This document shows, one piece after another, positions 1 through 64,000 of a stretch of DNA of 64,000 bases. Below the pieces are notes generated by a model. The model did not search any database, had not been told where the DNA came from, and saw only the letters and a program-made list of their open reading frames with translations. The position numbers were made by a program, and so were the translations under genes. How positions within the stretch are numbered: the first letter of the stretch is position 1; each line of letters begins with the position of its first letter. Origin of the DNA: Sphingobium lactosutens DS20 (GTDB lineage Bacteria > Pseudomonadota > Alphaproteobacteria > Sphingomonadales > Sphingomonadaceae); contig NZ_ATDP01000107.1 in NCBI RefSeq assembly GCF_000445105.1, positions 124,001 through 188,000 of the forward strand, read 5' to 3'.

Positions 1-35
1 AGCGATTCCGGCTCCCTCTAACCATGCTAATAGAG

Positions 36-54
36 AAGAATCCTTCGGATTCTT
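36..54. other. Small perfect hairpin at the window edge
   Basis: Eight-base arms AAGAATCC and GGATTCTT flank a TTC loop, and the hairpin is bracketed by GCTAA on both sides. No T-tract follows, so it is not a clear intrinsic terminator. The gene upstream lies outside the window. It could end an upstream transcript or be part of a repeat; function unknown. Confidence 0.3.
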
Positions 55-120
55 GCTAACGCACCGCGCGCCTGTGGATATCGCGGTCGCGTTTCGGACA
101 GCGCGCCGCCGGAGGGTGCC

Positions 121-891
121 ATGACGGTGCTGATCGGCGACTGCCGCGCCATCATGCCCGATCATGCGCCGTTCGACATGATCCTCGCCGATCCGCCCTA
201 TGGCGACACGGCGCTCGGCTGGGATCGCCGCGTCGAAGGCTGGCTCGCGCTTGCGCAACAAAGCCTGCGCCAATCCGGCTCGCTCTGGTTGTTCGGGTCG
301 CTACGCAGCTTCCTGACGATCGCGGCCGAGCTGCGCGCCGCGGGCTTTCGCTATGCGCAGGAAGTTGTGTGGGAAAAGCAGAACGGCAGCGCCTTCCACG
401 CCAATCGTTTCAAGCGTGTCCACGAGCTGATAGTTCAATTCTATCATTCGGATGCGCGCTGGGACGGCATTTACAACGACGTCCAGACCACGCCCGACGC
501 GGCCGCGCGGACGGTGCGGCGCAAAATGCGGCCGCCCCATACGGGTCAGATTGAGCGCGGATATTATGTCAGCGAAGATGGCGGCCCGCGCCTGATGCGC
601 TCGGTCATCTTCGCGCGCAATTGTCATGGTCGCGCGATCCATCCGACCGAGAAGCCGCTCGGCCTGATCGAAATCCTGATCCGAACGAGCTGTCCGCCCG
701 GCGGCCTGATCGGCGACTGGTTCGCCGGTTCAGGCGTCGCCGGTGAAGCCGCCCGCGCGACGGGTCGCCGCTATATCGGCTGCGAGATCGACGCCCAGAT
801 GGCCGCTCGCGCCAACGCGCGGATCGCTGCTGCGCTGCCGCTGGGTAGCCCGCTGCCCAAATCCATCCCCCCTTCCGGAGATACACCATGA
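121..891 (+). CDS. Orphan beta-class DNA (N6-adenine/N4-cytosine) methyltransferase
   Basis: A 256-residue AdoMet-dependent DNA methyltransferase. The catalytic motif DPPY is at residues 24-27 and the AdoMet-binding motif DWFAGSG at about 199-205. The order catalytic motif, target-recognition region, AdoMet motif defines the beta class (CcrM-like). A good ribosome site (GGAGG) precedes the ATG. The stop overlaps the next start (ATGA), so it is translated with the DUF2840 gene. No restriction endonuclease gene is seen, so it is probably a solitary enzyme of the mobile element, perhaps protecting transferred DNA. The target sequence cannot be read from the protein. Confidence 0.85.
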   Translation: MTVLIGDCRAIMPDHAPFDMILADPPYGDTALGWDRRVEGWLALAQQSLRQSGSLWLFGSLRSFLTIAAELRAAGFRYAQEVVWEKQNGSAFHANRFKRVHELIVQFYHSDARWDGIYNDVQTTPDAAARTVRRKMRPPHTGQIERGYYVSEDGGPRLMRSVIFARNCHGRAIHPTEKPLGLIEILIRTSCPPGGLIGDWFAGSGVAGEAARATGRRYIGCEIDAQMAARANARIAAALPLGSPLPKSIPPSGDTP

Positions 892-1406
892 ACCACCCGC
901 CCACCGGCGCGGCGGCGATGCCCCGCCACACGCCGTCGCCGCGCGACGCGATGACCGACGTCGAACTGATCTGGATCGAGAAGCGTCTCGAACACTGGAT
1001 TCGCTTCGGGCGCGTCGCGGCCGAGCGGATCATGACCCGCAAGACGCGCGTGGTTTCGTTCAGGCCCGACGCTGTGTTCGCGTTCGCCCGCTGGGTGGCG
1101 AACGACTATGGCACGGTCCATTCGCGGATCGATATCCTGCGCGCCGTGCGATCGGGCGAGGCCTATACGACCGTGCCGTTCGTGCGGCCTGGCGGCGAAC
1201 TCTATCTGTCAATCCAGGGCTGGGCGAAGGTCCGCGCCGTGCTGGCTGCGATCGATGCGGTGGAGGCCGTCGGCGTCGATCCGTGTGATGCCGCCCCCGA
1301 CCATTGGCGCCACGTCCACAACCGGCTGAGCATCGGCGAGCGCCCCCGCCCCTATACCGCAGAACGCCATGCGGCGTGGCTCAAGCGCAAGGCGATCGAG
1401 TCATGA
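888..1406 (+). CDS. DUF2840 family conjugation-module protein
   Basis: A 172-residue soluble protein of the DUF2840 type, a family repeatedly found between the methylase and traF in Trb/TraG modules of alpha- and betaproteobacteria. No catalytic motif is visible. The central part (about residues 40-120) is the conserved core and contains WANDYGTVHSRIDILRAV. It overlaps the methylase upstream and the TraF gene downstream by four bases each, so it sits in a tightly coupled operon. The molecular role is unknown; the assignment rests on recalled family resemblance and position. Confidence 0.7.
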   Translation: MNHPPTGAAAMPRHTPSPRDAMTDVELIWIEKRLEHWIRFGRVAAERIMTRKTRVVSFRPDAVFAFARWVANDYGTVHSRIDILRAVRSGEAYTTVPFVRPGGELYLSIQGWAKVRAVLAAIDAVEAVGVDPCDAAPDHWRHVHNRLSIGERPRPYTAERHAAWLKRKAIES

Positions 1407-2002
1407 TCCGCATCGGCTATGCGCTCCTGACGCCAATCGTTGCCGGCGTCTTCGGTGGCCTGTTCATCGTCATTGCCGTGCTCGCGCCGCATCCTCGGCT
1501 CATCTGGAACGCAAGCGCCAGCGAGCCGATCGGCCTCTACCGCGTCGTTGCGGTCGAACAGCCAGCCGTCGGCGACCTTGTCGCAATCCGACCGCCAGCG
1601 CATCTCGCCCGCTTCCTTGCCGAGCGCCATTATCTCCCGGTCGACGTGCCGCTCCTGAAGCAGATCGCCGCTGGTCCCGGCGCGCGCATCTGCCGTCGCG
1701 GAAGCATCGTGACGGTCGACGGCCTGCAAAAGGTCGTGGCGCGGTCGCGCGATCGTCTCGGCCGCGCCCTGCCGACATGGCAGGGCTGCCGGATCGTCGG
1801 GAAACGCGAACTGTTCCTGCTCGCCAGCGCGCCGGACAGCATGGACGGCCGCTATTTCGGACCGATCCCAGCCAGCGGATTGCTCGGCCGAGCCTCCCCG
1901 ATCCTCACGCGCGATGCGCCCGGCCAGCCGCTCCGCTGGCGCGGTCTGCGCGCCGCGCCTGCTTCCCCCGCTCACTGCAAAGGAGACTCGTCATGCAAAT
2001 AG
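1403..2002 (+). CDS. traF: TraF-like S26 signal peptidase of the conjugation system
   Basis: A 199-residue membrane-anchored serine protease. One hydrophobic segment lies at residues 9-29, followed by SEPIGLY, whose Ser40 is the expected nucleophile, and Lys86 in LLKQIAAGPG as general base. This is the Ser/Lys dyad of S26 peptidases. TraF in RP4-type systems matures the TrbC pilin, and trbC is present downstream at 10760. The ATG at 1403 overlaps the DUF2840 stop. The C-terminus overlaps the start of the DUF736 gene by ten bases. Confidence 0.85.
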   Translation: MIRIGYALLTPIVAGVFGGLFIVIAVLAPHPRLIWNASASEPIGLYRVVAVEQPAVGDLVAIRPPAHLARFLAERHYLPVDVPLLKQIAAGPGARICRRGSIVTVDGLQKVVARSRDRLGRALPTWQGCRIVGKRELFLLASAPDSMDGRYFGPIPASGLLGRASPILTRDAPGQPLRWRGLRAAPASPAHCKGDSSCK

Positions 2003-2325
2003 GTCGCTTTCGTGAGGTCGGTTCCGGCTATGCCGGCCGTCTTCAAACTCTCGCGCTCGATGTTCCGCTGCGACTGGTGCCGGCGCAGCCCGGCAAGGAG
2101 AAAGCGCCGGACTGGCGCGTCCATCTCGACGACAATGGGGATGGGCCGGAGATCGGTTCGGGTTGGACTCATGAACGCGACGGCGGCGGCAGCTTCATCG
2201 CGCTGCAGATCGATTGCCCGACGCTCGCTCGCCCTTTGCGCGCCAATCTCGTGCCGGCGCGCGGCGAAGCGGATGCCCATGTCCTGCTCTGGTCGCGACC
2301 GGCGCGCAGCAAGCGGGGGGAATGA
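1993..2325 (+). CDS. DUF736 family protein
   Basis: A 110-residue protein beginning MQIGRFREVGSGYAGRLQTL, the usual opening of DUF736 proteins, which accompany conjugation and plasmid-maintenance genes in Alphaproteobacteria. A good ribosome site (AAAGGAG) lies before the ATG, which is inside the end of traF. No catalytic motif is seen. Biochemical function is unknown. Confidence 0.75.
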   Translation: MQIGRFREVGSGYAGRLQTLALDVPLRLVPAQPGKEKAPDWRVHLDDNGDGPEIGSGWTHERDGGGSFIALQIDCPTLARPLRANLVPARGEADAHVLLWSRPARSKRGE

Positions 2326-2328
2326 GCT

Positions 2329-3066
2329 ATGTCTCGTCATCTCCGTCGCCGCGCAATCCGCTTTGCATTTTCCCTGCTGATCGCAGGCTACGCGACTGCC
2401 GCCTTTCCGGTCGCGTGCAGCGCCCAGAATGTCGCGCCGCGTGCCTCTGCCCTCCATCCCTACGCCGCTCATGTCGGCGAGGCGTCCGCCCGGTTCGGCC
2501 TCCCAGAGGATCTGATCTGGGCGGTGATGCGGGCCGAAAGCGCCGGCAATCCGCGCGCTTTATCGCCCGCCGGAGCGATGGGGCTGATGCAGATCATGCC
2601 GGCGACATGGCGCGGACTGACTGCCCGACATGGGCTTGGCACTGATGCATTCGAGGTCCGCGCGAACATCCTGGCCGGTGCCGCCTATCTGCGCGCGATG
2701 TTCGATCGCTATGGCGATCTGACCTCGATGCTCGCCGCCTATAATGCGGGACCACGGCGCGTCGACGACTGGCGGGCGGGCGGGCGATCGCTACCCCCCG
2801 AGACCGTCGCCTATGTCGCACGCATCGCACCGGCAATGGGCGTATCGAGCGTCACTTCGTCCGCTCGACCTGCTGCCGTCCTACCGGATTGGCGCAGCGC
2901 GATGCTGTTCACGGCGCGCAGTGATGGGGCTTCCGAGCGCACTGCCGCTGCACAGGACGCGCCGCCGACGCGCATCGCGATGACGGCACCGGCGCCTCGC
3001 TCCGCCGCTTCGCCTGCTGGCTCGAACGCGCTGTTCGTCCCGCTTTCCGGTCAGGTCGCGCGATGA
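2329..3066 (+). CDS. Periplasmic lytic transglycosylase (VirB1-like)
   Basis: A 245-residue Slt70-type soluble lytic transglycosylase. The signal peptide covers about residues 1-32. The catalytic domain follows, with Glu70 in MRAESAGNP as the general acid and the family signature AGAMGLMQIMPATW at 81-94, then AAYNAGPRRV. It cleaves peptidoglycan so that the type IV secretion channel can cross the wall. The low-complexity, Ala/Pro-rich tail after about residue 165 is outside the fold. Only three bases separate it from DUF736. Confidence 0.88.
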   Translation: MSRHLRRRAIRFAFSLLIAGYATAAFPVACSAQNVAPRASALHPYAAHVGEASARFGLPEDLIWAVMRAESAGNPRALSPAGAMGLMQIMPATWRGLTARHGLGTDAFEVRANILAGAAYLRAMFDRYGDLTSMLAAYNAGPRRVDDWRAGGRSLPPETVAYVARIAPAMGVSSVTSSARPAAVLPDWRSAMLFTARSDGASERTAAAQDAPPTRIAMTAPAPRSAASPAGSNALFVPLSGQVAR

Positions 3067-3171
3067 GCGGTGCTGGCGTCATTTGGCGTGTTGTGGCGGG
3101 CGGGACGCTAGCTCGGCGTAGGGGACGAGCTGGCTGGGAGGATGAAGGCAGGTCATCGCAAGATAAAAGGC

Positions 3172-3293
3172 GTGTCGGACATCGACACTTATGTGGTTGT
3201 GCAGGCTTGGTTTCTTCGTCCGACCGCCGCGCACGCTGTCCGACAGCGGACGGTCATAGTCGCGATATTGCGTGTCGCGCGTGTCGGACACGC
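3172..3293. repeat. Cluster of three dyads (TGTCSGACA) before the relaxase; candidate oriT or operator
   Basis: Three copies of the nonamer TGTC(G/C)GACA occur at 3173-3181, 3237-3245 and 3282-3290. The second lies in the palindrome GCTGTC-C-GACAGC (3235-3247). The third is centred in a 15-bp palindrome GCGTGTC-G-GACACGC (3279-3293). The first is part of GTGTCG-N5-CGACAC. They fill the non-coding gap between the transglycosylase and relaxase genes, the usual place for oriT or for autoregulation of relaxase transcription. Which of the two is not decidable by reading. Confidence 0.5.
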
Positions 3294-3307
3294 TCCCGAT
3301 CGGCCTC

Positions 3308-5074
3308 ATGATGAGCCGGGACGACGATAATTTCCGGGTGCGGCCGGGAAGGAGCAGCGACCGGGGAGCCGGCTCGGGGCGCAAGGCCAAGAGCCTCGCG
3401 GCTCAGGTCAAACGAGCGGCGGGACGATCCGGCTATACCCGCTCGCTGGCCCGCAGCAGCGGCCGCAAATCCGGACGCCGCGGACAGGGCGCGCGCGGCC
3501 GCGGTCGCAATGCCATGCTCAGGATCCACCGCCCGGCGAACGCCAGGCGCGTGGTGGTGATGGCGCGCGTGGTACGACATCAGGGCGCCCGGTTCCGCGC
3601 CGCGCCGCTTGGCCGGCACCTTTCCTATCTGAAGCGCGACGGCGTGACCAAGGACGGACGCGACGCCAGCCTGTTCGACGCCCGATCGGACCGCGCCGAC
3701 GGTGATGCCTTTGCCGAGCGCTGCGCCGACGATCGCCATCATTTCCGCTTCATCGTCTCGCCTGAGGACGCGAGCCAGATGGACGACCTCCACGCCTACA
3801 CGCGCGAGCTGATGCAGGACATGGCCCGCGATCTCGGCATCGAGCTTGACTGGGTGGCGGTCGATCATTGGAACACCGACAATCCCCATATCCATGTGCT
3901 GGTGCGCGGGCGGGCCGACGATGGGAGCGATCTCGTCATCGACCGCGACTATACCCGCGAAGGGGTGCGGGCCCGCGCCGAGGAGCGCGTCACGCTGGAA
4001 CTCGGCCCGCGCAGCGAGCGCGACATCCGCGCTGCGCTCGTACGCGAGGTCGAAGCCGACCGCTGGACCAGCCTCGACCAGCGCCTCCGCGACAGAACCG
4101 ATGAGGTCGCTGGCACGGTCGACCTGCGGCCGGGCGGTGCGGATGACGACGACACCCGCCGCCTCTTGTGCGGTCGCGCCGACAAGCTGGAACGGTTGGG
4201 GCTCGCGGAAGAAACGGCGCCGGGGATCTGGCGTATCCGCGCCGGCACGGAACAGACGCTTCGCGATCTCGCCATCCGCACCGACATCATCAAGACGATG
4301 CACCGTGCGATGAGCGATAGCGGACGCGCACCTGACCTCGACGCCTTCGCGCTTCACGACGCGGCACCAAACGGGCCGATTGTTGGCCGGCTTGTCGATC
4401 GCGGCCTCCACGACGAACTGGCGGGCTCCGCCTATGCCGTGATCGACGGCGCGGACGGGCGCACGCATCATATCCGCTTCGACGATCTCGACATGACCGG
4501 CGACGCCCGGCCAGGCGCGATCGTCGAGGTGCGACGCTGGCAGGACGGCAAGGGTAAGGACCGGCTCTCGCTCGCGACCCGCTCGGATCTTCCGCTGCGC
4601 GAGCAGATCACCGCACCCGGCGCCACCTGGCTCGATCGCCAGCTCGTCGCGCGTGAGCCTGTCGCGACCGGCAACGGGTTCGGCATCGAGATCCGCGATG
4701 CGATGGACGCGCGGTCGCGCGAACTCGAATCCGCCGGCCTCGCGCGGCGCCAAGGCAAGGGCTTCCGCTTCGAGCGTGACCTGATCGAGACGCTGCGCGC
4801 GCGGGAAATGGCTCACGAAACCGATGCGATTGCCGCGCGTACCGGCCTTGCCCACCGGCCATCGGCCGAAGGCGACTATGTGAGCGGCGTCTATCGCGAG
4901 CGGGTGACGTTGGCGTCGGGGCGGTTCGCGATGATCGACGATGGGCTCGGCTTCCACCTCGTGCCCTGGCGCCCCGCGCTCGACCAGCATCTCGGCCAGC
5001 ATATCAACGGCACGATGGGGCGTGGCGGCAGCGTTGATTGGGCGCTCGGTCGTGGCCGGGGTCTCGGGCTGTGA
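3308..5074 (+). CDS. Relaxase / mobilization nuclease (DUF3363-type, VirD2-like)
   Basis: A 588-residue putative conjugative relaxase. The metal-binding histidine motif is H187-WNTDNP-H194-I-H196, matching the HUH-type pattern of VirD2/DUF3363 mobilization proteins. The first 80 residues are very Arg/Gly-rich and basic; Tyr43 in GRSGYTRSL is one candidate among several for the nicking tyrosine, and I cannot choose. The ATG pair at 3308 is preferred to an upstream GTG at 3272, which lies inside the palindromic repeats. The protein should nick oriT and pilot the strand to TraG, encoded 85 bases downstream. Confidence 0.85.
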   Translation: MMSRDDDNFRVRPGRSSDRGAGSGRKAKSLAAQVKRAAGRSGYTRSLARSSGRKSGRRGQGARGRGRNAMLRIHRPANARRVVVMARVVRHQGARFRAAPLGRHLSYLKRDGVTKDGRDASLFDARSDRADGDAFAERCADDRHHFRFIVSPEDASQMDDLHAYTRELMQDMARDLGIELDWVAVDHWNTDNPHIHVLVRGRADDGSDLVIDRDYTREGVRARAEERVTLELGPRSERDIRAALVREVEADRWTSLDQRLRDRTDEVAGTVDLRPGGADDDDTRRLLCGRADKLERLGLAEETAPGIWRIRAGTEQTLRDLAIRTDIIKTMHRAMSDSGRAPDLDAFALHDAAPNGPIVGRLVDRGLHDELAGSAYAVIDGADGRTHHIRFDDLDMTGDARPGAIVEVRRWQDGKGKDRLSLATRSDLPLREQITAPGATWLDRQLVAREPVATGNGFGIEIRDAMDARSRELESAGLARRQGKGFRFERDLIETLRAREMAHETDAIAARTGLAHRPSAEGDYVSGVYRERVTLASGRFAMIDDGLGFHLVPWRPALDQHLGQHINGTMGRGGSVDWALGRGRGLGL

Positions 5075-5159
5075 GCCCGCGTCCGCTTCATCCCGCCAAC
5101 GGATGCTCCGCATCGCGCACGCGGGAAGCTCTCTCATTCGCTTCCAGAAAGGTCGACCC

Positions 5160-7196
5160 ATGAACGCTACCCGGATTCTTTGGGCGCAGGTCATCGCCGT
5201 CTTCATGATCGTGCTGGCCGCGATCTGGACAGCGACTCAATGGACCGCCCAGGCTCTCGCCTATCAGCCCGAACTCGGAAACCCCTGGTTCCAGGTCGCC
5301 GGCTATCCCGTCTATTATCCGCCGGCCTTCTTCTGGTGGTGGTTCAGCTTCGATGCCTATGCGCCCGCTGTTTTTGTGACAGGCGGCTATATCGCGGCAT
5401 CGGGTGGGATCCTCTCGGTGATCGTTGCGATCGCCATGTCGGTCTGGCGCGCGCGCGAGGCGAAACGGGCGGAGACCTTCGGTTCGGCACGCTGGGCTAG
5501 CGAAAAGGAGATCACGCGCGCGCGCCTGTTCAGCGAGGACGGCGTGGTGCTCGGCTGCCATGGTCCGCGCTATCTTCGCCATGACGGCCCGGAGCATGTC
5601 CTCTGCTTTGCCCCGACCCGGAGCGGCAAGGGTGTGGGCCTGGTCCTCCCGACCTTGCTCACCTGGCCCGGCTCGGCGATCGTCCACGACATCAAGGGCG
5701 AGAACTGGCAACTCACCGCGGGCTTTCGCGCGCGGCACGGTCGCGTGCTGCTCTTCGATCCGACCAATGCCTTGTCCGCCGCCTACAATCCGTTGCTCGA
5801 GGTGCGCAAAGGCGAATGGGAGGTGCGCGACGTCCAGAACGTCGCCGACGTGCTGGTCGACCCCGAAGGGAGCCTAGAAAAGCGCAACCATTGGGAAAAA
5901 ACCAGCCATGCGCTGCTGGTCGGCGCGATCCTTCACGTCCTTTATGCCGAGGAGAACAAGACGTTGGCCGGCGTCGCGGCCTTCCTCTCCGATCCCAAAC
6001 GGCCGATCGAAACGACGCTCCGCGCGATGATGACCACGCCGCATCTGGGCGAAGCCGGCGTCCATCCCGTCGTCGCGTCGGCCGCGCGCGAGCTGCTCAA
6101 CAAATCGGACAATGAGCGATCGGGCGTGCTGTCGACCGCCATGTCGTTCCTCGGCCTCTACCGCGATCCCGTAATCGCTCAGGTGACGCGCGCCTGCGAC
6201 TGGCGCATCCGGGATCTGGTCGACAGCGCAGGGCCGGTCTCACTCTATCTGGTCGTGCCGCCTTCCGACATCAGCCGGACCAAGCCGCTCATCCGGCTGA
6301 TCCTCAACCAGATCGGGCGGCGGCTGACCGAGGAGTTGACGGCGAAGGGCAAGCAACATCGGCTGCTCATCATGCTTGACGAGTTCCCGGCCCTCGGCCG
6401 GCTCGACTTCTTCGAAAGCGCGCTCGCCTTTATGGCAGGATACGGCATCAAGAGCTTCTTAATCGCCCAGAGCCTCAACCAGATCGAGAAGGCGTATGGG
6501 CCGAACAACGCGATCCTCGACAACTGCCATGTGCGCGTGACCTTTGCTACCAACGACGACCGCACCGCCAAGCGTATTTCGGACGGGCTGGGCACCACCA
6601 CCGAGATGCGCTCGATGAAGAATTATGCCGGCCATCGCCTCAGCCCCTGGCTCGGCCATCTGATGGTCTCCCGGCAGGAGTCCGCGCGTCAATTGCTGAC
6701 CGTTGGCGAAATCATGCAGCTTCCCGAGCATGAAGAGATCGTGATGGTCGCGGGCATCCCGCCGATCCGGGCGGCCAAGGCACGCTACTATGCCGACCCG
6801 CGCTTCATGGCCCGCATCCTCCCGCCGCCGGCATCAAAACCACTTGAGGCTGCCCGGCGCCCGAAAGATGACTGGACGGCGCTCGCTCCGATAGCCGCGC
6901 CATCGCCGCCCGAATCCACGCCCGCCCCAAAAACCGAAGGCCCATCGGCCGAGAACGGATCAGAACCCGCGGGCGGTTCCGAAAGCGACACCGCCAACGC
7001 AGGCATCCGCCGCGAACCCGACCTCGGTGAGCATGAGGAGATCGCCCCGCCGGCAAAGGCGCCGGAGAAGGAGTTCGATTTCGACAATGACGATCCGGGC
7101 GACGACGCTGCCCGCGATCGGCGGCAGATCGACCGGAGCATGGCGCGCAATGCCCGTAATGCGTCGCTCGATCCCGATGACGGAATCGACCTGTGA
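5160..7196 (+). CDS. traG: Type IV coupling protein TraG/VirD4
   Basis: A 678-residue inner-membrane ATPase that links the relaxosome to the secretion channel. Two N-terminal membrane segments (about residues 7-28 and 65-95) precede Walker A APTRSGKGVG (about 151-160) and Walker B LIMLDEFPALG, with Asp407. The C-terminal 120 residues are acidic and Pro-rich, as in many TraG proteins. The ATG at 5160 is chosen because an upstream extension would overlap the relaxase and lacks family resemblance. Its stop overlaps the start of the CopG gene. Confidence 0.93.
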   Translation: MNATRILWAQVIAVFMIVLAAIWTATQWTAQALAYQPELGNPWFQVAGYPVYYPPAFFWWWFSFDAYAPAVFVTGGYIAASGGILSVIVAIAMSVWRAREAKRAETFGSARWASEKEITRARLFSEDGVVLGCHGPRYLRHDGPEHVLCFAPTRSGKGVGLVLPTLLTWPGSAIVHDIKGENWQLTAGFRARHGRVLLFDPTNALSAAYNPLLEVRKGEWEVRDVQNVADVLVDPEGSLEKRNHWEKTSHALLVGAILHVLYAEENKTLAGVAAFLSDPKRPIETTLRAMMTTPHLGEAGVHPVVASAARELLNKSDNERSGVLSTAMSFLGLYRDPVIAQVTRACDWRIRDLVDSAGPVSLYLVVPPSDISRTKPLIRLILNQIGRRLTEELTAKGKQHRLLIMLDEFPALGRLDFFESALAFMAGYGIKSFLIAQSLNQIEKAYGPNNAILDNCHVRVTFATNDDRTAKRISDGLGTTTEMRSMKNYAGHRLSPWLGHLMVSRQESARQLLTVGEIMQLPEHEEIVMVAGIPPIRAAKARYYADPRFMARILPPPASKPLEAARRPKDDWTALAPIAAPSPPESTPAPKTEGPSAENGSEPAGGSESDTANAGIRREPDLGEHEEIAPPAKAPEKEFDFDNDDPGDDAARDRRQIDRSMARNARNASLDPDDGIDL

Positions 7197-7612
7197 GCGC
7201 GTCGCGGGAAAAGCACAGCTTCCGTCTGCCCGCCGAGTTGATGCGGCAGCTCGATGCAACCGCGCGCGCGCGGCAGGTATCGCGCGCGGCGATCGTCGAG
7301 GTGGCGCTCGCCTCCTATCTGTCACCTGACGGCGCCGAGCGGCTCGAAGCAGCCGTGACGCGGAGGCTCGACCGGCTAACCCGCCAGCTCGATCGCCTTG
7401 CCTGGCATCTCGACCTCTCCAACGAAACCCTCGCTCTGTTCATCCGCTTCTGGCTGAACAGCACGGTCCCGCTGCCAGACACCGCCCAGCGCGCGGCGCA
7501 GGCAATGGGCAAGGAACGGTGGGAGCGCTTTGTGGAATCGCTCACGCGCCGGATGGAATCCGGTCCGCGTCTGGGGAGCGAAATTTCGCGCGACGTTTCG
7601 GCCAGCGAGTGA
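7193..7612 (+). CDS. Ribbon-helix-helix (CopG-like) regulator
   Basis: A 139-residue protein. The N-terminal 50 residues (KHSFRLPAELMRQLDATARARQVSRAAIVEVAL) form a ribbon-helix-helix DNA-binding fold. The rest is helical, with LDRLTRQLDRLAWHL suggesting a coiled coil. It starts at GTG, overlapping the traG stop. CopG-type proteins at this position in Tn4371-like modules are thought to bind oriT or the tra promoter; the palindromes at 3172-3293 are candidate targets. The role is inferred from position. Confidence 0.75.
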   Translation: MSASREKHSFRLPAELMRQLDATARARQVSRAAIVEVALASYLSPDGAERLEAAVTRRLDRLTRQLDRLAWHLDLSNETLALFIRFWLNSTVPLPDTAQRAAQAMGKERWERFVESLTRRMESGPRLGSEISRDVSASE

Positions 7613-7754
7613 TCGGAGAAGTCAACGCCGCCCGGCGGATCGATGCGCGCGGCCCTCCCCCTTTTGTGTGAGGGCGAAGCCCTGAAAGGGCTGATAGGGA
7701 TTGGTCGCTTGCCGTTTCCGGCTCGCATGTTTCCACTGGCGGGAGGAGTTTCTT

Positions 7755-7988
7755 ATGCCGAAGATCCGGGCCTTTGCTGCGGCGCTCGCCGCTATTTTGG
7801 CGGTGGCCGGCTGCGCCAAACAGGAACCGCGCAGCAAGCAGTATTTTGACGCCCACCTCGACGAGGCGCGCCAGATTGTTGCGGGATGCAAGGAAGGTGC
7901 GACCCGCGGCGACGAATGCAACAATGCCGATCTGGCGGTGCAGGAGGCGGACGCAAAAGAGCGTCTTCGGCGCTTCTTTCGCAAATGA
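7755..7988 (+). CDS. EexN-like entry-exclusion lipoprotein
   Basis: A 77-residue lipoprotein with a signal peptide and lipobox LAVAGC (Cys at residue 21). The mature part has the EexN pattern: EPRSKQYFDAHLDEARQIV, two spaced cysteines, then KERLRRFFRK at the end. EexN proteins block entry of a second copy of the same conjugative element. The ATG at 7755 follows a strong GGGAGGAG site. The last ten residues resemble the C-termini of TrbJ and the TrbK-like protein of this module. The gap 7613-7754 before it holds a short GCCCT-GAA-AGGGC hairpin. Confidence 0.8.
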   Translation: MPKIRAFAAALAAILAVAGCAKQEPRSKQYFDAHLDEARQIVAGCKEGATRGDECNNADLAVQEADAKERLRRFFRK

Positions 7989-8083
7989 TGCTGCTAACTG
8001 CGTAGCAGGCGCCCATCAGAGCCTGCGTCACATGACACTGCTAGGTTGGCTACGGCGCGCGCCTTGGCTACGACCATCCGATC

Positions 8084-8542
8084 ATGAGCAGAGAGATTCA
8101 CAGCGCCTCGCGCATCATCATCGCGACGCCCCGCGCAATCTTTCGCGCCCATATCGACCCGGAAGTGCTGGTCAAATGGCGGCCACCCCATGGAATGGAG
8201 GCACGGCTCCATGAATTCTCAGCGCGCCCCGGCGGCGGTTATCGGATGGAGCTGACCTGTGCGGATGGGGGCGGCAAGGGCAAATCGACCGCAAATAGCG
8301 ACATTGTGCGCGTGCGCTTTGCCGAACTGATCCCCGACGATCGGATAGTCGAGGAGGCTGCGTTCGAAAGCGATGATCCTGCCAATGCCGGCACGATGAC
8401 GCTCACCACGATCCTCGCGCCGGTCACCGGCGGCACCAAGGTGACGGTCACGGCCGAGAATGTGCCGGCAAGTATCAGCGAGGAGGATCATCGCAGCGGC
8501 ATGGAGTCCAGTCTCCGAAACCTCGCCTTATTGCTCGAATAG
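8084..8542 (+). CDS. SRPBCC (AHSA1-type) domain protein
   Basis: A 152-residue single-domain START/Bet v1-like protein. The opening SREIHSASRIIIATPRAIFRAHIDPEVLVKW and the closing SGMESSLRNLALLLE are typical of AHSA1-type SRPBCC proteins, which bind hydrophobic ligands or act with regulators. It is cargo between the transfer genes and trbB and has no obvious link to conjugation. The ligand is unknown. No partner ArsR-type regulator, often seen beside this family, is present. Confidence 0.75.
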   Translation: MSREIHSASRIIIATPRAIFRAHIDPEVLVKWRPPHGMEARLHEFSARPGGGYRMELTCADGGGKGKSTANSDIVRVRFAELIPDDRIVEEAAFESDDPANAGTMTLTTILAPVTGGTKVTVTAENVPASISEEDHRSGMESSLRNLALLLE

Positions 8543-8602
8543 ACCGAAATCGCTGCAAATCCGGACGTGCATCGGGCAATCCCGGTTGCTAGGATGTTCC
8601 CA

Positions 8603-9586
8603 ATGCGAACAGGCCTCGACCATCTTCCCGCGCACAAGCAACGCGAACTCGAACGGGTGGTGCAAATCATCTTCGAGGAATTCGAAAATGCGCTCGCGCT
8701 TGCGAAGCATCAGTGGAAGAAGCGGGGCCGGATCGACAAGATTGTCCTGTATGGAAGCTATGCGCGTGGTGGCTGGGTTGATGAGCCGCACACCGCAAAG
8801 GGCTATCAGTCCGATTTTGATCTGCTGATAATCGTCAACGACAAGCGCCTGACCGATCGCGTCGACTATTGGCTGGCGCTGGAAGATCGGCTGAACCGCG
8901 AACTGGGGATCACGAAGACGCTGCGCACCCCGGTCAACTTCATCGTCCATACGTTGCAGGAGGTGAATGACGGTCTCGCGCACGGGCGCTATTTCTTCAT
9001 GGACGTCGCGCGCGACGGCCTCGCGCTCTACGAGTTCGACGATAGCGAGCTTCACAAGCCGAAGCCCAAGACAGCGGGCCAGGCGCTCGCCATGGCGCAG
9101 GAATATTATGAGGAGTGGTTCCCGAGCGCGATGAAGCGTTTCAAGGGCGCAAGATTCCATATGGAGATGGGCCATCTCAAGGACGCCGCGTTCGACCTCC
9201 ACCAGACCACGGAACGGCTATACCATTGCGTCCTTCTGGTCGTGACCTTCTACACCCCGCACGTCCACAATATCGGCTTCCTTCGGACGCAGGCCGAGCG
9301 GCTCGATCGCCGTCTCTTCGATGCCTGGCCTCGGCAGACCAAGCCGGAGCAGGCCCTGTTCGAGAAATTGAAGGAAGCCTACGTCAAGGCGCGCTACTCG
9401 AAGCACTATCGCATTTCCGTCGAGCAGCTCGAATGGCTGGCCGGGCATATCGAGGAACTTGGCGCCGCCGTCCACACGATCTGCATCGAGCGCCTCGATC
9501 ACCTCAAGGCCGACGTCGAACGCAAGCGGACAGGGCGATCGCAGCCGCACGGTCAGTCGAACTCAGAGGCTCAAGCGGGCAGTTGA
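8603..9586 (+). CDS. Nucleotidyltransferase-HEPN fusion protein
   Basis: A 327-residue two-domain protein. The N-terminal part has the minimal nucleotidyltransferase signature GSYARGGW (about residue 43), then SDFDLLI, giving the GS...DxD metal site. The C-terminal half (about residues 150-300) is a HEPN domain, with H-LKDAAFDLHQTTERLYH. Separate MNT and HEPN proteins form toxin-antitoxin pairs in which the transferase AMPylates the HEPN RNase; here the two are fused. The ATG at 8603 follows AGGA; 8594 and GTG 8567 are alternatives. Activity as defence, maintenance or housekeeping gene is not determinable here. Confidence 0.8.
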   Translation: MRTGLDHLPAHKQRELERVVQIIFEEFENALALAKHQWKKRGRIDKIVLYGSYARGGWVDEPHTAKGYQSDFDLLIIVNDKRLTDRVDYWLALEDRLNRELGITKTLRTPVNFIVHTLQEVNDGLAHGRYFFMDVARDGLALYEFDDSELHKPKPKTAGQALAMAQEYYEEWFPSAMKRFKGARFHMEMGHLKDAAFDLHQTTERLYHCVLLVVTFYTPHVHNIGFLRTQAERLDRRLFDAWPRQTKPEQALFEKLKEAYVKARYSKHYRISVEQLEWLAGHIEELGAAVHTICIERLDHLKADVERKRTGRSQPHGQSNSEAQAGS

Positions 9587-9776
9587 TTCGCCGCCTACGA
9601 GCGGCGTCGGGCAGGTGATTTCGCCGGGCCTTACGCTCCTTTGCTACGCCAACGCCTGTCTTTCTTCGCGCCACTGCGATTCGCGTAAATAGCTGTTGCC
9701 GCTGACCATTTCCTGCGTCTCTTACTCCTCCCCGTCGCGCTGACCGTCCTGGTCCGGTGCTGGAAACGGGGATGTC

Positions 9777-10763
9777 ATGGCCAGCGAGCCTTACCGATCT
9801 GAAGCCTTGGTTCGCGGCGCGAAGATGCTCCGCACCGCGATGGGTGCGTCGATCGCCGCGTGGCTCGCCGACCCCCAGATCATCGAAGTGATGCTCAATC
9901 CCGACGGGCGGCTATGGGTCGACCGGCTCGGCGAAGGTATTTCCGACAGCGGCGCGACCCTGCCCCCCGCCGACGGTGAGCGGATCATTCGTCTCGTTGC
10001 CCATCATGTCGGCACCGAGGTCCATGCCCAAGCTCCCCGCGTTTCAGCCGAGCTACCGGAAACCGGCGAGCGCTTCGAGGGGCTGCTCCCTCCGGTCGTG
10101 ACCGCGCCCGCCTTCGCGATCCGCAAGCCCGCGGTCGCGGTGTTCACCCTCGACGATTATGCCGATGTCGGCATCATGTCGCGGCTGCAGGCCGCAATGC
10201 TGCGCGAAGGCGTCGCGTCTCGCGCAAACATTCTCGTCGCGGGTGGCACCGGCACCGGCAAGACCACGCTCACCAACGCGCTGCTCGCCGAAATCGCCAA
10301 GACCGAGGATCGCGTGGTGCTGATCGAGGACACGCGCGAACTGCAATGCACGGCGCCCAACCTCGTCGCGATGCGCACCAAGGACGGCATCGCATCGCTT
10401 TCCGATCTCGTCCGCTCTTCGCTGCGCCTGCGTCCTGACCGGATACCGATCGGCGAGGTCCGCGGCGCCGAGGCGCTCGACCTTTTGAAGGCCTGGGGCA
10501 CCGGCCATCCCGGCGGCGTCGGCACGATCCATGCCGGCAGCGCGATCGGCGCGCTCCGGCGCATGGAGCAACTGATCCAGGAAGCGGTGGTGACGGTGCC
10601 GCGGGCGCTCATCGCCGAGACCATCAACCTGATCGCCGTGCTGGTGCGCGATGGCGCCGGCCGCCGCCTCTCCGAGCTGGCGCGCGTCGACGGGCTCGAT
10701 CCCGCGACCGGCGATTACCGCCTGATCTTCCTTCTCGACCCGAACCACGGAGACCTCTCATGA
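9777..10763 (+). CDS. trbB: Conjugal transfer ATPase TrbB (VirB11-like)
   Basis: A 328-residue hexameric secretion ATPase of the VirB11 class that energises pilus assembly and DNA export from the cytoplasmic face. Walker A is [10 protein letters not shown] (about 156-165), followed by [12 protein letters not shown] and, further on, [14 protein letters not shown], the conserved His box. It opens the trbBCDEJKLFGI operon: the ATGA at its end overlaps trbC. The 234 bases before it, after the HEPN gene (9543-9776), hold no other gene and probably contain the operon promoter. Confidence 0.95.
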
Positions 10764-11095
10764 TCGCAATTTCGCGGAGTCCTATCCGACGCCTGCTCCA
10801 GGGCAGCGCCGCCATCGCAATCAGCCTGTCGCTATTCGCCGGCCCGGCCTGGGCCTCAGGTTCCTCGATGCCGTGGGAGAGCCCGCTCAACTCGATCCTC
10901 CAGTCGATCGAAGGGCCTGTCGCCAAGATCATCGCGGTGATCATCATCATCGTCACGGGCCTGAGCCTCGCCTTCGGCGAAACTTCGGGTGGCTTCCGCC
11001 GGCTGATCCAGATCGTGTTCGGCCTGTCGATCGCCTTCGCCGCTTCGTCCTTCTTCCTCTCCTTTTTCAGCTTCAGCGGCGGGGCGCTGATCTGA
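10760..11095 (+). CDS. trbC: TrbC pilin precursor (VirB2-like)
   Basis: A 111-residue protein with a long signal peptide ending near AGPAWAS, then two hydrophobic stretches (VAKIIAVIIIIVTGLSLAF and FGLSIAFAASSFFLSFF), as in VirB2/TrbC pilins. The TraF peptidase encoded at 1403 is the likely maturation enzyme. It overlaps trbB by four bases and trbD by one (TGATG). Confidence 0.9.
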   Translation: MIAISRSPIRRLLQGSAAIAISLSLFAGPAWASGSSMPWESPLNSILQSIEGPVAKIIAVIIIIVTGLSLAFGETSGGFRRLIQIVFGLSIAFAASSFFLSFFSFSGGALI

Positions 11096-11367
11096 TGGGC
11101 GAGGCCGATCTCCTCCCCGCCGGCTATTTCGCGCCCGTGCATCGCGCGCTGAGCGAGCCGATCCTGCTCGGCGGGGCGCCGCGCTCGCTTGCCATCCTGA
11201 CCGGGACGCTCGCAGGAGCGGTCGGTCTGGGACTGCGACTCTGGATCGCGGGCCTCGCCATCTGGGCGATCGGCCATGCGCTCGGGGTCTGGGCCGCCCG
11301 GCGCGATCCGCAATTCGTCGATGTCGCACGCCGCCACCTCAAATATCCGACCTGGGTGCGGCCATGA
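11095..11367 (+). CDS. trbD: TrbD inner-membrane protein (VirB3-like)
   Basis: A 90-residue protein with the VirB3/TrbD pattern: ...GYFAPVHRALSEPILLGGAPR, then a hydrophobic hairpin (about residues 34-62), then DPQFVDVARRHLKYP. It anchors the assembly ATPase TrbE, whose gene overlaps it by four bases. The start is the ATG of TGATG shared with the trbC stop. Confidence 0.92.
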   Translation: MGEADLLPAGYFAPVHRALSEPILLGGAPRSLAILTGTLAGAVGLGLRLWIAGLAIWAIGHALGVWAARRDPQFVDVARRHLKYPTWVRP

Positions 11368-13835
11368 TGTCATTGCGCGAATATCGCGATCACGCAGCGC
11401 ACCTCGCCGACTTCCTGCCATGGGTCGCGCTGGTGGCGCCCGGCGTCGTGCTCAACAAGGACGGCTCGTTCCAGCGCACGGCGCGCTTCCGCGGTCCCGA
11501 TCTCGACAGTTCGACGCCATCCGAACTGGTGGCGGTGACGGGGCGGCTCAACAACGCGCTCCGCCGCTTGGGATCGGGCTGGGCGGTGTTCGTCGAGGCG
11601 CAGCGCCTGCCCGCACTCGATTATCCCGAGTCCAGTTTTCCAGACGCCATCTCCGAGCTGGTCGATCTCGAGCGGCGAGAACAGTTTCGCGAGGAAGGCG
11701 CCCATTTCGAGAGCCGCTATTATCTGACCCTTCTCTGGATGCCGCCGGCCGAAGATGCCGCGCGTGCGGAAAGCTGGCTCTTTGAGGGCCGGTCGCGCGA
11801 TGGCGTCGATGCCGGTGAACTGCTCAAGACCTTCATTGACCGCACCGACCGGCTGCTCCACCTGGTCGAAGGCTTCATGCCCGAGAGCGTCTGGCTCAAT
11901 GACGGCGAGACGCTGAGCTATCTTTACAGCACCATTTCGACGCGGCGCCAGCGCGTCCGTTTGCCGGAGGTGCCGACCTATCTCGATGCTGTCCTCGCCG
12001 ACGAACCGCTGACCGGCGGGCTCGAACCACGGCTCGGCGATCATCATCTGCGCACGCTCACCATCACCGGTCTGCCGAGCGTGACGTTCCCGGGCCTGCT
12101 CGACGATCTCAACGCGCTCGCCTTCTCCTATCGCTGGTCGACCCGCGCAATCATGCTCGACAAGACCGACGCGACCAAACTGCTGTCGAAAATCCGGCGC
12201 CAATGGTTCTCCAAGCGCAAGTCGGTCGCCGCGATCCTGAAGGAAGTGATGACCAACGAGGCGTCGGTGCTGACGGACAGCGATGCCGCCAACAAGGCGG
12301 CCGACGCCGATCTCGCATTGCAGGAATTGGGGGCTGACGCAGCGGGAATTGCTTATGTCACCGCGACGGTGACGGTGTGGGACAAGGATCCCGCGCTCGC
12401 GGCCGAGAAGCTGCGCCAGATCGAGAAGGTCATTCAAGGCCGCGACTTCACCTGTATTGCAGAAGGCCTGAACGCGATCGAAGCCTGGCTCGGCAGCCTG
12501 CCGGGGCAGGTTTATGCCAATGTCCGGCAACCGCCGGTCTCCACTCTCAATCTCGCCCACATGATCCCCCTATCCGCCGTGTGGGCGGGGGCGGAACGGG
12601 ACGAACATTTCGGCCAGCCCGCCTTGTTCCATGCAAGGACCGAAGGTTCGACCCCATTCCGCTTTTCCCTTCATGTCGGCGATGTCGGGCACACGCTCGT
12701 CGTCGGCCCAACGGGCGCGGGTAAATCGGTGCTGCTTGGCCTGATGGCGCTCCAATTCCGGCGCTATCCCGAAAGCCAGATCTTTGCTTTCGACTTCGGC
12801 GGTTCGATCCGCGCCGCCACGCTCGGCATGGGCGGCGACTGGGAGAATCTCGGGGACACGCTGGGCGATGATGCGGCTGATCTCGGCGTTGCGCTCCAGC
12901 CCCTCGCCCGGATCGACGAGACCGCCGAACGCGCCTGGGCGGCCGATTGGGTCGCCGCGATCTTGACCGGTGAAGGCATCGCCATCGATCCCGCCAGCAA
13001 GGAGCAGCTCTGGACGGCGCTGACCTCCCTCGCCTCCGCACCGGCGCCCGAACGCACGCTTACCGGCCTCGCCGTCCTGCTCCAGAACCAGTTCCTGAAG
13101 CAGGCGCTCGCGCCCTATTGCGTCGGCGGTGCCTGGGGCCGGCTGCTCGACGCCGAACATGAACATCTTGGAGCAGCTTCAGTTCAGGCGTTCGAGACGG
13201 AGGGGCTGGTCGGCTCGGCCGCCGCGCCCGCCGTGCTCGCTTATCTGTTCCACCGCATCGAAGGCCGGCTCGACGGCCGGCCGACACTCATCATCATCGA
13301 CGAAGGCTGGCTCGCGCTCGACAGTCCCGCCTTCGCCGCGCAGTTGCGCGAATGGTTAAAGACGTTGCGCAAGAAAAATGCGAGCGTCATCTTCGCGACG
13401 CAGAGCCTCGCCGATATCGAGACGTCGGCGATCGCGCCCGCGATCATCGAAAGCTGCCCAACCCGCATCTTCCTGCCCAACGAGCGAGCTAGCGAGCCGC
13501 AGATCACGCGCGTCTATGAAAGATTTGGGCTCAACGCACGGCAAATCGAGATCCTCGCGCGCGCGACCCCCAAGCGGGATTATTATTGCCAGTCGCGGCG
13601 AGGCAACCGGCTCGTGGATCTCGGCCTGGGCGAAGTCGCGCTCGCGTTCGCCGCGGCCTCCTCGAAGACCGACCAGCGCCACATCACCGAATTGGTAGCT
13701 GAACAAGGCCAGGGCGGCTTCGCAGCCGCGTGGCTCCGACATCGCGGCCTGGGCTGGGCGGCGGATCTCATCACCGCCGCGCCGACCGCATCGGCCGATT
13801 TCCCCATCACCCAAGCCCGAAAGGAGAACCCCTGA
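11364..13835 (+). CDS. trbE: Conjugal transfer ATPase TrbE (VirB4-like)
   Basis: An 823-residue VirB4-family ATPase, the largest and most conserved motor of the channel. The N-terminal CagE/TrbE/VirB domain covers about residues 1-400. Walker A is GPTGAGKSVL (448-457), and a Walker B-like IIIDEGWLAL lies near residue 643, followed by FATQSLADIETS. Length and motif spacing are normal. Its stop overlaps the trbJ start (TGATG). Confidence 0.95.
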   Translation: MMSLREYRDHAAHLADFLPWVALVAPGVVLNKDGSFQRTARFRGPDLDSSTPSELVAVTGRLNNALRRLGSGWAVFVEAQRLPALDYPESSFPDAISELVDLERREQFREEGAHFESRYYLTLLWMPPAEDAARAESWLFEGRSRDGVDAGELLKTFIDRTDRLLHLVEGFMPESVWLNDGETLSYLYSTISTRRQRVRLPEVPTYLDAVLADEPLTGGLEPRLGDHHLRTLTITGLPSVTFPGLLDDLNALAFSYRWSTRAIMLDKTDATKLLSKIRRQWFSKRKSVAAILKEVMTNEASVLTDSDAANKAADADLALQELGADAAGIAYVTATVTVWDKDPALAAEKLRQIEKVIQGRDFTCIAEGLNAIEAWLGSLPGQVYANVRQPPVSTLNLAHMIPLSAVWAGAERDEHFGQPALFHARTEGSTPFRFSLHVGDVGHTLVVGPTGAGKSVLLGLMALQFRRYPESQIFAFDFGGSIRAATLGMGGDWENLGDTLGDDAADLGVALQPLARIDETAERAWAADWVAAILTGEGIAIDPASKEQLWTALTSLASAPAPERTLTGLAVLLQNQFLKQALAPYCVGGAWGRLLDAEHEHLGAASVQAFETEGLVGSAAAPAVLAYLFHRIEGRLDGRPTLIIIDEGWLALDSPAFAAQLREWLKTLRKKNASVIFATQSLADIETSAIAPAIIESCPTRIFLPNERASEPQITRVYERFGLNARQIEILARATPKRDYYCQSRRGNRLVDLGLGEVALAFAAASSKTDQRHITELVAEQGQGGFAAAWLRHRGLGWAADLITAAPTASADFPITQARKENP

Positions 13836-14554
13836 TGAAACTGTCTGCCCGGCACCGGCTGCTCGCCGGAGCCCTCACCCTGTGCACGCTTGCCATTGCA
13901 GTGCTGCCTGCACCGGCCTTCGCGCAATTCGGTCTCGGGGGGATCGTCTATGACCCGACCAACTATGCGCAGAATGTGCTGACCGCGGCGCGAACGCTCG
14001 AGCAGATCAACAATCAGATCCGCCAAATCCAGAACCAGGCGCAATCGCTGATCAACGAGGGAAAAAACCTCGCCAGCCTGCCGGTGTCGACCTTGTCCAC
14101 ACTGCAGAGCCAGGTCAACCAGACCCGGCAGCTGCTCTCCCAGGCGCAGCGCATCGCCTATAGCGTGCAGGACATCCAGCAGGCGTTCACCCAGCGCTAT
14201 AATGGCGCGAACCTGACTGCATCGCAGGGCCAGATGGTCGCCAATGCCAATGCGCGCTGGCAGGACAGCGTTGGCGCCTATCAGGATGCCCTTCAGGTTC
14301 AGGCCGGCGTCGTCGGCAATATCGACGGTGCGCGCGGCTCGATCGACACGTTGGTCTCGGCCAGCCAGTCGGCGAGCGGCGCGCTTCAGGCGACGCAGGC
14401 CGGCAATCAGCTCCTCGCGCTGCAATCGCAGCAGCTTGCCGATCTGACCGCTGCGGTCGCAGCCCAAGGCCGGGCGCAAGCCCTCGATGCGGCCCGCAAT
14501 GCCGCTGAGGAAGCCGAAGCGCGCGAGCGTCTCCGCCGCTTCTTCCGGCAATGA
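13835..14554 (+). CDS. trbJ: TrbJ (VirB5-like) periplasmic protein
   Basis: A 239-residue secreted protein with a signal peptide ending at APAFAQ, then YDPTNYAQNVLTAARTLEQINNQIRQ..., the conserved TrbJ start, and long Gln-rich helices that form a coiled coil, as in VirB5 minor pilin proteins. It may sit at the pilus tip. The C-terminus ends RERLRRFFRQ, nearly identical to the EexN-like protein's end. It starts at the ATG overlapping the trbE stop and overlaps the next gene by four bases. Confidence 0.9.
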   Translation: MKLSARHRLLAGALTLCTLAIAVLPAPAFAQFGLGGIVYDPTNYAQNVLTAARTLEQINNQIRQIQNQAQSLINEGKNLASLPVSTLSTLQSQVNQTRQLLSQAQRIAYSVQDIQQAFTQRYNGANLTASQGQMVANANARWQDSVGAYQDALQVQAGVVGNIDGARGSIDTLVSASQSASGALQATQAGNQLLALQSQQLADLTAAVAAQGRAQALDAARNAAEEAEARERLRRFFRQ

Positions 14555-14793
14555 CCAGCGCGGCGAAAATCGCCGGGGTCGGTTGTCTCGCCGGCCTCAT
14601 GCTCGCGGCGATAGCGGGTATGGCGGCCCGGCAGCCCACGCCAAGCAACATTGCCGAGACACCCAGCCGGTCGGCGCCGGCGATCGCAAGCGACCAACTG
14701 GCGCGCTGCCGCACGCTCACCATGCCCGACGCAGGCTGCGAGGCGGCATGGGAGGCGGAGCGCCGCCGCTTCTTCCGGGATGAAAAACGATGA
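14551..14793 (+). CDS. TrbK-like entry-exclusion protein
   Basis: An 80-residue exported protein with an N-terminal hydrophobic segment (residues 8-26), followed by a short mature part with two cysteines (LARCRTL and DAGCEAAW) and the end RRRFFRDEKR. Size, position between trbJ and trbL and the Cys-x(n)-Cys-Arg-Arg-Phe-Phe pattern fit the alternative TrbK proteins annotated in such modules as entry-exclusion factors. Together with the EexN-like gene at 7755 it may give two layers of exclusion; that is inference. Confidence 0.7.
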   Translation: MTSAAKIAGVGCLAGLMLAAIAGMAARQPTPSNIAETPSRSAPAIASDQLARCRTLTMPDAGCEAAWEAERRRFFRDEKR

Positions 14794-16079
14794 ACGACAC
14801 CGGCGTGATCGACGGCTTCCTGCAGGTCTATGGTCAATATATCGACAGCGGCTTTGGTCTGCTCGGCGGCGAGGTCGGGTTTCTGTCTTCGACCCTGATC
14901 GCGATCGACGTCACCATCGCGGGGCTGTTCTGGGCCTGGGGCGCGGATGAGGATGTGCTCCAGCGCCTCATCAAGAAGACGCTCTATATTGGCGTCTTCG
15001 CCTTCATCATCGGCAATTTCTCGAACCTCGCGACCCTATTGTTCGATAGCTTTGCCGGGCTCGGACTCAAGGCCAGCGGCGGGGCACTGGCGCTCGGCGA
15101 TTTCATGAAGCCGGGCACGATCGCCGCGACCGGGCTCGATGCCGGCAAGCCGCTGACAGATGCGGTCTACAATCTTGCTGGCCCAATCGGGGTGTTCGTG
15201 AATTTCGCGCAGATTCTCATTCTGCTTCTCGCCTGGGTCATCGTCGTTCTCGCTTTCTTCGTCCTCGCGGTGCAAATCTTCATCACGATCATCGAGTTCA
15301 AACTGGTGACATTGGCCGGCTTCGTGCTGCTGCCGTTCGCCTTTTTCGGCCGCACTGCCTTCATGGCTGAGCGCGTGCTCGGCCATATCGTCTCGTCAGG
15401 AATCAAGGTGCTGGTGCTGGCCGTGATCACCGGCATTGGCACGACTTTGTTCAGCCAGTTCACCAACGCCAATCTCGGGGAAGCCCCCGACATCCAACAG
15501 GCCATGACGATCGCGCTTGCGGCGCTCACCTTGCTCGGGCTCGGCATCTTCGGTCCCGGCATCGCCAATGGCATCGTCACCGGCGGCCCGCAGCTCGGCG
15601 CGGGCGCCGCTGCCGGAACGGCGCTGGCCGCAGGCGCAACGGTAGCTGGAGGCGTCGCGGCCGTAGGGCTTGCAGGCGGCGCGGCGGCGGGCGCACTCGG
15701 CGGTGCAGCCTCGGGCAGTGCTCGCGCCGCAGGCGGCGCATCCGCCGCCTACAGCGCTGGCGCGGCCGGTAAGAGCGGCGGGGCGGCCGTTGCCGGGGGC
15801 CTCGGCAATATCGGCAAGAGCGCTGGCCATGCCGCGGTGTCACCACTGCGGAAAGCGGCCGCCTCGCTTCGGCAAAGCTTTGCCGCGGGTCAGGCGGGTG
15901 CAAGCAACAGCGCGGCGCCTGCCTCCACGGCGTCCGCCGACGACGGCCCGCCGGCCTGGGCCAAGGCGATGAAGCGCCGCCAGACCGTAACGCAGGGCGC
16001 ATCGATCGCCAGCCACACGCTCAAAGCCGGTGACAGCCATGGCGGCGGTGCCGGTCCCGACATCTCGCAAAAGGATTGA
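14790..16079 (+). CDS. trbL: TrbL polytopic membrane protein (VirB6-like)
   Basis: A 429-residue inner-membrane channel component. Five or more hydrophobic segments lie between residues 28 and 260, including the long ILILLLAWVIVVLAFFVLAV. The last 150 residues are Gly/Ala/Ser-rich and low-complexity, ending in a charged tail, typical of TrbL. It overlaps the TrbK-like gene by four bases. Confidence 0.92.
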   Translation: MNDTGVIDGFLQVYGQYIDSGFGLLGGEVGFLSSTLIAIDVTIAGLFWAWGADEDVLQRLIKKTLYIGVFAFIIGNFSNLATLLFDSFAGLGLKASGGALALGDFMKPGTIAATGLDAGKPLTDAVYNLAGPIGVFVNFAQILILLLAWVIVVLAFFVLAVQIFITIIEFKLVTLAGFVLLPFAFFGRTAFMAERVLGHIVSSGIKVLVLAVITGIGTTLFSQFTNANLGEAPDIQQAMTIALAALTLLGLGIFGPGIANGIVTGGPQLGAGAAAGTALAAGATVAGGVAAVGLAGGAAAGALGGAASGSARAAGGASAAYSAGAAGKSGGAAVAGGLGNIGKSAGHAAVSPLRKAAASLRQSFAAGQAGASNSAAPASTASADDGPPAWAKAMKRRQTVTQGASIASHTLKAGDSHGGGAGPDISQKD

Positions 16080-16082
16080 CGC

Positions 16083-16766
16083 ATGTTTCGACGTCCCTCG
16101 ACCCGCTATGGGCAGCGCCCTGAGCCCGTCACCCCCTATCAACGCGCCGCGCAGGTCTGGGATGATCGCATCGGTTCGGCCCGCGTCCAGGCGAAGAATT
16201 GGCGACTGGCCTTTTTCGGCTGCCTGGCCCTCTCGGGCGGCCTCGCTGGCGGGCTGGTCTGGCAGTCGGCGCGCGGCACGATCATCCCATGGGTCGTCCA
16301 GGTGGACAAGCTTGGCCAAGCGCAGGCGGTAGCGCCGGCCGACGCCGGCTATCAGCCGACCGATCCGCAGATCGCGTTTCACCTCGCGCGCTTAATCGAG
16401 AATGTCCGGGCGATTCCCGCCGATCCGATCGTGCTCAAGCAGGATTGGCTGCAGGCTTATGACTTCACCACCGACAGGGGCGCGGTCGCGCTCAACGACT
16501 ATGCGCGCGCCAACGATCCGTTCGCCAACGTCGGCAAGGTCCAGGTCGCGGTCGATGTTTCCAGCGTGATCCGCGCATCCAAGGACAGCTTCCGCGTCGC
16601 CTGGACCGAGCGGCGCTATCAGGACGGCTCGCTTGCAGAGACCTCGCGCTGGTCAGCGATCCTGACCGTGGTGATCCAAACGCCGCGCACGCCGGACGGG
16701 CTGCGCCGAAACCCCCTCGGCGTCTTCGTCGATGCCCTCAACTGGTCGAAGGAACTCAGCCAATGA
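16083..16766 (+). CDS. trbF: TrbF (VirB8-like) assembly protein
   Basis: A 227-residue bitopic protein with a short cytoplasmic N-terminus, one membrane segment (about residues 39-58) and a periplasmic VirB8 domain containing WVVQVDKLGQAQAV, then RWSAILTVVIQTPRTPDGLRRNPLGVFVDALNWSKEL. It nucleates channel assembly and contacts TrbG and TrbI. It is three bases after trbL and overlaps trbG by four. Confidence 0.92.
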   Translation: MFRRPSTRYGQRPEPVTPYQRAAQVWDDRIGSARVQAKNWRLAFFGCLALSGGLAGGLVWQSARGTIIPWVVQVDKLGQAQAVAPADAGYQPTDPQIAFHLARLIENVRAIPADPIVLKQDWLQAYDFTTDRGAVALNDYARANDPFANVGKVQVAVDVSSVIRASKDSFRVAWTERRYQDGSLAETSRWSAILTVVIQTPRTPDGLRRNPLGVFVDALNWSKELSQ

Positions 16767-17755
16767 CAAAATACGCAATAGCCGGGCAGTGCCGGCCTCT
16801 GCTCGCTTGCCTCGCAGCCGCGCCCTTGCTCAGCATAACCCCCACGCAAGCCGCGACGGCCGAAACTCCGGGCGCGCAACCGCCGCGCCCCGTTGAGATC
16901 GTCGCCGTGCCGGTTCCGCTCCCGCTTCCAGGGCAGTTGAAGCCCTTCCGCCAAGTGCGATCCGGAGCCGCGCCGTCCGATCCGAAGGAGGGCGTCACCC
17001 GGGCCAACGCCGCTGCCAGGGTCCAGCCCGAACGAAGTTCTTGGATGAACGCGATCCAGCAATATGCGTGGGCCGATGGCGCGCTCTATCAGGTCTACGC
17101 CGCCCCCGGCCAGGTGACCGACATCATGCTTCAGGAAGGCGAGGAACTCGTCGGCCCCGGTCCGGTCGCTGCCGGCGACACGGTGCGCTGGATTATCGGC
17201 GATACCGTGAGCGGGGTCGGTGCAGCAAGGCGCGTTCATATTCTGGTGAAGCCGACGCGTCCCGACCTCCTCACCAATCTCGTCATCAACACCGATCGCC
17301 GGACCTATCATCTCGAACTGCGTGCGACGTCGGCTACCTATATGGCGGCGGTTTCCTGGACCTATCCGCAGGATCAGTTGATCGCGCTGCGCGCCGCCAA
17401 CGCGGAGGCGGTGAGGGCAATGCCGGTTGCGGGTGACATTGACCCTGCCGCGCTCGATTTTCGCTATCGGATTGACGGCGATCAACCCGCATGGCGCCCG
17501 GTGCGGGCATTCGATGACGGCCAGCAAGCCTTTATCGAGTTTCCCGATGGCATCGGCACGACCGATATGCCCCCGCTGTTCGCGCTCGGCAGCGACGGCA
17601 GCGCCGAGCTGATCAACTATCGGGTCCAAGGCCGGTATATGGTGGTCGACCGGCTATTTGGGACCGCCGAACTGCGGCTGGGAACGAAGAAAAACGCGCA
17701 GCGGGTACGAATCATCCGCGAAGGCGCCGGCCGTCGCCAGCGGGGGCGGTCATGA
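16763..17755 (+). CDS. trbG: TrbG (VirB9-like) outer channel protein
   Basis: A 330-residue periplasmic/outer-membrane core-complex protein. The signal peptide covers about residues 1-33, a Pro-rich linker follows, and the VirB9 domain includes LQEGEELVGPGPVAAGDTVRW and ends ...LFGTAELRLGTKKNAQRVRI. It overlaps trbF upstream and trbI downstream by four bases. It partners TrbI, whose gene here is interrupted. Confidence 0.93.
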   Translation: MTKYAIAGQCRPLLACLAAAPLLSITPTQAATAETPGAQPPRPVEIVAVPVPLPLPGQLKPFRQVRSGAAPSDPKEGVTRANAAARVQPERSSWMNAIQQYAWADGALYQVYAAPGQVTDIMLQEGEELVGPGPVAAGDTVRWIIGDTVSGVGAARRVHILVKPTRPDLLTNLVINTDRRTYHLELRATSATYMAAVSWTYPQDQLIALRAANAEAVRAMPVAGDIDPAALDFRYRIDGDQPAWRPVRAFDDGQQAFIEFPDGIGTTDMPPLFALGSDGSAELINYRVQGRYMVVDRLFGTAELRLGTKKNAQRVRIIREGAGRRQRGRS

Positions 17756-18481
17756 GCGCGGCAGAGAGCAACTCCGCGCCGTCGACCGGCCCGGAGATGG
17801 CGCCTCCGACCGAGACGGCGCCGGAGCCTCAGAGCGACCCGCTGGCGTTTCGTTTGCGCACCCCGCCACCGCGCGTCATGCGCCTGTCGCGCAAAATGCT
17901 GGCGTCAATCGGCATTGTCGCCGGACTCGGGATTGGCGGATCGCTGATCTATGCGCTCCAGCAGAAGCAACCCGCCGCCTCGGCGCAGAATGTCTACAGC
18001 GGCGACGGCCGCACCAAATCCGAAATCGTCACCTCGGCCCCGTCCGACTATTCGAAGGTGCCAAAGCTGGGACAACCGTTACCCGGCGATCTCGGCCGAC
18101 CCATCCTTTCGGCACAGCAGAATGGCCAGGCGGTCCCGGTCCCGCCATTGGGGACCCAAGCGGGTCAGCCCGATCCTCGCATCGCCGCTGCGGAGCAGGC
18201 TCGCCAACGTCTGGCGCAGGAGCGGGATACCGCGCGCACCAGCCGCCTCTTTCTGGGCGGCGGGGACACCGCAACCGCGAACCCGGAAAACACTTTGGCG
18301 CAGCCGGGCTTGATGGCAGATGGTTCGAACCAGTTCGCGACGAGCGACACGACATCGTCGGCCGCAGCCGCCAACATGGCGGGGCAATCAGCGAAGCGGA
18401 TGAGGTGGATGGCTCCCGCTCACGGCATCGAAGTGCCAAGATGGGTTTGCTGTCATGCAACCCGAGAAGGAGCCACCCGCC

Positions 18482-19522
18482 ATGGAGATTAGCACGATCG
18501 GCCTCGATTTGGCCAAGAACGTTTTTCAGGTTCACGGTATCAGCGCGACCGGTGAGGTCATCATTCGCAAGGCGCTGCGACGATCGCAGATGCTGCAGTT
18601 CTTCGAGAAGCTGCCGCCGTGCCTGGTAGGCGCCGAGGCTTGCGGGACGTCGCATCACTGGGCGCGCGAACTGACCAAGCTGGGTCATGAGGTTCGGCTG
18701 ATGCCGGCGGCTTACGTGAAGCCTTACGTAAAGCGCGGAAAGAACGACGCCGCCGATGCTGAGGCGATCTGCGAAGCGGTTACACGTCAGACGATGCGGT
18801 TCGTGCCCATCAAGTCGCGCGAGCAGCAGGCGGCATTGTCGCTGCACCGAGTGCGCCAGCTGTTGATCAAACAGCGCACGCAGCTGGTCAACATGATGCG
18901 CAGCGTGCTTGCCGAGCTGGGCACCGCCATCCCAGTAGGGATCGTGAAGGCACTGCATATGGCGCGGGAGATTGTCGACGGGGAGTCCACGCTCGACTTG
19001 CCGCCCGAAGCGGCGAACGTCGTCGCAATGCTGGCAGGGCAACTGCTCCAGCTTCACATCCAATTGCGCAAGCTCGACCTGCGTCTCGCCGCTCTGCAGC
19101 GCAGCGACGAGCGGGCTCGACGCCTGGCAACGATCCCTGGTATCGGACCGATCGGTGCGACTGCACTCGCCGCGTCGGTGACCGATCCAAGCCAGTTCTC
19201 GTCAGGGCGACAGTTTGCCGCCTGGCTAGGGCTGACCCCGCGACAGAGTTCGAGTGGCGGCAAGGAACGCTTGGGGCGCATTACCAAGATGGGCGACCGG
19301 TATCTGCGGCAGCTCCTGGTTGTCGGCGCAACCGCGCTCGTCCGATACGCCAAGCAGAAACCCAGCACGGTCGATCCGCGCTTCGTCGCGTTGCTCGCCA
19401 GGAAGCCCGCGCGTGTCGCCTCGGTCGCCATCGCCAACAAGATGGCGCGGATCGCATGGGCAGTCATGGCGCGCGGCGGCGTCTTCGAACGCGGGCATGC
19501 GCCGATGCTGGCTGCGGCATAG
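18482..19522 (+). CDS. IS1111-group transposase (DEDD recombinase)
   Basis: A 346-residue IS110-family transposase. The N-terminal RuvC-like DEDD domain starts MEISTIGLDLAKNVFQVHG, with Asp9, and continues GAEACGTSHHWAREL and KNDAADAEAI. The C-terminal transposase_20 domain has IPGIGPIGATALAASV and the serine-containing LTPRQSSSGGKERLG. Both domains are full length with no frameshift, so the enzyme is probably active. The ATG follows GAAGGAG. Confidence 0.95.
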   Translation: MEISTIGLDLAKNVFQVHGISATGEVIIRKALRRSQMLQFFEKLPPCLVGAEACGTSHHWARELTKLGHEVRLMPAAYVKPYVKRGKNDAADAEAICEAVTRQTMRFVPIKSREQQAALSLHRVRQLLIKQRTQLVNMMRSVLAELGTAIPVGIVKALHMAREIVDGESTLDLPPEAANVVAMLAGQLLQLHIQLRKLDLRLAALQRSDERARRLATIPGIGPIGATALAASVTDPSQFSSGRQFAAWLGLTPRQSSSGGKERLGRITKMGDRYLRQLLVVGATALVRYAKQKPSTVDPRFVALLARKPARVASVAIANKMARIAWAVMARGGVFERGHAPMLAAA

Positions 19523-19783
19523 ATTAAGAGCTTAGCTGCGGAGATCAGCTTCACGAAGTTGTGAGAGCGAAGGATGTGATGGCAAAACCGGTCGGACCGG
19601 GAACAAGGACAACCCAAGGAACGTCATAGGCATGATAGCCTGCAAAGCCGATCGGACCTTGTTCGCGGACACCATCAGGGCCAGCAGTCTACACCGACTG
19701 CATCAACAGGCCGGACAGACGACTGCACCCGACGGAACGTCAGATCATCACTTTATGCTTGCAACGCGGGAGCCATCCACAGA
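19523..19783 (+). other. Non-coding right end of the IS1111 element; possible bridge (seek) RNA locus
   Basis: About 260 bases between the transposase stop and the element end hold no plausible gene. In IS1111-group elements this region encodes the guide RNA that pairs with target and donor DNA. A CCGGTCGGACCGG dyad (19590-19602) and other short GC-rich dyads fit a structured RNA. I did not establish guide loops. Confidence 0.4.
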
Positions 19784-20411
19784 GGTCGTTCCTTCAGGTC
19801 AGGGCCAATCGCTCGACCGAAAGCCCCGAGCGAATTCTGTCGCCCAGCTCGGCCAACATTCTGCAAGCCGGGAGCATCATTCCGGCGGCGCTCATCACCG
19901 GCATCCGGTCGGACTTGCCGGGCCAGATCAGCGCGCAGGTTACGCAGAATGTCTATGACAGTCCGACCGGCCGCATCCTGCTGATCCCTCAAGGCTCCCG
20001 GCTGATCGGCGAATATGACAGCGAGGTCTCGGCAGGCCAAAACCGCGTGCTGCTCGCATGGGACAGGATCATCTTCCCGAATGGCCGTTCGATTCTCCTC
20101 GATCGTCAGCCCGGTGCCGATGGTGCCGGCATGGCGGGCTTGCAGGACCGCACCAACTATCATTGGGGCAACATGCTCCGCGCCGCTGCCATCTCGACCT
20201 TGCTCGGGGTTGGCGCAGAACTGGCGACGGGGAGCGACGACAGCCTGACCCGAGCGTTGCGCTCCGGCACACAGGATACCGTCAATCAGACCGGGCGCCA
20301 GCTCGTGCAGCGCGAGATGAATGTGCCACCGACCCTGACAATCCGGTCCGGCTATCCGATCCGGGTGTTCCTCACCCGAGATCTCGTGCTTGACCGAATG
20401 GAGAAACGACC

Positions 20412-20636
20412 ATGACGAAGTTGCGGCTCGGCCCCATCGACGATGACAAACCCGTCAAGGTCCAGGTCGAGCTTCCCGGCTCGGTCCACCGTGATCTTCT
20501 GGCTTATGCAAAGGCCCATGCAGAGGAGACCGGCTTGGCACAGCCCTTGACCGTCGAGCGGCTCATCGCGCCGATGCTGGCGCGCTTCATGGCAACCGAT
20601 CGCGGCTTTGCCCGGAAATCGCGAAACTCCAGCTAG
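20412..20636 (+). CDS. DUF2274 family protein at the end of the trb operon
   Basis: A 74-residue protein starting MTKLRLGPIDDDKPVKVQVE, a DUF2274 opening found after trbI in many Trb operons. The residues VHRDLLAYAKAHAEETG followed by LIAPMLARFMATDRGFA resemble a ribbon-helix-helix-like small regulator. It overlaps trbI by four bases. Its TAG stop is formed by the target dinucleotide TA and the first G of the adjacent IS5 element, so the last residue or two may differ from the original. Confidence 0.8.
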   Translation: MTKLRLGPIDDDKPVKVQVELPGSVHRDLLAYAKAHAEETGLAQPLTVERLIAPMLARFMATDRGFARKSRNSS

Positions 20637-21484
20637 GTCGCGTTGACAAAAGGGATTCCCAAATCAGCTTCCGTCTGATTCAAGGCTTTCTTTTGGAAGG
20701 CAGGCATGGATCGCGGGGACCTGAGCGACGCGGAATGGGAATTGATCGGGCCGCTGTTGCCGCCTGAGCGAGGCAGGCACGCGCGCCCTGCCGGAGACAA
20801 CCGGCGCTACCTCAACGGAATGCTGCACGTCTTGCGGGTTGGCTGCCCCTGGCGGGACATGCATGAACGCTATGGGAAGTGGAACTCGGTCTACGTCCGC
20901 TTCCGCCGTTGGGCCGAGCAGAGCGTCTGGGATGCCATGCTGCAAACTCTGGTCGATCTGGGTCTGACCGACGACTGGCAGCACATGATCGACAGCACCA
21001 CGGTTCGCGGCCATGTCTCGGCCGTGGGCGGAAAAGGGGGGCTTGTGCGCAGGCTTTTGGTCGATCACGCGGCGGCTTTACGTGCAAAGTCCACGCCCGC
21101 TGCGACAATCAAGGCCTCCCTCTCGGCTTCCACCTGACGGGCGGCGAGGCTTCCGATTACGGCGGTGTCGATAGCCTGATGGCCATGCCGGTGCCAAAGC
21201 CTGCGGCCTTGCTCGCCGACAAGGGCTACGATGGCGACCGCTTCCGCGAAGACCTGCTCCTGAATAACATCCTGCCGGTCATCCCGCCGCGGTCGAACCG
21301 CAAGGCACCACAGCATCCTGACTATCGACGCTATCGCGATCGCAACCGCGTCGAGCGCATGTTCGGCTTCCTCAAACAACAGCGCCGCATCGCAACACGC
21401 TTCGAGAAAACCGCGCTATCCTACCTCAGCTTCCTCAACCTCGCCGCAGCACGGCTATGGCTCAAGCATTTTGTCAACGCGACC
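20636..21484 (+). mobile_element. IS5-family (IS427-like) insertion sequence, 849 bp
   Basis: Perfect 16-bp terminal inverted repeats GGTCGCGTTGACAAAA (20636-20651) and TTTTGTCAACGCGACC (21469-21484) are flanked by TA on each side (20634-20635 and 21485-21486), the usual 2-bp duplication for IS427-like elements. It carries one transposase in two frames. It separates the conjugation operon from the lasso peptide promoter region. Whether the same target continued on the far side cannot be tested here. Confidence 0.92.
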
Positions 21485-21487
21485 TAA
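20706..21487 (+). CDS. IS5-family transposase, expressed by -1 frameshift
   Basis: The first frame (20706-21137) encodes the N-terminal half, MDRGDLSDAEWELIGPLLPPE..., through the DDE Asp in MIDSTTVRGHVSA. The second frame, read after about 21041, encodes GRSRGGFTCKVHARCDNQG, then LADKGYDGDRFR (second Asp) and RNRVERMFGFLKQ (Glu). The change is -1 and falls at GGAAAAGGGGGG (21030-21041), a slippery run used by IS427-like elements. The TAA stop lies in the flanking target TA plus A. It is probably functional. Confidence 0.88.
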
Positions 21488-21846
21488 TATCCAGATTGGT
21501 TGAGATTTTTGCTTGCGTGCCGATAGGGGCAGGCTCACATTTCTTTTCGCTCGGGAGTGATCTTGAGCGGTGACCGGGTGGCCGGCGCGCATGTCCAGGC
21601 CCCCGCTAAAGGCGCCGGCGCGTGCTTCCAACGCACGTTTTCACTGCTCGGTCACTCTTCTTACTTAACCACGCGATTACTCTCGTACTCCGAGAATTTC
21701 TGGGGCTTGTTCGCTCGCGAAGCCTGCCTTTAAGAAGGCTCTTCCGGACGATCGATTATAATCCGATTATAAAATAGATCAGTACAAATCACTGACTTAG
21801 CCTTCACAGGCGACAATGGAGTCGCGTCTTGCTGAAGGAGGTCACC
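21488..21846 (+). promoter_or_regulatory. Non-coding leader and promoter region of the lasso operon
   Basis: There is no credible gene in these 359 bases. An AT-rich patch near 21751-21780 in otherwise GC-rich DNA contains two CGATTATAA repeats, and a short hairpin GCCTT-TAAG-AAGGC lies at 21726-21739. The region ends in the strong ribosome site AAGGAGGT at 21835-21842. Transcription of the lasso genes probably starts between 21760 and 21830. Confidence 0.55.
21753..21772 (+). promoter_or_regulatory. Two CGATTATAA direct repeats, 11 bp apart
   Basis: CGATTATAA occurs at 21753-21761 and again at 21764-21772, one helical turn apart and on the same DNA face. The first copy includes TATAAT (21757-21762), a possible -10 element, though no convincing -35 box is seen at 17 bp. 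This could be an operator for an activator or repressor of the lasso operon. Confidence 0.4.
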
Positions 21847-21984
21847 ATGACCGAACACAATGAAATGCTCGAAGACGAAGCCATCGAGCTGGGCATCGCC
21901 AGCGTCGAGACGAAAGGCAACGGCCTTCGCGTCATCGACGGCATCTCGACGCTGCAGCCGCTCGCCGGCATTTCCGACGACTGA
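21847..21984 (+). CDS. Lasso peptide precursor (A protein)
   Basis: A 45-residue precursor, translated from a strong AAGGAGGT site. The 23-residue leader ends ...SVETK, with the threonine at position -2 that lasso processing enzymes need. The predicted 22-residue core begins GNGLRVID: Gly1 and Asp8 would form an 8-residue macrolactam ring. The tail includes Q14, P15 and L16 and ends GISDD, the C-terminal style of caulonodin/sphingonodin-type peptides from Caulobacterales and sphingomonads. The acidic leader (EDEAIELG) is usual. No second precursor is seen. Cut site and ring size are predictions. Confidence 0.92.
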   Translation: MTEHNEMLEDEAIELGIASVETKGNGLRVIDGISTLQPLAGISDD

Positions 21985-21989
21985 CGGTT

Positions 21990-22020
21990 CTGGCGCGTGT
22001 ATTTCCGATACGCGCGCCAG
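21990..22020 (+). promoter_or_regulatory. 12-bp stem-loop between precursor and B genes
   Basis: CTGGCGCGTGTA (21990-22001) pairs with TACGCGCGCCAG (22009-22020) around a 7-base loop TTTCCGA, with one G-U pair. It starts five bases after the precursor stop. Hairpins at this place are known from other proteobacterial lasso clusters and are thought to raise precursor over enzyme expression by attenuation or mRNA stabilisation. Confidence 0.75.
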
Positions 22021-22035
22021 TCCCCGGACAAACCC

Positions 22036-22680
22036 ATGGAAAGCCCCCAAGAATCCACTCCTTTGGCATTCTGTGTCATCGATAATCGCGCGGTATTTCT
22101 AGACATTGATGGTGATCGCTATTTCTGCCTCCCGTCGAAGCTCAATCAGGCATTCTTGGATGGTCTCAGTCAACCGGTTGGATTGAAAGATGAAGCCCGC
22201 GAGCGTCTAGCCCAAGTTGGGGTTCTTACGGGGCCTTTTACCGAATCCTTCCCGAGCCAGCCTCGTGTCTGTTCACCCGCTCAAGATCTGAAACCCGGCA
22301 ATCCGCGCAGATTCCTACTGTCGGCTGCGGTCGCGCAGAGCCGGATGCGGTTTCGTTTGCGCCGCTGGAGCTTCTCCAGGATCATCCAGGCGGAGCGGCG
22401 CCGACAAAAGACACATCGCAGCGGCGGCGAGCCCCTAGAAGCTTGTCAGCTTTACGGGTCTTTCCGCACTCTCACGCCATGGTTCGGGGAAGACGATCAG
22501 TGCCTCGCACGGGCGCTGGCCTTTCGAATGATCGCGATGAAACACGGCCATGACGCGTCGCTTGTCATTGGCGTGAAGCTCGATCCTTTCGCTGCCCACT
22601 GCTGGATTCAGGATGGTCCGCGTCTTCTCAACGATCGGCTCGAGAGGGTTCGGCTATTCACGCCGATCCTGGCACTCTGA
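22036..22680 (+). CDS. Lasso peptide B protein (fused RRE and leader protease)
   Basis: A 214-residue fusion. The N-terminal RRE-like part (about residues 8-50, FCVIDNRAVFLDIDGDRYFCL) binds the leader. The C-terminal transglutaminase-like cysteine protease removes it. The catalytic triad is Cys156 (EDDQCLARALA), His188 (AAHCWIQ) and Asp200 (LLND), with the same 32- and 12-residue spacing as the McjB triad as I recall it. The ATG at 22036 is preferred to GTG 21997, which lies in the hairpin. Its stop shares a base with the C start (TGATG). Confidence 0.92.
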   Translation: MESPQESTPLAFCVIDNRAVFLDIDGDRYFCLPSKLNQAFLDGLSQPVGLKDEARERLAQVGVLTGPFTESFPSQPRVCSPAQDLKPGNPRRFLLSAAVAQSRMRFRLRRWSFSRIIQAERRRQKTHRSGGEPLEACQLYGSFRTLTPWFGEDDQCLARALAFRMIAMKHGHDASLVIGVKLDPFAAHCWIQDGPRLLNDRLERVRLFTPILAL

Positions 22681-24428
22681 TGGCGTTGCGCTATCTCCTC
22701 CGCATCGGGCAGACTCCAAATTCGACACGCGCATTTTCGCCTGACTTTCTTGCCAAAAGCGGGCTTTCGATCCTCTATTCCGATCAGCGGACCGTGCTGG
22801 CTTGCAACCAGGAAGAATGCTGGAGTCGCTTTGCCGACGGCAATGGATTGGTCGTCGGAAGTATCTTCCGCAGGGACCGCTTCTCGCAATTTCCGGTCTC
22901 CGCGAACGGAGAAACGATCGCCATGGATGCGGACGTTCACGCCGTTCTGACGTCGCTTTGGGGCGCGTTTGTCGCGGTCATCTTGGGCGCGAGCAGTATC
23001 ACGGTGACGCGCGATCCCTCGGGGCTCCTGCCGGCTTATTATGCCCGTTACGACGGTGATTGGTATTTCGCCTCCGACGTATCGGTGCTGGTCGAGGCCG
23101 GTATCATCGCGCCATCGGTCGATTGGGAAGGACTGGGCCGCGCGCTCTACGCCAACGAACTCCCCGAGGAACGAACCTCGCTCCTTGGCGTCCGTCAGCT
23201 CCTTCCTGGAATGGCAGTCGAATGTGCTGAGGATGGCGCACGGGCCAGTATGGTGTGGACACCCTGGACCCATGTCAATTCTAGGCCGCTCGACGACGAG
23301 CAGCTTCGCCGCCTGATCATATCCTGCCTACACGCGTGGGGATCGCGCTTCGATCGCGCACTGATCGGCGTCTCCGGTGGCCTCGATTCCTCTATCGCCG
23401 CCGCCGGGCTGCGCCGGTCGACGGAATTGCACGGGATCACCATTTCCACCCGCGATGCCCAAGGTGACGAAGCCCTTTATGCCCGTGCCTTGTGCGATCG
23501 GCTCGGCATAACGCTTGCGGAAGAATGTTATTCGCTCGATCGGGTCGATATCGAGCGATCCAGCTATGCCCATTGTCCTCGCCCCGGCGGACGCGCCCAG
23601 CTTCAGGCTTATGATGCGGCAATGCTGGACGTCGCCCACCGCTTGGGCACCGAGGCATTTTTCACCGGCGTAGGCGGCGACAATATATTTCAGTTCACGA
23701 AGTCAGCACGGCCACTGGTCGATCGCTATCTTGCCCAAGGCATCGGGCTTCATCTTTTCTCAACGCTGTCCGATATTTGCCGGCTCACCGGCGCAAATGC
23801 CTTCCGCGTCATTCGCGAGGCAGCAAAGGTTCCACGCAGCGGAACGCAGAAATATTTGTGGGTGCCTGATGAACGCTTCCTCTCGAAGGATGCGATCGCG
23901 GCCGCGGCAACCTCACGCTTGAGCCACCCGTGGCTCGAAGGACCGACAGACTCGCTTCCCGGCAAGGCCGCGCACATCGCGTTTCTGATCCGTACCCAAC
24001 ATTACATGGATGTGCACGATCGACGATGGCCGACGAGCACGCTGCACCCGCTCCTGTCGCTGCCGATCATCGAGGCGTGCCTCGCCATGCCGAGCTGGAC
24101 CGCTTGTGCAGGAGGTGTCGATCGAGCTTATGCGCGCCGCTCTTTTGCGGCAGATCTCCCAACGGAAACCCTGACACGCAGCGTCAAAAACGGTCCCGAC
24201 GGATTCGCGCACGCGATCATTCGACACCACCTCAGCCGCATCCGCGAACGGTTGCTCGATGGAGAGCTGGCCCAACGTAATATCCTTGATCGCGAAAAAC
24301 TGGATGCGGCGCTTAAGGAACAGCAGATCGCAAGAGGAGATGATTACCCCCGCATCCTGTTGCTGCTCGATACCGAAGCTTGGGCCGAGGGCTGGAGCGC
24401 CGGTTCACCAGCGAGCCGTCAGACCTGA
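22680..24428 (+). CDS. Lasso peptide cyclase (C protein, asparagine-synthetase-like)
   Basis: A 582-residue ATP-dependent macrolactam synthetase. The N-terminal part is a degenerate class II amidotransferase domain. The synthetase domain has the ATP-pyrophosphatase loop SGGLDSS at 232-238 and FFTGVGGDNIFQ further on. It adenylates the Asp8 side chain and joins it to Gly1 of the core. It is translationally coupled to B by TGATG. Only nine bases separate its end from the end of the convergent isopeptidase gene. No ABC transporter gene is present, as usual for isopeptidase-type clusters. Confidence 0.94.
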   Translation: MALRYLLRIGQTPNSTRAFSPDFLAKSGLSILYSDQRTVLACNQEECWSRFADGNGLVVGSIFRRDRFSQFPVSANGETIAMDADVHAVLTSLWGAFVAVILGASSITVTRDPSGLLPAYYARYDGDWYFASDVSVLVEAGIIAPSVDWEGLGRALYANELPEERTSLLGVRQLLPGMAVECAEDGARASMVWTPWTHVNSRPLDDEQLRRLIISCLHAWGSRFDRALIGVSGGLDSSIAAAGLRRSTELHGITISTRDAQGDEALYARALCDRLGITLAEECYSLDRVDIERSSYAHCPRPGGRAQLQAYDAAMLDVAHRLGTEAFFTGVGGDNIFQFTKSARPLVDRYLAQGIGLHLFSTLSDICRLTGANAFRVIREAAKVPRSGTQKYLWVPDERFLSKDAIAAAATSRLSHPWLEGPTDSLPGKAAHIAFLIRTQHYMDVHDRRWPTSTLHPLLSLPIIEACLAMPSWTACAGGVDRAYARRSFAADLPTETLTRSVKNGPDGFAHAIIRHHLSRIRERLLDGELAQRNILDREKLDAALKEQQIARGDDYPRILLLLDTEAWAEGWSAGSPASRQT

Positions 24429-24437
24429 GCGCCCGTG

Positions 24438-26519
24438 CTATTGTATACTGGACATGGCTGCCCACCGTGCGGCTTCCGCCTTGCGACGCGGATCTTCCGG
24501 CATTGCGCCGCGAAGCCAGAACTCGAACCAGTCTATGCTGCGCTCATATGCAGCGAGCTTGTGCGCAGGCTGCCATTTGATGTGATGCTCATCGGGGAAT
24601 ATAAACAGATCGGCGGGTTTTCCGACCTCCTTGAGCGCCGTGTAGCTCTCCAGTGCTACCCGGAACTCCTCGTCCGACGTTTCGAACAGGATCGGAAACG
24701 CAACCCGCCTGGCATTTTTGGCGATCGACATCCGCGCCCAGAAAGCATCGTCCACGGCACTGACCCCAGGCCATCCGATGCGTCGATAAACATCGGCCAT
24801 AGCCGGCCCTAGAATCGCAGTCTGCCCCGGCTCCCAGCAACAGCCACTAGCGATGCCGGCTGCGAAAAGGCGGCTGTTCAACGCGGCAAACTGCACGGTC
24901 GATGACCCATCGCTTAGCCCGGTGATACCTATTTTGGCGGGATCGGCGATTCCGCGGTCGATCAGCGTGCGAACCCCGTTTTCCACCACTGACAGCACGC
25001 TTCGGCGATCGGCAAAATCTTGAAGACCGATCCGGTCGACTTCCACATAGTCCCGTGGACGCGCGCGCGCACCAACGGGCTGCGGTCGCTGAACGCTCAG
25101 AACGGCAAAGCCGCGATTGGCGAAGGCCTGGATAGGGAATTCGTCGCCGGTCCCGCCACGAAGAAAGCCGCGCGACTGATACTGAACGACGACCGCGGGA
25201 TATCGATGGCCGGCGCGATATCCTTCCGGGAACACGACATCACCGAAAGCTTCAAGTCCTGCGTCACTTTTGAGCGGAATGCGCTCAACCCGCCCTAATG
25301 TAAGCCGCTCAAACTCCGGATTAGGATCGACGATTGTTGTCATGGTCCCTGTATCCGTATCGATCACCACTAACCGACGCGACGTCACCGAAGTCTCGCG
25401 CAGACAGGCAAGATGCGTTTTTCGCAACGGCTGACAATCGATCAGAAAGTCACTTGTCTCGAATAACTTACGCACCGTCTGGGTCGCAGGCTTCCACTCA
25501 TATGTCGCCATAATCGTGTCGGCCCAGCCCTCACGTCGCAGGAAGCGAACCGAGGACCGATCCGGCATCCAGACCGGACCGCTCGTGTTTGTGCAAGCAG
25601 CGGCGCTGCAGAACGAGACGGGGCCATTCGCACACCGGATTTCGAGACGGGTCTGTGGCGGAACACCCGTCGTGATTTCCCGGCGGTCGACCGAACAGCC
25701 CACACCTAACGCCCTCGGGTTCTGCGATCCTGCACCGATGGTCGAGATAGGCAGGCCACCGCCTCCCGCGATGGCGGTGCGCTGCCCCGAGCGCAGATCA
25801 ACTTGGTAGCGTGTGAACGGCGGCGAGCGCGGGATTTTCGGACGGTCGGACAAGAACGGCATGAACCGATCGTCAAAATGATAGCCCGTCAACGCTTCGT
25901 GATCGCTTGCAGCCCTTGCTTCCACAACCCCTGATCGGACGCTGGCAGTCAGCGAACCCATGCCGTCGAGCGCGAATTCCTGCACATCCTGATCGAATGC
26001 GGTGACGGGGCGACTGCCGTTGCCCATGGCGTCGGCCCGCCAAACCTGGACAACACCATTATCGCGCTTGAGAAAATAGATCGCATTTCCGTCGGGCGAC
26101 CATTGCGGCGTGATAATCGCTGGCACGCCAGTGCTGCGTCGCGGCTCGACCGTCGCATCCATCTCTTCCCGAATCAAGTCACCGCCGCGATCCACGAAAA
26201 GCGGCACAGCGCCGCTACCTATTCGCATAACCACCATGCCGAGGCAGAAGCTGTTGCGGTCGGGGTCGCCCTGCCGAACCTGAAAGGCGACAGATCGCTG
26301 ATCCGGCGAGATCGCAAATATATGCTGTTCGGGAACAGCGTCGCCCAGCGATCCGATATCACGAAGGGTTACAAGGTCGCGCGGCGTCACGGCCGCGCGA
26401 CCGGCTGGAACTTCGACCTTCGACCAATCCAGTCTTGAGCATGAATCCAAAGCCATCGCCGTGTGCGGGACCAGCGCCCACAAGCCGACGCAGAGGATAG
26501 AGCCCGCCCTCAGCCGCAT
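24438..26519 (-). CDS. Lasso peptide isopeptidase
   Basis: A 693-residue exported protein of the prolyl-oligopeptidase fold. Signal peptide at about 1-23, beta-propeller at about 40-400, and alpha/beta hydrolase with Ser536 in GLSDG, Asp616 in ETSDEEF and His645 or His646 in PDEHHIK. The catalytic order and spacing match AtxE2-type isopeptidases, which hydrolyse the ring isopeptide bond and linearise the lasso peptide. It is three bases downstream of the TonB receptor, so imported peptide would meet the enzyme in the periplasm or soon after. GCCW at 559-562 adds two adjacent cysteines. Confidence 0.9.
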   Translation of the reverse strand: MRLRAGSILCVGLWALVPHTAMALDSCSRLDWSKVEVPAGRAAVTPRDLVTLRDIGSLGDAVPEQHIFAISPDQRSVAFQVRQGDPDRNSFCLGMVVMRIGSGAVPLFVDRGGDLIREEMDATVEPRRSTGVPAIITPQWSPDGNAIYFLKRDNGVVQVWRADAMGNGSRPVTAFDQDVQEFALDGMGSLTASVRSGVVEARAASDHEALTGYHFDDRFMPFLSDRPKIPRSPPFTRYQVDLRSGQRTAIAGGGGLPISTIGAGSQNPRALGVGCSVDRREITTGVPPQTRLEIRCANGPVSFCSAAACTNTSGPVWMPDRSSVRFLRREGWADTIMATYEWKPATQTVRKLFETSDFLIDCQPLRKTHLACLRETSVTSRRLVVIDTDTGTMTTIVDPNPEFERLTLGRVERIPLKSDAGLEAFGDVVFPEGYRAGHRYPAVVVQYQSRGFLRGGTGDEFPIQAFANRGFAVLSVQRPQPVGARARPRDYVEVDRIGLQDFADRRSVLSVVENGVRTLIDRGIADPAKIGITGLSDGSSTVQFAALNSRLFAAGIASGCCWEPGQTAILGPAMADVYRRIGWPGVSAVDDAFWARMSIAKNARRVAFPILFETSDEEFRVALESYTALKEVGKPADLFIFPDEHHIKWQPAHKLAAYERSIDWFEFWLRGAMPEDPRRKAEAARWAAMSSIQ

Positions 26520-26522
26520 GAT

Positions 26523-29117
26523 CTACCAGCGCTTCGTGATGGTGGCGCTGATCACCCGACCGAGCGCCGGGTAGTTCGTGGAATCATAGGGCGGGTCGAT
26601 CAGCGATGAGGTCCGGATTGTCTCCGGTTTCCGGTTAAAAAGGTTGGAGACCGCAAGCGTCAGGTCGGCACCCCGAAAGATGCCATCCGTTCCCGACACC
26701 TTGGCAACAAGGTCGGTCGATACGAATGAACTGATCCGAAGGTGGGGCTGCTGCCGGTTGTCGGTTACGCCACCAACATAGTTGAGGAACCCCGAGATCG
26801 TCACATTGCCCTGCTCGAACGTCGCGCCGCCGCGCGCGCGCCAATGCGGCGGATAGAAGATTACGCCGGCGGTCGGTGTCGTTGGTTGCCCCGCAAGCAG
26901 GCGACGATTGCTATCGATGTAGCTTCCGGCGGCATTGAGATCGAGCGCACCGCCCGCAGCGAGGTCGAACGCATATCGCGCGGAGAGGTCTATCCCCTGG
27001 ATCGCCTGATAGGCAGTGTTCTGCGCGCGAGCGTCAACCACCGCATAGACCGTCGCAGGATCATAAGGCTGGCCAGTGAAATTCTGGAGACCGAAGGCTC
27101 CGGCAGCGGGCACGATCAACTGATCGAGCAATGCGGCGGATGGGAAATAGGTGATGAGGCTCGAATAAGTCGAACTGCTGAAAAGGCCGACCGTCGAGGT
27201 CAGCGGATTCACGACCCGATTGCGATATTTGATGTTGTAGTAATTCGCCTCGAACCGCAGTCCGGGAACGCTCGTGGGCGCGAAGGCAGCCGATACCGTC
27301 CATGTCGAAGCGCGCTCCGGTTTCAGATCAGGATTGCCGCCAGCGAGATAGAGCAAAACCTTGTCGCCGATCACCCCGTCCTGACCGAGGTCCGCCGCGC
27401 CGATCAACAGTGCCTGATAGACTTTGTATCGCTGGTAAAAGGTGGGCGCCTTGAAGGATTTCCCCCAGCTCCCCTTGATCGTCACCGATGGTGTCGGTCG
27501 GTAAACCACCCCAAGTTTCGGCGATGCGACATCGGCGAGGCCTTCGTATCGCTCGTAGCGCACCGCAGCGGAAAGCTGCAGCATATCAAAAAACGGCTGC
27601 CGATTCCCCTGCCCGAAAATCGGGACGGAGATTTCGCCGAAGGCATATTCGACATTCTCTCGATGATTGATGTTGAGAAGGTTGATCGTGGTCGCGCCGA
27701 ATGCGATCGCCGACTTTGATCTCAACGAAAAGCCGCGATAGCCGCCGCCCACAGCTAGGCCGACATTGCCGCCGGGAAGCGAGAAAATTGTCCCGTCGCC
27801 GCGAAGCTCAACAGTGTACAGCCGATTATCGTAAAAAACATTCGATGTGGATGCGAGCGTGCCCGCCGCATAGGCGTTCCCTGGGGCGTTGGTCAGGCTG
27901 CGGCCATAGATGCCGGTAAGACTGACCTTCCAATCCGCCCCCACCAAGGCGTTGATCACCGGGCTGATCGAATAGCTCGTCACCCTTGGGAAGTAGATAT
28001 TCCCGTTCGTCCGCGCGTCGGACGTGGCTGTCGTGGGGTTGGCGAAGCTGCTCTCACGACGACTATATTGCGCATCAAGTCCAAATTCGAAATTCGGCGA
28101 AAGCGTCTGATGCCCATTGAAGACCGCGCTATATTGCTTCTGATACGGGATCAGCGTTGACGAGCCATCGAGCGCTTGTGTGTAGGAGCGCTGCGCTGCC
28201 GTGACGGCCGTCGAACGGTTGAAGCCGCCCGCTAGCATGAAACCGCCCGATTCCCATTTCGAACCGGTGACAAGATCATATTGCTCGGTAAAAGCACCGC
28301 CATCGGTCGCGCCCCCGATCCGTGCCGAGGTGACCGCCCCTTCGAAATCCTTCCGCAGAATGACATTGGCAACCCCGCCAACCGCATCCGACCCGTAAAG
28401 CGCAGACGCGCCGTCCGGCACGATCTCGATCCGCTCCAGTGCGGCCAAGGGTATCGCGGAGATGTCGACGCCTTGTGCAGCGCCATCATAAGCGACGCGA
28501 TGACCGTTGATGAGGGTCAGCGTTGCGTCGGGTCCAAGGCCACGAAGGTTGAGCGCGGAGGTCGCGCCGACATTCTCGCTGCCGCCCTGGACACCGCCCC
28601 CGACGATACCAGGATTCTGACCACCCCCGAAATTCTGCGGCAGGCTCCTGATGAACTCGCCGAGATTGGATTGCCCACTTTTTTCGATTTCCGAGCGACT
28701 GGCCGTAACGACGCTATTTACCGGCTCGCTCCTCCGGATACGTGTCCCCGTCACAACGATATCGTCGCCATCCGGGGGCGTGCTCAACGCGGCGCGCGCG
28801 GTCGCTCGCCCCCGGATGATGACAGCCCCCCTATCGAACCTCGCCTCGAGATTCGTGCCCTTCAGCAGCCGTTCGATCGCCTCGCGCGCGGTGAGCGATC
28901 CTCGCAGCGCTGGCGCCGCCTTGCCGTTCAGGTCGTCGGTTTGCGCGTATAATTCCCATCCGGCACGCGCAGCGATACTCCGCAGCGCGTCCCCCAGATC
29001 CTGCGATGGCATGTCGAACGGATAGGCTTGCCCGTCCTGCGCCCAGACCTGGGAAGGCACAATCATCCCCACCGTGCCGGCAAGCAGCGCCGCGATCACA
29101 TACCGTCGTTTCCCCAC
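26523..29117 (-). CDS. TonB-dependent transducer-receptor, predicted lasso peptide importer
   Basis: An 864-residue outer-membrane receptor. Signal peptide to about residue 26, then an STN signalling domain (about 33-103: PSQDLGDALRSIAARAGWEL... to IIIRG), a TonB-box/plug start DDIVVTGTRI near 120, and a 22-strand barrel ending in the aromatic TKRW. The STN domain marks receptors that signal through FecR to an ECF sigma factor, and both are encoded just upstream. The GTG at 29117 has GGGAGG before it. Substrate specificity for the cluster's own peptide is inferred from linkage. Confidence 0.9.
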   Translation of the reverse strand: MGKRRYVIAALLAGTVGMIVPSQVWAQDGQAYPFDMPSQDLGDALRSIAARAGWELYAQTDDLNGKAAPALRGSLTAREAIERLLKGTNLEARFDRGAVIIRGRATARAALSTPPDGDDIVVTGTRIRRSEPVNSVVTASRSEIEKSGQSNLGEFIRSLPQNFGGGQNPGIVGGGVQGGSENVGATSALNLRGLGPDATLTLINGHRVAYDGAAQGVDISAIPLAALERIEIVPDGASALYGSDAVGGVANVILRKDFEGAVTSARIGGATDGGAFTEQYDLVTGSKWESGGFMLAGGFNRSTAVTAAQRSYTQALDGSSTLIPYQKQYSAVFNGHQTLSPNFEFGLDAQYSRRESSFANPTTATSDARTNGNIYFPRVTSYSISPVINALVGADWKVSLTGIYGRSLTNAPGNAYAAGTLASTSNVFYDNRLYTVELRGDGTIFSLPGGNVGLAVGGGYRGFSLRSKSAIAFGATTINLLNINHRENVEYAFGEISVPIFGQGNRQPFFDMLQLSAAVRYERYEGLADVASPKLGVVYRPTPSVTIKGSWGKSFKAPTFYQRYKVYQALLIGAADLGQDGVIGDKVLLYLAGGNPDLKPERASTWTVSAAFAPTSVPGLRFEANYYNIKYRNRVVNPLTSTVGLFSSSTYSSLITYFPSAALLDQLIVPAAGAFGLQNFTGQPYDPATVYAVVDARAQNTAYQAIQGIDLSARYAFDLAAGGALDLNAAGSYIDSNRRLLAGQPTTPTAGVIFYPPHWRARGGATFEQGNVTISGFLNYVGGVTDNRQQPHLRISSFVSTDLVAKVSGTDGIFRGADLTLAVSNLFNRKPETIRTSSLIDPPYDSTNYPALGRVISATITKRW

Positions 29118-29216
29118 TGTTCATCCTCCCAGGTCGCGAGCAGCTCGATCGGCTCGCTTGCTGGTAAGGAATTCGACGCGGCGCTTGATCGAGACCTTAG
29201 CGGCGCGGAAGGAATT

Positions 29217-30305
29217 TTATCTTCTGCTCAGGTGAATCCCGTCAGGTCTCTTCGAAACCTTCAAGGCGAACAGCTCCGCGATCCGCTTCACAAAGGCATC
29301 GGTGTCCGTGAGTTTGAAGCGGCCAGTGACCCCGCGCGCGGCAAGCACCGGATCGTCGATGACGAGCGGCGTCTTCGCGTAACGGTTCGCCTCGCTGATC
29401 AGGCCCGCCAGCGGAATCGTGCGATAGTCCACCCAGCCCTCGGTCCAGTTGCGGGTATCGGCTATCGGCGCCGCAACCGGCCTGGGCTCGAACGCGCCCG
29501 GCGGATAGGTGACGGGCTGATCGATCGTCAGCATCCGCGCGACGCTGTCTTTTCCTTCGTTGCCATCGCGCAAATCCGCCACACCGGCGCGAAGTTGAAG
29601 GTCCACATGGCGGTCGCGATCCACGGCAACGTCGAGCGTACCCTTTGATGTCACCACCTTTCCGGTGCCGGCCTCGATCGTAAACGGCCGGTCGTCGGCC
29701 TTGACAACAAAGCGCGCCCTCCCCTCCTCGATCAGCGCATGACGGCGAGCACGATCCATGATGATCTTTACGCGGCTATCAGTGTCGAGTGTCATGTTCG
29801 ATCCATCCGCCAGGTCGAACGAGCGAATATCGCCATGCCCGGTTTGAAAGACTTCCGCTTTCGCCGGTGAGAAAAGGGACAGACTGTTCAAGGTCGGCGC
29901 GACGCCGACGGCAAAGGCCAACACGGCGGCGGAGGCCGCAGCCGCAACACCTATCCGCCATGCCCGGCGGGATCCGGATCGCACGGCGTCCTGCGGGCGG
30001 CCCATGCCTCCCGGCTCGGCGGTCCGCGCCGCTTCGATCGGGATGATATGAGCCGGCCGCCGATGGGAGCTGGGGAAGGATTGCCCGAGCGTCCGCTCGA
30101 CCCGCGCACGAATGTCGTCCGACATCGGCGTGCTGAACATCACCGTCGCAAAAGCCTCGCGATTCTCCCGGCTTGTGCCGAACCACGCTTTCAGCGCCGT
30201 CAGGTCGGTTTCCGACGCATCATCGAGAAACCGGACAGTCCAGGCCGAGGCCTCTTTCACGGCCTTTGACGGTTCGATCCCGTCGGGCCACGGCTCGTCC
30301 GTCAT
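29217..30305 (-). CDS. FecR-type anti-sigma regulator
   Basis: A 362-residue inner-membrane protein with a cytoplasmic N-terminal domain (EASAWTVRFLDDASETDLTALKAWF), one membrane segment at about 118-136 and a periplasmic FecR domain (FQTGHGDIRSFDLADGSNMTLDTDS...). The C-terminal part contacts the STN domain of the receptor. It overlaps the sigma gene by four bases. The 99 bases between it and the receptor gene may hold the sigma-dependent receptor promoter. Confidence 0.92.
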   Translation of the reverse strand: MTDEPWPDGIEPSKAVKEASAWTVRFLDDASETDLTALKAWFGTSRENREAFATVMFSTPMSDDIRARVERTLGQSFPSSHRRPAHIIPIEAARTAEPGGMGRPQDAVRSGSRRAWRIGVAAAASAAVLAFAVGVAPTLNSLSLFSPAKAEVFQTGHGDIRSFDLADGSNMTLDTDSRVKIIMDRARRHALIEEGRARFVVKADDRPFTIEAGTGKVVTSKGTLDVAVDRDRHVDLQLRAGVADLRDGNEGKDSVARMLTIDQPVTYPPGAFEPRPVAAPIADTRNWTEGWVDYRTIPLAGLISEANRYAKTPLVIDDPVLAARGVTGRFKLTDTDAFVKRIAELFALKVSKRPDGIHLSRR

Positions 30306-30910
30306 CGATGGGCTTCCATCAGGGTTGCGACGAAGGCGATCGCGCGCATCATATGATATTCTACGGTCGCCACAGTGATCCCAAGTTCCTTGCTGATCTG
30401 CCGGTAGGTCAGATTCTCGACCCTGCTCATGAGGAATACGCGGCGCGTTTTTTCTGGCAAGCGATCAATCGCCTGCTCATAGGCCCGCTGAAGGTCAGAC
30501 GCTTGGATCGCCATGTCCTGCTCAGGTTGGACCACCTCGTCGCGCGCTTCGTCGAGCGGAAACAGGATGACGTTGTTCGCGTGCCGGCGGCGCGCCCGAT
30601 CAATCAGCAGATTGCGTGCGATCCGCGTCAGAAAGGCGGCGGGATTTGCGAGTACGCCCGCCTGGCGGCTACCGGCGGCGCGCGTGAACACCTCTTGGAC
30701 GAGATCCGGCGCCTGGTCCGGCCCGGCCCGACGACCAAGATATCGAAGAAGCCGCCGTCGTTCGCTGCGAAACGCTTCTTCAAGCGTCGGCCCTGCGTCA
30801 GCGTCGCTATTCGGAACCGCTGCGCCATCGCTCACAGGGCCATGATGGCAGGCCGATGACACCGACAACGGATGTCGCACAACGGGGACTGGCGTGATTG
30901 ACGATGACAT
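30302..30910 (-). CDS. ECF sigma factor (FecI-like)
   Basis: A sigma-70 family extracytoplasmic-function factor. Region 2 contains LLRYLGRRAGPDQAPDLVQEVFTRA and region 4 has LPEKTRRVFLMSRVENLTYRQISKELGITVATVEYHM. From ATG 30910 it would be 202 residues; GTG 30835 gives 177 residues, nearer to the family norm, and may be the true start. It probably drives the fecR-receptor-isopeptidase genes when the receptor is occupied. The 283 bases upstream (30911-31193) show no gene. Confidence 0.9.
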   Translation of the reverse strand: MSSSITPVPVVRHPLSVSSACHHGPVSDGAAVPNSDADAGPTLEEAFRSERRRLLRYLGRRAGPDQAPDLVQEVFTRAAGSRQAGVLANPAAFLTRIARNLLIDRARRRHANNVILFPLDEARDEVVQPEQDMAIQASDLQRAYEQAIDRLPEKTRRVFLMSRVENLTYRQISKELGITVATVEYHMMRAIAFVATLMEAHR

Positions 30911-31193
30911 CGGCGCGATCCGGACTGGCACGACAAACAGCGCCGGCTCCTGCCGACGTCTTCCTGTCCCAGTGCTGCGCCGCCGTCGGGTTCTTTGGTG
31001 GAAGCCCCCTGGACCGGTTCGGCCGCCGGGCCTTATGGACCGGCGTTCTTGATGCCTGGCGGGTGATCCCCTCGCGACCGAATGCCAGAATATTGAGCCG
31101 CGAGCGACAGAATGGCGCGACCGTTGCGGCAAGGCAATAGTTGATAACGACAACGTCCTCAAATCATGCCCGATTGCGCGCGCCTGACCCGTC

Positions 31194-31808
31194 TTACGTT
31201 GCCGAAGGCCCCTCTCGGGCCAGGCGGGCGATGACGGCGGCGCGGTCAGCACGCCGCCGATGATAATGGTCGATCGCGCGGCGCACGGTTCCCCGCAGCG
31301 CACCGCCCGCGAGTTGCTCGATTGCGTCAAGCTCATGTTCCACGTCACCGAGCGCCGCGCCTTCGTATCGACGAAACGACCCGAGACGGGCGGCCGCATT
31401 GCTCATCGCCCAATCCAGCTCACTATTGCCGGCGGTCGCGGCAATTGCCCCGAACAGCAATGCCGTCCGCTCACCGATACCGTCATGGTCCTGCGGCACC
31501 TCGATCCGGGGAAGCGGCCCGCGCCTATGACTCAGTGCCGCGAACAGCAGCATATGGTGCCACTGGAGCAGCGTGCGGAATTCGGTTTCGTCGAACCGCG
31601 GCACATGGAAGCCGTCTCCGGGCGTGGAATGCACCAATCGCTCGCCAACCAATCGATTGAGCGCATCGCGCACTGGCGTGATGCTGACGCCAAATTCGTC
31701 GGCAAGCCGAACGGCTTCAAGCCGCTGCCCTGATGGCGAAGCGCCGGTCAGTAACCGCCGCCGCAGCGCATCATAGGTCGGCTCAAGGACATGAGCCGGG
31801 CTCATCAT
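31194..31808 (-). CDS. GntR-family (FadR-type) regulator
   Basis: A 204-residue regulator. The N-terminal winged helix has LRRRLLTGASPSGQRLEAVRLADEFGVSITPVRDALNRLVGERLV, and the C-terminal all-helical part resembles an FCD effector domain. Its ATG overlaps the phyH stop by four bases, so it is co-translated with luxI and phyH. GntR genes recur beside isopeptidase-type lasso clusters, as I recall. It could link the quorum-sensing operon to the lasso genes; the effector is unknown. Confidence 0.88.
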   Translation of the reverse strand: MMSPAHVLEPTYDALRRRLLTGASPSGQRLEAVRLADEFGVSITPVRDALNRLVGERLVHSTPGDGFHVPRFDETEFRTLLQWHHMLLFAALSHRRGPLPRIEVPQDHDGIGERTALLFGAIAATAGNSELDWAMSNAAARLGSFRRYEGAALGDVEHELDAIEQLAGGALRGTVRRAIDHYHRRRADRAAVIARLAREGPSAT

Positions 31809-32683
31809 GTCCTCGCTATCTCATCAACATAGGTGGCAATCATCGCCTCCTGATCGGGACGCAACGCATCGATCGCCCCGATGTGGCGGGGCACCTCATT
31901 GCGCAGCAGGATCGAGGGACATTGCCCTTCATAGTTGCCAAGGTTGGGACGGTGCTGGGCATAGCCCACCAGCGCGGAAAGTTCGGGTGAAAAGGCTCGC
32001 GCAATCTCCGGCGGATAGGCGAGCCATTGATTCTCATAGGGCTTGAGCCAGCCGAGGCAGTAGCCCACCACAATCCCGCGCCGCGGAAGATTGGTAAGAT
32101 TGGCGCCGGCGCCGTGAGCGGTCGAGCCGAGAAAGCAGATCGCCGATCCCGGACCACACTCAGCCGCCACGGGCTCGCCGAGATCGGTTCGCGCCATCCC
32201 AGCCGCGCCGTGGCTATGGGGATAGATCAGTGTTGCGCCATTCTCTCGAGTAAACGGCGTCAGCGGCCAGATCACGTTGACGAGATATTCGTGGCCGCCC
32301 TTCGCCCCCTGCCACATATCATGATCGCGGTGCGGGAGTTGCCGTGCTTCGCCGGGTTGGATTTCAATCGCCTGGGCGACGTTGAGCTGGATCCGGTCGC
32401 ATGCATCTCCCAGCACGGTTTCGACCGCATCAATGATCGTCGCGTTCATCACCAGCGCTGACATGTGCGTCGAATGCTTGAGCAAGCTCCCGAAACGCTT
32501 GGTCCGCTCCCCATAGAAAAGGCCCTGACACAGCGGTGTCACGGCGAACACGGGATCGAGATCAGCGTTGAGGGCTGTGACAACCAACTCCGGCAAGGCA
32601 TCCGGGATGATGCAATAGCCATCCTGGAGAAGTTGGCGCGCCCACGCTTCAGGCGACCGCTGGGACGGGGTGTGCGCGTTCAT
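31805..32683 (-). CDS. Phytanoyl-CoA dioxygenase family protein (PhyH)
   Basis: A 292-residue Fe(II)/2-oxoglutarate-dependent oxygenase. The cupin core holds the metal site HRDHDMW (His and Asp), then a distal His in STAHGAGANL, and an Arg near LPRRGIVVGYC that would bind 2-oxoglutarate. It overlaps luxI by four bases and gntR by four. A luxR-luxI-phyH arrangement recurs in sphingomonads, as I recall, but the substrate is unknown. Tailoring of the acyl-homoserine lactone or its precursor is one possibility. Confidence 0.85.
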   Translation of the reverse strand: MNAHTPSQRSPEAWARQLLQDGYCIIPDALPELVVTALNADLDPVFAVTPLCQGLFYGERTKRFGSLLKHSTHMSALVMNATIIDAVETVLGDACDRIQLNVAQAIEIQPGEARQLPHRDHDMWQGAKGGHEYLVNVIWPLTPFTRENGATLIYPHSHGAAGMARTDLGEPVAAECGPGSAICFLGSTAHGAGANLTNLPRRGIVVGYCLGWLKPYENQWLAYPPEIARAFSPELSALVGYAQHRPNLGNYEGQCPSILLRNEVPRHIGAIDALRPDQEAMIATYVDEIART

Positions 32684-33309
32684 TGCGTCTCTCCCCCGAT
32701 CCGCGTCCGCACCAGCGCATGGTCCGCATCTGCTCCGATTCCACCAGCCCGCAGTCTTTCGGGCGTATCGGCCTCGATCAGAATATGAAGCGCGGTGAGG
32801 AAGCGCCCGCCGTGCCGCATCGGTTGGCCCAGAGCCTCGCATCTCCACCCGAACCGCCTGATCTGCTTGAACCATTCGACTTCCGCCACGCCGGTATAGG
32901 CGGTGATCCCGGTGGCCAGCGCATAGTCGGCAAGAGCAGTGACAAGTTGGTTGCGCGCCGCGCGGCGCTCGCCAGCACGTTGGTCGCGATCGAGACAGAA
33001 GCGCGTGATCTCGCGGATGGTCGGGCCGGCGGGCACCGGTCCCGCGCAAAGGTGCGCATAGAGATCGCCCAGCAGGTGCGGACGGTCGGTGCGAAGCAGG
33101 CGGGCCGAGGCGCGATGCTCCATGCTTCGCCCAAGCAGGATCAGATATTCGGCGTCGACATCGTCAAACTGATCGATCTCGAATTCGCCGGCAAGGACCG
33201 GCAGATCCCATTTGAGGAGATCGACAAACACCTCCTTGCGTGCCCGATACATCGCGCGCAGCGCCGCGCTTTCGTCGACCGCGAGGCAATCTCCATTTTC
33301 CTGTAACAT
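32680..33309 (-). CDS. luxI: Acyl-homoserine-lactone synthase (LuxI family)
   Basis: A 209-residue autoinducer synthase that joins an acyl chain to S-adenosylmethionine. The diagnostic LuxI pattern is present: YRARKEVFVDLLKWDLPV, EIDQFDDVDAEYLI, ASARLLRTDRPHLLGD and REITRFCLDRD. Length is normal. It lies 90 bases after luxR, in the same direction. Its ribosome site AGGAG is inside the right arm (in mRNA sense) of the 13-bp inverted repeat at 33313-33349. Signal acyl length cannot be read from sequence. Confidence 0.92.
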   Translation of the reverse strand: MLQENGDCLAVDESAALRAMYRARKEVFVDLLKWDLPVLAGEFEIDQFDDVDAEYLILLGRSMEHRASARLLRTDRPHLLGDLYAHLCAGPVPAGPTIREITRFCLDRDQRAGERRAARNQLVTALADYALATGITAYTGVAEVEWFKQIRRFGWRCEALGQPMRHGGRFLTALHILIEADTPERLRAGGIGADADHALVRTRIGGETQ

Positions 33310-33312
33310 GAC

Positions 33313-33349
33313 GCTCTCCTGTGCGGGTCATTCCCGCGCACAGGAGAGC
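33313..33349 (-). promoter_or_regulatory. 13-bp inverted repeat covering the luxI ribosome site
   Basis: GCTCTCCTGTGCG (33313-33325) and CGCACAGGAGAGC (33337-33349) are perfect complements around 11 bases. In the luxI mRNA the second arm contains AGGAG, three bases before the ATG. The folded mRNA would hide the ribosome site behind CTCCT. The inner CTGT...ACAG also recalls half-sites of LuxR boxes, though the spacing is long for a lux box. Confidence 0.7.
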
Positions 33350-33399
33350 ACCGGCGCCGACCGCCTGCCCATAACAAGAAAGGGGGATGGGCTTGCTCG

Positions 33400-34164
33400 T
33401 CACCGCCTTCGTTTTCGCCGCTCGCGCCAGCGAAAAATATCGGCGAAGCTGATCAGTCCGTCGAAGAGCGCACACAGGATGAGCGAAGCCCGTTTGTCCG
33501 CGTCATATCGGTCACGCGCCTCGCGGAGATGTTGCACGACGGTGTCGCGACTGATGCCGAGAATCCTGGATATCTCCCAATCGGTCTTGCCTCGCGCCGC
33601 CCACAACACGCAGTCCCGCTGGCGGTCGGTGAGTTTTGGCGGCTCGCTCCGCTCCTCATATCCGGACACATTGCGCGCGCTGGCGAGCGCGATCGCACCG
33701 AGGAGTTCGGCGCCAGGCAGCATCGCTTCGGGCAAATTTCTGTCTGTCCCGATCACAAAGCTGCAGGAACCCGTAATTTCGCCAGGCATGTGACGCGGCA
33801 CAGTGTAGCCGTCAACGATGCCGTATTTGTGGCCCGCCTCGAATGTTCGTCGCTCGAAATCCGTAACCGGAATGAGGTGACGGATCCGCTGCCATTTGAA
33901 GCCGAGCAAACTCCGTTCCGCGGCCCGGCGGATCGGATCGGTCTCAGCAAGATTGAACCCGATATACATATCGGCCCAGCTCGCTGGATAATCATGAATC
34001 AGGACGGATGTGCCGAACGCGCTTCCGCAGCCGATCTCAAGCGACAGTGCGAAGCGATCGAAACCTAGATCGTGCGTCGTCTTCGCCAGCAACTCATGCA
34101 GTTCGTCGACCGAGTTTGCGGCCAAGATCAGCTCTCCAAGCGACTCAATTAGTTCAAAATACAT
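33400..34164 (-). CDS. luxR: LuxR-family quorum-sensing regulator
   Basis: A 254-residue regulator. The N-terminal autoinducer-binding domain (about 15-165) has the family W and D residues in YPASWADMYIGFNLAETDPIRRAAERS and FKWQRI. The C-terminal helix-turn-helix starts LTDRQRDCVLWAARGKTDWEISRILGISRDTVVQHLREARDRY. It is followed directly by luxI and is its probable receptor. The C-terminus is extended by a basic tail RERRKRRR. Confidence 0.93.
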   Translation of the reverse strand: MYFELIESLGELILAANSVDELHELLAKTTHDLGFDRFALSLEIGCGSAFGTSVLIHDYPASWADMYIGFNLAETDPIRRAAERSLLGFKWQRIRHLIPVTDFERRTFEAGHKYGIVDGYTVPRHMPGEITGSCSFVIGTDRNLPEAMLPGAELLGAIALASARNVSGYEERSEPPKLTDRQRDCVLWAARGKTDWEISRILGISRDTVVQHLREARDRYDADKRASLILCALFDGLISFADIFRWRERRKRRR

Positions 34165-34278
34165 GCTCCACTGCTACGGCCTCGAGCGCGTTTCCAACCC
34201 GCGAGGCTCTCGGCCCGCCTTTCCCTACGGCCGATCCGCAAGCGCAATTTTCACGTTGCAGGGCGGATCAGCACCTGG

Positions 34279-34782
34279 TTACACATTCGAATTGAGCTGA
34301 CTGTGTTCGCGCAATTTTTCCTTGGCGAACCAGGCTCGGCGTGAGCCATTCTTCAGCACGTCGTCGGCGCCAGGCGGCATCCGCCAGGCCCCCAGAAGCA
34401 GAGCCCCAAGCGCGAGGTACGCATAAGCGCTTAGGCCCGAATGATAGGCGAAAAGCGAAACACCCGGCAGCAGCAGGGCCGCGACGGTCATGATCAGGTT
34501 GGCGAGCGCGAACCCGAACGCCCAGATTGGCCAGAATCTGGTGGTGCGGATCGCGAGCCAATAGAAACTGATCGCGACCACGACATCGATTCCGAGTACG
34601 ATCGCTTCCGCCGGTGCATAATGGCGCCGATCGATGAGCTGCAATGCTCCAGTCGCGAACGACGCGGCGATGTTGATCGCCGCGCCGATGCGCTCGGGAC
34701 GCCCGCCCCGCACCCATGCATATCCGCCTACACTCAGCAGAACGGCATTGTACGTCAATGCGAGCACCCAGCTCATGCTCAT
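34279..34782 (-). CDS. Small polytopic membrane protein, unknown
   Basis: A 167-residue hydrophobic protein with about five membrane segments (for example AIVLGIDVVVAISFYWLAI and FWPIWAFGFALANLIMTVAALLL) and a basic C-terminal tail. I recognise no named domain. It lies five bases after a small hypothetical gene and in the same direction as an HTH-membrane protein, so the three probably form one unit upstream of luxR. Confidence 0.65.
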   Translation of the reverse strand: MSMSWVLALTYNAVLLSVGGYAWVRGGRPERIGAAINIAASFATGALQLIDRRHYAPAEAIVLGIDVVVAISFYWLAIRTTRFWPIWAFGFALANLIMTVAALLLPGVSLFAYHSGLSAYAYLALGALLLGAWRMPPGADDVLKNGSRRAWFAKEKLREHSQLNSNV

Positions 34783-34787
34783 AGGCG

Positions 34788-35123
34788 TCAGGCCGCCATG
34801 CTTTCCTCAAGCATCCCTATGCTGGGCTTCGGCGCGCTGCCGCCCCAGGCGGTCACATCGAGCCCCAGGTCGCGACCGACAGATTCGGCGCTCGTATGCG
34901 CGCGAATCGCCATCTGGCTCTGGCTCTCCGCCAGAGCTGTCAGCGCGCCGATCGTCGCCTTAACGGTGCGATGCGACATCGCCGGCGACAGCTCATGCGC
35001 CTCGGTCGCGTCGAGCGTGGTCAACAAGAACTGGGCCGTATCGCGCGTCGCAAGATTGATCGAGCGCTCCGCCTGCCGCAACTCGGCGGCGATGACCCTG
35101 CTCGTTTTTACCAGATTTTCCAT
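34788..35123 (-). CDS. Hypothetical helical protein
   Basis: A 111-residue soluble, mostly helical protein (MENLVKTSRVIAAELRQAERSINLATRDTAQF...). No known motif. A good GGGAG ribosome site precedes its ATG. It lies between the HTH-membrane gene (29 bases upstream) and the membrane protein gene (5 bases downstream). Confidence 0.6.
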   Translation of the reverse strand: MENLVKTSRVIAAELRQAERSINLATRDTAQFLLTTLDATEAHELSPAMSHRTVKATIGALTALAESQSQMAIRAHTSAESVGRDLGLDVTAWGGSAPKPSIGMLEESMAA

Positions 35124-35152
35124 AAGCTACTCCCGTGGCGAAACACCGCCAC

Positions 35153-35614
35153 TCATTGCGGGTTGATGCCGATCACCAACGAGAAGGCGACGATCACCAT
35201 AGCGGCAACGGTCAGGGCGATCGGGGCGGCGATTGCGATGATCGCGCCCCAAGCCAGAACCTGCTTCCATGTCAGCGTGCTGTTCGCCTTCGCGCTGGTC
35301 GGCAAAGGCCATGGAAGCGGCCAAAACTCGGGGCGGGAAGGTGCAACGCTTGCAGGGTAGAATCTTTCTACCCCAGCCTCGAACTCCGCAAACATCCGTG
35401 CCGCTTCGAAACGACTGGTAGCGCCGAGCGTGTCCTTGGCCAAAAGCAGCTGCTTGTCGACGGCACGCGCACTGACGCCTTCGAGATGTGCGATCTCATC
35501 GGACGCGCGATGCTGAAAGACATGCCGAAGGTAAATGCGCTGCCTCTCGGACAGCTTTTCAAATGAGCCACCCGTCGTTTCATTCTTCCCTCGAAATGAT
35601 TTCTGCCCGGACAT
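35153..35614 (-). CDS. LuxR-type HTH protein with C-terminal membrane segment
   Basis: A 153-residue protein. Residues 18-75 form a GerE/LuxR-like helix-turn-helix (KLSERQRIYLRHVFQHRASDEIAHLEGVSARAVDKQLLLAKDTLG). Residues 120-145 are a single hydrophobic segment (WGAIIAIAAPIALTVAAMVIVAFSLVIG). No ligand domain is present. It resembles membrane-tethered regulators and heads the three-gene unit upstream of luxR. Targets are unknown. Confidence 0.75.
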   Translation of the reverse strand: MSGQKSFRGKNETTGGSFEKLSERQRIYLRHVFQHRASDEIAHLEGVSARAVDKQLLLAKDTLGATSRFEAARMFAEFEAGVERFYPASVAPSRPEFWPLPWPLPTSAKANSTLTWKQVLAWGAIIAIAAPIALTVAAMVIVAFSLVIGINPQ

Positions 35615-35791
35615 CGGCTATCGCACAGGCAAGCTCAACGGGCACGGGGGCCAGCACGTAGGTCCTCCGCGAGAATCCCTCGCCGGGCTATCCGTCCTGC
35701 TCATTGACCTTTCCTCTCAGGTGGTGGGGTCTCCGGCGAGTGCCGCGGCGGTGGTGCAATCCAATCGGCCTCATCCTTCGACAGCCCTCTT

Positions 35792-36703
35792 TCAGCGCGG
35801 ATTCGCCGGATCATGCGACACCGAGCTGGTGATCGCGGCCGAAAGCTCACGCTGGAGGCAATCGACTACCGATTGGATTTTCGGAAGAAGGTGGCGCCGC
35901 TGCGGGGTGACGGCCCAGACCGGCTCATCGGCAGGCCGATAGTCCTCGACAAGCAGCTCCACCATTCCCTGCTTGAGATAGGGCAGGATATAGAAATCGG
36001 GTAATTGGCAGATGCCCATCCCCGCGATGCAGGCTTCCATCACCGCATAGCCGTTGTTGCACTGAAACGGCCCTTGGGGCTGATGGATGATCTCGCGACC
36101 ATCGCGTTTGAATTGCCAAACGGGATTGGTGCCGGCGATGCACTGATGTTGAGCGAAGTCTTCGACGGACGTCGGTCTGCCGGCCCGCGCCAGATAGCTT
36201 GGGGCGGCACATGTATAGAGCGTCCGGGTGGCAACCTGAGTCGCGATCAACCGGCTGTCCGCGACATGGCCGGTCCGTATCGCGAGATCATATCCCTCCG
36301 CAACAAGGTCGACGATTCGGTTGGTGAGGTCGATGACCACGCTCAGCTTGGGATGACGCATGGCGAAGCGCCGGATGATGGGCGCGACGAAACGCTCTCC
36401 CATTGCTGTCGAACAGGTGACTCTCAACTGTCCCTGTGGCTCGCCTTGCTCGCCGATGAGGGCGATGGCTTCGTCCCGCTCCTGGGCGATTCGGCTGCAA
36501 TGCTCGAAAAACACCCGCCCCGAATCCGTAAGCCGGACCGTCCGCGTGGTGCGGTTGAAAAGCTGCGTTTGCACCCGCTGCTCAAGTGCGAGGACGGACC
36601 GACTCACATGCGTCGGCGACATCTTGATCGCCTGCGCACCGCGCGTGAACGAGCCAGCAGTGGCCACTGCAATGAACTCATCGATCCCATCCCACGACGA
36701 CAT
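35792..36703 (-). CDS. LysR-family regulator divergent from frmA
   Basis: A 303-residue LysR regulator. The N-terminal winged helix covers FIAVATAGSFTRGAQAIKMSPTHVSRSVLALEQRVQTQLFNRTTR. The C-terminal periplasmic-binding-like effector domain follows. It is transcribed away from frmA, with about 100 bases between the starts, so it probably controls the formaldehyde genes. Its effector may be formaldehyde, S-hydroxymethylglutathione or an upstream methoxylated substrate; the sequence does not say. Confidence 0.9.
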   Translation of the reverse strand: MSSWDGIDEFIAVATAGSFTRGAQAIKMSPTHVSRSVLALEQRVQTQLFNRTTRTVRLTDSGRVFFEHCSRIAQERDEAIALIGEQGEPQGQLRVTCSTAMGERFVAPIIRRFAMRHPKLSVVIDLTNRIVDLVAEGYDLAIRTGHVADSRLIATQVATRTLYTCAAPSYLARAGRPTSVEDFAQHQCIAGTNPVWQFKRDGREIIHQPQGPFQCNNGYAVMEACIAGMGICQLPDFYILPYLKQGMVELLVEDYRPADEPVWAVTPQRRHLLPKIQSVVDCLQRELSAAITSSVSHDPANPR

Positions 36704-36805
36704 ATTATCCCTCTCAAGACATAGTGTATTGCGGAATATCTGTATTAAAACACCATTGGCATAATGCTAGAGCAGGTCAACTCAAAATCTTTAGGGGAGC
36801 ATGAG

Positions 36806-37918
36806 ATGAAGACCCGCGCTGCCGTCGCATTCGAAGCCAAGAAGCCGCTGGAGATCGTCGAAGTCGATCTGGAAGGCCCCAAGGCCGGCGAGGTTCTGGT
36901 CGAGATCATGGCGACGGGCATCTGCCACACCGACGCCTATACGCTCGACGGCTTCGACAGTGAGGGCATCTTTCCCTCGATCCTGGGTCATGAAGGCGCG
37001 GGCATCGTCCGCGAGGTGGGCGCCGGCGTCACCTCGGTCGTTCCCGGCGACCATGTCATCCCGCTCTACACGCCCGAATGCCGCCAGTGTAAATCATGCC
37101 TCAGCGGCAAGACCAACCTCTGCACCGCGATCCGCGCCACGCAGGGCAAGGGCCTGATGCCCGACGGCACCACGCGCTTTTCGTACAAGGGCCAGCCGAT
37201 CTTCCATTATATGGGCTGCTCGACCTTCTCCAACTTCACCGTGCTGCCCGAAATCGCGGTGGCGAAGATTCGCGAGGACGCGCCGTTCAAGACGAGCTGC
37301 TATGTCGGCTGCGGCGTCACCACCGGCGTCGGCGCGGTCGTGAACACGGCGAAGGTGCAGGTAGGCGAGAAGGTCGTGATCTTCGGCCTGGGCGGCATCG
37401 GCCTCAACGTGATCCAGGGCGCCAAGATGGTGGGCGCGGACGTGATCGTCGGCGTCGACATCAATCCCGACCGCGAGGAATGGGGTCGCAGGTTCGGCAT
37501 GACCCATTTCATCAACGGCAAGGGCAAGAGCCGCGACGAGGTGATCGCGGAGGTGCTTCAGCTCACCGATGGTGGCGCCGACTACAGCTTCGACGCCACC
37601 GGCAACACCGAAGTGATGCGCACCGCGCTGGAATGCTGTCATCGCGGCTGGGGCGAAAGCATCATCATCGGCGTCGCCGAGGCCGGCAAGGAAATCAGCA
37701 CGCGTCCGTTCCAGCTCGTCACCGGCCGAAACTGGCGGGGCACCGCGTTCGGCGGTGCGAAGGGCCGGACAGACGTGCCGAAGATCGTCGACTGGTACAT
37801 GAACGGCAAGATCGAGATCGACCCGATGATCACCCACGTCCTGACGCTGGAAGAGATCAACAAGGGCTTCGACCTGATGCACGCGGGCGAGAGCATCCGG
37901 AGCGTGGTCGTCTATTGA
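36806..37918 (+). CDS. frmA: S-(hydroxymethyl)glutathione dehydrogenase (class III alcohol dehydrogenase)
   Basis: A 370-residue zinc medium-chain dehydrogenase. The catalytic zinc ligands lie in [14 protein letters not shown] and GHEGAGIV, the structural zinc cysteines in [15 protein letters not shown], and the NAD-binding glycines in [14 protein letters not shown]. The residues and the end [10 protein letters not shown] are typical of FrmA/AdhC. It oxidises S-hydroxymethylglutathione, formed from formaldehyde and glutathione, to S-formylglutathione, which FghA downstream hydrolyses. The ATG at 36806 follows GGGGAG; an earlier in-frame ATG at 36764 is less likely. Confidence 0.95.
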
Positions 37919-37942
37919 GAATGACCGGGGGCTGAGCAGCCG

Positions 37943-37970
37943 ACCTTGCGGATCAAACGATCCGCAAGGT
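37943..37970. other. 12-bp perfect stem-loop after frmA
   Basis: ACCTTGCGGATC (37943-37954) and GATCCGCAAGGT (37959-37970) pair around the loop AAAC, 25 bases after the frmA stop. No T-run follows at once; TTTTT comes at 37985-37989. It may stabilise frmA mRNA or weaken readthrough into the next gene. Confidence 0.6.
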
Positions 37971-38001
37971 GCAGCACGCGCGCGTTTTTGGGAGGAGCGA
38001 A

Positions 38002-38931
38002 ATGGCGAAAATCGTTGTGAGTGGTGCGTCAGGTGATCTTGGACGCCGGATAACCGCGGACCTTCTCGAGCAGATTGCGCCTGCCGATCTTACGCTGGTT
38101 ACCCGCAGCCCCGAAAAACTTGCGGAACGCGCCGCCGCGGGCGTGCGGGTCGCATATGGCGATTATCGCGACAGAGAAGCGCTTCAAGCGGCCTTCACCG
38201 GAAGTGAAGTGCTGATGATGATTAGCAGCCTCGACGTTGCAAAACGCGTTCCCGAACACCGGAATGCGATCGAAGCCGCCAAGGCAGTGGGCATCCGGCA
38301 TATCGTCTACACCTCTTGCGGCGGCATCCACCCGCGCAATCCGGTTCCATCGGTATCCGACCATATCGTCACCGAAGAGGATCTGCGTAACAGCGGCCTC
38401 GGCTATACGATCCTGCGCAACCAGACCTATGCGGAGGTCTTTCCCACGCTGGCCGCTCCGCCTGTCCTTGCAACGGGAAAATGGTATCAGGCCGCCGGCG
38501 AAGGCAAGCTTTCGCCGGTTTCCAAGCGCGATATCACCGCATGCGCAGTCCGGTGCCTGCTCGACACGAAATTGCATGATCGCGCGACCTACGAGATCAC
38601 CGGGTCAGAACTGCTAGGCTATCGCGAGATTGCGGCCATTGCGGCCGACGTGTTCGGCGTTACGATCGAATATATCCCGGTGTCGCCTGAGGAACGCTAT
38701 CGCCAGTTTGACGCAATGGGCGTGCCGCGCACCTTCGACCCCAACATGCCGACCCACGACTATGCGCAAAATTGGTGCAGTGAAGAGATGGTAGGGCAGG
38801 ACATTGGGTTTGCCGGACAATATTACGCGATCCAATCCCATCATGTGGAGATGATTACGTGGCGAAAGCCTTACACTCTCCGCGAGGTTTTCGAATTCTG
38901 TAAGGGCCGCGATTACAATGACTGCTGGTGA
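38002..38931 (+). CDS. NmrA-like NAD(P)-binding reductase
   Basis: A 309-residue atypical short-chain dehydrogenase. The nucleotide-binding loop is GASGDLGRR near the N-terminus, followed by the NmrA-type LRNQTYAEVFPTLA. There is no Tyr-x3-Lys catalytic pair in classical position, so it may be an azoreductase/quinone-reductase-like or redox-sensor protein. The ATG follows GGAGGAG. The 276 bases after it (38932-39207) show no gene I can support, although short open stretches suggest eroded coding DNA. Confidence 0.8.
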   Translation: MAKIVVSGASGDLGRRITADLLEQIAPADLTLVTRSPEKLAERAAAGVRVAYGDYRDREALQAAFTGSEVLMMISSLDVAKRVPEHRNAIEAAKAVGIRHIVYTSCGGIHPRNPVPSVSDHIVTEEDLRNSGLGYTILRNQTYAEVFPTLAAPPVLATGKWYQAAGEGKLSPVSKRDITACAVRCLLDTKLHDRATYEITGSELLGYREIAAIAADVFGVTIEYIPVSPEERYRQFDAMGVPRTFDPNMPTHDYAQNWCSEEMVGQDIGFAGQYYAIQSHHVEMITWRKPYTLREVFEFCKGRDYNDCW

Positions 38932-39207
38932 TACCCGCGGCACTTCGGAGGCCGTGAAGCACGTCACCGCGCGCCACTTCCTACTCATGTTCGATCGGCA
39001 ACCGCAGCCATCGCGTTCACTCGCGCTGGCCGTCGCATCGACCTGCCGGAGATCATCAAGCGGAGCGTGAGCGCCAGGTTTGGATCGATCCGTCGATCCG
39101 CAAATCCTCACCCTCGGGGAAATCGACGAGGGATCGACGTTAAGCACGCGGACGCATCCAGAGCGCCGTCGTGTTCTGACACCATTGTTTTAACAAAGGA
39201 GAATATC

Positions 39208-39609
39208 ATGGCGGTTATTTCTGGTGATGGCGTGTTTTCGCATACCTGCCTGGGTGCGAGCGATCTCGCGGCTTCGGTTAGCTTCTACGATGCCGCCCTC
39301 GCGCCGCTCGGCGTGAAGAACATGGGCCCGTTCGGCGAAAGCGTCGTGCTCTATGGCAAGGACAAGCCCGCCCTTCTTATCCTCACCCCGGGCAATGGCG
39401 AAGCACCGTCGAGCAATGGCGTGACCGTCGGTTTCGCCGCCGCGACGACCGCTGATGTCGATGCCTTCCATGCAGCTGGCCTCGCTGCGGGCGGCACCGA
39501 TGAAGGCGCTCCCGGCGCGCGCGGTCATCTGCCCGGCGCCTATGCCGCCTATCTGCGCGATCCGGCGGGCAACAAGATCTGCTCCTACACCTTCACCGAC
39601 GGCAACTGA
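39208..39609 (+). CDS. VOC (glyoxalase/bleomycin-resistance) family protein
   Basis: A 133-residue single-domain vicinal-oxygen-chelate protein: FSHTCLGASDLAASVSFYDAAL at the start and HLPGAYAAYLRDPAGNKICSYTF at the end, with His and Glu positions suited to metal binding. The ATG follows AAAGGAG. A VOC gene between frmA and fghA is a recurrent alphaproteobacterial arrangement, suggesting a glutathione-linked role in formaldehyde handling. The reaction is unknown. Confidence 0.8.
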   Translation: MAVISGDGVFSHTCLGASDLAASVSFYDAALAPLGVKNMGPFGESVVLYGKDKPALLILTPGNGEAPSSNGVTVGFAAATTADVDAFHAAGLAAGGTDEGAPGARGHLPGAYAAYLRDPAGNKICSYTFTDGN

Positions 39610-39611
39610 CA

Positions 39612-40454
39612 ATGGAGCAGGTCAGCGCCAATATCGCCTTTGGCGGCGTCGAGGGGGTTTACAAGCACGCCTCCACATCGACCGCTACCGAGATGACGTT
39701 CTCGGTCTTCGTTCCACCGCATGCGGAGGGGGCGAAGCTGCCGGTGGTCTGGTATCTGTCGGGGCTGACCTGCACCCATGCCAATGTGACTGAAAAGGGC
39801 GAGTTCCGTCGTGCTTGCGCGGAACTCGGCCTGATGCTCGTCGCACCCGATACCTCGCCGCGTGGCGACGGTGTGCCCGACGATGTCAACGGTGCCTATG
39901 ATTTCGGTCTCGGCGCGGGCTTCTATGTCGATGCGACCGAAACGCCGTTCAATACGAACTATCGGATGTGGACCTACATTACCGAGGAGCTTCCCGCTCT
40001 CATTGCGGACAATTTTCCCGCGGATATGGGGCGCCAGTCGATTATGGGACACTCCATGGGCGGCCATGGCGCGCTAACCGTGGCACTTCGCCATCCCGAC
40101 CGGTTTCGATCCGTTTCCGCCTTTTCTCCGATCGTTGCTCCGACCCAGGTTCCTTGGGGCCAGAAGGCCCTGCGAGGCTATCTCGGCCAGGATACCGCGA
40201 CTTGGGATAGCCACGACGCAGTGGCCCTCATCAAGAGCGGCGCTCGCGTTGGTGAGATCCTCGTCGATCAGGGTGCCGCTGATCCCTTTCTTGCAGAGCA
40301 GCTGAAACCTGATCTTCTGGCCGCAGCGTGCGACGCGGCGGGGATCGCACTGACGCTCAACATCCACCCGGGATACGACCACAGCTATTATTTCATTTCG
40401 ACATTCATGACCGAACATCTCCGCTGGCATGCGGAGCGCCTTAGCCGCGCCTGA
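39612..40454 (+). CDS. fghA: S-formylglutathione hydrolase
   Basis: A 280-residue alpha/beta hydrolase (esterase D type). It has the family signature VWYLSGLTCTHANVTEKG, the nucleophile elbow GHSMGGHGAL, and the late HPGYDHSYYFISTFM with the catalytic His. It releases formate and glutathione from S-formylglutathione, completing the pathway begun by FrmA. It starts two bases after the VOC gene stop and is clearly in the same operon. Confidence 0.95.
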   Translation: MEQVSANIAFGGVEGVYKHASTSTATEMTFSVFVPPHAEGAKLPVVWYLSGLTCTHANVTEKGEFRRACAELGLMLVAPDTSPRGDGVPDDVNGAYDFGLGAGFYVDATETPFNTNYRMWTYITEELPALIADNFPADMGRQSIMGHSMGGHGALTVALRHPDRFRSVSAFSPIVAPTQVPWGQKALRGYLGQDTATWDSHDAVALIKSGARVGEILVDQGAADPFLAEQLKPDLLAAACDAAGIALTLNIHPGYDHSYYFISTFMTEHLRWHAERLSRA

Positions 40455-40585
40455 GCGAGGCATAAGGTAAGTCAGGTGCAAGGCGAGCGAGACGATCGTT
40501 GAGTTCGACAGACCGGTATGAGCGGGATTCCAATTTTCATACCCGGCGCGATGCCCTCGCGCGGGTCCGCTGATGGGGGCGTAAT

Positions 40586-41813
40586 ATGCTCGAATATGAT
40601 GTTCTGATCGTCGGCGCAGGCCATGCGGGCGCCCAGCTTGCCTTTGCACTGCGCCAGCAGAAGTTCGAGGGTAGTATCGCTCTCCTCGGTGATGAGCCCC
40701 ATGCTCCCTATGAGCGCCCTCCCCTGTCGAAGGACTATCGCCGGCGTCCGAGGCTTCGAGCGCATCCTGATCCGTCCGGAGCAGTTCTGGGTGGATCGGG
40801 ACATCGCCCTGCTTCCGGGGCGTCGCGTCACCGAAATCCGGCCGCAAGACCATGAAGCGGTGCTCTCCGACGGGATTAGCATCCGTTATCGTCATCTGAT
40901 TTGGGCCGCCGGAGGCGCACCGCGCTCCCTAACCTGCGATGGGCACGACCTCGCCGGCGTGCATAGCGTCAGAACCCGCGCCGACGTAGACCGCATCATG
41001 GCGGAACTCCCGAATGCCGAGCGCATCGTCGTGATCGGCGGCGGGTACATTGGCCTCGAGGCCGCCGCGGTTCTGAGCAAGCTCGGCAAGAGCGTCACCG
41101 TCGTAGAGGCGATGGATCGCGTCCTCGCCCGCGTCGCTTGCGAGCCGCTGTCCCGCTTCTTTGAAACGGAGCATCGGGAACATGGCATCGACGTGCGCCT
41201 TTCCTCGCAGGTCGAATGTCTCGAAGGCGATGACGCAGTACGCGCGGTCCGGCTTGCTGACGGCGAACCTCTTCCAGCCGATATGGTGATTGTTGGTATC
41301 GGCATCATTCCATCCATCGAACCGCTGCGTGCCGCTGGCGCCGATTGTCCGAATGGCGTCTATGTCGACGAGTACTGCCGGACCAGCCTGCCGGACGTTT
41401 TTGCGATCGGGGATTGCGCGGCGCACGACAATCCATATGCCGAAGGCGCTATGATCCGGCTTGAATCGGTACAGAATGCAACCGATCAGGCCACGACGGT
41501 GGCGAAGTTTCTCACCGGGTCGCCGGAGGCCTATGATGCCGTGCCCTGGTTCTGGTCGAACCAGTACGATCTGAAACTCCAGACGGTCGGCCTGACGATG
41601 GGCTACGACGACATCGTGATGCGTGGAGAGCCGAGCGAAAAGTCCTTCTCGCTCATCTATTTGCGAAACGGTCGCGTCATCGCGCTCGACTGCGTCAACA
41701 TGGTCCGGGACTATGTCCAGGGAAAAGCGCTGGTGACCGGCCGAATGGAGATCAGTCCGAGCCTTTTGGCGGACACCAATGTTCCGCTCAAATCGCACGG
41801 CAGTCGCGAGTAA
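40586..41813 (+). pseudogene. Ferredoxin-NAD(P) reductase-type flavoprotein with a frameshift
   Basis: An FAD-dependent reductase of the rubredoxin/ferredoxin reductase class. The first frame has [19 protein letters not shown] and ends its homology at [10 protein letters not shown] (codon at 40736). The next frame resumes with [18 protein letters not shown] and runs normally: RIVVIGGGYIGLEAAAVLS, then FAIGDCAAHDN, to the end. The family sequence needs ...DYIAG; the DNA GACTATCGCC is explained by loss of AT from GACTATATCGCC. A sequencing error is the alternative. It probably served the nearby Rieske oxygenase. Confidence 0.8.
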
Positions 41814-42914
41814 GGCGACTGGCAAGTCAATTGGCTGCGGAAGCTGCCGCCTCGCTGGCTATGAGGCGTGCGAGCAGCTTCCGCATCAGGAACGGGCCCT
41901 TGTCTTGCGGCAAGAAGAGCATCTCGTCGCCGGCGGGCGTTAGATCCCAAATGCGCTGCTGCGCCTCGATCATCTCCCGGTCCTCAGTGAACGCGGCCTT
42001 CACGACCTCGATCCTGCGATTGACGTCAGGCGTCAACGGAGCGTTGTCGCCGACAACAGCAGTCCCGAAGAAATAGGCGGTCCTTCGATCCGAAATCGGT
42101 GTGACAGCCTGCTGCTCAACCGTCTCGTTTATCGGGACGACGCCGGTGGGTGCCGCGTAATTGCACTTCGCTGCCGTTCCCGGCGGGAAGCGGCCACTCC
42201 GCATGATGAAGACGCCCGGAACCGCAAACTCGTAAGAGTTCCAGGTGTCAACGACCGCCGAACCATCGGGAGAATCCGCAGACTCGAACCAGCGCTCCAG
42301 ACGGATCCCCCGATCAGCCGAGGTAATCCGAGGTGCTGTCTCGGACCAATGGGCGCCGCTGATCGGCCGCAGCGTTGTCGCATGGACGAAATCGACATGC
42401 GATAGATCGCACAGATTGTCGTGGATCAGCTGATAGTGGGCATCATAATCCATGTGCCCAGTGCGCATCGGTCTGTCAGGCGCGAAGCCGAACGCATTGG
42501 GAATGAGTGCCGCGTCCGCCTTTTCCTTGTCGCCCATCCAAATCCATAGCCAGGCGTCTTTTTCGAGCACCGGATAGGTTCTCACGCAGCGCGCCGGGGG
42601 ATTGTCCATTCCCGGCACCTGGAGGCAGGTGCCTCCGCTCGAAAAGAGCATCCCACGATACATGCACCGGATTGCCGTTCCTTCAACGCGGCCCTTGGAG
42701 AGCGGCGCACGCCGGTGAGGACAGCGATCCTCCATTGCATGGAGCGCGCCTTCTTCGTCGCGCCAGACGACGACTGGCTCTTCAAGCATTACCCGGCCGA
42801 GAATTCCATCGGCCTCCTGGAGTTCATGTGCCCATCCGAATGTCTGTCGTCAGAACATTTGGCGCAGATCGCGGCGTAGATTAGCGGAGCGCGGGCCTCG
42901 TCCTGGGGTTGATA

Positions 42915-43895
42915 TTAAGCGGCGAGCTTGCGGTGCTGCAAGCGTCGGTGTTCGATGGTCTTCCGTTTGATCCTTTCGCGCTGTTGGATGATGGCGTCAG
43001 CCCTGCCGAAGTAGGTGTCGGCGGGCGTCACATTGCCGAGGCTTTCGTGATATCGGCGGTGATTATAGTGGTCGATGAAGGCCTCGATCCGGGTCTCCAG
43101 ATCGCCGGGCAGGAAGTAATTTTCCAGCAGGATCCGGTTCTTGAGGGTCTGGTGCCAGCGCTCGATCTTGCCTTGGGTCTGGGGATGCATCGGGGCGCCG
43201 CGGACATGGCTCATACCGTTGGCACCGATCCATTGGGCCAGCTCCTCGGCGATGTAGCTCGGACCATTATCGCTGAGCAGCCTGGGCTTTTGCACGACCC
43301 TGGCTGACGAACAGCCCGAGGCTTCAAGCGCCAGTTCCAGCGTGTCGGTGACGTCCCCGGCGCGCATGGTGGTGCAAAGCTTCCAGGCGATGACATAGCG
43401 GGAGAAGTCGTCGAGCACGGTCGACAGATACACCCAGCCCCAACCGATGATTTTGAAGTAGGTGAAGTCGGTCTGCCACATCTCGTTCGGCCGCGTCGTC
43501 TTGGTGTGGAACGCATCGGCCGCCTTGATCACGATGAAGGCCGGGCTGGTGATCAGGTCATGGGCTTTCAGAAGCCGGTAAACCGTCGATTCCGACACGA
43601 AGTAGCGCTTCTCGTCGGTAAAGCGCACAGCCAACTCGCGGGGCGATAGCTCGGACTGGTCCAGCGCCATCTCGACGATCTGCTGCTGGATATCGTTGCC
43701 GATGCGATTACACACCCGGCTCGGCGCCGATGGCCGATCCTCCAGCGCCTCCGGCCCGCCTTCGAGGTAGCGGTCATACCATCGATAGAAGGTCCGGCGG
43801 GGGATGCCGAGCTGGTCCAGCGTCCGCTTGGCGGGCAGATGCGACTGCTCGACGATCCTGATGATCTCGAGCTTCTCAGATGCGGGATACCTCAT
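42915..43895 (-). CDS. IS3-family transposase OrfB (DDE integrase)
   Basis: A 326-residue rve-type integrase. N-terminal HTH: MRYPASEKLEIIRIVEQSHLP..., IPRRTFYRWYDRYLEGG. Catalytic residues: Asp in MWQTDFTYFK, Asp in LLSDNGPSY and Glu in QGKIERWHQTLK. The start overlaps the orfA stop by four bases (ATGA), so it may be made by coupling or as an OrfAB frameshift fusion. Full length. Confidence 0.93.
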   Translation of the reverse strand: MRYPASEKLEIIRIVEQSHLPAKRTLDQLGIPRRTFYRWYDRYLEGGPEALEDRPSAPSRVCNRIGNDIQQQIVEMALDQSELSPRELAVRFTDEKRYFVSESTVYRLLKAHDLITSPAFIVIKAADAFHTKTTRPNEMWQTDFTYFKIIGWGWVYLSTVLDDFSRYVIAWKLCTTMRAGDVTDTLELALEASGCSSARVVQKPRLLSDNGPSYIAEELAQWIGANGMSHVRGAPMHPQTQGKIERWHQTLKNRILLENYFLPGDLETRIEAFIDHYNHRRYHESLGNVTPADTYFGRADAIIQQRERIKRKTIEHRRLQHRKLAA

Positions 43896-44278
43896 TCTTC
43901 GTCGCCCCCATCCGCGATCATGCTTTTTTTGAGCAGACGGTTTTCCAGCGTCAGGTCGGCCACGCATTCCTTCAGGGCACGGGTTTCGCGGCGCAGGTCG
44001 TGCACCTCGCCGGTGGTCGCAGCTCGGGCGGTATCGCCGGCCAGACGACGCTTGCCCGCTTCCATGAACTCCTTCGACCAGGTGTAATACAGGCTCTGGG
44101 CGATGCCTTCCTTGCGGCACAGCTCGGCGATACTGTCTTCGCCGCGCAGCCCCTCCAGCACGATCCTGATTTTGTCCTCTGCAGAGAAGTGCCGGCGCGT
44201 CGCACGCCGTATGTCCTTCACCACCCGCTCAGCTGGGGCCTTCGGCGCCGATTTTTTCAAGGAGGATTTGGGCTTCAT
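43892..44278 (-). CDS. IS3-family OrfA (HTH_Tnp_1)
   Basis: A 128-residue DNA-binding protein: RHFSAEDKIRIVLEGLRGEDSIAELCRKEGIAQSLYYTWSKEFMEAG is the HTH, followed by a leucine-zipper-like RALKECVADLTLENRLLKKSM. The first codons lie in an 18-bp perfect inverted repeat (44259-44276 with 44302-44319) that would sequester the start codon in long transcripts. Confidence 0.92.
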   Translation of the reverse strand: MKPKSSLKKSAPKAPAERVVKDIRRATRRHFSAEDKIRIVLEGLRGEDSIAELCRKEGIAQSLYYTWSKEFMEAGKRRLAGDTARAATTGEVHDLRRETRALKECVADLTLENRLLKKSMIADGGDEE

Positions 44279-44319
44279 CTTCGTTCCTTCGTCACTACGA
44301 CGAAGCCCAAATCCTCCTT
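44259..44319 (-). repeat. 18-bp perfect inverted repeat over the orfA start
   Basis: AAGGAGGATTTGGGCTTC at 44259-44276 is exactly complementary to GAAGCCCAAATCCTCCTT at 44302-44319, with 25 bases between. In mRNA sense the downstream arm begins at the G of the orfA ATG and covers its first codons. Transcripts entering from outside the element would fold and block initiation, as in several other insertion sequences. Confidence 0.75.
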
Positions 44320-44399
44320 AAATCACAACCTCAATCTGTGCCATTGGCGCTGACGGCGGACACCCATCCGAACACATACCAACTGTTCCGCAGAAACAT

Positions 44400-44700
44400 G
44401 CTCTCTCAACCCATCGCTCATTCCCCGCGCAATCAGGCTCAACTGATCAGTCTTGGGGAATTGTTCAAAGGCGCGGACGGCGAAGGGGAAAATTCTCCCA
44501 CAAAAGGCAAGCAAGCGCCCGCGTCGTCGCGCCAGCTGACCTAGACTTATCCTCGCAGTGGCCTCGCTTCTTGTGTCTCGCTGCCAGAAATTTCTCTGCC
44601 AGACGCGCTCTCAGTCAATTTTTTGGCAGGATGCCTCCAGCACGCCACGCTTCTCGCCGCTACGTCAGCGCAAACGAGTTTTCTTACGAGGTTCCAAGCC
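44400..44700. promoter_or_regulatory. Divergent intergenic region, Rieske gene / acyl-CoA dehydrogenase
   Basis: These 301 bases separate the original Rieske start (ATG 44399, minus strand, preceded by GAGAGAG) from the dehydrogenase start at 44701. I see no gene. They should contain two divergent promoters; no clear -35/-10 pair or operator stands out. Confidence 0.5.
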
Positions 44701-45882
44701 ATGGATATTCAATCTCTCGACTGGAGCGATCCGCTCTCACTGGACTCCGCACTCGCAGAAGACGAGCGGATGATTGCGGAGAGCGCGCGCGCCTTCGCGG
44801 CAGAACGCCTGACGCCACGCGTCACAAGGGCCTATCTCGATGAGCAATTTGATCCCGAGATCATGCGCGAGATGGGTGAAATGGGTCTGTTGGGGATGAC
44901 GATCGACAGCGAACTTGGCGGCGGCGGATTGGGCTATGTGGCCTATGGCCTTGTCGCTCGCGAAATCGAGAGGGTGGACTCAGGCTACCGCTCCGCCATG
45001 TCCGTGCAGTCGAGCCTCGTGATGCATCCGATCGACGCCTATGGCAGCGAAGAACAGCGTCGCGCTTTCCTGCCGCGGCTCGCCACTGGCGAAATGATCG
45101 GCTGCTTCGGGCTGACCGAGCCTGACGCCGGTTCTGATCCCGGTTCGATGCGGACGCGTGCTGTTCCGATTGACGGCGGATATCGTCTGACCGGCGCGAA
45201 GATGTGGATCACCAATTCACCCATCGCCGATCTCGCGGTCGTCTGGGCAAAGTCCGCCGCGCATGGAGATGCTATTCGCGGCTTTATCGTCGAACGCGGA
45301 ACCAAGGGTTTCTCGACCCCGAAAATCGAGGGCAAGCTCAGCCTGCGCGCCTCGATCACCGGCGAAATCGTTCTCGATGATTGCGACGTTCCCGAATCGG
45401 CGTTGCTGCCAAACGTGGAAGGGCTCAAAGGGCCGTTTGGCTGCCTCAACCGCGCACGTTACGGAATTGCCTGGGGCGCGATGGGAGCCGCCGAGGCGTG
45501 CTACGCCGCCGCCCGGAACTATACCCTCGAGCGCAAGCAATTTGGCGTGCCGCTCGCAAGCAAGCAGATCGTCCAGCTCAAGCTCGCCGACATGGCGACC
45601 GAAATCGCGCTCGGCCTCCGCGGCGCGTTGGCTGTCGGCCGCGCAATGGAAGCAGGTATCCTGCAGCCGGATGCGATCTCGCTCATCAAGCGCAACAACT
45701 GCGGCAAGGCGCTCCACGTTTCGCGGACCGCGCGCGACATGCTCGGTGGCAATGGCATTTCAGCGGAATTCCAGGTCATTCGGCATTCCCAGAATCTCGA
45801 AACAGTGAACACATATGAAGGTACGCACGACATTCACGGCTTGATCCTCGGCCGTGCGATCACCGGCATCCCGGCTTTTTGA
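44701..45882 (+). CDS. Acyl-CoA dehydrogenase, glutaryl-CoA dehydrogenase-like
   Basis: A 393-residue FAD-dependent enzyme. The sequence [42 protein letters not shown] and [17 protein letters not shown] follows glutaryl-CoA dehydrogenase closely. The catalytic base Glu is in [13 protein letters not shown]. It would oxidise and decarboxylate glutaryl-CoA to crotonyl-CoA in lysine, tryptophan or aromatic breakdown. ATG 44701 is chosen; upstream in-frame codons lack homology. The adjacent CoA transferase, which nearly touches it, supports a glutarate-activation module. Confidence 0.85.
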
Positions 45883-45884
45883 TC

Positions 45885-46997
45885 GTGCGCCGCCCGTTGG
45901 AAGGAGTTCGCGTCGTCGAACTCGCCCGTATCCTCGCCGGTCCCTGGGCAGGACAGCTGCTCGCGGATCTCGGCGCGGAAGTCATAAAGGTCGAACGTCC
46001 CGGTTGCGGCGACGACACGCGTGGCTGGGGGCCGCCCTTCATTACGGACTCCGAGGGTGCCCCGCGGGGAGCGGCCTATTTTCATGCCTGCAATCGCGGC
46101 AAGCGTAGCGTAGCGATCGACTTCACGAATGCCGACGGCCAGGCGGAAGTACGCGAACTGGTTCGCAACGCGGATATTGTGATCGAGAATTTCAAGGTCG
46201 GCTCGCTCACCCGCTATGGCCTCGATCACGCAAGCCTTCTCGCGGTGAACCCGCGCCTGATCACCTGTTCGGTTACCGGCTTTGGGCAGACCGGCCCCTA
46301 CGCGCCGCGAGCAGGCTATGACTTCATTATCCAGGCGATGGGCGGAGCGATGTCGCTCACCGGGGAACCGGATGGTGAACCCCAGAAGGCTGGGGTGGCT
46401 TATGCCGATATCTTCACGGGCATGTATGCGACCGTTGCCATTCTCGCCGCGCTGCGTGAGCGGGATCTGCGCGGTGTAGGCGCTCACCTCGATCTCGCGC
46501 TGCTCGACTGTCAGGTGGCGGTGCTCGCCAACCAGGCACTGAACTATTTTGCGAGCGGCACTGCACCACGCCGGCTCGGCAACGGGCACCCAAACCTGGT
46601 CCCATATCAGCTGTTCAAGACATCGGACGGAGAGTTAATCATCGCCGTCGGCAATGATCGGCAATTCGAGCAGCTTTGCCACACGTTAGGCCTCGCCGCG
46701 CTATCGCGAGACCCACGATTTTCGACGAATGCCGGGCGTGTGGAACATCGTACGGAGGTCGTTTCGGCCATTGAGGCAGCGACGCGGGGCTGGACGATGC
46801 ACGATCTCGCAGAAGCGCTTGAGGTCCTTCATATCCCCTGCGGACCGGTCAACGACCTTGCCGACGTCTTCGCAGATCCGCAAGTGATCGCCCGCGGACT
46901 TGCGATCGAGCAAGCCGGCGTACCCGGCCTTGCTTCACCGATCGTGGTCGATGGCGAACGCATGATCGCTCAGGCCGGCGCACCCAAACTGCCTTGA
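45885..46997 (+). CDS. CaiB/BaiF-family CoA transferase
   Basis: A 370-residue class III CoA transferase. It has LEGVRVVELARILAGPWAGQLLADLGAEVIKVERP at the start and IVIENFKVG, then GFGQTGPYAPRAGYDFIIQAMGG, with the catalytic Asp expected in YDFI-type context. Start is GTG 45885, just after the dehydrogenase stop; TTG 45879 is an alternative. Paired with a glutaryl-CoA dehydrogenase-like enzyme, the likely reaction is succinyl-CoA:glutarate CoA transfer. Another dicarboxylate is possible. Confidence 0.82.
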   Translation: MRRPLEGVRVVELARILAGPWAGQLLADLGAEVIKVERPGCGDDTRGWGPPFITDSEGAPRGAAYFHACNRGKRSVAIDFTNADGQAEVRELVRNADIVIENFKVGSLTRYGLDHASLLAVNPRLITCSVTGFGQTGPYAPRAGYDFIIQAMGGAMSLTGEPDGEPQKAGVAYADIFTGMYATVAILAALRERDLRGVGAHLDLALLDCQVAVLANQALNYFASGTAPRRLGNGHPNLVPYQLFKTSDGELIIAVGNDRQFEQLCHTLGLAALSRDPRFSTNAGRVEHRTEVVSAIEAATRGWTMHDLAEALEVLHIPCGPVNDLADVFADPQVIARGLAIEQAGVPGLASPIVVDGERMIAQAGAPKLP

Positions 46998-47134
46998 GCG
47001 CCAGTTAACACCTCGCGCCGCCGACGGTCTCTCGTAGCATAACGGGCGGGAACGGTCCCTCACGACGCCCATAACAATGCCAGCGCGGGCGCCCCCAATG
47101 CGTTCGCCGGCGGAGCGGCGGTCCCCCGCAAGCA

Positions 47135-48364
47135 TCAGCCGGCTTTTTTCGTCACCCGCAAGCTGTTCATTCCACGAAGGGCCGGCAATCCGGTATCGAC
47201 GTCACGACCATCGTCGAGCATCCGCATATCGGGATAGGCTGCCACCAGCGCCGAAATGGCGACGGGCCCCACCATGCGTGCCATCATGTTCCCGACGCAC
47301 ACATGAACGCCACCGCCAAAGGCGATATGGGGATTCGGGCTGCGCCGGATGTTGAACCAGAGAGGATCCGGAAATTTGGCCGGATCGACATTGGCAGCCG
47401 CGATGACGGGCACGACGATCTCGCCCGCTGCGATGCGATGGCCCTGCAGGTCGACGTCTTCGACGGCCCGGCGCAGATTTCCGAGAACCACCGATCCGCC
47501 AAGTCGCAGAACTTCTTCGAATGCCGGACGCGCTGCAGCAGGGTCAGCAAGATAGTCGGCAAGCTGGTCCGGATTCTCCAACAAAAGCCGTGTTCCGATG
47601 ACGATGGCCGTCTTCGTCGTGTCGCTTCCGCCGGCAAGCAAGACAGAAGTGGTGACTGTCATCTCGCGCACGGACATCGGCTCTTCAGCGTCGCGCTGGG
47701 CAGCAATGAGCTCGCTGATGATGTCAGCGCGCGGGTCGCGGCGCCGCTCCTCGATCAAGGCACCCATATAGTCCAGGAGCGAAGCCGTCGAAACGTCGAC
47801 TTCGTCGAGCAACTCGTCAGAAGGCGGGACCGGCCCTAGCAGACGAAACTGGTCTGCGAGCCAGCCGGCAAAACGCACATGATCGTCGCGCGGGACGCCA
47901 AGCAACTCGCAGATGACGGTGTTCGGAATGGTGAGCGCATAATCCCCGAGAACATCAAAGTCCGTGCGATCACGAAGCGCTTCGACGCGTTCTGCCACAA
48001 CCTCAGCGAGCAGCGCCTCGCTGCGCTTGAGCACGGGAACGGAAAAGCTCTTCTGGATGCCCGAACGGAGCCGCGTGTGATGGGGCGGATCGATGTTCGA
48101 GAGCGTGTCGGCCAGGAACTGCAACGAAGGGCTGCGGTCGAATCGCGGTTCCTGCTGCAACAGTCCCGCCGCGCCGAAACTCCGGGACCGGAGAATCTGG
48201 TCACAGGCTGCGTAGCTCGAGACGTAGATGAACCCGGTGTCCTCATCGCGCCATATGGGCGCGGCCTCGCGCAGTGCGTCGTAAGCGAGGTGCGGATCGC
48301 GCTTGCCTTCGGCGCTCTGCGCGTACCGTAAGATGTCCTGCGGAGACTGTTGGACTTTGGTCAT
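47135..48364 (-). CDS. Cytochrome P450
   Basis: A 409-residue soluble bacterial P450. The I-helix has LLAGGSDTTKTA, the K-helix ExxR is FEEVLRLGG, and the heme loop is FGGGVHVCVGNMMARM with the ligating Cys. ATG 48364 is preferred; GTG 48391 would add nine residues. No ferredoxin gene is adjacent, so redox partners must lie elsewhere. Its convergence with the CoA transferase and closeness to a GMC oxidoreductase suggest hydroxylation of an aliphatic or terpenoid substrate; this is a guess from context. Confidence 0.92.
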   Translation of the reverse strand: MTKVQQSPQDILRYAQSAEGKRDPHLAYDALREAAPIWRDEDTGFIYVSSYAACDQILRSRSFGAAGLLQQEPRFDRSPSLQFLADTLSNIDPPHHTRLRSGIQKSFSVPVLKRSEALLAEVVAERVEALRDRTDFDVLGDYALTIPNTVICELLGVPRDDHVRFAGWLADQFRLLGPVPPSDELLDEVDVSTASLLDYMGALIEERRRDPRADIISELIAAQRDAEEPMSVREMTVTTSVLLAGGSDTTKTAIVIGTRLLLENPDQLADYLADPAAARPAFEEVLRLGGSVVLGNLRRAVEDVDLQGHRIAAGEIVVPVIAAANVDPAKFPDPLWFNIRRSPNPHIAFGGGVHVCVGNMMARMVGPVAISALVAAYPDMRMLDDGRDVDTGLPALRGMNSLRVTKKAG

Positions 48365-48403
48365 GATGTTAGCTCTATTTCTATGAGGCACGCTTTTGAC
48401 GGC

Positions 48404-50005
48404 TTATCTGTCGTCCAGGATCATTTGCGACGCCTTGTCGCCGAGCATCACAGCCGTGGCATTGGGATTGCCTGAACTCTGGACCGGCACCACCGAGAGG
48501 TCGATGACGCGCAGGCCATCGATCCCCCGCACGCGGCAGGCAGGATCAACGACGGCCAGATCGTCCAATCCCATCTTGCAGGTTCCCATCGGATGCTGCG
48601 TCGTTTGGGCCGCGCGCCGGTGAAAAGCGTCGATGGCTTCGTCGGTGTCGAGCCGGACGGGCGGCAGGGTGATGTCGCCGACGACAGTCGACAGCGCCGG
48701 CTGGCCGAGGAACTCGCGCATCAGGCGATGACCACGCCGCAATTCGGACAGGTCATGCTCGTCCGTGAGCAGATTGTAGAGGATGCGCGGCGGGGCCAGC
48801 GGATCGGCCGAATGCAGGGTCACCGAGCCCCGACTGCGCGGATGCGGGACACCATAGAGGGCCATCATATAATGCCCCGCCCCCTTTCGGATAAGCGGAA
48901 ACCAGACTGAATTCCTGATCGACAGCGCGCTGATCATGAAGCGCATATCGGGGGCGCTGCTACTCTGGCTGGTACGCATGTTGGCAGCCGCGATGACGGG
49001 CATCGTCGCGAGTTCGTTCTTAAGACCCAAGCTCCAGCGAACGATCTGCGCGGCAAAGCGATCCGCGCGGAACGTGCGGTGGAAAGCCCGAGGTTCTTTG
49101 GTCAGCGCCTCGAATATGCAGGCTGGCTGATCGTGAAGATTGCGCCCAACACCCGGGAGATCGTGAACCACGTCAACGCCATGCGCCCGCAATTCGTCCG
49201 CCGGCCCGATCCCCGACAGAAGCAACAAATGGGGTGAGCCGAAAGTGCCGCTCGAGATGATGATCTCGCTCGACGCGCGCGCGATCACAGGCGCGCCATT
49301 CTTGATATACTCGACGCCGGTAGCGCGGCCATTCTCCACGATGATGCGCGTGACCTGGGCACCGGTTTCGATGGTGAGTTGCTTCCGCCCTCGGATGGGA
49401 TCGAGAAACGCACGCGCCGTCGTCATCCGGCGGCCGCGATCATCGACATTGAAGTCGGGGATGTGGAAGCCCTCGGGATCATCAGCGGCGATGTCGTCGG
49501 TTACCGAAAAACCCATTTGCCGAGCGGCCTCGAACGCGCGGCCGGTGAAGGGATTTGGAACTTGGGGTTGCCGGACGGCCATCTCACCCTGGCTGCCATG
49601 AACGGCATTGTCCCCCTTCCAATGATTTTCGACCCGCCTGAAATAGGGCAGGACGGAATTATAGTCCCAGCCCGGCGATCCGAGCGCCGCCCAGCGATCG
49701 AAGTCGCTGGGATTGCCTCGGTTATAGACCGCCCCGTTGATCAGCGAGCTACCGCCCAGGCCCTTGCCCCTCGGGATTTCCAATCGTCGACCATCCAGCG
49801 CAGGCTCGGGTTCGGACTCAAAGCGCCACGAGGACTTGGGATGCATGCGCATCGAAAAGCCCGCGAGTGGAACGGTGAAGCGCAAATCGCGATGCCGCCG
49901 CCCTGCTTCGAGCAGAAGGACGCGCCCGCCCCCCTTGCCGCTCAATCGGTTGGCGACGACGGCTCCGCTCGAGCCCGATCCAATGACAATATAATCCCAA
50001 CTCAT
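48404..50005 (-). CDS. GMC-family FAD oxidoreductase (choline/alcohol dehydrogenase type)
   Basis: A 533-residue flavoprotein. The FAD-binding start is YIVIGSGSSGAVVANRLSG, the GMC signatures are GKGLGGSSLINGAVYNRG and ISSGTFGSPHLLLLSGIGP, and the end has HPMGTCKMG with the catalytic His and VQSSGNPNATAVMLG. It oxidises a primary alcohol. ATG 50005 is chosen over TTG 50014. It starts 13 bases after the SMP-30 gene, with which it is co-transcribed, suggesting sugar- or lactone-linked substrates. Confidence 0.9.
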   Translation of the reverse strand: MSWDYIVIGSGSSGAVVANRLSGKGGGRVLLLEAGRRHRDLRFTVPLAGFSMRMHPKSSWRFESEPEPALDGRRLEIPRGKGLGGSSLINGAVYNRGNPSDFDRWAALGSPGWDYNSVLPYFRRVENHWKGDNAVHGSQGEMAVRQPQVPNPFTGRAFEAARQMGFSVTDDIAADDPEGFHIPDFNVDDRGRRMTTARAFLDPIRGRKQLTIETGAQVTRIIVENGRATGVEYIKNGAPVIARASSEIIISSGTFGSPHLLLLSGIGPADELRAHGVDVVHDLPGVGRNLHDQPACIFEALTKEPRAFHRTFRADRFAAQIVRWSLGLKNELATMPVIAAANMRTSQSSSAPDMRFMISALSIRNSVWFPLIRKGAGHYMMALYGVPHPRSRGSVTLHSADPLAPPRILYNLLTDEHDLSELRRGHRLMREFLGQPALSTVVGDITLPPVRLDTDEAIDAFHRRAAQTTQHPMGTCKMGLDDLAVVDPACRVRGIDGLRVIDLSVVPVQSSGNPNATAVMLGDKASQMILDDR

Positions 50006-50017
50006 CGATGGCAAACC

Positions 50018-50905
50018 TCAGAGAATGTCAGAAACGTGATGGAGGGTCGAGAATGCGGCCCGCGATTCCGGGAGGCCCCGCACCCCAAGTCCGTCGATCA
50101 CGAAGAGCGCGCCGCACAAGGCGTCGCCCCTTCCGCCCACCACCGCAGGATCGAGCGTGCTGACATAGAGGCGATCGAGACCCTGGCCACCGAACGTGAC
50201 GCTTGCCGACCATTTGGTCGGCAGCTCCAGCGTCCGATCAACGGATCCATCTGGAGCGAAGCGGACGATGGTCCCTTCGCCGCACATCGCCATCCAGAGA
50301 TATCCTTCGGCATCGACGGTGGCACCGTCCGGCATGCCCAGATCAGAGGTATCGGCAAAGACGCGCTTGTCGCTGAGCCGACCGTCCGAACCATAGTCGT
50401 AGCAGAAGATTTTCCGCTTTATGCTATCGGCCAAATAGAAGAATTTTCCATCGGGGCTCCAGCACGGGCCATTGGAAAGGATAAAGCCCTCGTCGCGCTG
50501 TTCTACTGCGCCATCGTAACCCAGCGAATAAATGCCTCCGAGCGGATCCTTCATTCCTCGATCGGCGCTGACGGCAATGAGCCGCCCCGCGCGGTCGACC
50601 TTGCCATCGTTCAAGGTGCCACCCGCAGGAACACGAAAGTCGCTCAACGGCAAACACGTCCCACTCTGTTCGTCGAGGCGATAATATCCATCGGCAAGCA
50701 GGACGAGAAGCGCGCCGTCAACCGCACGGGTAGCGGCGACGACAGGCTGCGGCACTTTGTAATTCGCAACGATACGATGGGCGCCATCGTAAATGGTGAT
50801 GCTCTGGCCGACGATATCCACGAGCAGCAGTTCGCCGCGGTCCACATCCCAAAGCGGCCCCTCGCCGACCGTATAGCGTTCCGTTCCGACTCGATTGATC
50901 TGCAT
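50018..50905 (-). CDS. SMP-30/gluconolactonase family hydrolase
   Basis: A 295-residue six-bladed propeller: RVGTERYTVGEGPLWDVDRGELLLVDI at the start with the metal-binding Glu, then GTLNDGKVDRAGRLIAVS and ILSNGPCWSPDGKFFYLADS with the Asn/Asp metal ligands, and VDAEGYLWMAMCGEGTI. It hydrolyses lactones. Upstream of the GMC gene in the same operon, it could open a lactone formed by oxidation. Substrate unknown. Confidence 0.88.
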   Translation of the reverse strand: MQINRVGTERYTVGEGPLWDVDRGELLLVDIVGQSITIYDGAHRIVANYKVPQPVVAATRAVDGALLVLLADGYYRLDEQSGTCLPLSDFRVPAGGTLNDGKVDRAGRLIAVSADRGMKDPLGGIYSLGYDGAVEQRDEGFILSNGPCWSPDGKFFYLADSIKRKIFCYDYGSDGRLSDKRVFADTSDLGMPDGATVDAEGYLWMAMCGEGTIVRFAPDGSVDRTLELPTKWSASVTFGGQGLDRLYVSTLDPAVVGGRGDALCGALFVIDGLGVRGLPESRAAFSTLHHVSDIL

Positions 50906-50982
50906 GCGGCTCTCCTCGCCGCCCTATTGCCTTCCTCCTGACCGCTATGCTTGTTTGGTCGCGCCAGAAACTTGGCATCGCC

Positions 50983-51537
50983 TCATGATGATGTTTGACG
51001 TGAAAGCCTTATCCTGGCTCCATCGAGTAGCATTTCGAGGGCGTTTTCGAAGGCCTGGTCCGGGTCCATTCGCTCGACGATGAACTCCCTGATCTGTTCG
51101 TTCTGTTCGTTCAGCACCCAGCCGATCGTGAAGCTGGCAATGGAAAAGCTGACTTCCCTCGCCACCTGCTCCGGGAACCCCGCGCCAAGCATCGGCGCTT
51201 CAAGGCGTGGAATGGTTCGACGTCGCATGGTGTCCGTGGGCCACGCCTTGATGAGCAAGAGCGCGCCATCGCGATAGCTTAGCATCGCGTTGCGGTTACG
51301 TTTTGCAAAGGACGCATTCCACACTGCCCAATCGAGTCCCGAGGGCATGCTGTCGATGGTCGATTCGATGATGCGATTGGCCATATCACCGAGCAATTGC
51401 TCCTTGCTCCGGTAGTGATGGTACAAGGCGGGACCCTGGACCTGAAGCGCATCGGCAAGCCGCCGGGTCGTGAATTTCCCTAGGCCTTCCTCGCGCACAA
51501 GCCGCAATCCAGCCTCGATGATGTCGTTACGGTTCAC
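50983..51537 (-). CDS. TetR-family regulator
   Basis: A 184-residue repressor with the N-terminal HTH NRNDIIEAGLRLVREEGLGKFTTRRLADALQVQGPALYHHYRSKEQLL and a C-terminal helical domain of the TetR_C type. It is upstream of the SMP-30/GMC/P450 genes in the same orientation and divergent from the AraC gene, so it probably represses the neighbouring catabolic genes. Confidence 0.9.
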   Translation of the reverse strand: MNRNDIIEAGLRLVREEGLGKFTTRRLADALQVQGPALYHHYRSKEQLLGDMANRIIESTIDSMPSGLDWAVWNASFAKRNRNAMLSYRDGALLLIKAWPTDTMRRRTIPRLEAPMLGAGFPEQVAREVSFSIASFTIGWVLNEQNEQIREFIVERMDPDQAFENALEMLLDGARIRLSRQTSS

Positions 51538-51654
51538 TCAAACCCTCTCTTGATCATGATCCTCAAAGCCGCTACCTTAGCATTGCTAAGTTCGGAAGCG
51601 CATATCGAACGACCGGGCAGGTCAGACCCAAGATCCGATCGGAGAGGAGATAGC

Positions 51655-52593
51655 ATGTACTTCGCTGCGAGCGACTTTACGCTGCCCAATCGCCAAAATG
51701 CCTGGCGTGATATCGTGCACGCCACGTGCGGGCAATTTACGACTCATTTCGGTTCGAACGCACCGAATGGCACTATCGAGACCGCGCGGATCGGAGCACT
51801 GGCGTGCGCGAAGATTTCGCAGAGCGTCGAACGCGTGTGTCGCGCGCGCACTGAAGTCATGGCGGACGAGACCGGTCATTGTTACCTCGTACTGCAGACG
51901 GCGGGACGCTCGAAGCTCATCCATGACGACAACTCTGTGGATCTCGCGCCTGGCGACGCCGTGCTGATTGATTCGGCAGCCCCTTTCGAGATGAGCATGG
52001 CGGGTCATACTTCGCAGATCTGCGTCCATGTCCCCAAAGACCGGCTGTCTGCCGAGATGTCTGGATGGGAAAAGCGGGTTGGCCGGAAGCTGCCGACGCC
52101 TAACGATTTTCTGCTTCAGTCGATCATCACCGCGGCATTCACGCCAGGCGATGGCGTGGACGAGGGTTCGGGCGAGGTCCTTGCCAATGCCGTGATAGGC
52201 TTGCTGTCGCAAGGCTGGCGCAATGTCGACGACCCCAAGCCGGCATCTCAGCGCTATGCTTCCCGGCGGTTGCGCCATGTCCGAAACTTCATTCTTAACA
52301 ATCTGAGCGAAGGGGACCTCTCTCCGAAAATGATCGCCCGCGCGACTGCCATCTCCGAACGTCAGCTTCATCGCCTCTTTTCTTCTGGTCCCTCGCTTTC
52401 GCAGTGGATCAGGCAGGCCCGCGTGGAGCGGTGTGCGGCCGATTTCCGCGATCCCTCCTTGTATGACAGGTCGATCACGGAAATCGCCTATGCGCGCGGA
52501 TTCAACGACTCTGCACATTTCAGCCGCGTATTCCGGGATGCTTTTGGGGTCCCGCCTCGCGAGTACCGCAAGCAAGTCACATACAAGAGCTAA
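51655..52593 (+). CDS. AraC/XylS-family regulator (FeaR-like)
   Basis: A 312-residue activator. The N-terminal part is an AraC-binding-like domain (WRDIVHATCGQFTTHFG..., LAPGDAVLIDSAAPFEM). The C-terminal double HTH covers LRHVRNFILNNLSEGDLSPKMIARATAISERQLHRLF and SITEIAYARGFNDSAHFSRVFRDAFGVPPREYR. ATG 51655 follows GGAGAGGAG. It may regulate the divergent TetR-side genes or the convergent lyase gene. The arrangement gives no decision. Confidence 0.9.
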   Translation: MYFAASDFTLPNRQNAWRDIVHATCGQFTTHFGSNAPNGTIETARIGALACAKISQSVERVCRARTEVMADETGHCYLVLQTAGRSKLIHDDNSVDLAPGDAVLIDSAAPFEMSMAGHTSQICVHVPKDRLSAEMSGWEKRVGRKLPTPNDFLLQSIITAAFTPGDGVDEGSGEVLANAVIGLLSQGWRNVDDPKPASQRYASRRLRHVRNFILNNLSEGDLSPKMIARATAISERQLHRLFSSGPSLSQWIRQARVERCAADFRDPSLYDRSITEIAYARGFNDSAHFSRVFRDAFGVPPREYRKQVTYKS

Positions 52594-52604
52594 CCCCTCC
52601 AAGA

Positions 52605-53510
52605 TCAAATCGGAGCTTGGGCGCGGGCGAGCACGCGCCGCGCAAGACCCAGCGTAACGGGATCAATGAATTCTCCGTCGAGCGATGTCGCACCCTGTCC
52701 TTCCGCTGCCGCCCGCTCATAGGCCGCGATGAGGCGCTTGAAACGCTCCACTTCCTCGACCGGCGGCGCATAGGCCTGGTGGATCACCGGGACTTGCTGC
52801 GCCGCCAGAGCCAGCTTGCCGTCCATCCCCAGCATCATGCCACGCCGTGCTTCATCCTCAAGCGTCGCAAGATCGGGCACAATTGGCCACGGAAAATCCA
52901 GCGTCTTTAGGCCGTGCGTCTTCGCCGACAGGACGAGACGCGAGCGATGAAAGTGATACATGTCGCCGGGATATGCATTTCGATCGCGTAGATAGGCGCC
53001 CAGCCCCATGCCAAGCGAGATGCTGAGATCTCCGACAGCAAGGCCAAGTGTCGAGACATTGGGCGACGCCGTCGCCAGCTCATCAACCCGGGTCATCGCG
53101 CCCGCGCTTTCAATTCCGACGACATAGCCGATCGGCTGAAGAGTCGCGCTCGTTCCACGGGCGCGCTCGATCATGACATCAAGCTCGCGCAGCTCGTCGA
53201 CGGTCTCCGCCTTCGACAGGAACAGTGAATCGACACCATTGGGAACGTGCCCGATCACATATTCGACATCGAGAGCCGCCGCGGCCTCACTGAGCGGATT
53301 GATCCGAAGCGCCCGCCGCGATCGACCCCAGATGTCCTCCGACAGCAGCCCGACAATAGCCTCGCGCGCCGCCTGCTTCTCGCTGGCGACAACCGTGTCT
53401 TCCAGATCGAGGCAGATCATGTCGGCGTTCGTGTCGCGAATGGTGGCCCGCGTCTCGTCGAGGCCAAGCGTGCCCGGCAGGAGGAGGACGGACCGTTGAA
53501 GCTGTTCCAT
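52605..53510 (-). CDS. HpcH/HpaI aldolase / CitE-type lyase
   Basis: A 301-residue TIM-barrel lyase of the CitE/malyl-CoA lyase group: RSVLLLPGT, MICLDLEDTVVASEKQAAR with metal ligands, RINPL, FLSKAETVDEL, VGIESAGAM and LGLAVGDLSISLGM. These enzymes cleave or form C-C bonds in malyl-, citramalyl- or methylmalyl-CoA-type compounds. It is 24 bases after the MFS gene in the same direction. Confidence 0.85.
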   Translation of the reverse strand: MEQLQRSVLLLPGTLGLDETRATIRDTNADMICLDLEDTVVASEKQAAREAIVGLLSEDIWGRSRRALRINPLSEAAAALDVEYVIGHVPNGVDSLFLSKAETVDELRELDVMIERARGTSATLQPIGYVVGIESAGAMTRVDELATASPNVSTLGLAVGDLSISLGMGLGAYLRDRNAYPGDMYHFHRSRLVLSAKTHGLKTLDFPWPIVPDLATLEDEARRGMMLGMDGKLALAAQQVPVIHQAYAPPVEEVERFKRLIAAYERAAAEGQGATSLDGEFIDPVTLGLARRVLARAQAPI

Positions 53511-53534
53511 AAGTAATTCTCCAAGATCGGAATA

Positions 53535-54752
53535 TCAGGGGCGTGAACCATATCCGGCCTGCTCCCCGCGCTTAGCGAGGTTGGGCAGGAATAGGGCAAC
53601 GCCGGCGCACCAAAGACTGGGCCACAAGAGCAGCTGAAGTATCTCGGACGGGTGGAGATGCGCATTGAGGGCGAGGGTTACGAGCAAGGGACCGAGAACG
53701 GCTCCGATGCGACCGATCCCGCTTGCCCAGCCCGTGCCGGTGGACCTCGAGGCATCGGCGTAAAGCTGAGGCGTGACGGACCCGAGCATCAAGGATCCAC
53801 CATAAGATGTGAAGCCGATGACGAGAATTGCCAGCAACCAGTGATTGCTCCCGCCGAGGCCGATCCATGCGAACGCCGCGGCCGCGACAAAATGTGCGCT
53901 CACGAACGCCAACTTCATCAATCCCCTGTCGGCAAGGGCGCCAAGTACAATGCCGCCAGCGATGCCCGCGAGTGCAAGGAGGCCGGCAACCCGCTGGGCC
54001 TGGGCGCTTTCCCAGCCCGCACCGATCAGTAGCGTTGGGAGCCAAGCGGTCAGCGCGTAGGTCACGATCAGATTGGCAGGCATGATCAGCCACAGCAGGA
54101 GGGACGTACGGCGGTGATCCTGGTCGAAGAGCGCCCTCACCGCCGACAAGGGCGTAGCCGATCGCGATCTTGCCGCGCCGCTGGGTTTGGGCGCAGCAAG
54201 AGACAGCCAAAGCATGAGCGCGCACAACGCCGGCATGACCGCGCCCACGAGGAAAATCGATCGCCAGCCCCCCAATCCAATGATCGTCGGGGCCGCCATG
54301 CCCGCCAAGAAGGATCCCAGCCCGGTGGAAACCACAACTGCTGTCACGATAAGAGTGCGATGCTTGGGCGCAACATTATTGGAAACGAGGGACACGGAAA
54401 CCGGTACGGCGCATCCTATTCCGCAACCCACCAGCACACGCGTCGCAGTCAGTGCGGGAATCGATTCAACCACGGCGGTGAGCAGTGAACCCGCGGAGAC
54501 GAGCAGCATGGACGCGATCAGCATGCGCTGCGGCCCGAGACGGTCGCCGAGTGGCGTCAGGCCCAGTGCGCCGATGATCATGCCAATCACCGTGGCTGTC
54601 AACGCCGGGCCATATTGCGCCGGAGCCACGCCATGTTCCTGCGCCATCAGCGGGACCGCAAGCCCCAGGGACTGCAGATCATAGCCGTCGACGAGACAGC
54701 ATAATGCGGCCAACGCCACGATGAACTTTGAGGACGAGGGTTCCGAGGACAT
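53535..54752 (-). CDS. MFS transporter, AAHS (aromatic acid:H+ symporter) type
   Basis: A 405-residue protein with 12 predicted membrane segments. Segment 1 has the DGYDLQ motif, with the Asp needed in PcaK-like carriers, and the loop 2-3 motif is PLGDRLGPQRML. It would import an aromatic or related organic acid for the surrounding catabolic genes. It sits in the same direction as the lyase downstream. Confidence 0.88.
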   Translation of the reverse strand: MSSEPSSSKFIVALAALCCLVDGYDLQSLGLAVPLMAQEHGVAPAQYGPALTATVIGMIIGALGLTPLGDRLGPQRMLIASMLLVSAGSLLTAVVESIPALTATRVLVGCGIGCAVPVSVSLVSNNVAPKHRTLIVTAVVVSTGLGSFLAGMAAPTIIGLGGWRSIFLVGAVMPALCALMLWLSLAAPKPSGAARSRSATPLSAVRALFDQDHRRTSLLLWLIMPANLIVTYALTAWLPTLLIGAGWESAQAQRVAGLLALAGIAGGIVLGALADRGLMKLAFVSAHFVAAAAFAWIGLGGSNHWLLAILVIGFTSYGGSLMLGSVTPQLYADASRSTGTGWASGIGRIGAVLGPLLVTLALNAHLHPSEILQLLLWPSLWCAGVALFLPNLAKRGEQAGYGSRP

Positions 54753-54817
54753 TTCGCCTGAATGCCGAAGCGCGCCGGATGCGTCTTGATAACCCCTGCC
54801 AAAAATCGGTGTGGGAT

Positions 54818-55909
54818 TCAGCGCGCCTCGGGGAGCGGCCCCACGGCGGCCATCAACTTACCCGAATTCCCTCCCGTCATGAGCAATTTAAACGCTGCCG
54901 GGATGGCTTCAATTCCATCGAGGATATGCGATGGTTTGACCTTCAGCCGGCCTTGTGAATAGAGGCCGCGCAACTCGGCGAAATAGCTTGTCCGATGCGC
55001 CTCGAAATCGCTGAGCCAGAACGGAATCAACTGCACGTTCCGCTGAAGAAGGGTGGAGATGTTCTCGAAGCGGTACGATTTCTCTGCCGCGTTGCCGTAG
55101 TCCGACAGGGCACCGCAAATTATAACGCGGCTGCGAAACTTCATCTGCGGCAGCACTGTATCGAGCAACGCGCCGCCGACATTATCGAAGAAGGTATCCA
55201 CGCCCTCCGGTGCGACCGCGGTAAGCTGGGCCGCCACATCCTCCCGGTGATCAACCGCTCCATCCAGACCGTAATAATCTTCGAGAAGAGCGCATTTTTC
55301 AGCGCCGCCGGCGATACCAATCACGCGTGCGCCCATCACCTTCGCAAGCTGCGCCGCAACCGAGCCCGTCGCGCCTGCGGCCGCGGAGACCAGCACCGTT
55401 TGGCCAAGCTGGACGTTCGCGACGTGTTTGATGCCGCAACTCGCCGCCATGCCGGTGTGCGACAACAGACTGAGGTACAGATCCGGGGTAATGCCGTCTG
55501 CGGTGTCCACCTTCTGCACTGACAGGATTCCACCTCTGCCGGCACCGTTTCCGATCCCGTCTTTGTGCACGACGGAATATTCCGACATCTCGGCGCTCAC
55601 GAGAACGAGGTCACCGGGCTCGATTCCATCGGCTCGTGAATGCATGACCTCGCCGACGACCTGGCCTGTCATCGCGTCGCCGGGTCCGATTGGAATATAG
55701 GGCGCCATCATTCGCACCCACATGACATGCGCGGGATCAAGCGACACGTAGATCGCTCGCAAGAGCACCTCATCCAGCCCTACCTCTCGGACAGGCCGTT
55801 CCTCGATCGCGAGCGCGCCAACAATGTCATCCAGATCTTTGGCCGCACGCTTAAGGATCACGGAACGCGTGGTTGTGGGGAGGTGCGAGGGAGAGGATTT
55901 AGAGGTCAT
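54818..55909 (-). CDS. NADP-dependent MDR oxidoreductase (leukotriene B4 dehydrogenase-like)
   Basis: A 363-residue medium-chain reductase without zinc ligands. YVSLDPAHVMWV and MTGQVVGEVMHSRADGIEPGDLVL open it. The nucleotide loop VLVSAAAGATGSVAAQLAKVMGARVIGIAGG and FFDNVGGALLDTVL follow the CurA/PTGR class, which reduces alpha,beta-unsaturated carbonyls. ATG 55909 is chosen; longer in-frame sequence upstream is unlike the family. Confidence 0.88.
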   Translation of the reverse strand: MTSKSSPSHLPTTTRSVILKRAAKDLDDIVGALAIEERPVREVGLDEVLLRAIYVSLDPAHVMWVRMMAPYIPIGPGDAMTGQVVGEVMHSRADGIEPGDLVLVSAEMSEYSVVHKDGIGNGAGRGGILSVQKVDTADGITPDLYLSLLSHTGMAASCGIKHVANVQLGQTVLVSAAAGATGSVAAQLAKVMGARVIGIAGGAEKCALLEDYYGLDGAVDHREDVAAQLTAVAPEGVDTFFDNVGGALLDTVLPQMKFRSRVIICGALSDYGNAAEKSYRFENISTLLQRNVQLIPFWLSDFEAHRTSYFAELRGLYSQGRLKVKPSHILDGIEAIPAAFKLLMTGGNSGKLMAAVGPLPEAR

Positions 55910-56156
55910 ATTGACTGAATGCTCCCACGCCGACGGCGCGTCTTGACCCTTACTGCCAAAAATCCCTGCCTCGCAGAGGCCTTGCCGGACCAGCAAGCGG
56001 CTTAAACGCGCCATTCTGGTCATTTCGAAACCGCGCCGGTGGCGCTCTCGCGCAAATGATTGGCTCACACTTTCAATTAGGCGGACCCAACACGCGCTAC
56101 AGCAGCGCAATGGAGCGCCTTGGCGCGCGTATAACTAATAACGGAGGGAGAGACTG

Positions 56157-58514
56157 ATGCGATTTGCACTTTCGAAGGCCGCACTAACAATCGGCGTGAG
56201 TGCCCTGTCCATTGCGACGGCGGCCGCTCAGGAGTCGCAGCCCGCCAGTCAGGAATCTACGGATACGGCAGCTTCGGGAACGACCGAAGGCGACATCATC
56301 GTCACCGCCCAACGCCGCAGCCAGCGGCTCCAGGACGTTCCGGTCGCCGTATCGGTAGTCAGCGGCGATGCGCTTAACAACCAGAACCTCAAAACGCTCG
56401 AAGATGTCGGAACGCGCCTTCCGAACGTGAAGATCACGACGGGCTCTCTCGTCAACCAGATCAACGTCCGTGGTGTTGGCTCGGGGCAGAATGCCGGTTT
56501 CGAGCAGTCGGTGGCCACCTTCGTCGACGGCGTCTATCGCAGCCGTTCGCTCTCGTCGCGCGCCGCGCTGTTCGACATCGAGCAGGTCGAGGTCCTCAAG
56601 GGGCCGCAAACAACCTTCTTCGGCGCAAACGCGATCGCCGGCGCGCTCAACATCACGACGCGCAAGCCGAAATTCGAGTTCGGCTATGATGCGAGCGCGT
56701 TGTATGCCTTCGAGGACGGGGAATATAATGTCGAGGCGGGCGTAAACATCCCCTTGGCGCCGACCTTCGCGATCCGGGCCGCCGGCCGACTCGCCGGAAT
56801 GGACGGATATATCGATAATAACTATCTCAACGAAAAGGGTCCGCGCGATCGGACTCAGCAGGCTCGAATCTCGGCCGCGTGGGAACCGTCCGATGCGTTT
56901 CGCTCCGATCTGCGCTTCGACTATTTCCGGTCGCGCACCAAGAACATCTATTCCGCCGTTCTCGAAACCTGCCCCGCTCCTGCGCCGATCGTAGAAGGTC
57001 CCGGGGGCAGTTGTTCGCAATATCTGGCTGCCGGCGGCACGCCACGCCGATCGCTAGGCTATGACAGCGTGTCGCCCGACACCTTCGCGAATGTCAATTT
57101 CAAGGAAGTCGCCTGGACGAACTCGCTGGACGTCGGTGCGGGATCGATCACGGCAATTACGGCCTATATCGACCAGACCGTCAACGCCAAGACGCAACCG
57201 ATCCCGGTCCCCTTGGCAAGTGCCGTCGGCGGCGTCGAAGGTCTGCCCATCTGGCTCGGCGAACGCTACCATCAGTTCAGCCAGGAACTGCGCTACCAGT
57301 CGGACACGGACGGGCCCGTCGACTATATGTTCGGTGGCTATTATTCGGGTGGTCGCCTCGAAAATTACAACTATGTCGGCTTCCTCTTCCTGCCGTTCGG
57401 CGCGTTCAATCCGCTCGGCACGACGAATGCGACAACGCCCGTCACCGGCCGACCGAACCTGACGCAGGAAGACCGGACCTTGTCGGCTTTCGCGTCGTTG
57501 ACCTGGCGGCCCGTCGAGCATCTGCGCATCAACCTGGGTGCCCGTTACTCCAACATCCGTAAAACGGCTGTCCGCGATGTCCAATTTGGTGCGTCGCCCG
57601 GCGCGAACCCGGCGACTTACGTGCCGTTCGATGCGGCAACCCAGAATGTCTACGCCGCCATTCTCGGCGCGGATCTGGGACAATTCGCAAAGCCGCGTCG
57701 TGTCGATGACAAGTTCATGCCATCGGTCGGCATCCAATATGATGTGGCGCCCGACGTCATGGTCTATGCGACCTACAGCAAGGGGTTCAAGGCAGGCGGA
57801 TATAGCGCGGCCTCGCTTGCAAACGCCTTCGAGCCTGAGACGGTCGATGCCTATGAAGTCGGCCTCAAGGGGCAGTTCCTCGATCGACGGCTGACCTTCA
57901 ACACCGCCCTTTTCCGCAGCGACTATAAGAATCTGCAGGAATCGACGATCGTTATCAGCACCGCGGGTACGATCATCTCGCTCGTTCAGAATGCGGCCAG
58001 CTCGCGCTCGCAGGGCATCGAAATGAGCGGCCAGTACCGCGCCAATGATTGGCTCACCCTGAATGCCGACGTCGCCTATCTCGATGCGAAATATCGCAGC
58101 TATCCGGCGGGCGCCTGTACGGTCCTTGGCAATTTCCAGTCGACGACTTGCACGCAGAATCTGTCGGGCAAGCGCCGTCCCTATGCCCCTGAATGGAGCG
58201 GTAACGTCGGCGTCACCGCAGCCGTGCCGATCGGCGACTATCAGCTCAGGATCGCGCCGTCGCTCTACTTCAGCTCGAAATTCTTCGAGTCCGCGACCGC
58301 CGACCCGCTGCTTCAGCAGGACGGCTTTGCCAAGGTCGATCTGCAGATCGCTTTCGGCCCGCAGGACGAGCGTTGGCAGATCGCCCTCATCGGCAAGAAT
58401 TTGACCGACAAGGCGACCGCTGGCTTCCGTCAGCAGATGACCAACTCGTCGGCCGTTTATGCCTTTCCGGACCGTCCGCGGTCGATCGCGGTCCAGTTCC
58501 GCATCAAGGGTTGA
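56157..58514 (+). CDS. TonB-dependent outer-membrane receptor
   Basis: A 785-residue receptor. Signal peptide to about residue 24, TonB box GDIIVTAQRR, plug signatures VPVAVSVVSGDAL and VATFVDGVYRSRS, and a barrel ending FPDRPRSIAVQFRIKG. No STN domain is seen, so it is a plain transporter, unlike the receptor at 26523. It is of the FecA/PupB-unrelated sphingomonad type often linked to aromatic uptake. It follows the MDR gene divergently and ends inside the LysR gene's 3' end. Confidence 0.92.
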   Translation: MRFALSKAALTIGVSALSIATAAAQESQPASQESTDTAASGTTEGDIIVTAQRRSQRLQDVPVAVSVVSGDALNNQNLKTLEDVGTRLPNVKITTGSLVNQINVRGVGSGQNAGFEQSVATFVDGVYRSRSLSSRAALFDIEQVEVLKGPQTTFFGANAIAGALNITTRKPKFEFGYDASALYAFEDGEYNVEAGVNIPLAPTFAIRAAGRLAGMDGYIDNNYLNEKGPRDRTQQARISAAWEPSDAFRSDLRFDYFRSRTKNIYSAVLETCPAPAPIVEGPGGSCSQYLAAGGTPRRSLGYDSVSPDTFANVNFKEVAWTNSLDVGAGSITAITAYIDQTVNAKTQPIPVPLASAVGGVEGLPIWLGERYHQFSQELRYQSDTDGPVDYMFGGYYSGGRLENYNYVGFLFLPFGAFNPLGTTNATTPVTGRPNLTQEDRTLSAFASLTWRPVEHLRINLGARYSNIRKTAVRDVQFGASPGANPATYVPFDAATQNVYAAILGADLGQFAKPRRVDDKFMPSVGIQYDVAPDVMVYATYSKGFKAGGYSAASLANAFEPETVDAYEVGLKGQFLDRRLTFNTALFRSDYKNLQESTIVISTAGTIISLVQNAASSRSQGIEMSGQYRANDWLTLNADVAYLDAKYRSYPAGACTVLGNFQSTTCTQNLSGKRRPYAPEWSGNVGVTAAVPIGDYQLRIAPSLYFSSKFFESATADPLLQQDGFAKVDLQIAFGPQDERWQIALIGKNLTDKATAGFRQQMTNSSAVYAFPDRPRSIAVQFRIKG

Positions 58515-59415
58515 GTGGGGGGTGGAGGCGTTTCGTCAGGAACGCCTCCAATTCCCGTGCAGGTTCGGATTGTGGTCGTATGGCCGATTTATACAGAGCG
58601 ACGCGCCTGACCGCAGACGGCCCCTCAACTGGGCGTGCAATGACACCAAGCTTGCTGCCAAGTGGTTCGACATATTTGGGCGAAAAGGTCACGCCCAGAC
58701 CCGCCGCGGCCATGCCCAGCGCCGTCACGAGGCTTTCGACGACCTCGACTTCCGGCATCTCTTCATCGCCAAAGACCATACTGATCTGGGGCTTGATGCT
58801 GTCTTCATGGTCGCGGCCTGCCGCAAAGACACGCCGCCCCGACAAATCCCCCCAACCGAGTTGCGGCATCCCGATAAGCGGATCGTCAGGCGCAAGCCAA
58901 AGCACCCATTCGCTTTCGAACAGCAGGACATGTTCGACATCGGAATGGCTGTGCCGGACCGGACCGATCGCGAGATCGGCTTCCCCGATTGATACACGAT
59001 CACCCAGCCATTCGACCGCCGCGTCAACGATGCGAACCGATGTACGAGGCTGCACAGCGCAATATTCGGCGAGGAGTGGCGGAAGGAGCGTCGCCGCGAT
59101 CGCCATCGGAGCCGCGACCCTGACAATGTCGGTCGCGTGGTTGCGAATTTCGATCGCCGCGGCCTGTGCCCGCGAAATTTGGCGCTGCACGGCCAGCGCC
59201 GCAGGCAAGAACTCGCGACCTGCCGCCGTCAAGACAACCTTTCGCGTTGTGCGCTCGAAAAGCGCGAAGCCCAAGGAAAGCTCGAGATCCGTGATGAGGT
59301 TGCTGATCGCCGAGGGCGAAAGATGCAGCCGTTTTGCCGCCTGGCTGAAGCTGTTGAGCTCAGCCGCAGCGATGCAAGCGTCGAGTTGGCGCGGGGTAAA
59401 TCGGGGCAATGCCAT
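58504..59415 (-). CDS. LysR-family regulator of the meta-cleavage operon
   Basis: A 303-residue LysR protein: FTPRQLDACIAAAELNSFSQAAKRLHLSPSAISNLITDLELSLGFALFERTTR is the winged helix, followed by the effector-binding domain. It is divergent from the aldehyde dehydrogenase gene with 96 bases between, so it probably controls the operon starting at 59512. Its last 11 bases overlap the receptor gene end on the other strand. Confidence 0.9.
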   Translation of the reverse strand: MALPRFTPRQLDACIAAAELNSFSQAAKRLHLSPSAISNLITDLELSLGFALFERTTRKVVLTAAGREFLPAALAVQRQISRAQAAAIEIRNHATDIVRVAAPMAIAATLLPPLLAEYCAVQPRTSVRIVDAAVEWLGDRVSIGEADLAIGPVRHSHSDVEHVLLFESEWVLWLAPDDPLIGMPQLGWGDLSGRRVFAAGRDHEDSIKPQISMVFGDEEMPEVEVVESLVTALGMAAAGLGVTFSPKYVEPLGSKLGVIARPVEGPSAVRRVALYKSAIRPQSEPARELEAFLTKRLHPPLNP

Positions 59416-59511
59416 AGGTGATTATTATACACAGAATGTGAAAAGTCTTCCAGAACTATTCACTTAATCTGACCACCGAATTCCCATAAGAGCCAACGAA
59501 AGGAGCAATTC

Positions 59512-60984
59512 ATGGGCCATCATCTGACCGTCAGCGGCGTCGCTGTCGACACGCGACATTATATTGACGGCGAGCGTGTATCCGGGCGCGAGACATTCGG
59601 CATTTTTTCGCCGATCGATCAGCGCGATCTGGGCGAAATATCGCAGGGCGATGCCGCCGATTGCGATCGCGCCGTGACCGCGGCCACGCGCGCATTTCCG
59701 AGCTGGGCGGCTCTCGGCGCCGAGGGCCGTCTTCCCTATCTTCGTCGTTTCGCCGAAGAAATCGGCAAGCGTGCAGACGACTTTTGCCTAGCCGAATCCA
59801 ACGATGCGGGCGTTCTCCTGTCCCGCATGCAGCACGGCGTTGTGCCGCGGGCGATGCAGAACATTCTTTTCTTCGCCGAAGCGGCGCTGACGCTGCAAGA
59901 TAAGACCATCAATACCAAGCAGGCCGTCCACTACGTTCGCCACGATCCAGCCGGGGTCGCGGTGATCATCACGCCGTGGAATGCCCCGCTGATGCTTTCG
60001 ACGTGGAAGATCGGACCGGCTCTTGCCGCCGGCAACACGGTGATCGTCAAGCCGCCAGAATGGGCTCCGCTCACCTGTTCGCTTCTCGCCGACGCCGCCG
60101 AGGCTGCTGGGTTGCCGCCGGGCGTCTTCAATCTGGTCCAGGGTAGCGGTGCTGTTACCGGTGCCTCCTTGGTGTCTGATCCCCGCGTTCGCCGAATTTC
60201 CTTCACGGGCTCCGTTCCGACCGCGAAGATCATCGCCGAAGTTGCCGCGCGCAATCTCGTGCCGTGCAGCCTCGAGCTGGGGGGCAAATCCCCGTTCATC
60301 GTGCTCGAGGATGCCGATCTCGATGCCGCAGCCGCCACCGGGGCGCTGATGTATCGGAATGCAACGCAGGTTTGCCTAGCAGGCACGCGATTCCTTGTTC
60401 ACGAACGGGTTCGCGACGCCTTCATCGAGAAGATGCGCGCAATCGTCGGCGAACTTTCGATCGGCGATCCTCGCGAGGCGGCCACGGAAGTGGGACCGAT
60501 TATCCATCCCCGGCAGCTGGAACGCGTCAAGGGCTATGTCGACCGGGCCGTAGCGGCCGGTGCCACGGTCCTGTGGGGCGGGCAAGCAGCTCCCCAGGGT
60601 GGATTGTTCTTCCTGCCGACGATGCTCACCGATGTCGGCGAGGATGCCGAGATCGTCCGCGAAGAAGTGTTCGGTCCGGTACTGGTTCTCCAGACCTTCT
60701 CGGACGACGAAGATGCGATCCGGATGGCGAATGACTCGGTTTATGGGCTGGGGGGCGTCTGCTTCGGCGAAACGGAACATGCGAAGTCGGTTGCTGAACA
60801 TGTTCGCACCGGTTTCATCTGGGTGAACAGCTTCGGCATTCGCGATCTTGAAGCGCCGTTCGGCGGCTGTCGCAACTCGGGCATCGGCCGCGAAGGCGGC
60901 GACTGGAGCTTCGAGTTTTTCAGCGACATCAAGGACGTCATTCTACCGACGGCGCCCTTCAAACCCAGCTTCAGTCACCGATAA
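59512..60984 (+). CDS. Semialdehyde dehydrogenase, HpaE-like
   Basis: A 490-residue NAD-dependent aldehyde dehydrogenase. The catalytic Glu is in LELGGKSPF and the nucleophile Cys in TQVCLAGTR, with SFTGSVPTAK for NAD binding. Family likeness is to 5-carboxymethyl-2-hydroxymuconate semialdehyde dehydrogenase. It would oxidise the ring-fission product of the dioxygenase encoded 14 bases downstream. The ATG follows AAGGAG. Confidence 0.85.
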   Translation: MGHHLTVSGVAVDTRHYIDGERVSGRETFGIFSPIDQRDLGEISQGDAADCDRAVTAATRAFPSWAALGAEGRLPYLRRFAEEIGKRADDFCLAESNDAGVLLSRMQHGVVPRAMQNILFFAEAALTLQDKTINTKQAVHYVRHDPAGVAVIITPWNAPLMLSTWKIGPALAAGNTVIVKPPEWAPLTCSLLADAAEAAGLPPGVFNLVQGSGAVTGASLVSDPRVRRISFTGSVPTAKIIAEVAARNLVPCSLELGGKSPFIVLEDADLDAAAATGALMYRNATQVCLAGTRFLVHERVRDAFIEKMRAIVGELSIGDPREAATEVGPIIHPRQLERVKGYVDRAVAAGATVLWGGQAAPQGGLFFLPTMLTDVGEDAEIVREEVFGPVLVLQTFSDDEDAIRMANDSVYGLGGVCFGETEHAKSVAEHVRTGFIWVNSFGIRDLEAPFGGCRNSGIGREGGDWSFEFFSDIKDVILPTAPFKPSFSHR

Positions 60985-60998
60985 GGAAGGACGCAAAT

Positions 60999-61886
60999 AT
61001 GGGCGAAATCGTCGGGGCGGCACTTGTCTCCCATCACCCGGGTCTGATGCAGACCGAAGACTTCCGCAAGAAAGTCGGCGCCGGATCGGACTCCGACCTT
61101 ATTGCGGGGTATGAGAGGCTGAAAGCCCACATCGATGCCGTGAAGCCGGATGTGCTCGTCATATTCGACACGCACTGGTTCACGACGGGCTTTCATCTCG
61201 TCGATGCCGGCGCCCACTACGCCGGCGACTATATTTCCGACGAGATGCCCTGGTATCTTCATGGGCAGAAATATGACTATCGCGGCGCCCCCGAACTGGC
61301 GAAGCTTGTCCAGGTGGTCGCCGAAGAGTCCAAGGTTCCGGCCCTCGCGATCGACGCGCCTGATCTGCCGCGCCACTATGCTACGATCAATGTGGTCAAT
61401 CTGCTCAAGGCGAAAGAGCGGATCGTGACCGTGAGCAATTGCCAGAATTGCAGCTCCGATGACTTCCTCGAAATGGGGAAGGTTGTGGGCGAAGCGATCC
61501 GCCGCTCGAACAGCCGCGTCGTCCTCCTCGCAAGCGGCGCACTGAGCCACAAGTTCACCGATATCTCGTTCGAGCAGAAGCATGAGCGGATTTTCCACCC
61601 TGATAATCTGTCCAGCGAAGCCAATCACAAGAGCGATCTCGAAGCGATCGCGCTTCTGGAGCAGGGGCGTCACGACGAGATCATCGCTCGCTTCCCGAAC
61701 GAATACCGCAAGATTCCGTGGGAAGGACTCGGCGGGCACTATTTGCAGATGATCGGCGCGCTGGGCGGAGCCGCCTGCCAATCGAAGGGTGAAACCCTGT
61801 CGGAATATGAGAACGCCCGGGGCACGGGCAACATCCACATCTGGTTCGACGTCGAACCCCAGCATCAAGCGGAGGCAGCAGAATGA
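60999..61886 (+). CDS. Class III extradiol ring-cleavage dioxygenase, HpaD-like
   Basis: A 295-residue LigB-superfamily dioxygenase. Iron ligands and catalytic residues are suggested by ALVSHHPGLM and VIFDTHWF near the N-terminus, and by LLASGALSHKF and NEYRKIPWEGLGGHYLQM in the second half. Size and neighbours fit homoprotocatechuate (3,4-dihydroxyphenylacetate) 2,3-dioxygenase. The exact catechol is not provable. It overlaps the FAH gene by four bases. Confidence 0.85.
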   Translation: MGEIVGAALVSHHPGLMQTEDFRKKVGAGSDSDLIAGYERLKAHIDAVKPDVLVIFDTHWFTTGFHLVDAGAHYAGDYISDEMPWYLHGQKYDYRGAPELAKLVQVVAEESKVPALAIDAPDLPRHYATINVVNLLKAKERIVTVSNCQNCSSDDFLEMGKVVGEAIRRSNSRVVLLASGALSHKFTDISFEQKHERIFHPDNLSSEANHKSDLEAIALLEQGRHDEIIARFPNEYRKIPWEGLGGHYLQMIGALGGAACQSKGETLSEYENARGTGNIHIWFDVEPQHQAEAAE

Positions 61887-62785
61887 GTGTATTGGACGGA
61901 CCACGCATCGAGCGCCGCCGTGTCATCGTCGAAGGCACCGCCTATTGGGGGACGATGGAGGATGCCACGACGCTTCTCCTCGACGATGGCCGACGGGTCG
62001 ACCCGACGGAGCTGGTGCATCTGCCGCCGTGCGCCATTCCCCCCTCCAAGATCATCGCGGTGCACATCAGCTATTCGTCGCGTAGCATCGAGACCCGCAA
62101 TAAGCCCGCGCCGACCGAAACGCCGACCTACTTCACCAAGCCGTTCACATCGCTGAACGGGCACAACGGCCAGCTGATCAAGCCCGAAGGCATCAAATAT
62201 CTCAACTATGAAGGCGAGTATGCGGCCGTCATCGGCAAGGTGACGCGCAACATCCTTCCCGAAGAGGCTTGGGATTGCATCGCCGGCTTCGTCCCCCTCC
62301 TCGACATGGGCGCCCAGGATTTTCGCGATACCGATCAGGGCTCCATGTTGCGCGTCAAGGGCATGGACGGCTTCTGTCCGATCGGCCCCGGGATCGTAAC
62401 GGGTGTTGATCCGCGCAAGGAGACCTTGCGGACCTATCGCAACGGGCTGCTGGTCCAGGAAGCGGATATCGGCGAAGAGACCATCTGGGGCGTCGACTAT
62501 CTGATCGCAGACCTCGCCCGCTACATCACCCTGCTTCCGGGCGACATCATCAGCACGGGAACGCCGGCACATTCGCGATCGATCGATCCTGGCGACACCA
62601 TCGAGGTCGAAATCTCCAATATCGGCAGGCTTAAGAGCACGGTTTCCGCAGGGCCTGCGCCGCGCGCGATCGGAATTGGCCATCCGCCGATGGACACCCC
62701 CGAAGTTCGCCGCGTCGCTCTTGGGTTCGACGAACGCGTTCGCGAGGATCTGAAGGCCAATTACAGGGCCGCAGCCAAGGGTTGA
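61883..62785 (+). CDS. FAH-family isomerase/decarboxylase, HpaG-like
   Basis: A 300-residue fumarylacetoacetate-hydrolase fold enzyme. The metal site motif is YEGEYAAVIGK, followed by GSMLRVKGMDGFCPIGPGIVT and GDIISTGTPA. HpaG-type enzymes decarboxylate and isomerise 5-oxopent-3-ene-1,2,5-tricarboxylate to 2-hydroxyhepta-2,4-diene dioate. Order ALDH, dioxygenase, FAH gives the central steps of the homoprotocatechuate meta pathway. Confidence 0.85.
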   Translation: MSVLDGPRIERRRVIVEGTAYWGTMEDATTLLLDDGRRVDPTELVHLPPCAIPPSKIIAVHISYSSRSIETRNKPAPTETPTYFTKPFTSLNGHNGQLIKPEGIKYLNYEGEYAAVIGKVTRNILPEEAWDCIAGFVPLLDMGAQDFRDTDQGSMLRVKGMDGFCPIGPGIVTGVDPRKETLRTYRNGLLVQEADIGEETIWGVDYLIADLARYITLLPGDIISTGTPAHSRSIDPGDTIEVEISNIGRLKSTVSAGPAPRAIGIGHPPMDTPEVRRVALGFDERVREDLKANYRAAAKG

Positions 62786-62788
62786 CCG

Positions 62789-64000
62789 ATGGACGCGCTG
62801 ACCGAACTATCCTCAAGCTTTGCCGGACGGATTCTCACGGATCCGTCCGACATGGAGCCGTTCCTGCGGGATTGGCGCGGGCAATGGACCGGCGCTGCGC
62901 GGGCCGTCCTGCAACCGGAGAATGTCGAAGACGTGGCCGCCGCGGTGCGCTGGTGTTCGGCTAATGGGGTGTCGATCGTGCCCCAAGGCGGGAACACCGG
63001 CCTTTCCGGCGGTGCGACGCCCGACGCCAGCGGCAACTCCATCGTGCTGTCCTTGGCGCGCATGAAACGCGTGCGCTCGGTTGATCTTGCCAACGATACC
63101 ATCACCGTCGACGCCGGCTGCATCCTTGCCGAGATCCAGACCGCGGCCTCGGAAGCCGGCCGCTTCTTTCCGCTGAGCCTCGCGGCCGAAGGAAGCTGCA
63201 CAATCGGTGGGAATCTCGCGACGAATGCCGGTGGCACGGCCGTCCTGCGCTACGGGAATATCCGAGAACTGTGCCTCGGACTGGAGGTCGTGACCGCCCA
63301 GGGCGAAATCTGGGACGGTCTGCGCGGGCTGCGCAAGGACAATAGCGGCTATGATCTGCGAGATCTCTTCATCGCCTCCGAAGGAACGCTGGGGATCATT
63401 ACCGGCGCGGTGCTTCGACTTTTTCCCCAGCCTTCGGCTCGCGTCGCAGCTTTTGCCGCGTTGGGTAGCCCGGCCGACGCCGTTGCACTGCTCAAAGACG
63501 CCCGCAACGCTCTAGGGAGCATGCTTACCGCGTTTGAGCTGGTATCGTCGACATCGCTCGACATGGTCGTGGAGCATCTACCCGGTCGCCGTTCGCCCTT
63601 CGAGGGCGAAAGTCCCTGGTACGTGCTGCTCGAAATCAGCGACCTCGGCCCGGAGGAACGCGCCCGTGAGTTGCTTGAAACCATTCTAGCAAATGCATTT
63701 GAAAAATCGTGGGTCAGCGATGCCGTCGTTGCGTCCAGCGTCGCGCAAAGCCGCGCGCTCTGGGAACTTCGCGAAGCAATTTCCGAAGCCCAGGCGGCCG
63801 CTGGCAAGGCGATAAAGCATGACGTTGCTTTGCCTATTTCCGCGATCCCGTCCTTTCTCGACGCTGCCGACAAAGCGGTGCACGCCCTCGACCCAACCGC
63901 TCGCCTCGTGACCTTCGGTCATCTTGGTGACGGCAACCTTCATTATAATCTTTCGCCGCCTCATGGCGATGATGGAACCGCACTGGCCGGCTTGCTCAGC
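62789..64000 (+). CDS. FAD-linked D-2-hydroxyacid dehydrogenase (partial, runs off the window)
   Basis: The first 404 residues of a GlcD/vanillyl-alcohol-oxidase-fold flavoprotein. FAD contacts are VPQGGNTGLSGGATPD and AAEGSCTIGGNLATNAGGTAVLRYGN; the C-terminal domain has VTFGHLGDGNLHYNLSPP. It likely oxidises a D-2-hydroxy acid formed late in the pathway. ATG 62789 lies three bases after the FAH gene stop, so it is the fourth gene of the operon. The C-terminus is missing only because the window ends. Confidence 0.88.
   Translation, partial: MDALTELSSSFAGRILTDPSDMEPFLRDWRGQWTGAARAVLQPENVEDVAAAVRWCSANGVSIVPQGGNTGLSGGATPDASGNSIVLSLARMKRVRSVDLANDTITVDAGCILAEIQTAASEAGRFFPLSLAAEGSCTIGGNLATNAGGTAVLRYGNIRELCLGLEVVTAQGEIWDGLRGLRKDNSGYDLRDLFIASEGTLGIITGAVLRLFPQPSARVAAFAALGSPADAVALLKDARNALGSMLTAFELVSSTSLDMVVEHLPGRRSPFEGESPWYVLLEISDLGPEERARELLETILANAFEKSWVSDAVVASSVAQSRALWELREAISEAQAAAGKAIKHDVALPISAIPSFLDAADKAVHALDPTARLVTFGHLGDGNLHYNLSPPHGDDGTALAGLLS

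Follow-up and report, generated by a model that had tools for sequence, protein, structure and literature searches.

Lasso peptide clusters of the astexin-2/3, benenodin, sphingopyxin and sphingonodin types share the A, B and C genes, an AtxE2-type isopeptidase, a TonB receptor, a FecR protein and a sigma factor. According to passages of PMC9266682, a GntR-like regulator gene precedes the precursor gene in isopeptidase clusters, and the benefit that the producer draws from isopeptidase-type lasso peptides is enigmatic. The sphingocin cluster of Sphingomonas BPH arranges A, B, C, isopeptidase and TonB receptor in the same way as the locus analysed here. A Tn5 insertion in the sphingocin B gene abolished phenanthrene use, which is a hint of function, and the sections of that account used here name no LuxI (PMC11006600). 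Sphingomonad quorum-sensing loci of the order luxR-luxI-phyH have also been described (sections of PMC3704786 and PMC4288048), in which phyH likewise adjoins luxI. In the main texts of these two papers the words lasso, asparagine and GntR do not occur, nor does TonB in that of PMC4288048. Our literature search (subscription papers lay mostly outside its reach) met no title or abstract tying LuxI or PhyH to lasso genes; the link of luxI-phyH loci to lasso genes is added here.

We analysed a stretch of 64,000 nucleotides from Sphingobium lactosutens DS20 (the window), the source assembly of which comprises 5.35 Mb in 110 contigs with an estimated contamination of 7.8%. The window carries an intact isopeptidase-type lasso system, the expression of which is, on balance, probably tied to AHL quorum sensing by way of a GntR regulator. 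The linkage of the genes and the promoter element are solid at the level of sequence, and the regulatory control we infer from them.

An intact lasso cluster with a new core

As can be seen from Table 1, positions 21847-30910 hold what is, by its predicted products, an intact isopeptidase-type lasso cluster, with A-B-C, the isopeptidase E and, downstream of E, a TonB receptor with an STN domain, a FecR protein and an ECF sigma factor. No internal stops were met in the translations of any of these genes. An earlier note on this DNA had placed all of these parts, including the receptor, FecR and ECF genes, and its coordinates and residues proved right: the reading frames are open and the profiles match. 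Its reading of the locus as an isopeptidase-type lasso system is supported, as both the precursor and the isopeptidase exceed curated cut-offs. The precursor scored 39.5 bits (cut-off 33) against NCBIfam lasso_benenodin, and E scored 761 bits (cut-off 400) against the NCBIfam AtxE2-family isopeptidase and has the Ser-Asp-His residues (Ser536-Asp616-His645/646) that had been assigned to it. The precursor also matched Pfam Subterisin (3.5e-12).

Table 1. Features of the window around the lasso and quorum-sensing genes.
Feature	Position	Strand	Remarks
DDE transposase element	20706-21487	+	two overlapping ORFs, second one scanned
17-bp palindrome TTATAATCCGATTATAA, proposed GntR operator	21756-21772		upstream of A; exact-copy search and co-variation
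Candidate -10 element TAGCCT	21798-21803	+	by eye from alignments
Predicted 5'-UTR hairpin GCGAC-AATGGA-GTCGC	21810-21825	+	between candidate -10 and Shine-Dalgarno site
Lasso precursor A	21847-21984	+	45 aa, leader 23 aa and core 22 aa, ring Gly1-Asp8 predicted
Predicted A-B intergenic hairpin, 14-bp stem	21990-22020	+	z -4.84; kept in whole-message fold
B, leader peptidase	22036-22680	+	214 aa, C156-H188-D200
C, lasso cyclase	22680-24428	+	SGGLDSS from residue 232
E, AtxE2-family lasso isopeptidase	24438-26519	-	S536, D616, H645, H646
TonB-dependent receptor with STN signalling domain	26523-29117	-	profile match
FecR anti-sigma factor	29217-30305	-	profile match
ECF sigma factor	30302-30910	-	profile match
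GntR regulator, FadR/VanR-like fold	31194-31808	-	profile; predicted structure pLDDT 93.4; Foldseek
PhyH dioxygenase	31805-32683	-	start overlaps luxI stop; stop overlaps gntR start
LuxI AHL synthase	32680-33309	-	R24, F28, W34
Lux-box-like palindrome upstream of luxI	33370-33389	-	weight matrix
LuxR receptor	33400-34164	-	autoinducer-binding and GerE domains

Translation of A gave MTEHNEMLEDEAIELGIASVETK/GNGLRVIDGISTLQPLAGISDD as leader and core, with Thr at -2, Gly1 and Asp8, as the note had read it; A thus has both the Thr at -2 and the Asp or Glu at positions 7-9 by which precursors of the benenodin/subterisin family are recognised. The lasso product has a predicted monoisotopic mass of 2192.1437 Da ([M+2H]2+ 1097.079). 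B has a Cys-His-Asp triad at the residues proposed earlier, and C has an SGGxDSS motif. B had been described as a fused enzyme; the triad of that description stands, and the leader-binding half is unconfirmed, because the profiles cover the protease half only (residues 104-212 in Pfam, 94-213 in NCBIfam). A had been taken as too short for routine gene calling, but it need not escape annotation, as NCBI's own model NF033522 detects it. No ABC transporter gene was noticed by eye among the window's ORFs, and an Rfam search of 21400-24500 gave no match.

The earlier note had matched the core to no described peptide, and we met no second genome with it among the genomes searched. In 397 family genomes (an even draw from a larger group) precursor matches were found in four, namely the window's own and three at 51-59% identity. 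Neither the precursor, searched against 72,556 plasmid records, nor the cluster DNA, searched against plasmids, gave a match, and the core was absent from the precursors read at 80 loci selected by their cyclases and at the other retrieved loci. The nearest cyclases, at 47% identity, are from an uncultured bacterium (locus L038) and Sphingopyxis indica (L055), both with likewise 22-residue cores carrying Asp8; the cyclase of L093 reaches 47% over a fragment. Sphingocin (sections of PMC11006600) also has a 45-residue precursor, a 22-residue core with Asp8, a tail ending in SDD, no D gene, and an adjoining isopeptidase and TonB receptor; it differs in its core, and its precursor is 42% identical to A in an alignment. 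Novelty of the core alone means little, because benenodin-type precursors are present in 53 of 94 genomes of the same genus and because the published sphingocin has the same layout. The predicted peptide is an ordinary new member of a large known family, with a core not met in the other genomes searched.

Quorum-sensing genes recur beside lasso clusters

The earlier note took the system to run from the lasso genes to the ECF sigma factor and overlooked the adjoining GntR-PhyH-LuxI-LuxR genes, a promoter element and two hairpins around A. All four genes share the strand of the ECF gene and directly precede it. The synthase has R24, F28 and W34, named as invariant or important in sections of PMC3704786, and is paired with a LuxR, as in LuxI/LuxR quorum sensing. 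The lux-box-like match upstream of luxI proves little, being circular, because the weight matrix was built from luxI upstream regions that include this very site. No lux-box-like site was found with the matrix in front of the window's A or ECF genes, so that control of A by LuxR would be indirect; we propose a chain via gntR.

In contrast to the isopeptidase-type clusters described, the window has its gntR not before the precursor gene but upstream of the ECF gene, as one of the overlapping genes luxI-phyH-gntR, and it has a new core. Upstream of A, the DDE transposase element occupies the site at which many relatives carry gntR. Judged by its gene content, the system has a variant layout, its GntR regulator being part of the quorum-sensing gene set. 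The position of GntR is a feature of layout, not of chemistry, and the layout is common to seven other genomes.

We compared the 80 cyclase-selected loci by tblastn with the window's proteins (E of 1e-5 or better). GntR was found at 58 of them, LuxI at 35, PhyH at 33 and LuxR at 33; the receptor was found at 76, E at 74, FecR at 66 and ECF at 65. Among the 59 loci of at least 21 kb the respective counts were 45 (GntR), 28 (LuxI), 25 (PhyH) and 27 (LuxR). A linkage count in the 397 family genomes is independent of the choice of these 80 loci. Among the matches listed, 48 of 150 LuxI rows lay no more than 10 kb from a lasso cyclase (random placement in 3.7-Mb genomes would give 0.85) and 56 of 150 no more than 20 kb, and the two genes lay at most 20 kb apart in 52 of the 65 genomes that have both, counts that are not independent events because the genomes are relatives. 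The count drew on at least 150 LuxI rows and on 115 cyclase rows, with up to three cyclase candidates scored per genome; two of the three fragments of a broken cyclase (genome G007) were omitted and other split genes were counted repeatedly.

Three placements account for most LuxI genes: about 3.1 kb upstream of the cyclase and on its strand, 9-10 kb downstream but on the other strand (the window type), or 9-17 kb downstream without a change of strand. At loci with LuxI the genes stand most often in the order luxR-luxI-phyH-gntR-A-B-C, all on the same strand. At 31 of 88 loci, which include some near-duplicates, luxI, phyH and gntR follow each other on the same strand at near-fixed stop-to-stop distances (875-941 and 455-640). 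Seven of ten stretches picked by offset (L175-L184), each from a further genome (L175-L181), repeat the order of the window, in which luxI-phyH-gntR-ecf-fecR-receptor-E converges with A-B-C; LuxR stands ahead of it in six of them and was not found in L175. L182 and L183 carry luxR-luxI-phyH-gntR in a different orientation, and the L184 stretch ends before any luxI. That overlapping luxI-phyH-gntR genes recur beside lasso clusters is a solid sequence result. The physical tie between lasso and LuxI genes has outlived rearrangement, with at least three arrangements keeping the genes together.

It is unlikely, in our view, that this is an ordinary lasso cluster whose LuxR-LuxI-PhyH-GntR neighbours are there by ancestry (hitch-hiking) and carry no regulatory meaning. 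Such hitch-hiking would agree with the relatedness of the linked genomes, with the 45 of 80 cyclase loci at which LuxI was not found within the DNA retrieved per locus, and with the occurrence of cyclase relatives on conjugative plasmids (11 of the 35 plasmid records with a cyclase match), but it fits poorly with a linkage preserved through different arrangements and with the tight spacing of phyH and gntR behind luxI.

LuxI/LuxR pairs control conjugation on Ti plasmids. Since the window carries conjugation genes at 4941-17755 (a T4SS coupling protein, TrbE-like, TrbL, VirB8 and CagX-type), the pair might control these and not the lasso genes. We regard this as improbable. An IS110-family element, apparently inside the conjugation operon, and the DDE element separate the conjugation genes from the lasso genes, and in the seven other genomes the luxI-phyH-gntR-ecf order stands beside lasso genes. 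Regulation of the lasso genes by way of GntR is the reading that we follow below.

A palindromic element upstream of the precursor gene

Upstream of A, GATTATAATCCGATTATAA at 21754-21772 contains the palindrome TTATAATCCGATTATAA. We compared 85 upstream regions of precursor genes, thinned from 150 as non-redundant, which still contain second precursors in tandem and one or more doubtful ORFs (L119, 17 aa). TATA repeats 11 bp apart were present in 31 of the 85 and repeats 22 bp apart in 14, each against 0.4 in shuffles. The central TATA lies 75-83 bases before the start codon in 24 of 42 aligned regions, and at 79 in the window. If TAGCCT at 21798, chosen by eye, is the -10, the element sits just upstream of the -35 position. 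We found no sigma-70 consensus promoter in the region upstream of A, which fits an activated promoter.

The palindrome has one exact copy in its own genome and three in the 397 family genomes, namely that of the window, G336:C1:327343 and G357:C18:45410. Each of them is followed 0.9-1.03 kb downstream by a lasso cyclase match; the latter two are not independent, because they share one genus label and the window's layout (L175, L176). None of the three sites with one mismatch (G320, G204 and G109) has a listed cyclase in its vicinity. Matches to the palindrome were also met in 17 stretches of viral contigs.

The GntR protein has the winged helix and, in its predicted structure, the all-helical C-terminal domain of FadR/VanR-type regulators. 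In a Foldseek search Atu1419/VanR came first by E-value, and AlkR/VanR and McbR had TM-scores near 0.7; the model resembles these regulators in its winged helix and overall fold, and differs from them in its length of 204 residues and in a C-terminal domain without a Pfam match. The best structural matches are named repressors, and one VanR-type protein among the matches has been solved on palindromic DNA.

We then compared how the element and the candidate binders vary. At 41 loci with element, GntR, cyclase and receptor, differences in the element followed those in GntR (Mantel r 0.48) more closely than those in the cyclase (r 0.24) or the receptor (r 0.28). With the cyclase held constant, r for GntR was 0.43 (p 0.0005, the floor of 2000 permutations), versus -0.06 for the cyclase with GntR held constant; at 36 loci the partial r was 0.40 for GntR on ECF and -0.03 for ECF on GntR. 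The partial r for GntR was 0.17 (p 0.0015) in a control stretch far upstream, and in the hairpin region 0.12 (p 0.017), or 0.15 the other way round. Linked inheritance can raise the co-variation of element and GntR, because gntR mostly adjoins the promoter. We infer, on good indirect evidence, that GntR may be the binder of the A-promoter element.

Two other candidates were considered. The ECF factor is not favoured as the binder, given its partial r with GntR held constant. A reading of the element as direct repeats for an OmpR-type regulator became less likely after the co-variation with GntR.

The TATA-rich element might also be an UP element, belong to an ECF promoter or serve some other regulator, for example an unlinked OmpR/PhoB-type protein, which prefers direct repeats of 11 bp; taken together, we regard these readings as possible, though on the unlikely side. 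The 11-bp phasing and the place beside the -35 position suit several readings, and direct and inverted repeats are indistinguishable by sequence because the unit GATTATAATC is itself palindromic. ECF genes are found close by at still more loci than GntR. In addition, TTATAA-N5-TTATAA stands before A at 11 non-redundant loci of the set L038-L117, and in the DNA retrieved for four of these (L038, L051, L054 and L055) no GntR was found, so that GntR would need to act from further away there. These readings are at odds with the variation of the element between clades together with GntR, and with the loss of its correlation with cyclase and ECF once GntR is held constant.

Proposed regulation of the lasso genes

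In the mechanism that we favour, with GntR as the binder, the AHL-LuxR complex would turn on luxI-phyH-gntR, and GntR would bind the TTATAATCNGATTATAA element, which adjoins the -35 position of A on its upstream side. The place of the element makes GntR more likely an activator than a repressor. B would cleave the precursor after Lys23, and C would join Gly1 to Asp8 and thread the tail. The released peptide would be recognised by the STN receptor, which would signal through FecR to the ECF factor for more receptor and isopeptidase, and E would open the imported lasso. Production would start with cell density, and the peptide's return would be signalled by the peptide itself.

We give the cascade from AHL over LuxR, luxI-phyH-gntR and GntR to the lasso promoter about an even chance. 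A broader and more tentative proposal, for which we would claim less than that, is that the lasso peptides of sphingomonads form a second quorum-sensing tier, in which AHL acts through GntR on the lasso promoter and the return is sensed via the STN receptor and the ECF factor; the peptide would then be a density-gated extracellular signal or carrier, not an antibiotic. The recurrent AHL tie, a candidate operator and a candidate regulator together offer a testable clue to the purpose of lasso peptides. They may also explain why clusters of this kind could stay silent under ordinary culture conditions, as the trigger may be density plus AHL.

Hairpins around the precursor gene

A is flanked by two predicted hairpins, which are conserved in most relatives. 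Stems of at least 5 at -48 to -10 were found in 56 of the 85 regions, whereas 200 shuffles gave 11.0 on average and 18 at most. The adjoining upstream stretch, which contains part of the palindromic element, gave 27 (11.6 in shuffles, maximum 20), and the stretch beyond it 17 (12.0, maximum 22), which is not above the shuffles. Folding z-scores of the 5' region averaged -2.38, with 46 of 85 below -2, versus -0.19 and 2 of 85 in a control stretch. Our literature search, mostly of titles and abstracts, met no description of the 5' hairpin.

The 5' hairpin might be a DNA operator and not an RNA structure, as some loci have perfect palindromes (for example, GTCATGGCCATGAC) and as the 5-bp hairpin is lost when the whole A message of the window is folded to minimum energy. 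We consider this doubtful, given that the 70 regions with a stem of at least 4 show 28 different inner arms, and that the hairpin of L180 differs from that of the window by a change on both sides (GCGAT/ATCGC).

Read as RNA structures, the two hairpins would protect an A-only message at both ends and keep it abundant relative to B and C, so that substrate would be in excess of enzyme. The conserved promoter and the hairpins may offer handles with which to switch lasso clusters on. The A-B hairpin is probably known already, because a section of PMC7549694 lists a hairpin that was removed to produce astexin-1. Across the loci its mean z-score was -2.77, with 61 of 85 below -2.

Further lasso loci of the assembly

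The assembly that holds the window encodes a second and a third lasso cluster, and a fourth, very divergent lasso-like locus. The precursor of the second cluster carries the core GNDGVDIDHADRRLQSGLADD, and its isopeptidase is of AtxE2 type (702 bits; the cut-off of the NCBIfam AtxE2-family model is 400 bits); the cyclase gene has an in-frame TAG at L013:5343-5345. In the third cluster, the precursor, with a GntR gene upstream, has the core GGALSVNDNQNGLRPIFGGLSAD, and the best stretch of the S9 peptidase scores 51.5 bits against the same cut-off. This peptidase is possibly a divergent isopeptidase. The fourth locus combines a cyclase match with an S9 peptidase of 757 aa, which also scores below the cut-off; its GntR, TonB receptor, FecR and sigma genes were assigned by eye only, as was a candidate precursor with the C-terminal end ASFSGGQPEMILDREYTVGG.

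Another genus member (locus L031, genome G398) encodes a precursor with the core GPGGITGDVGLGENNFGLSDD, which we take to be sphingonodin I.

Further LuxI genes of the assembly, among the matches listed, lie at G000:C36:41942-42466 and G000:C108:6648-7115; neither contig has a cyclase among the matches listed.

Features of the assembly (G000); bare coordinates count within the window
Feature	Position	Remark
Second lasso cluster	L013:3945-8664	contig C89
Third lasso cluster	L148:5959-14122	contig C74
Fourth lasso-like locus	L149:6661-16837	contig C63
Ferredoxin-reductase-like and VanA-type Rieske oxygenase genes	40623-42789	close to the window's lasso cluster
Last conjugation operon gene	17752-20415	TrbI-like by eye
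IS110-family transposase	18455-19522	

Neighbourhood of the window's lasso cluster

The ferredoxin-reductase-like and oxygenase genes may make a combination of interest with the report that a Tn5 insertion in the sphingocin B gene of Sphingomonas BPH abolished phenanthrene use (PMC11006600).

The IS110-family transposase seems to split the TrbI-like gene, the front part of which has no Pfam match. Also within the conjugation region, one ORF (8567-9583) encodes nucleotidyltransferase and HEPN domains.
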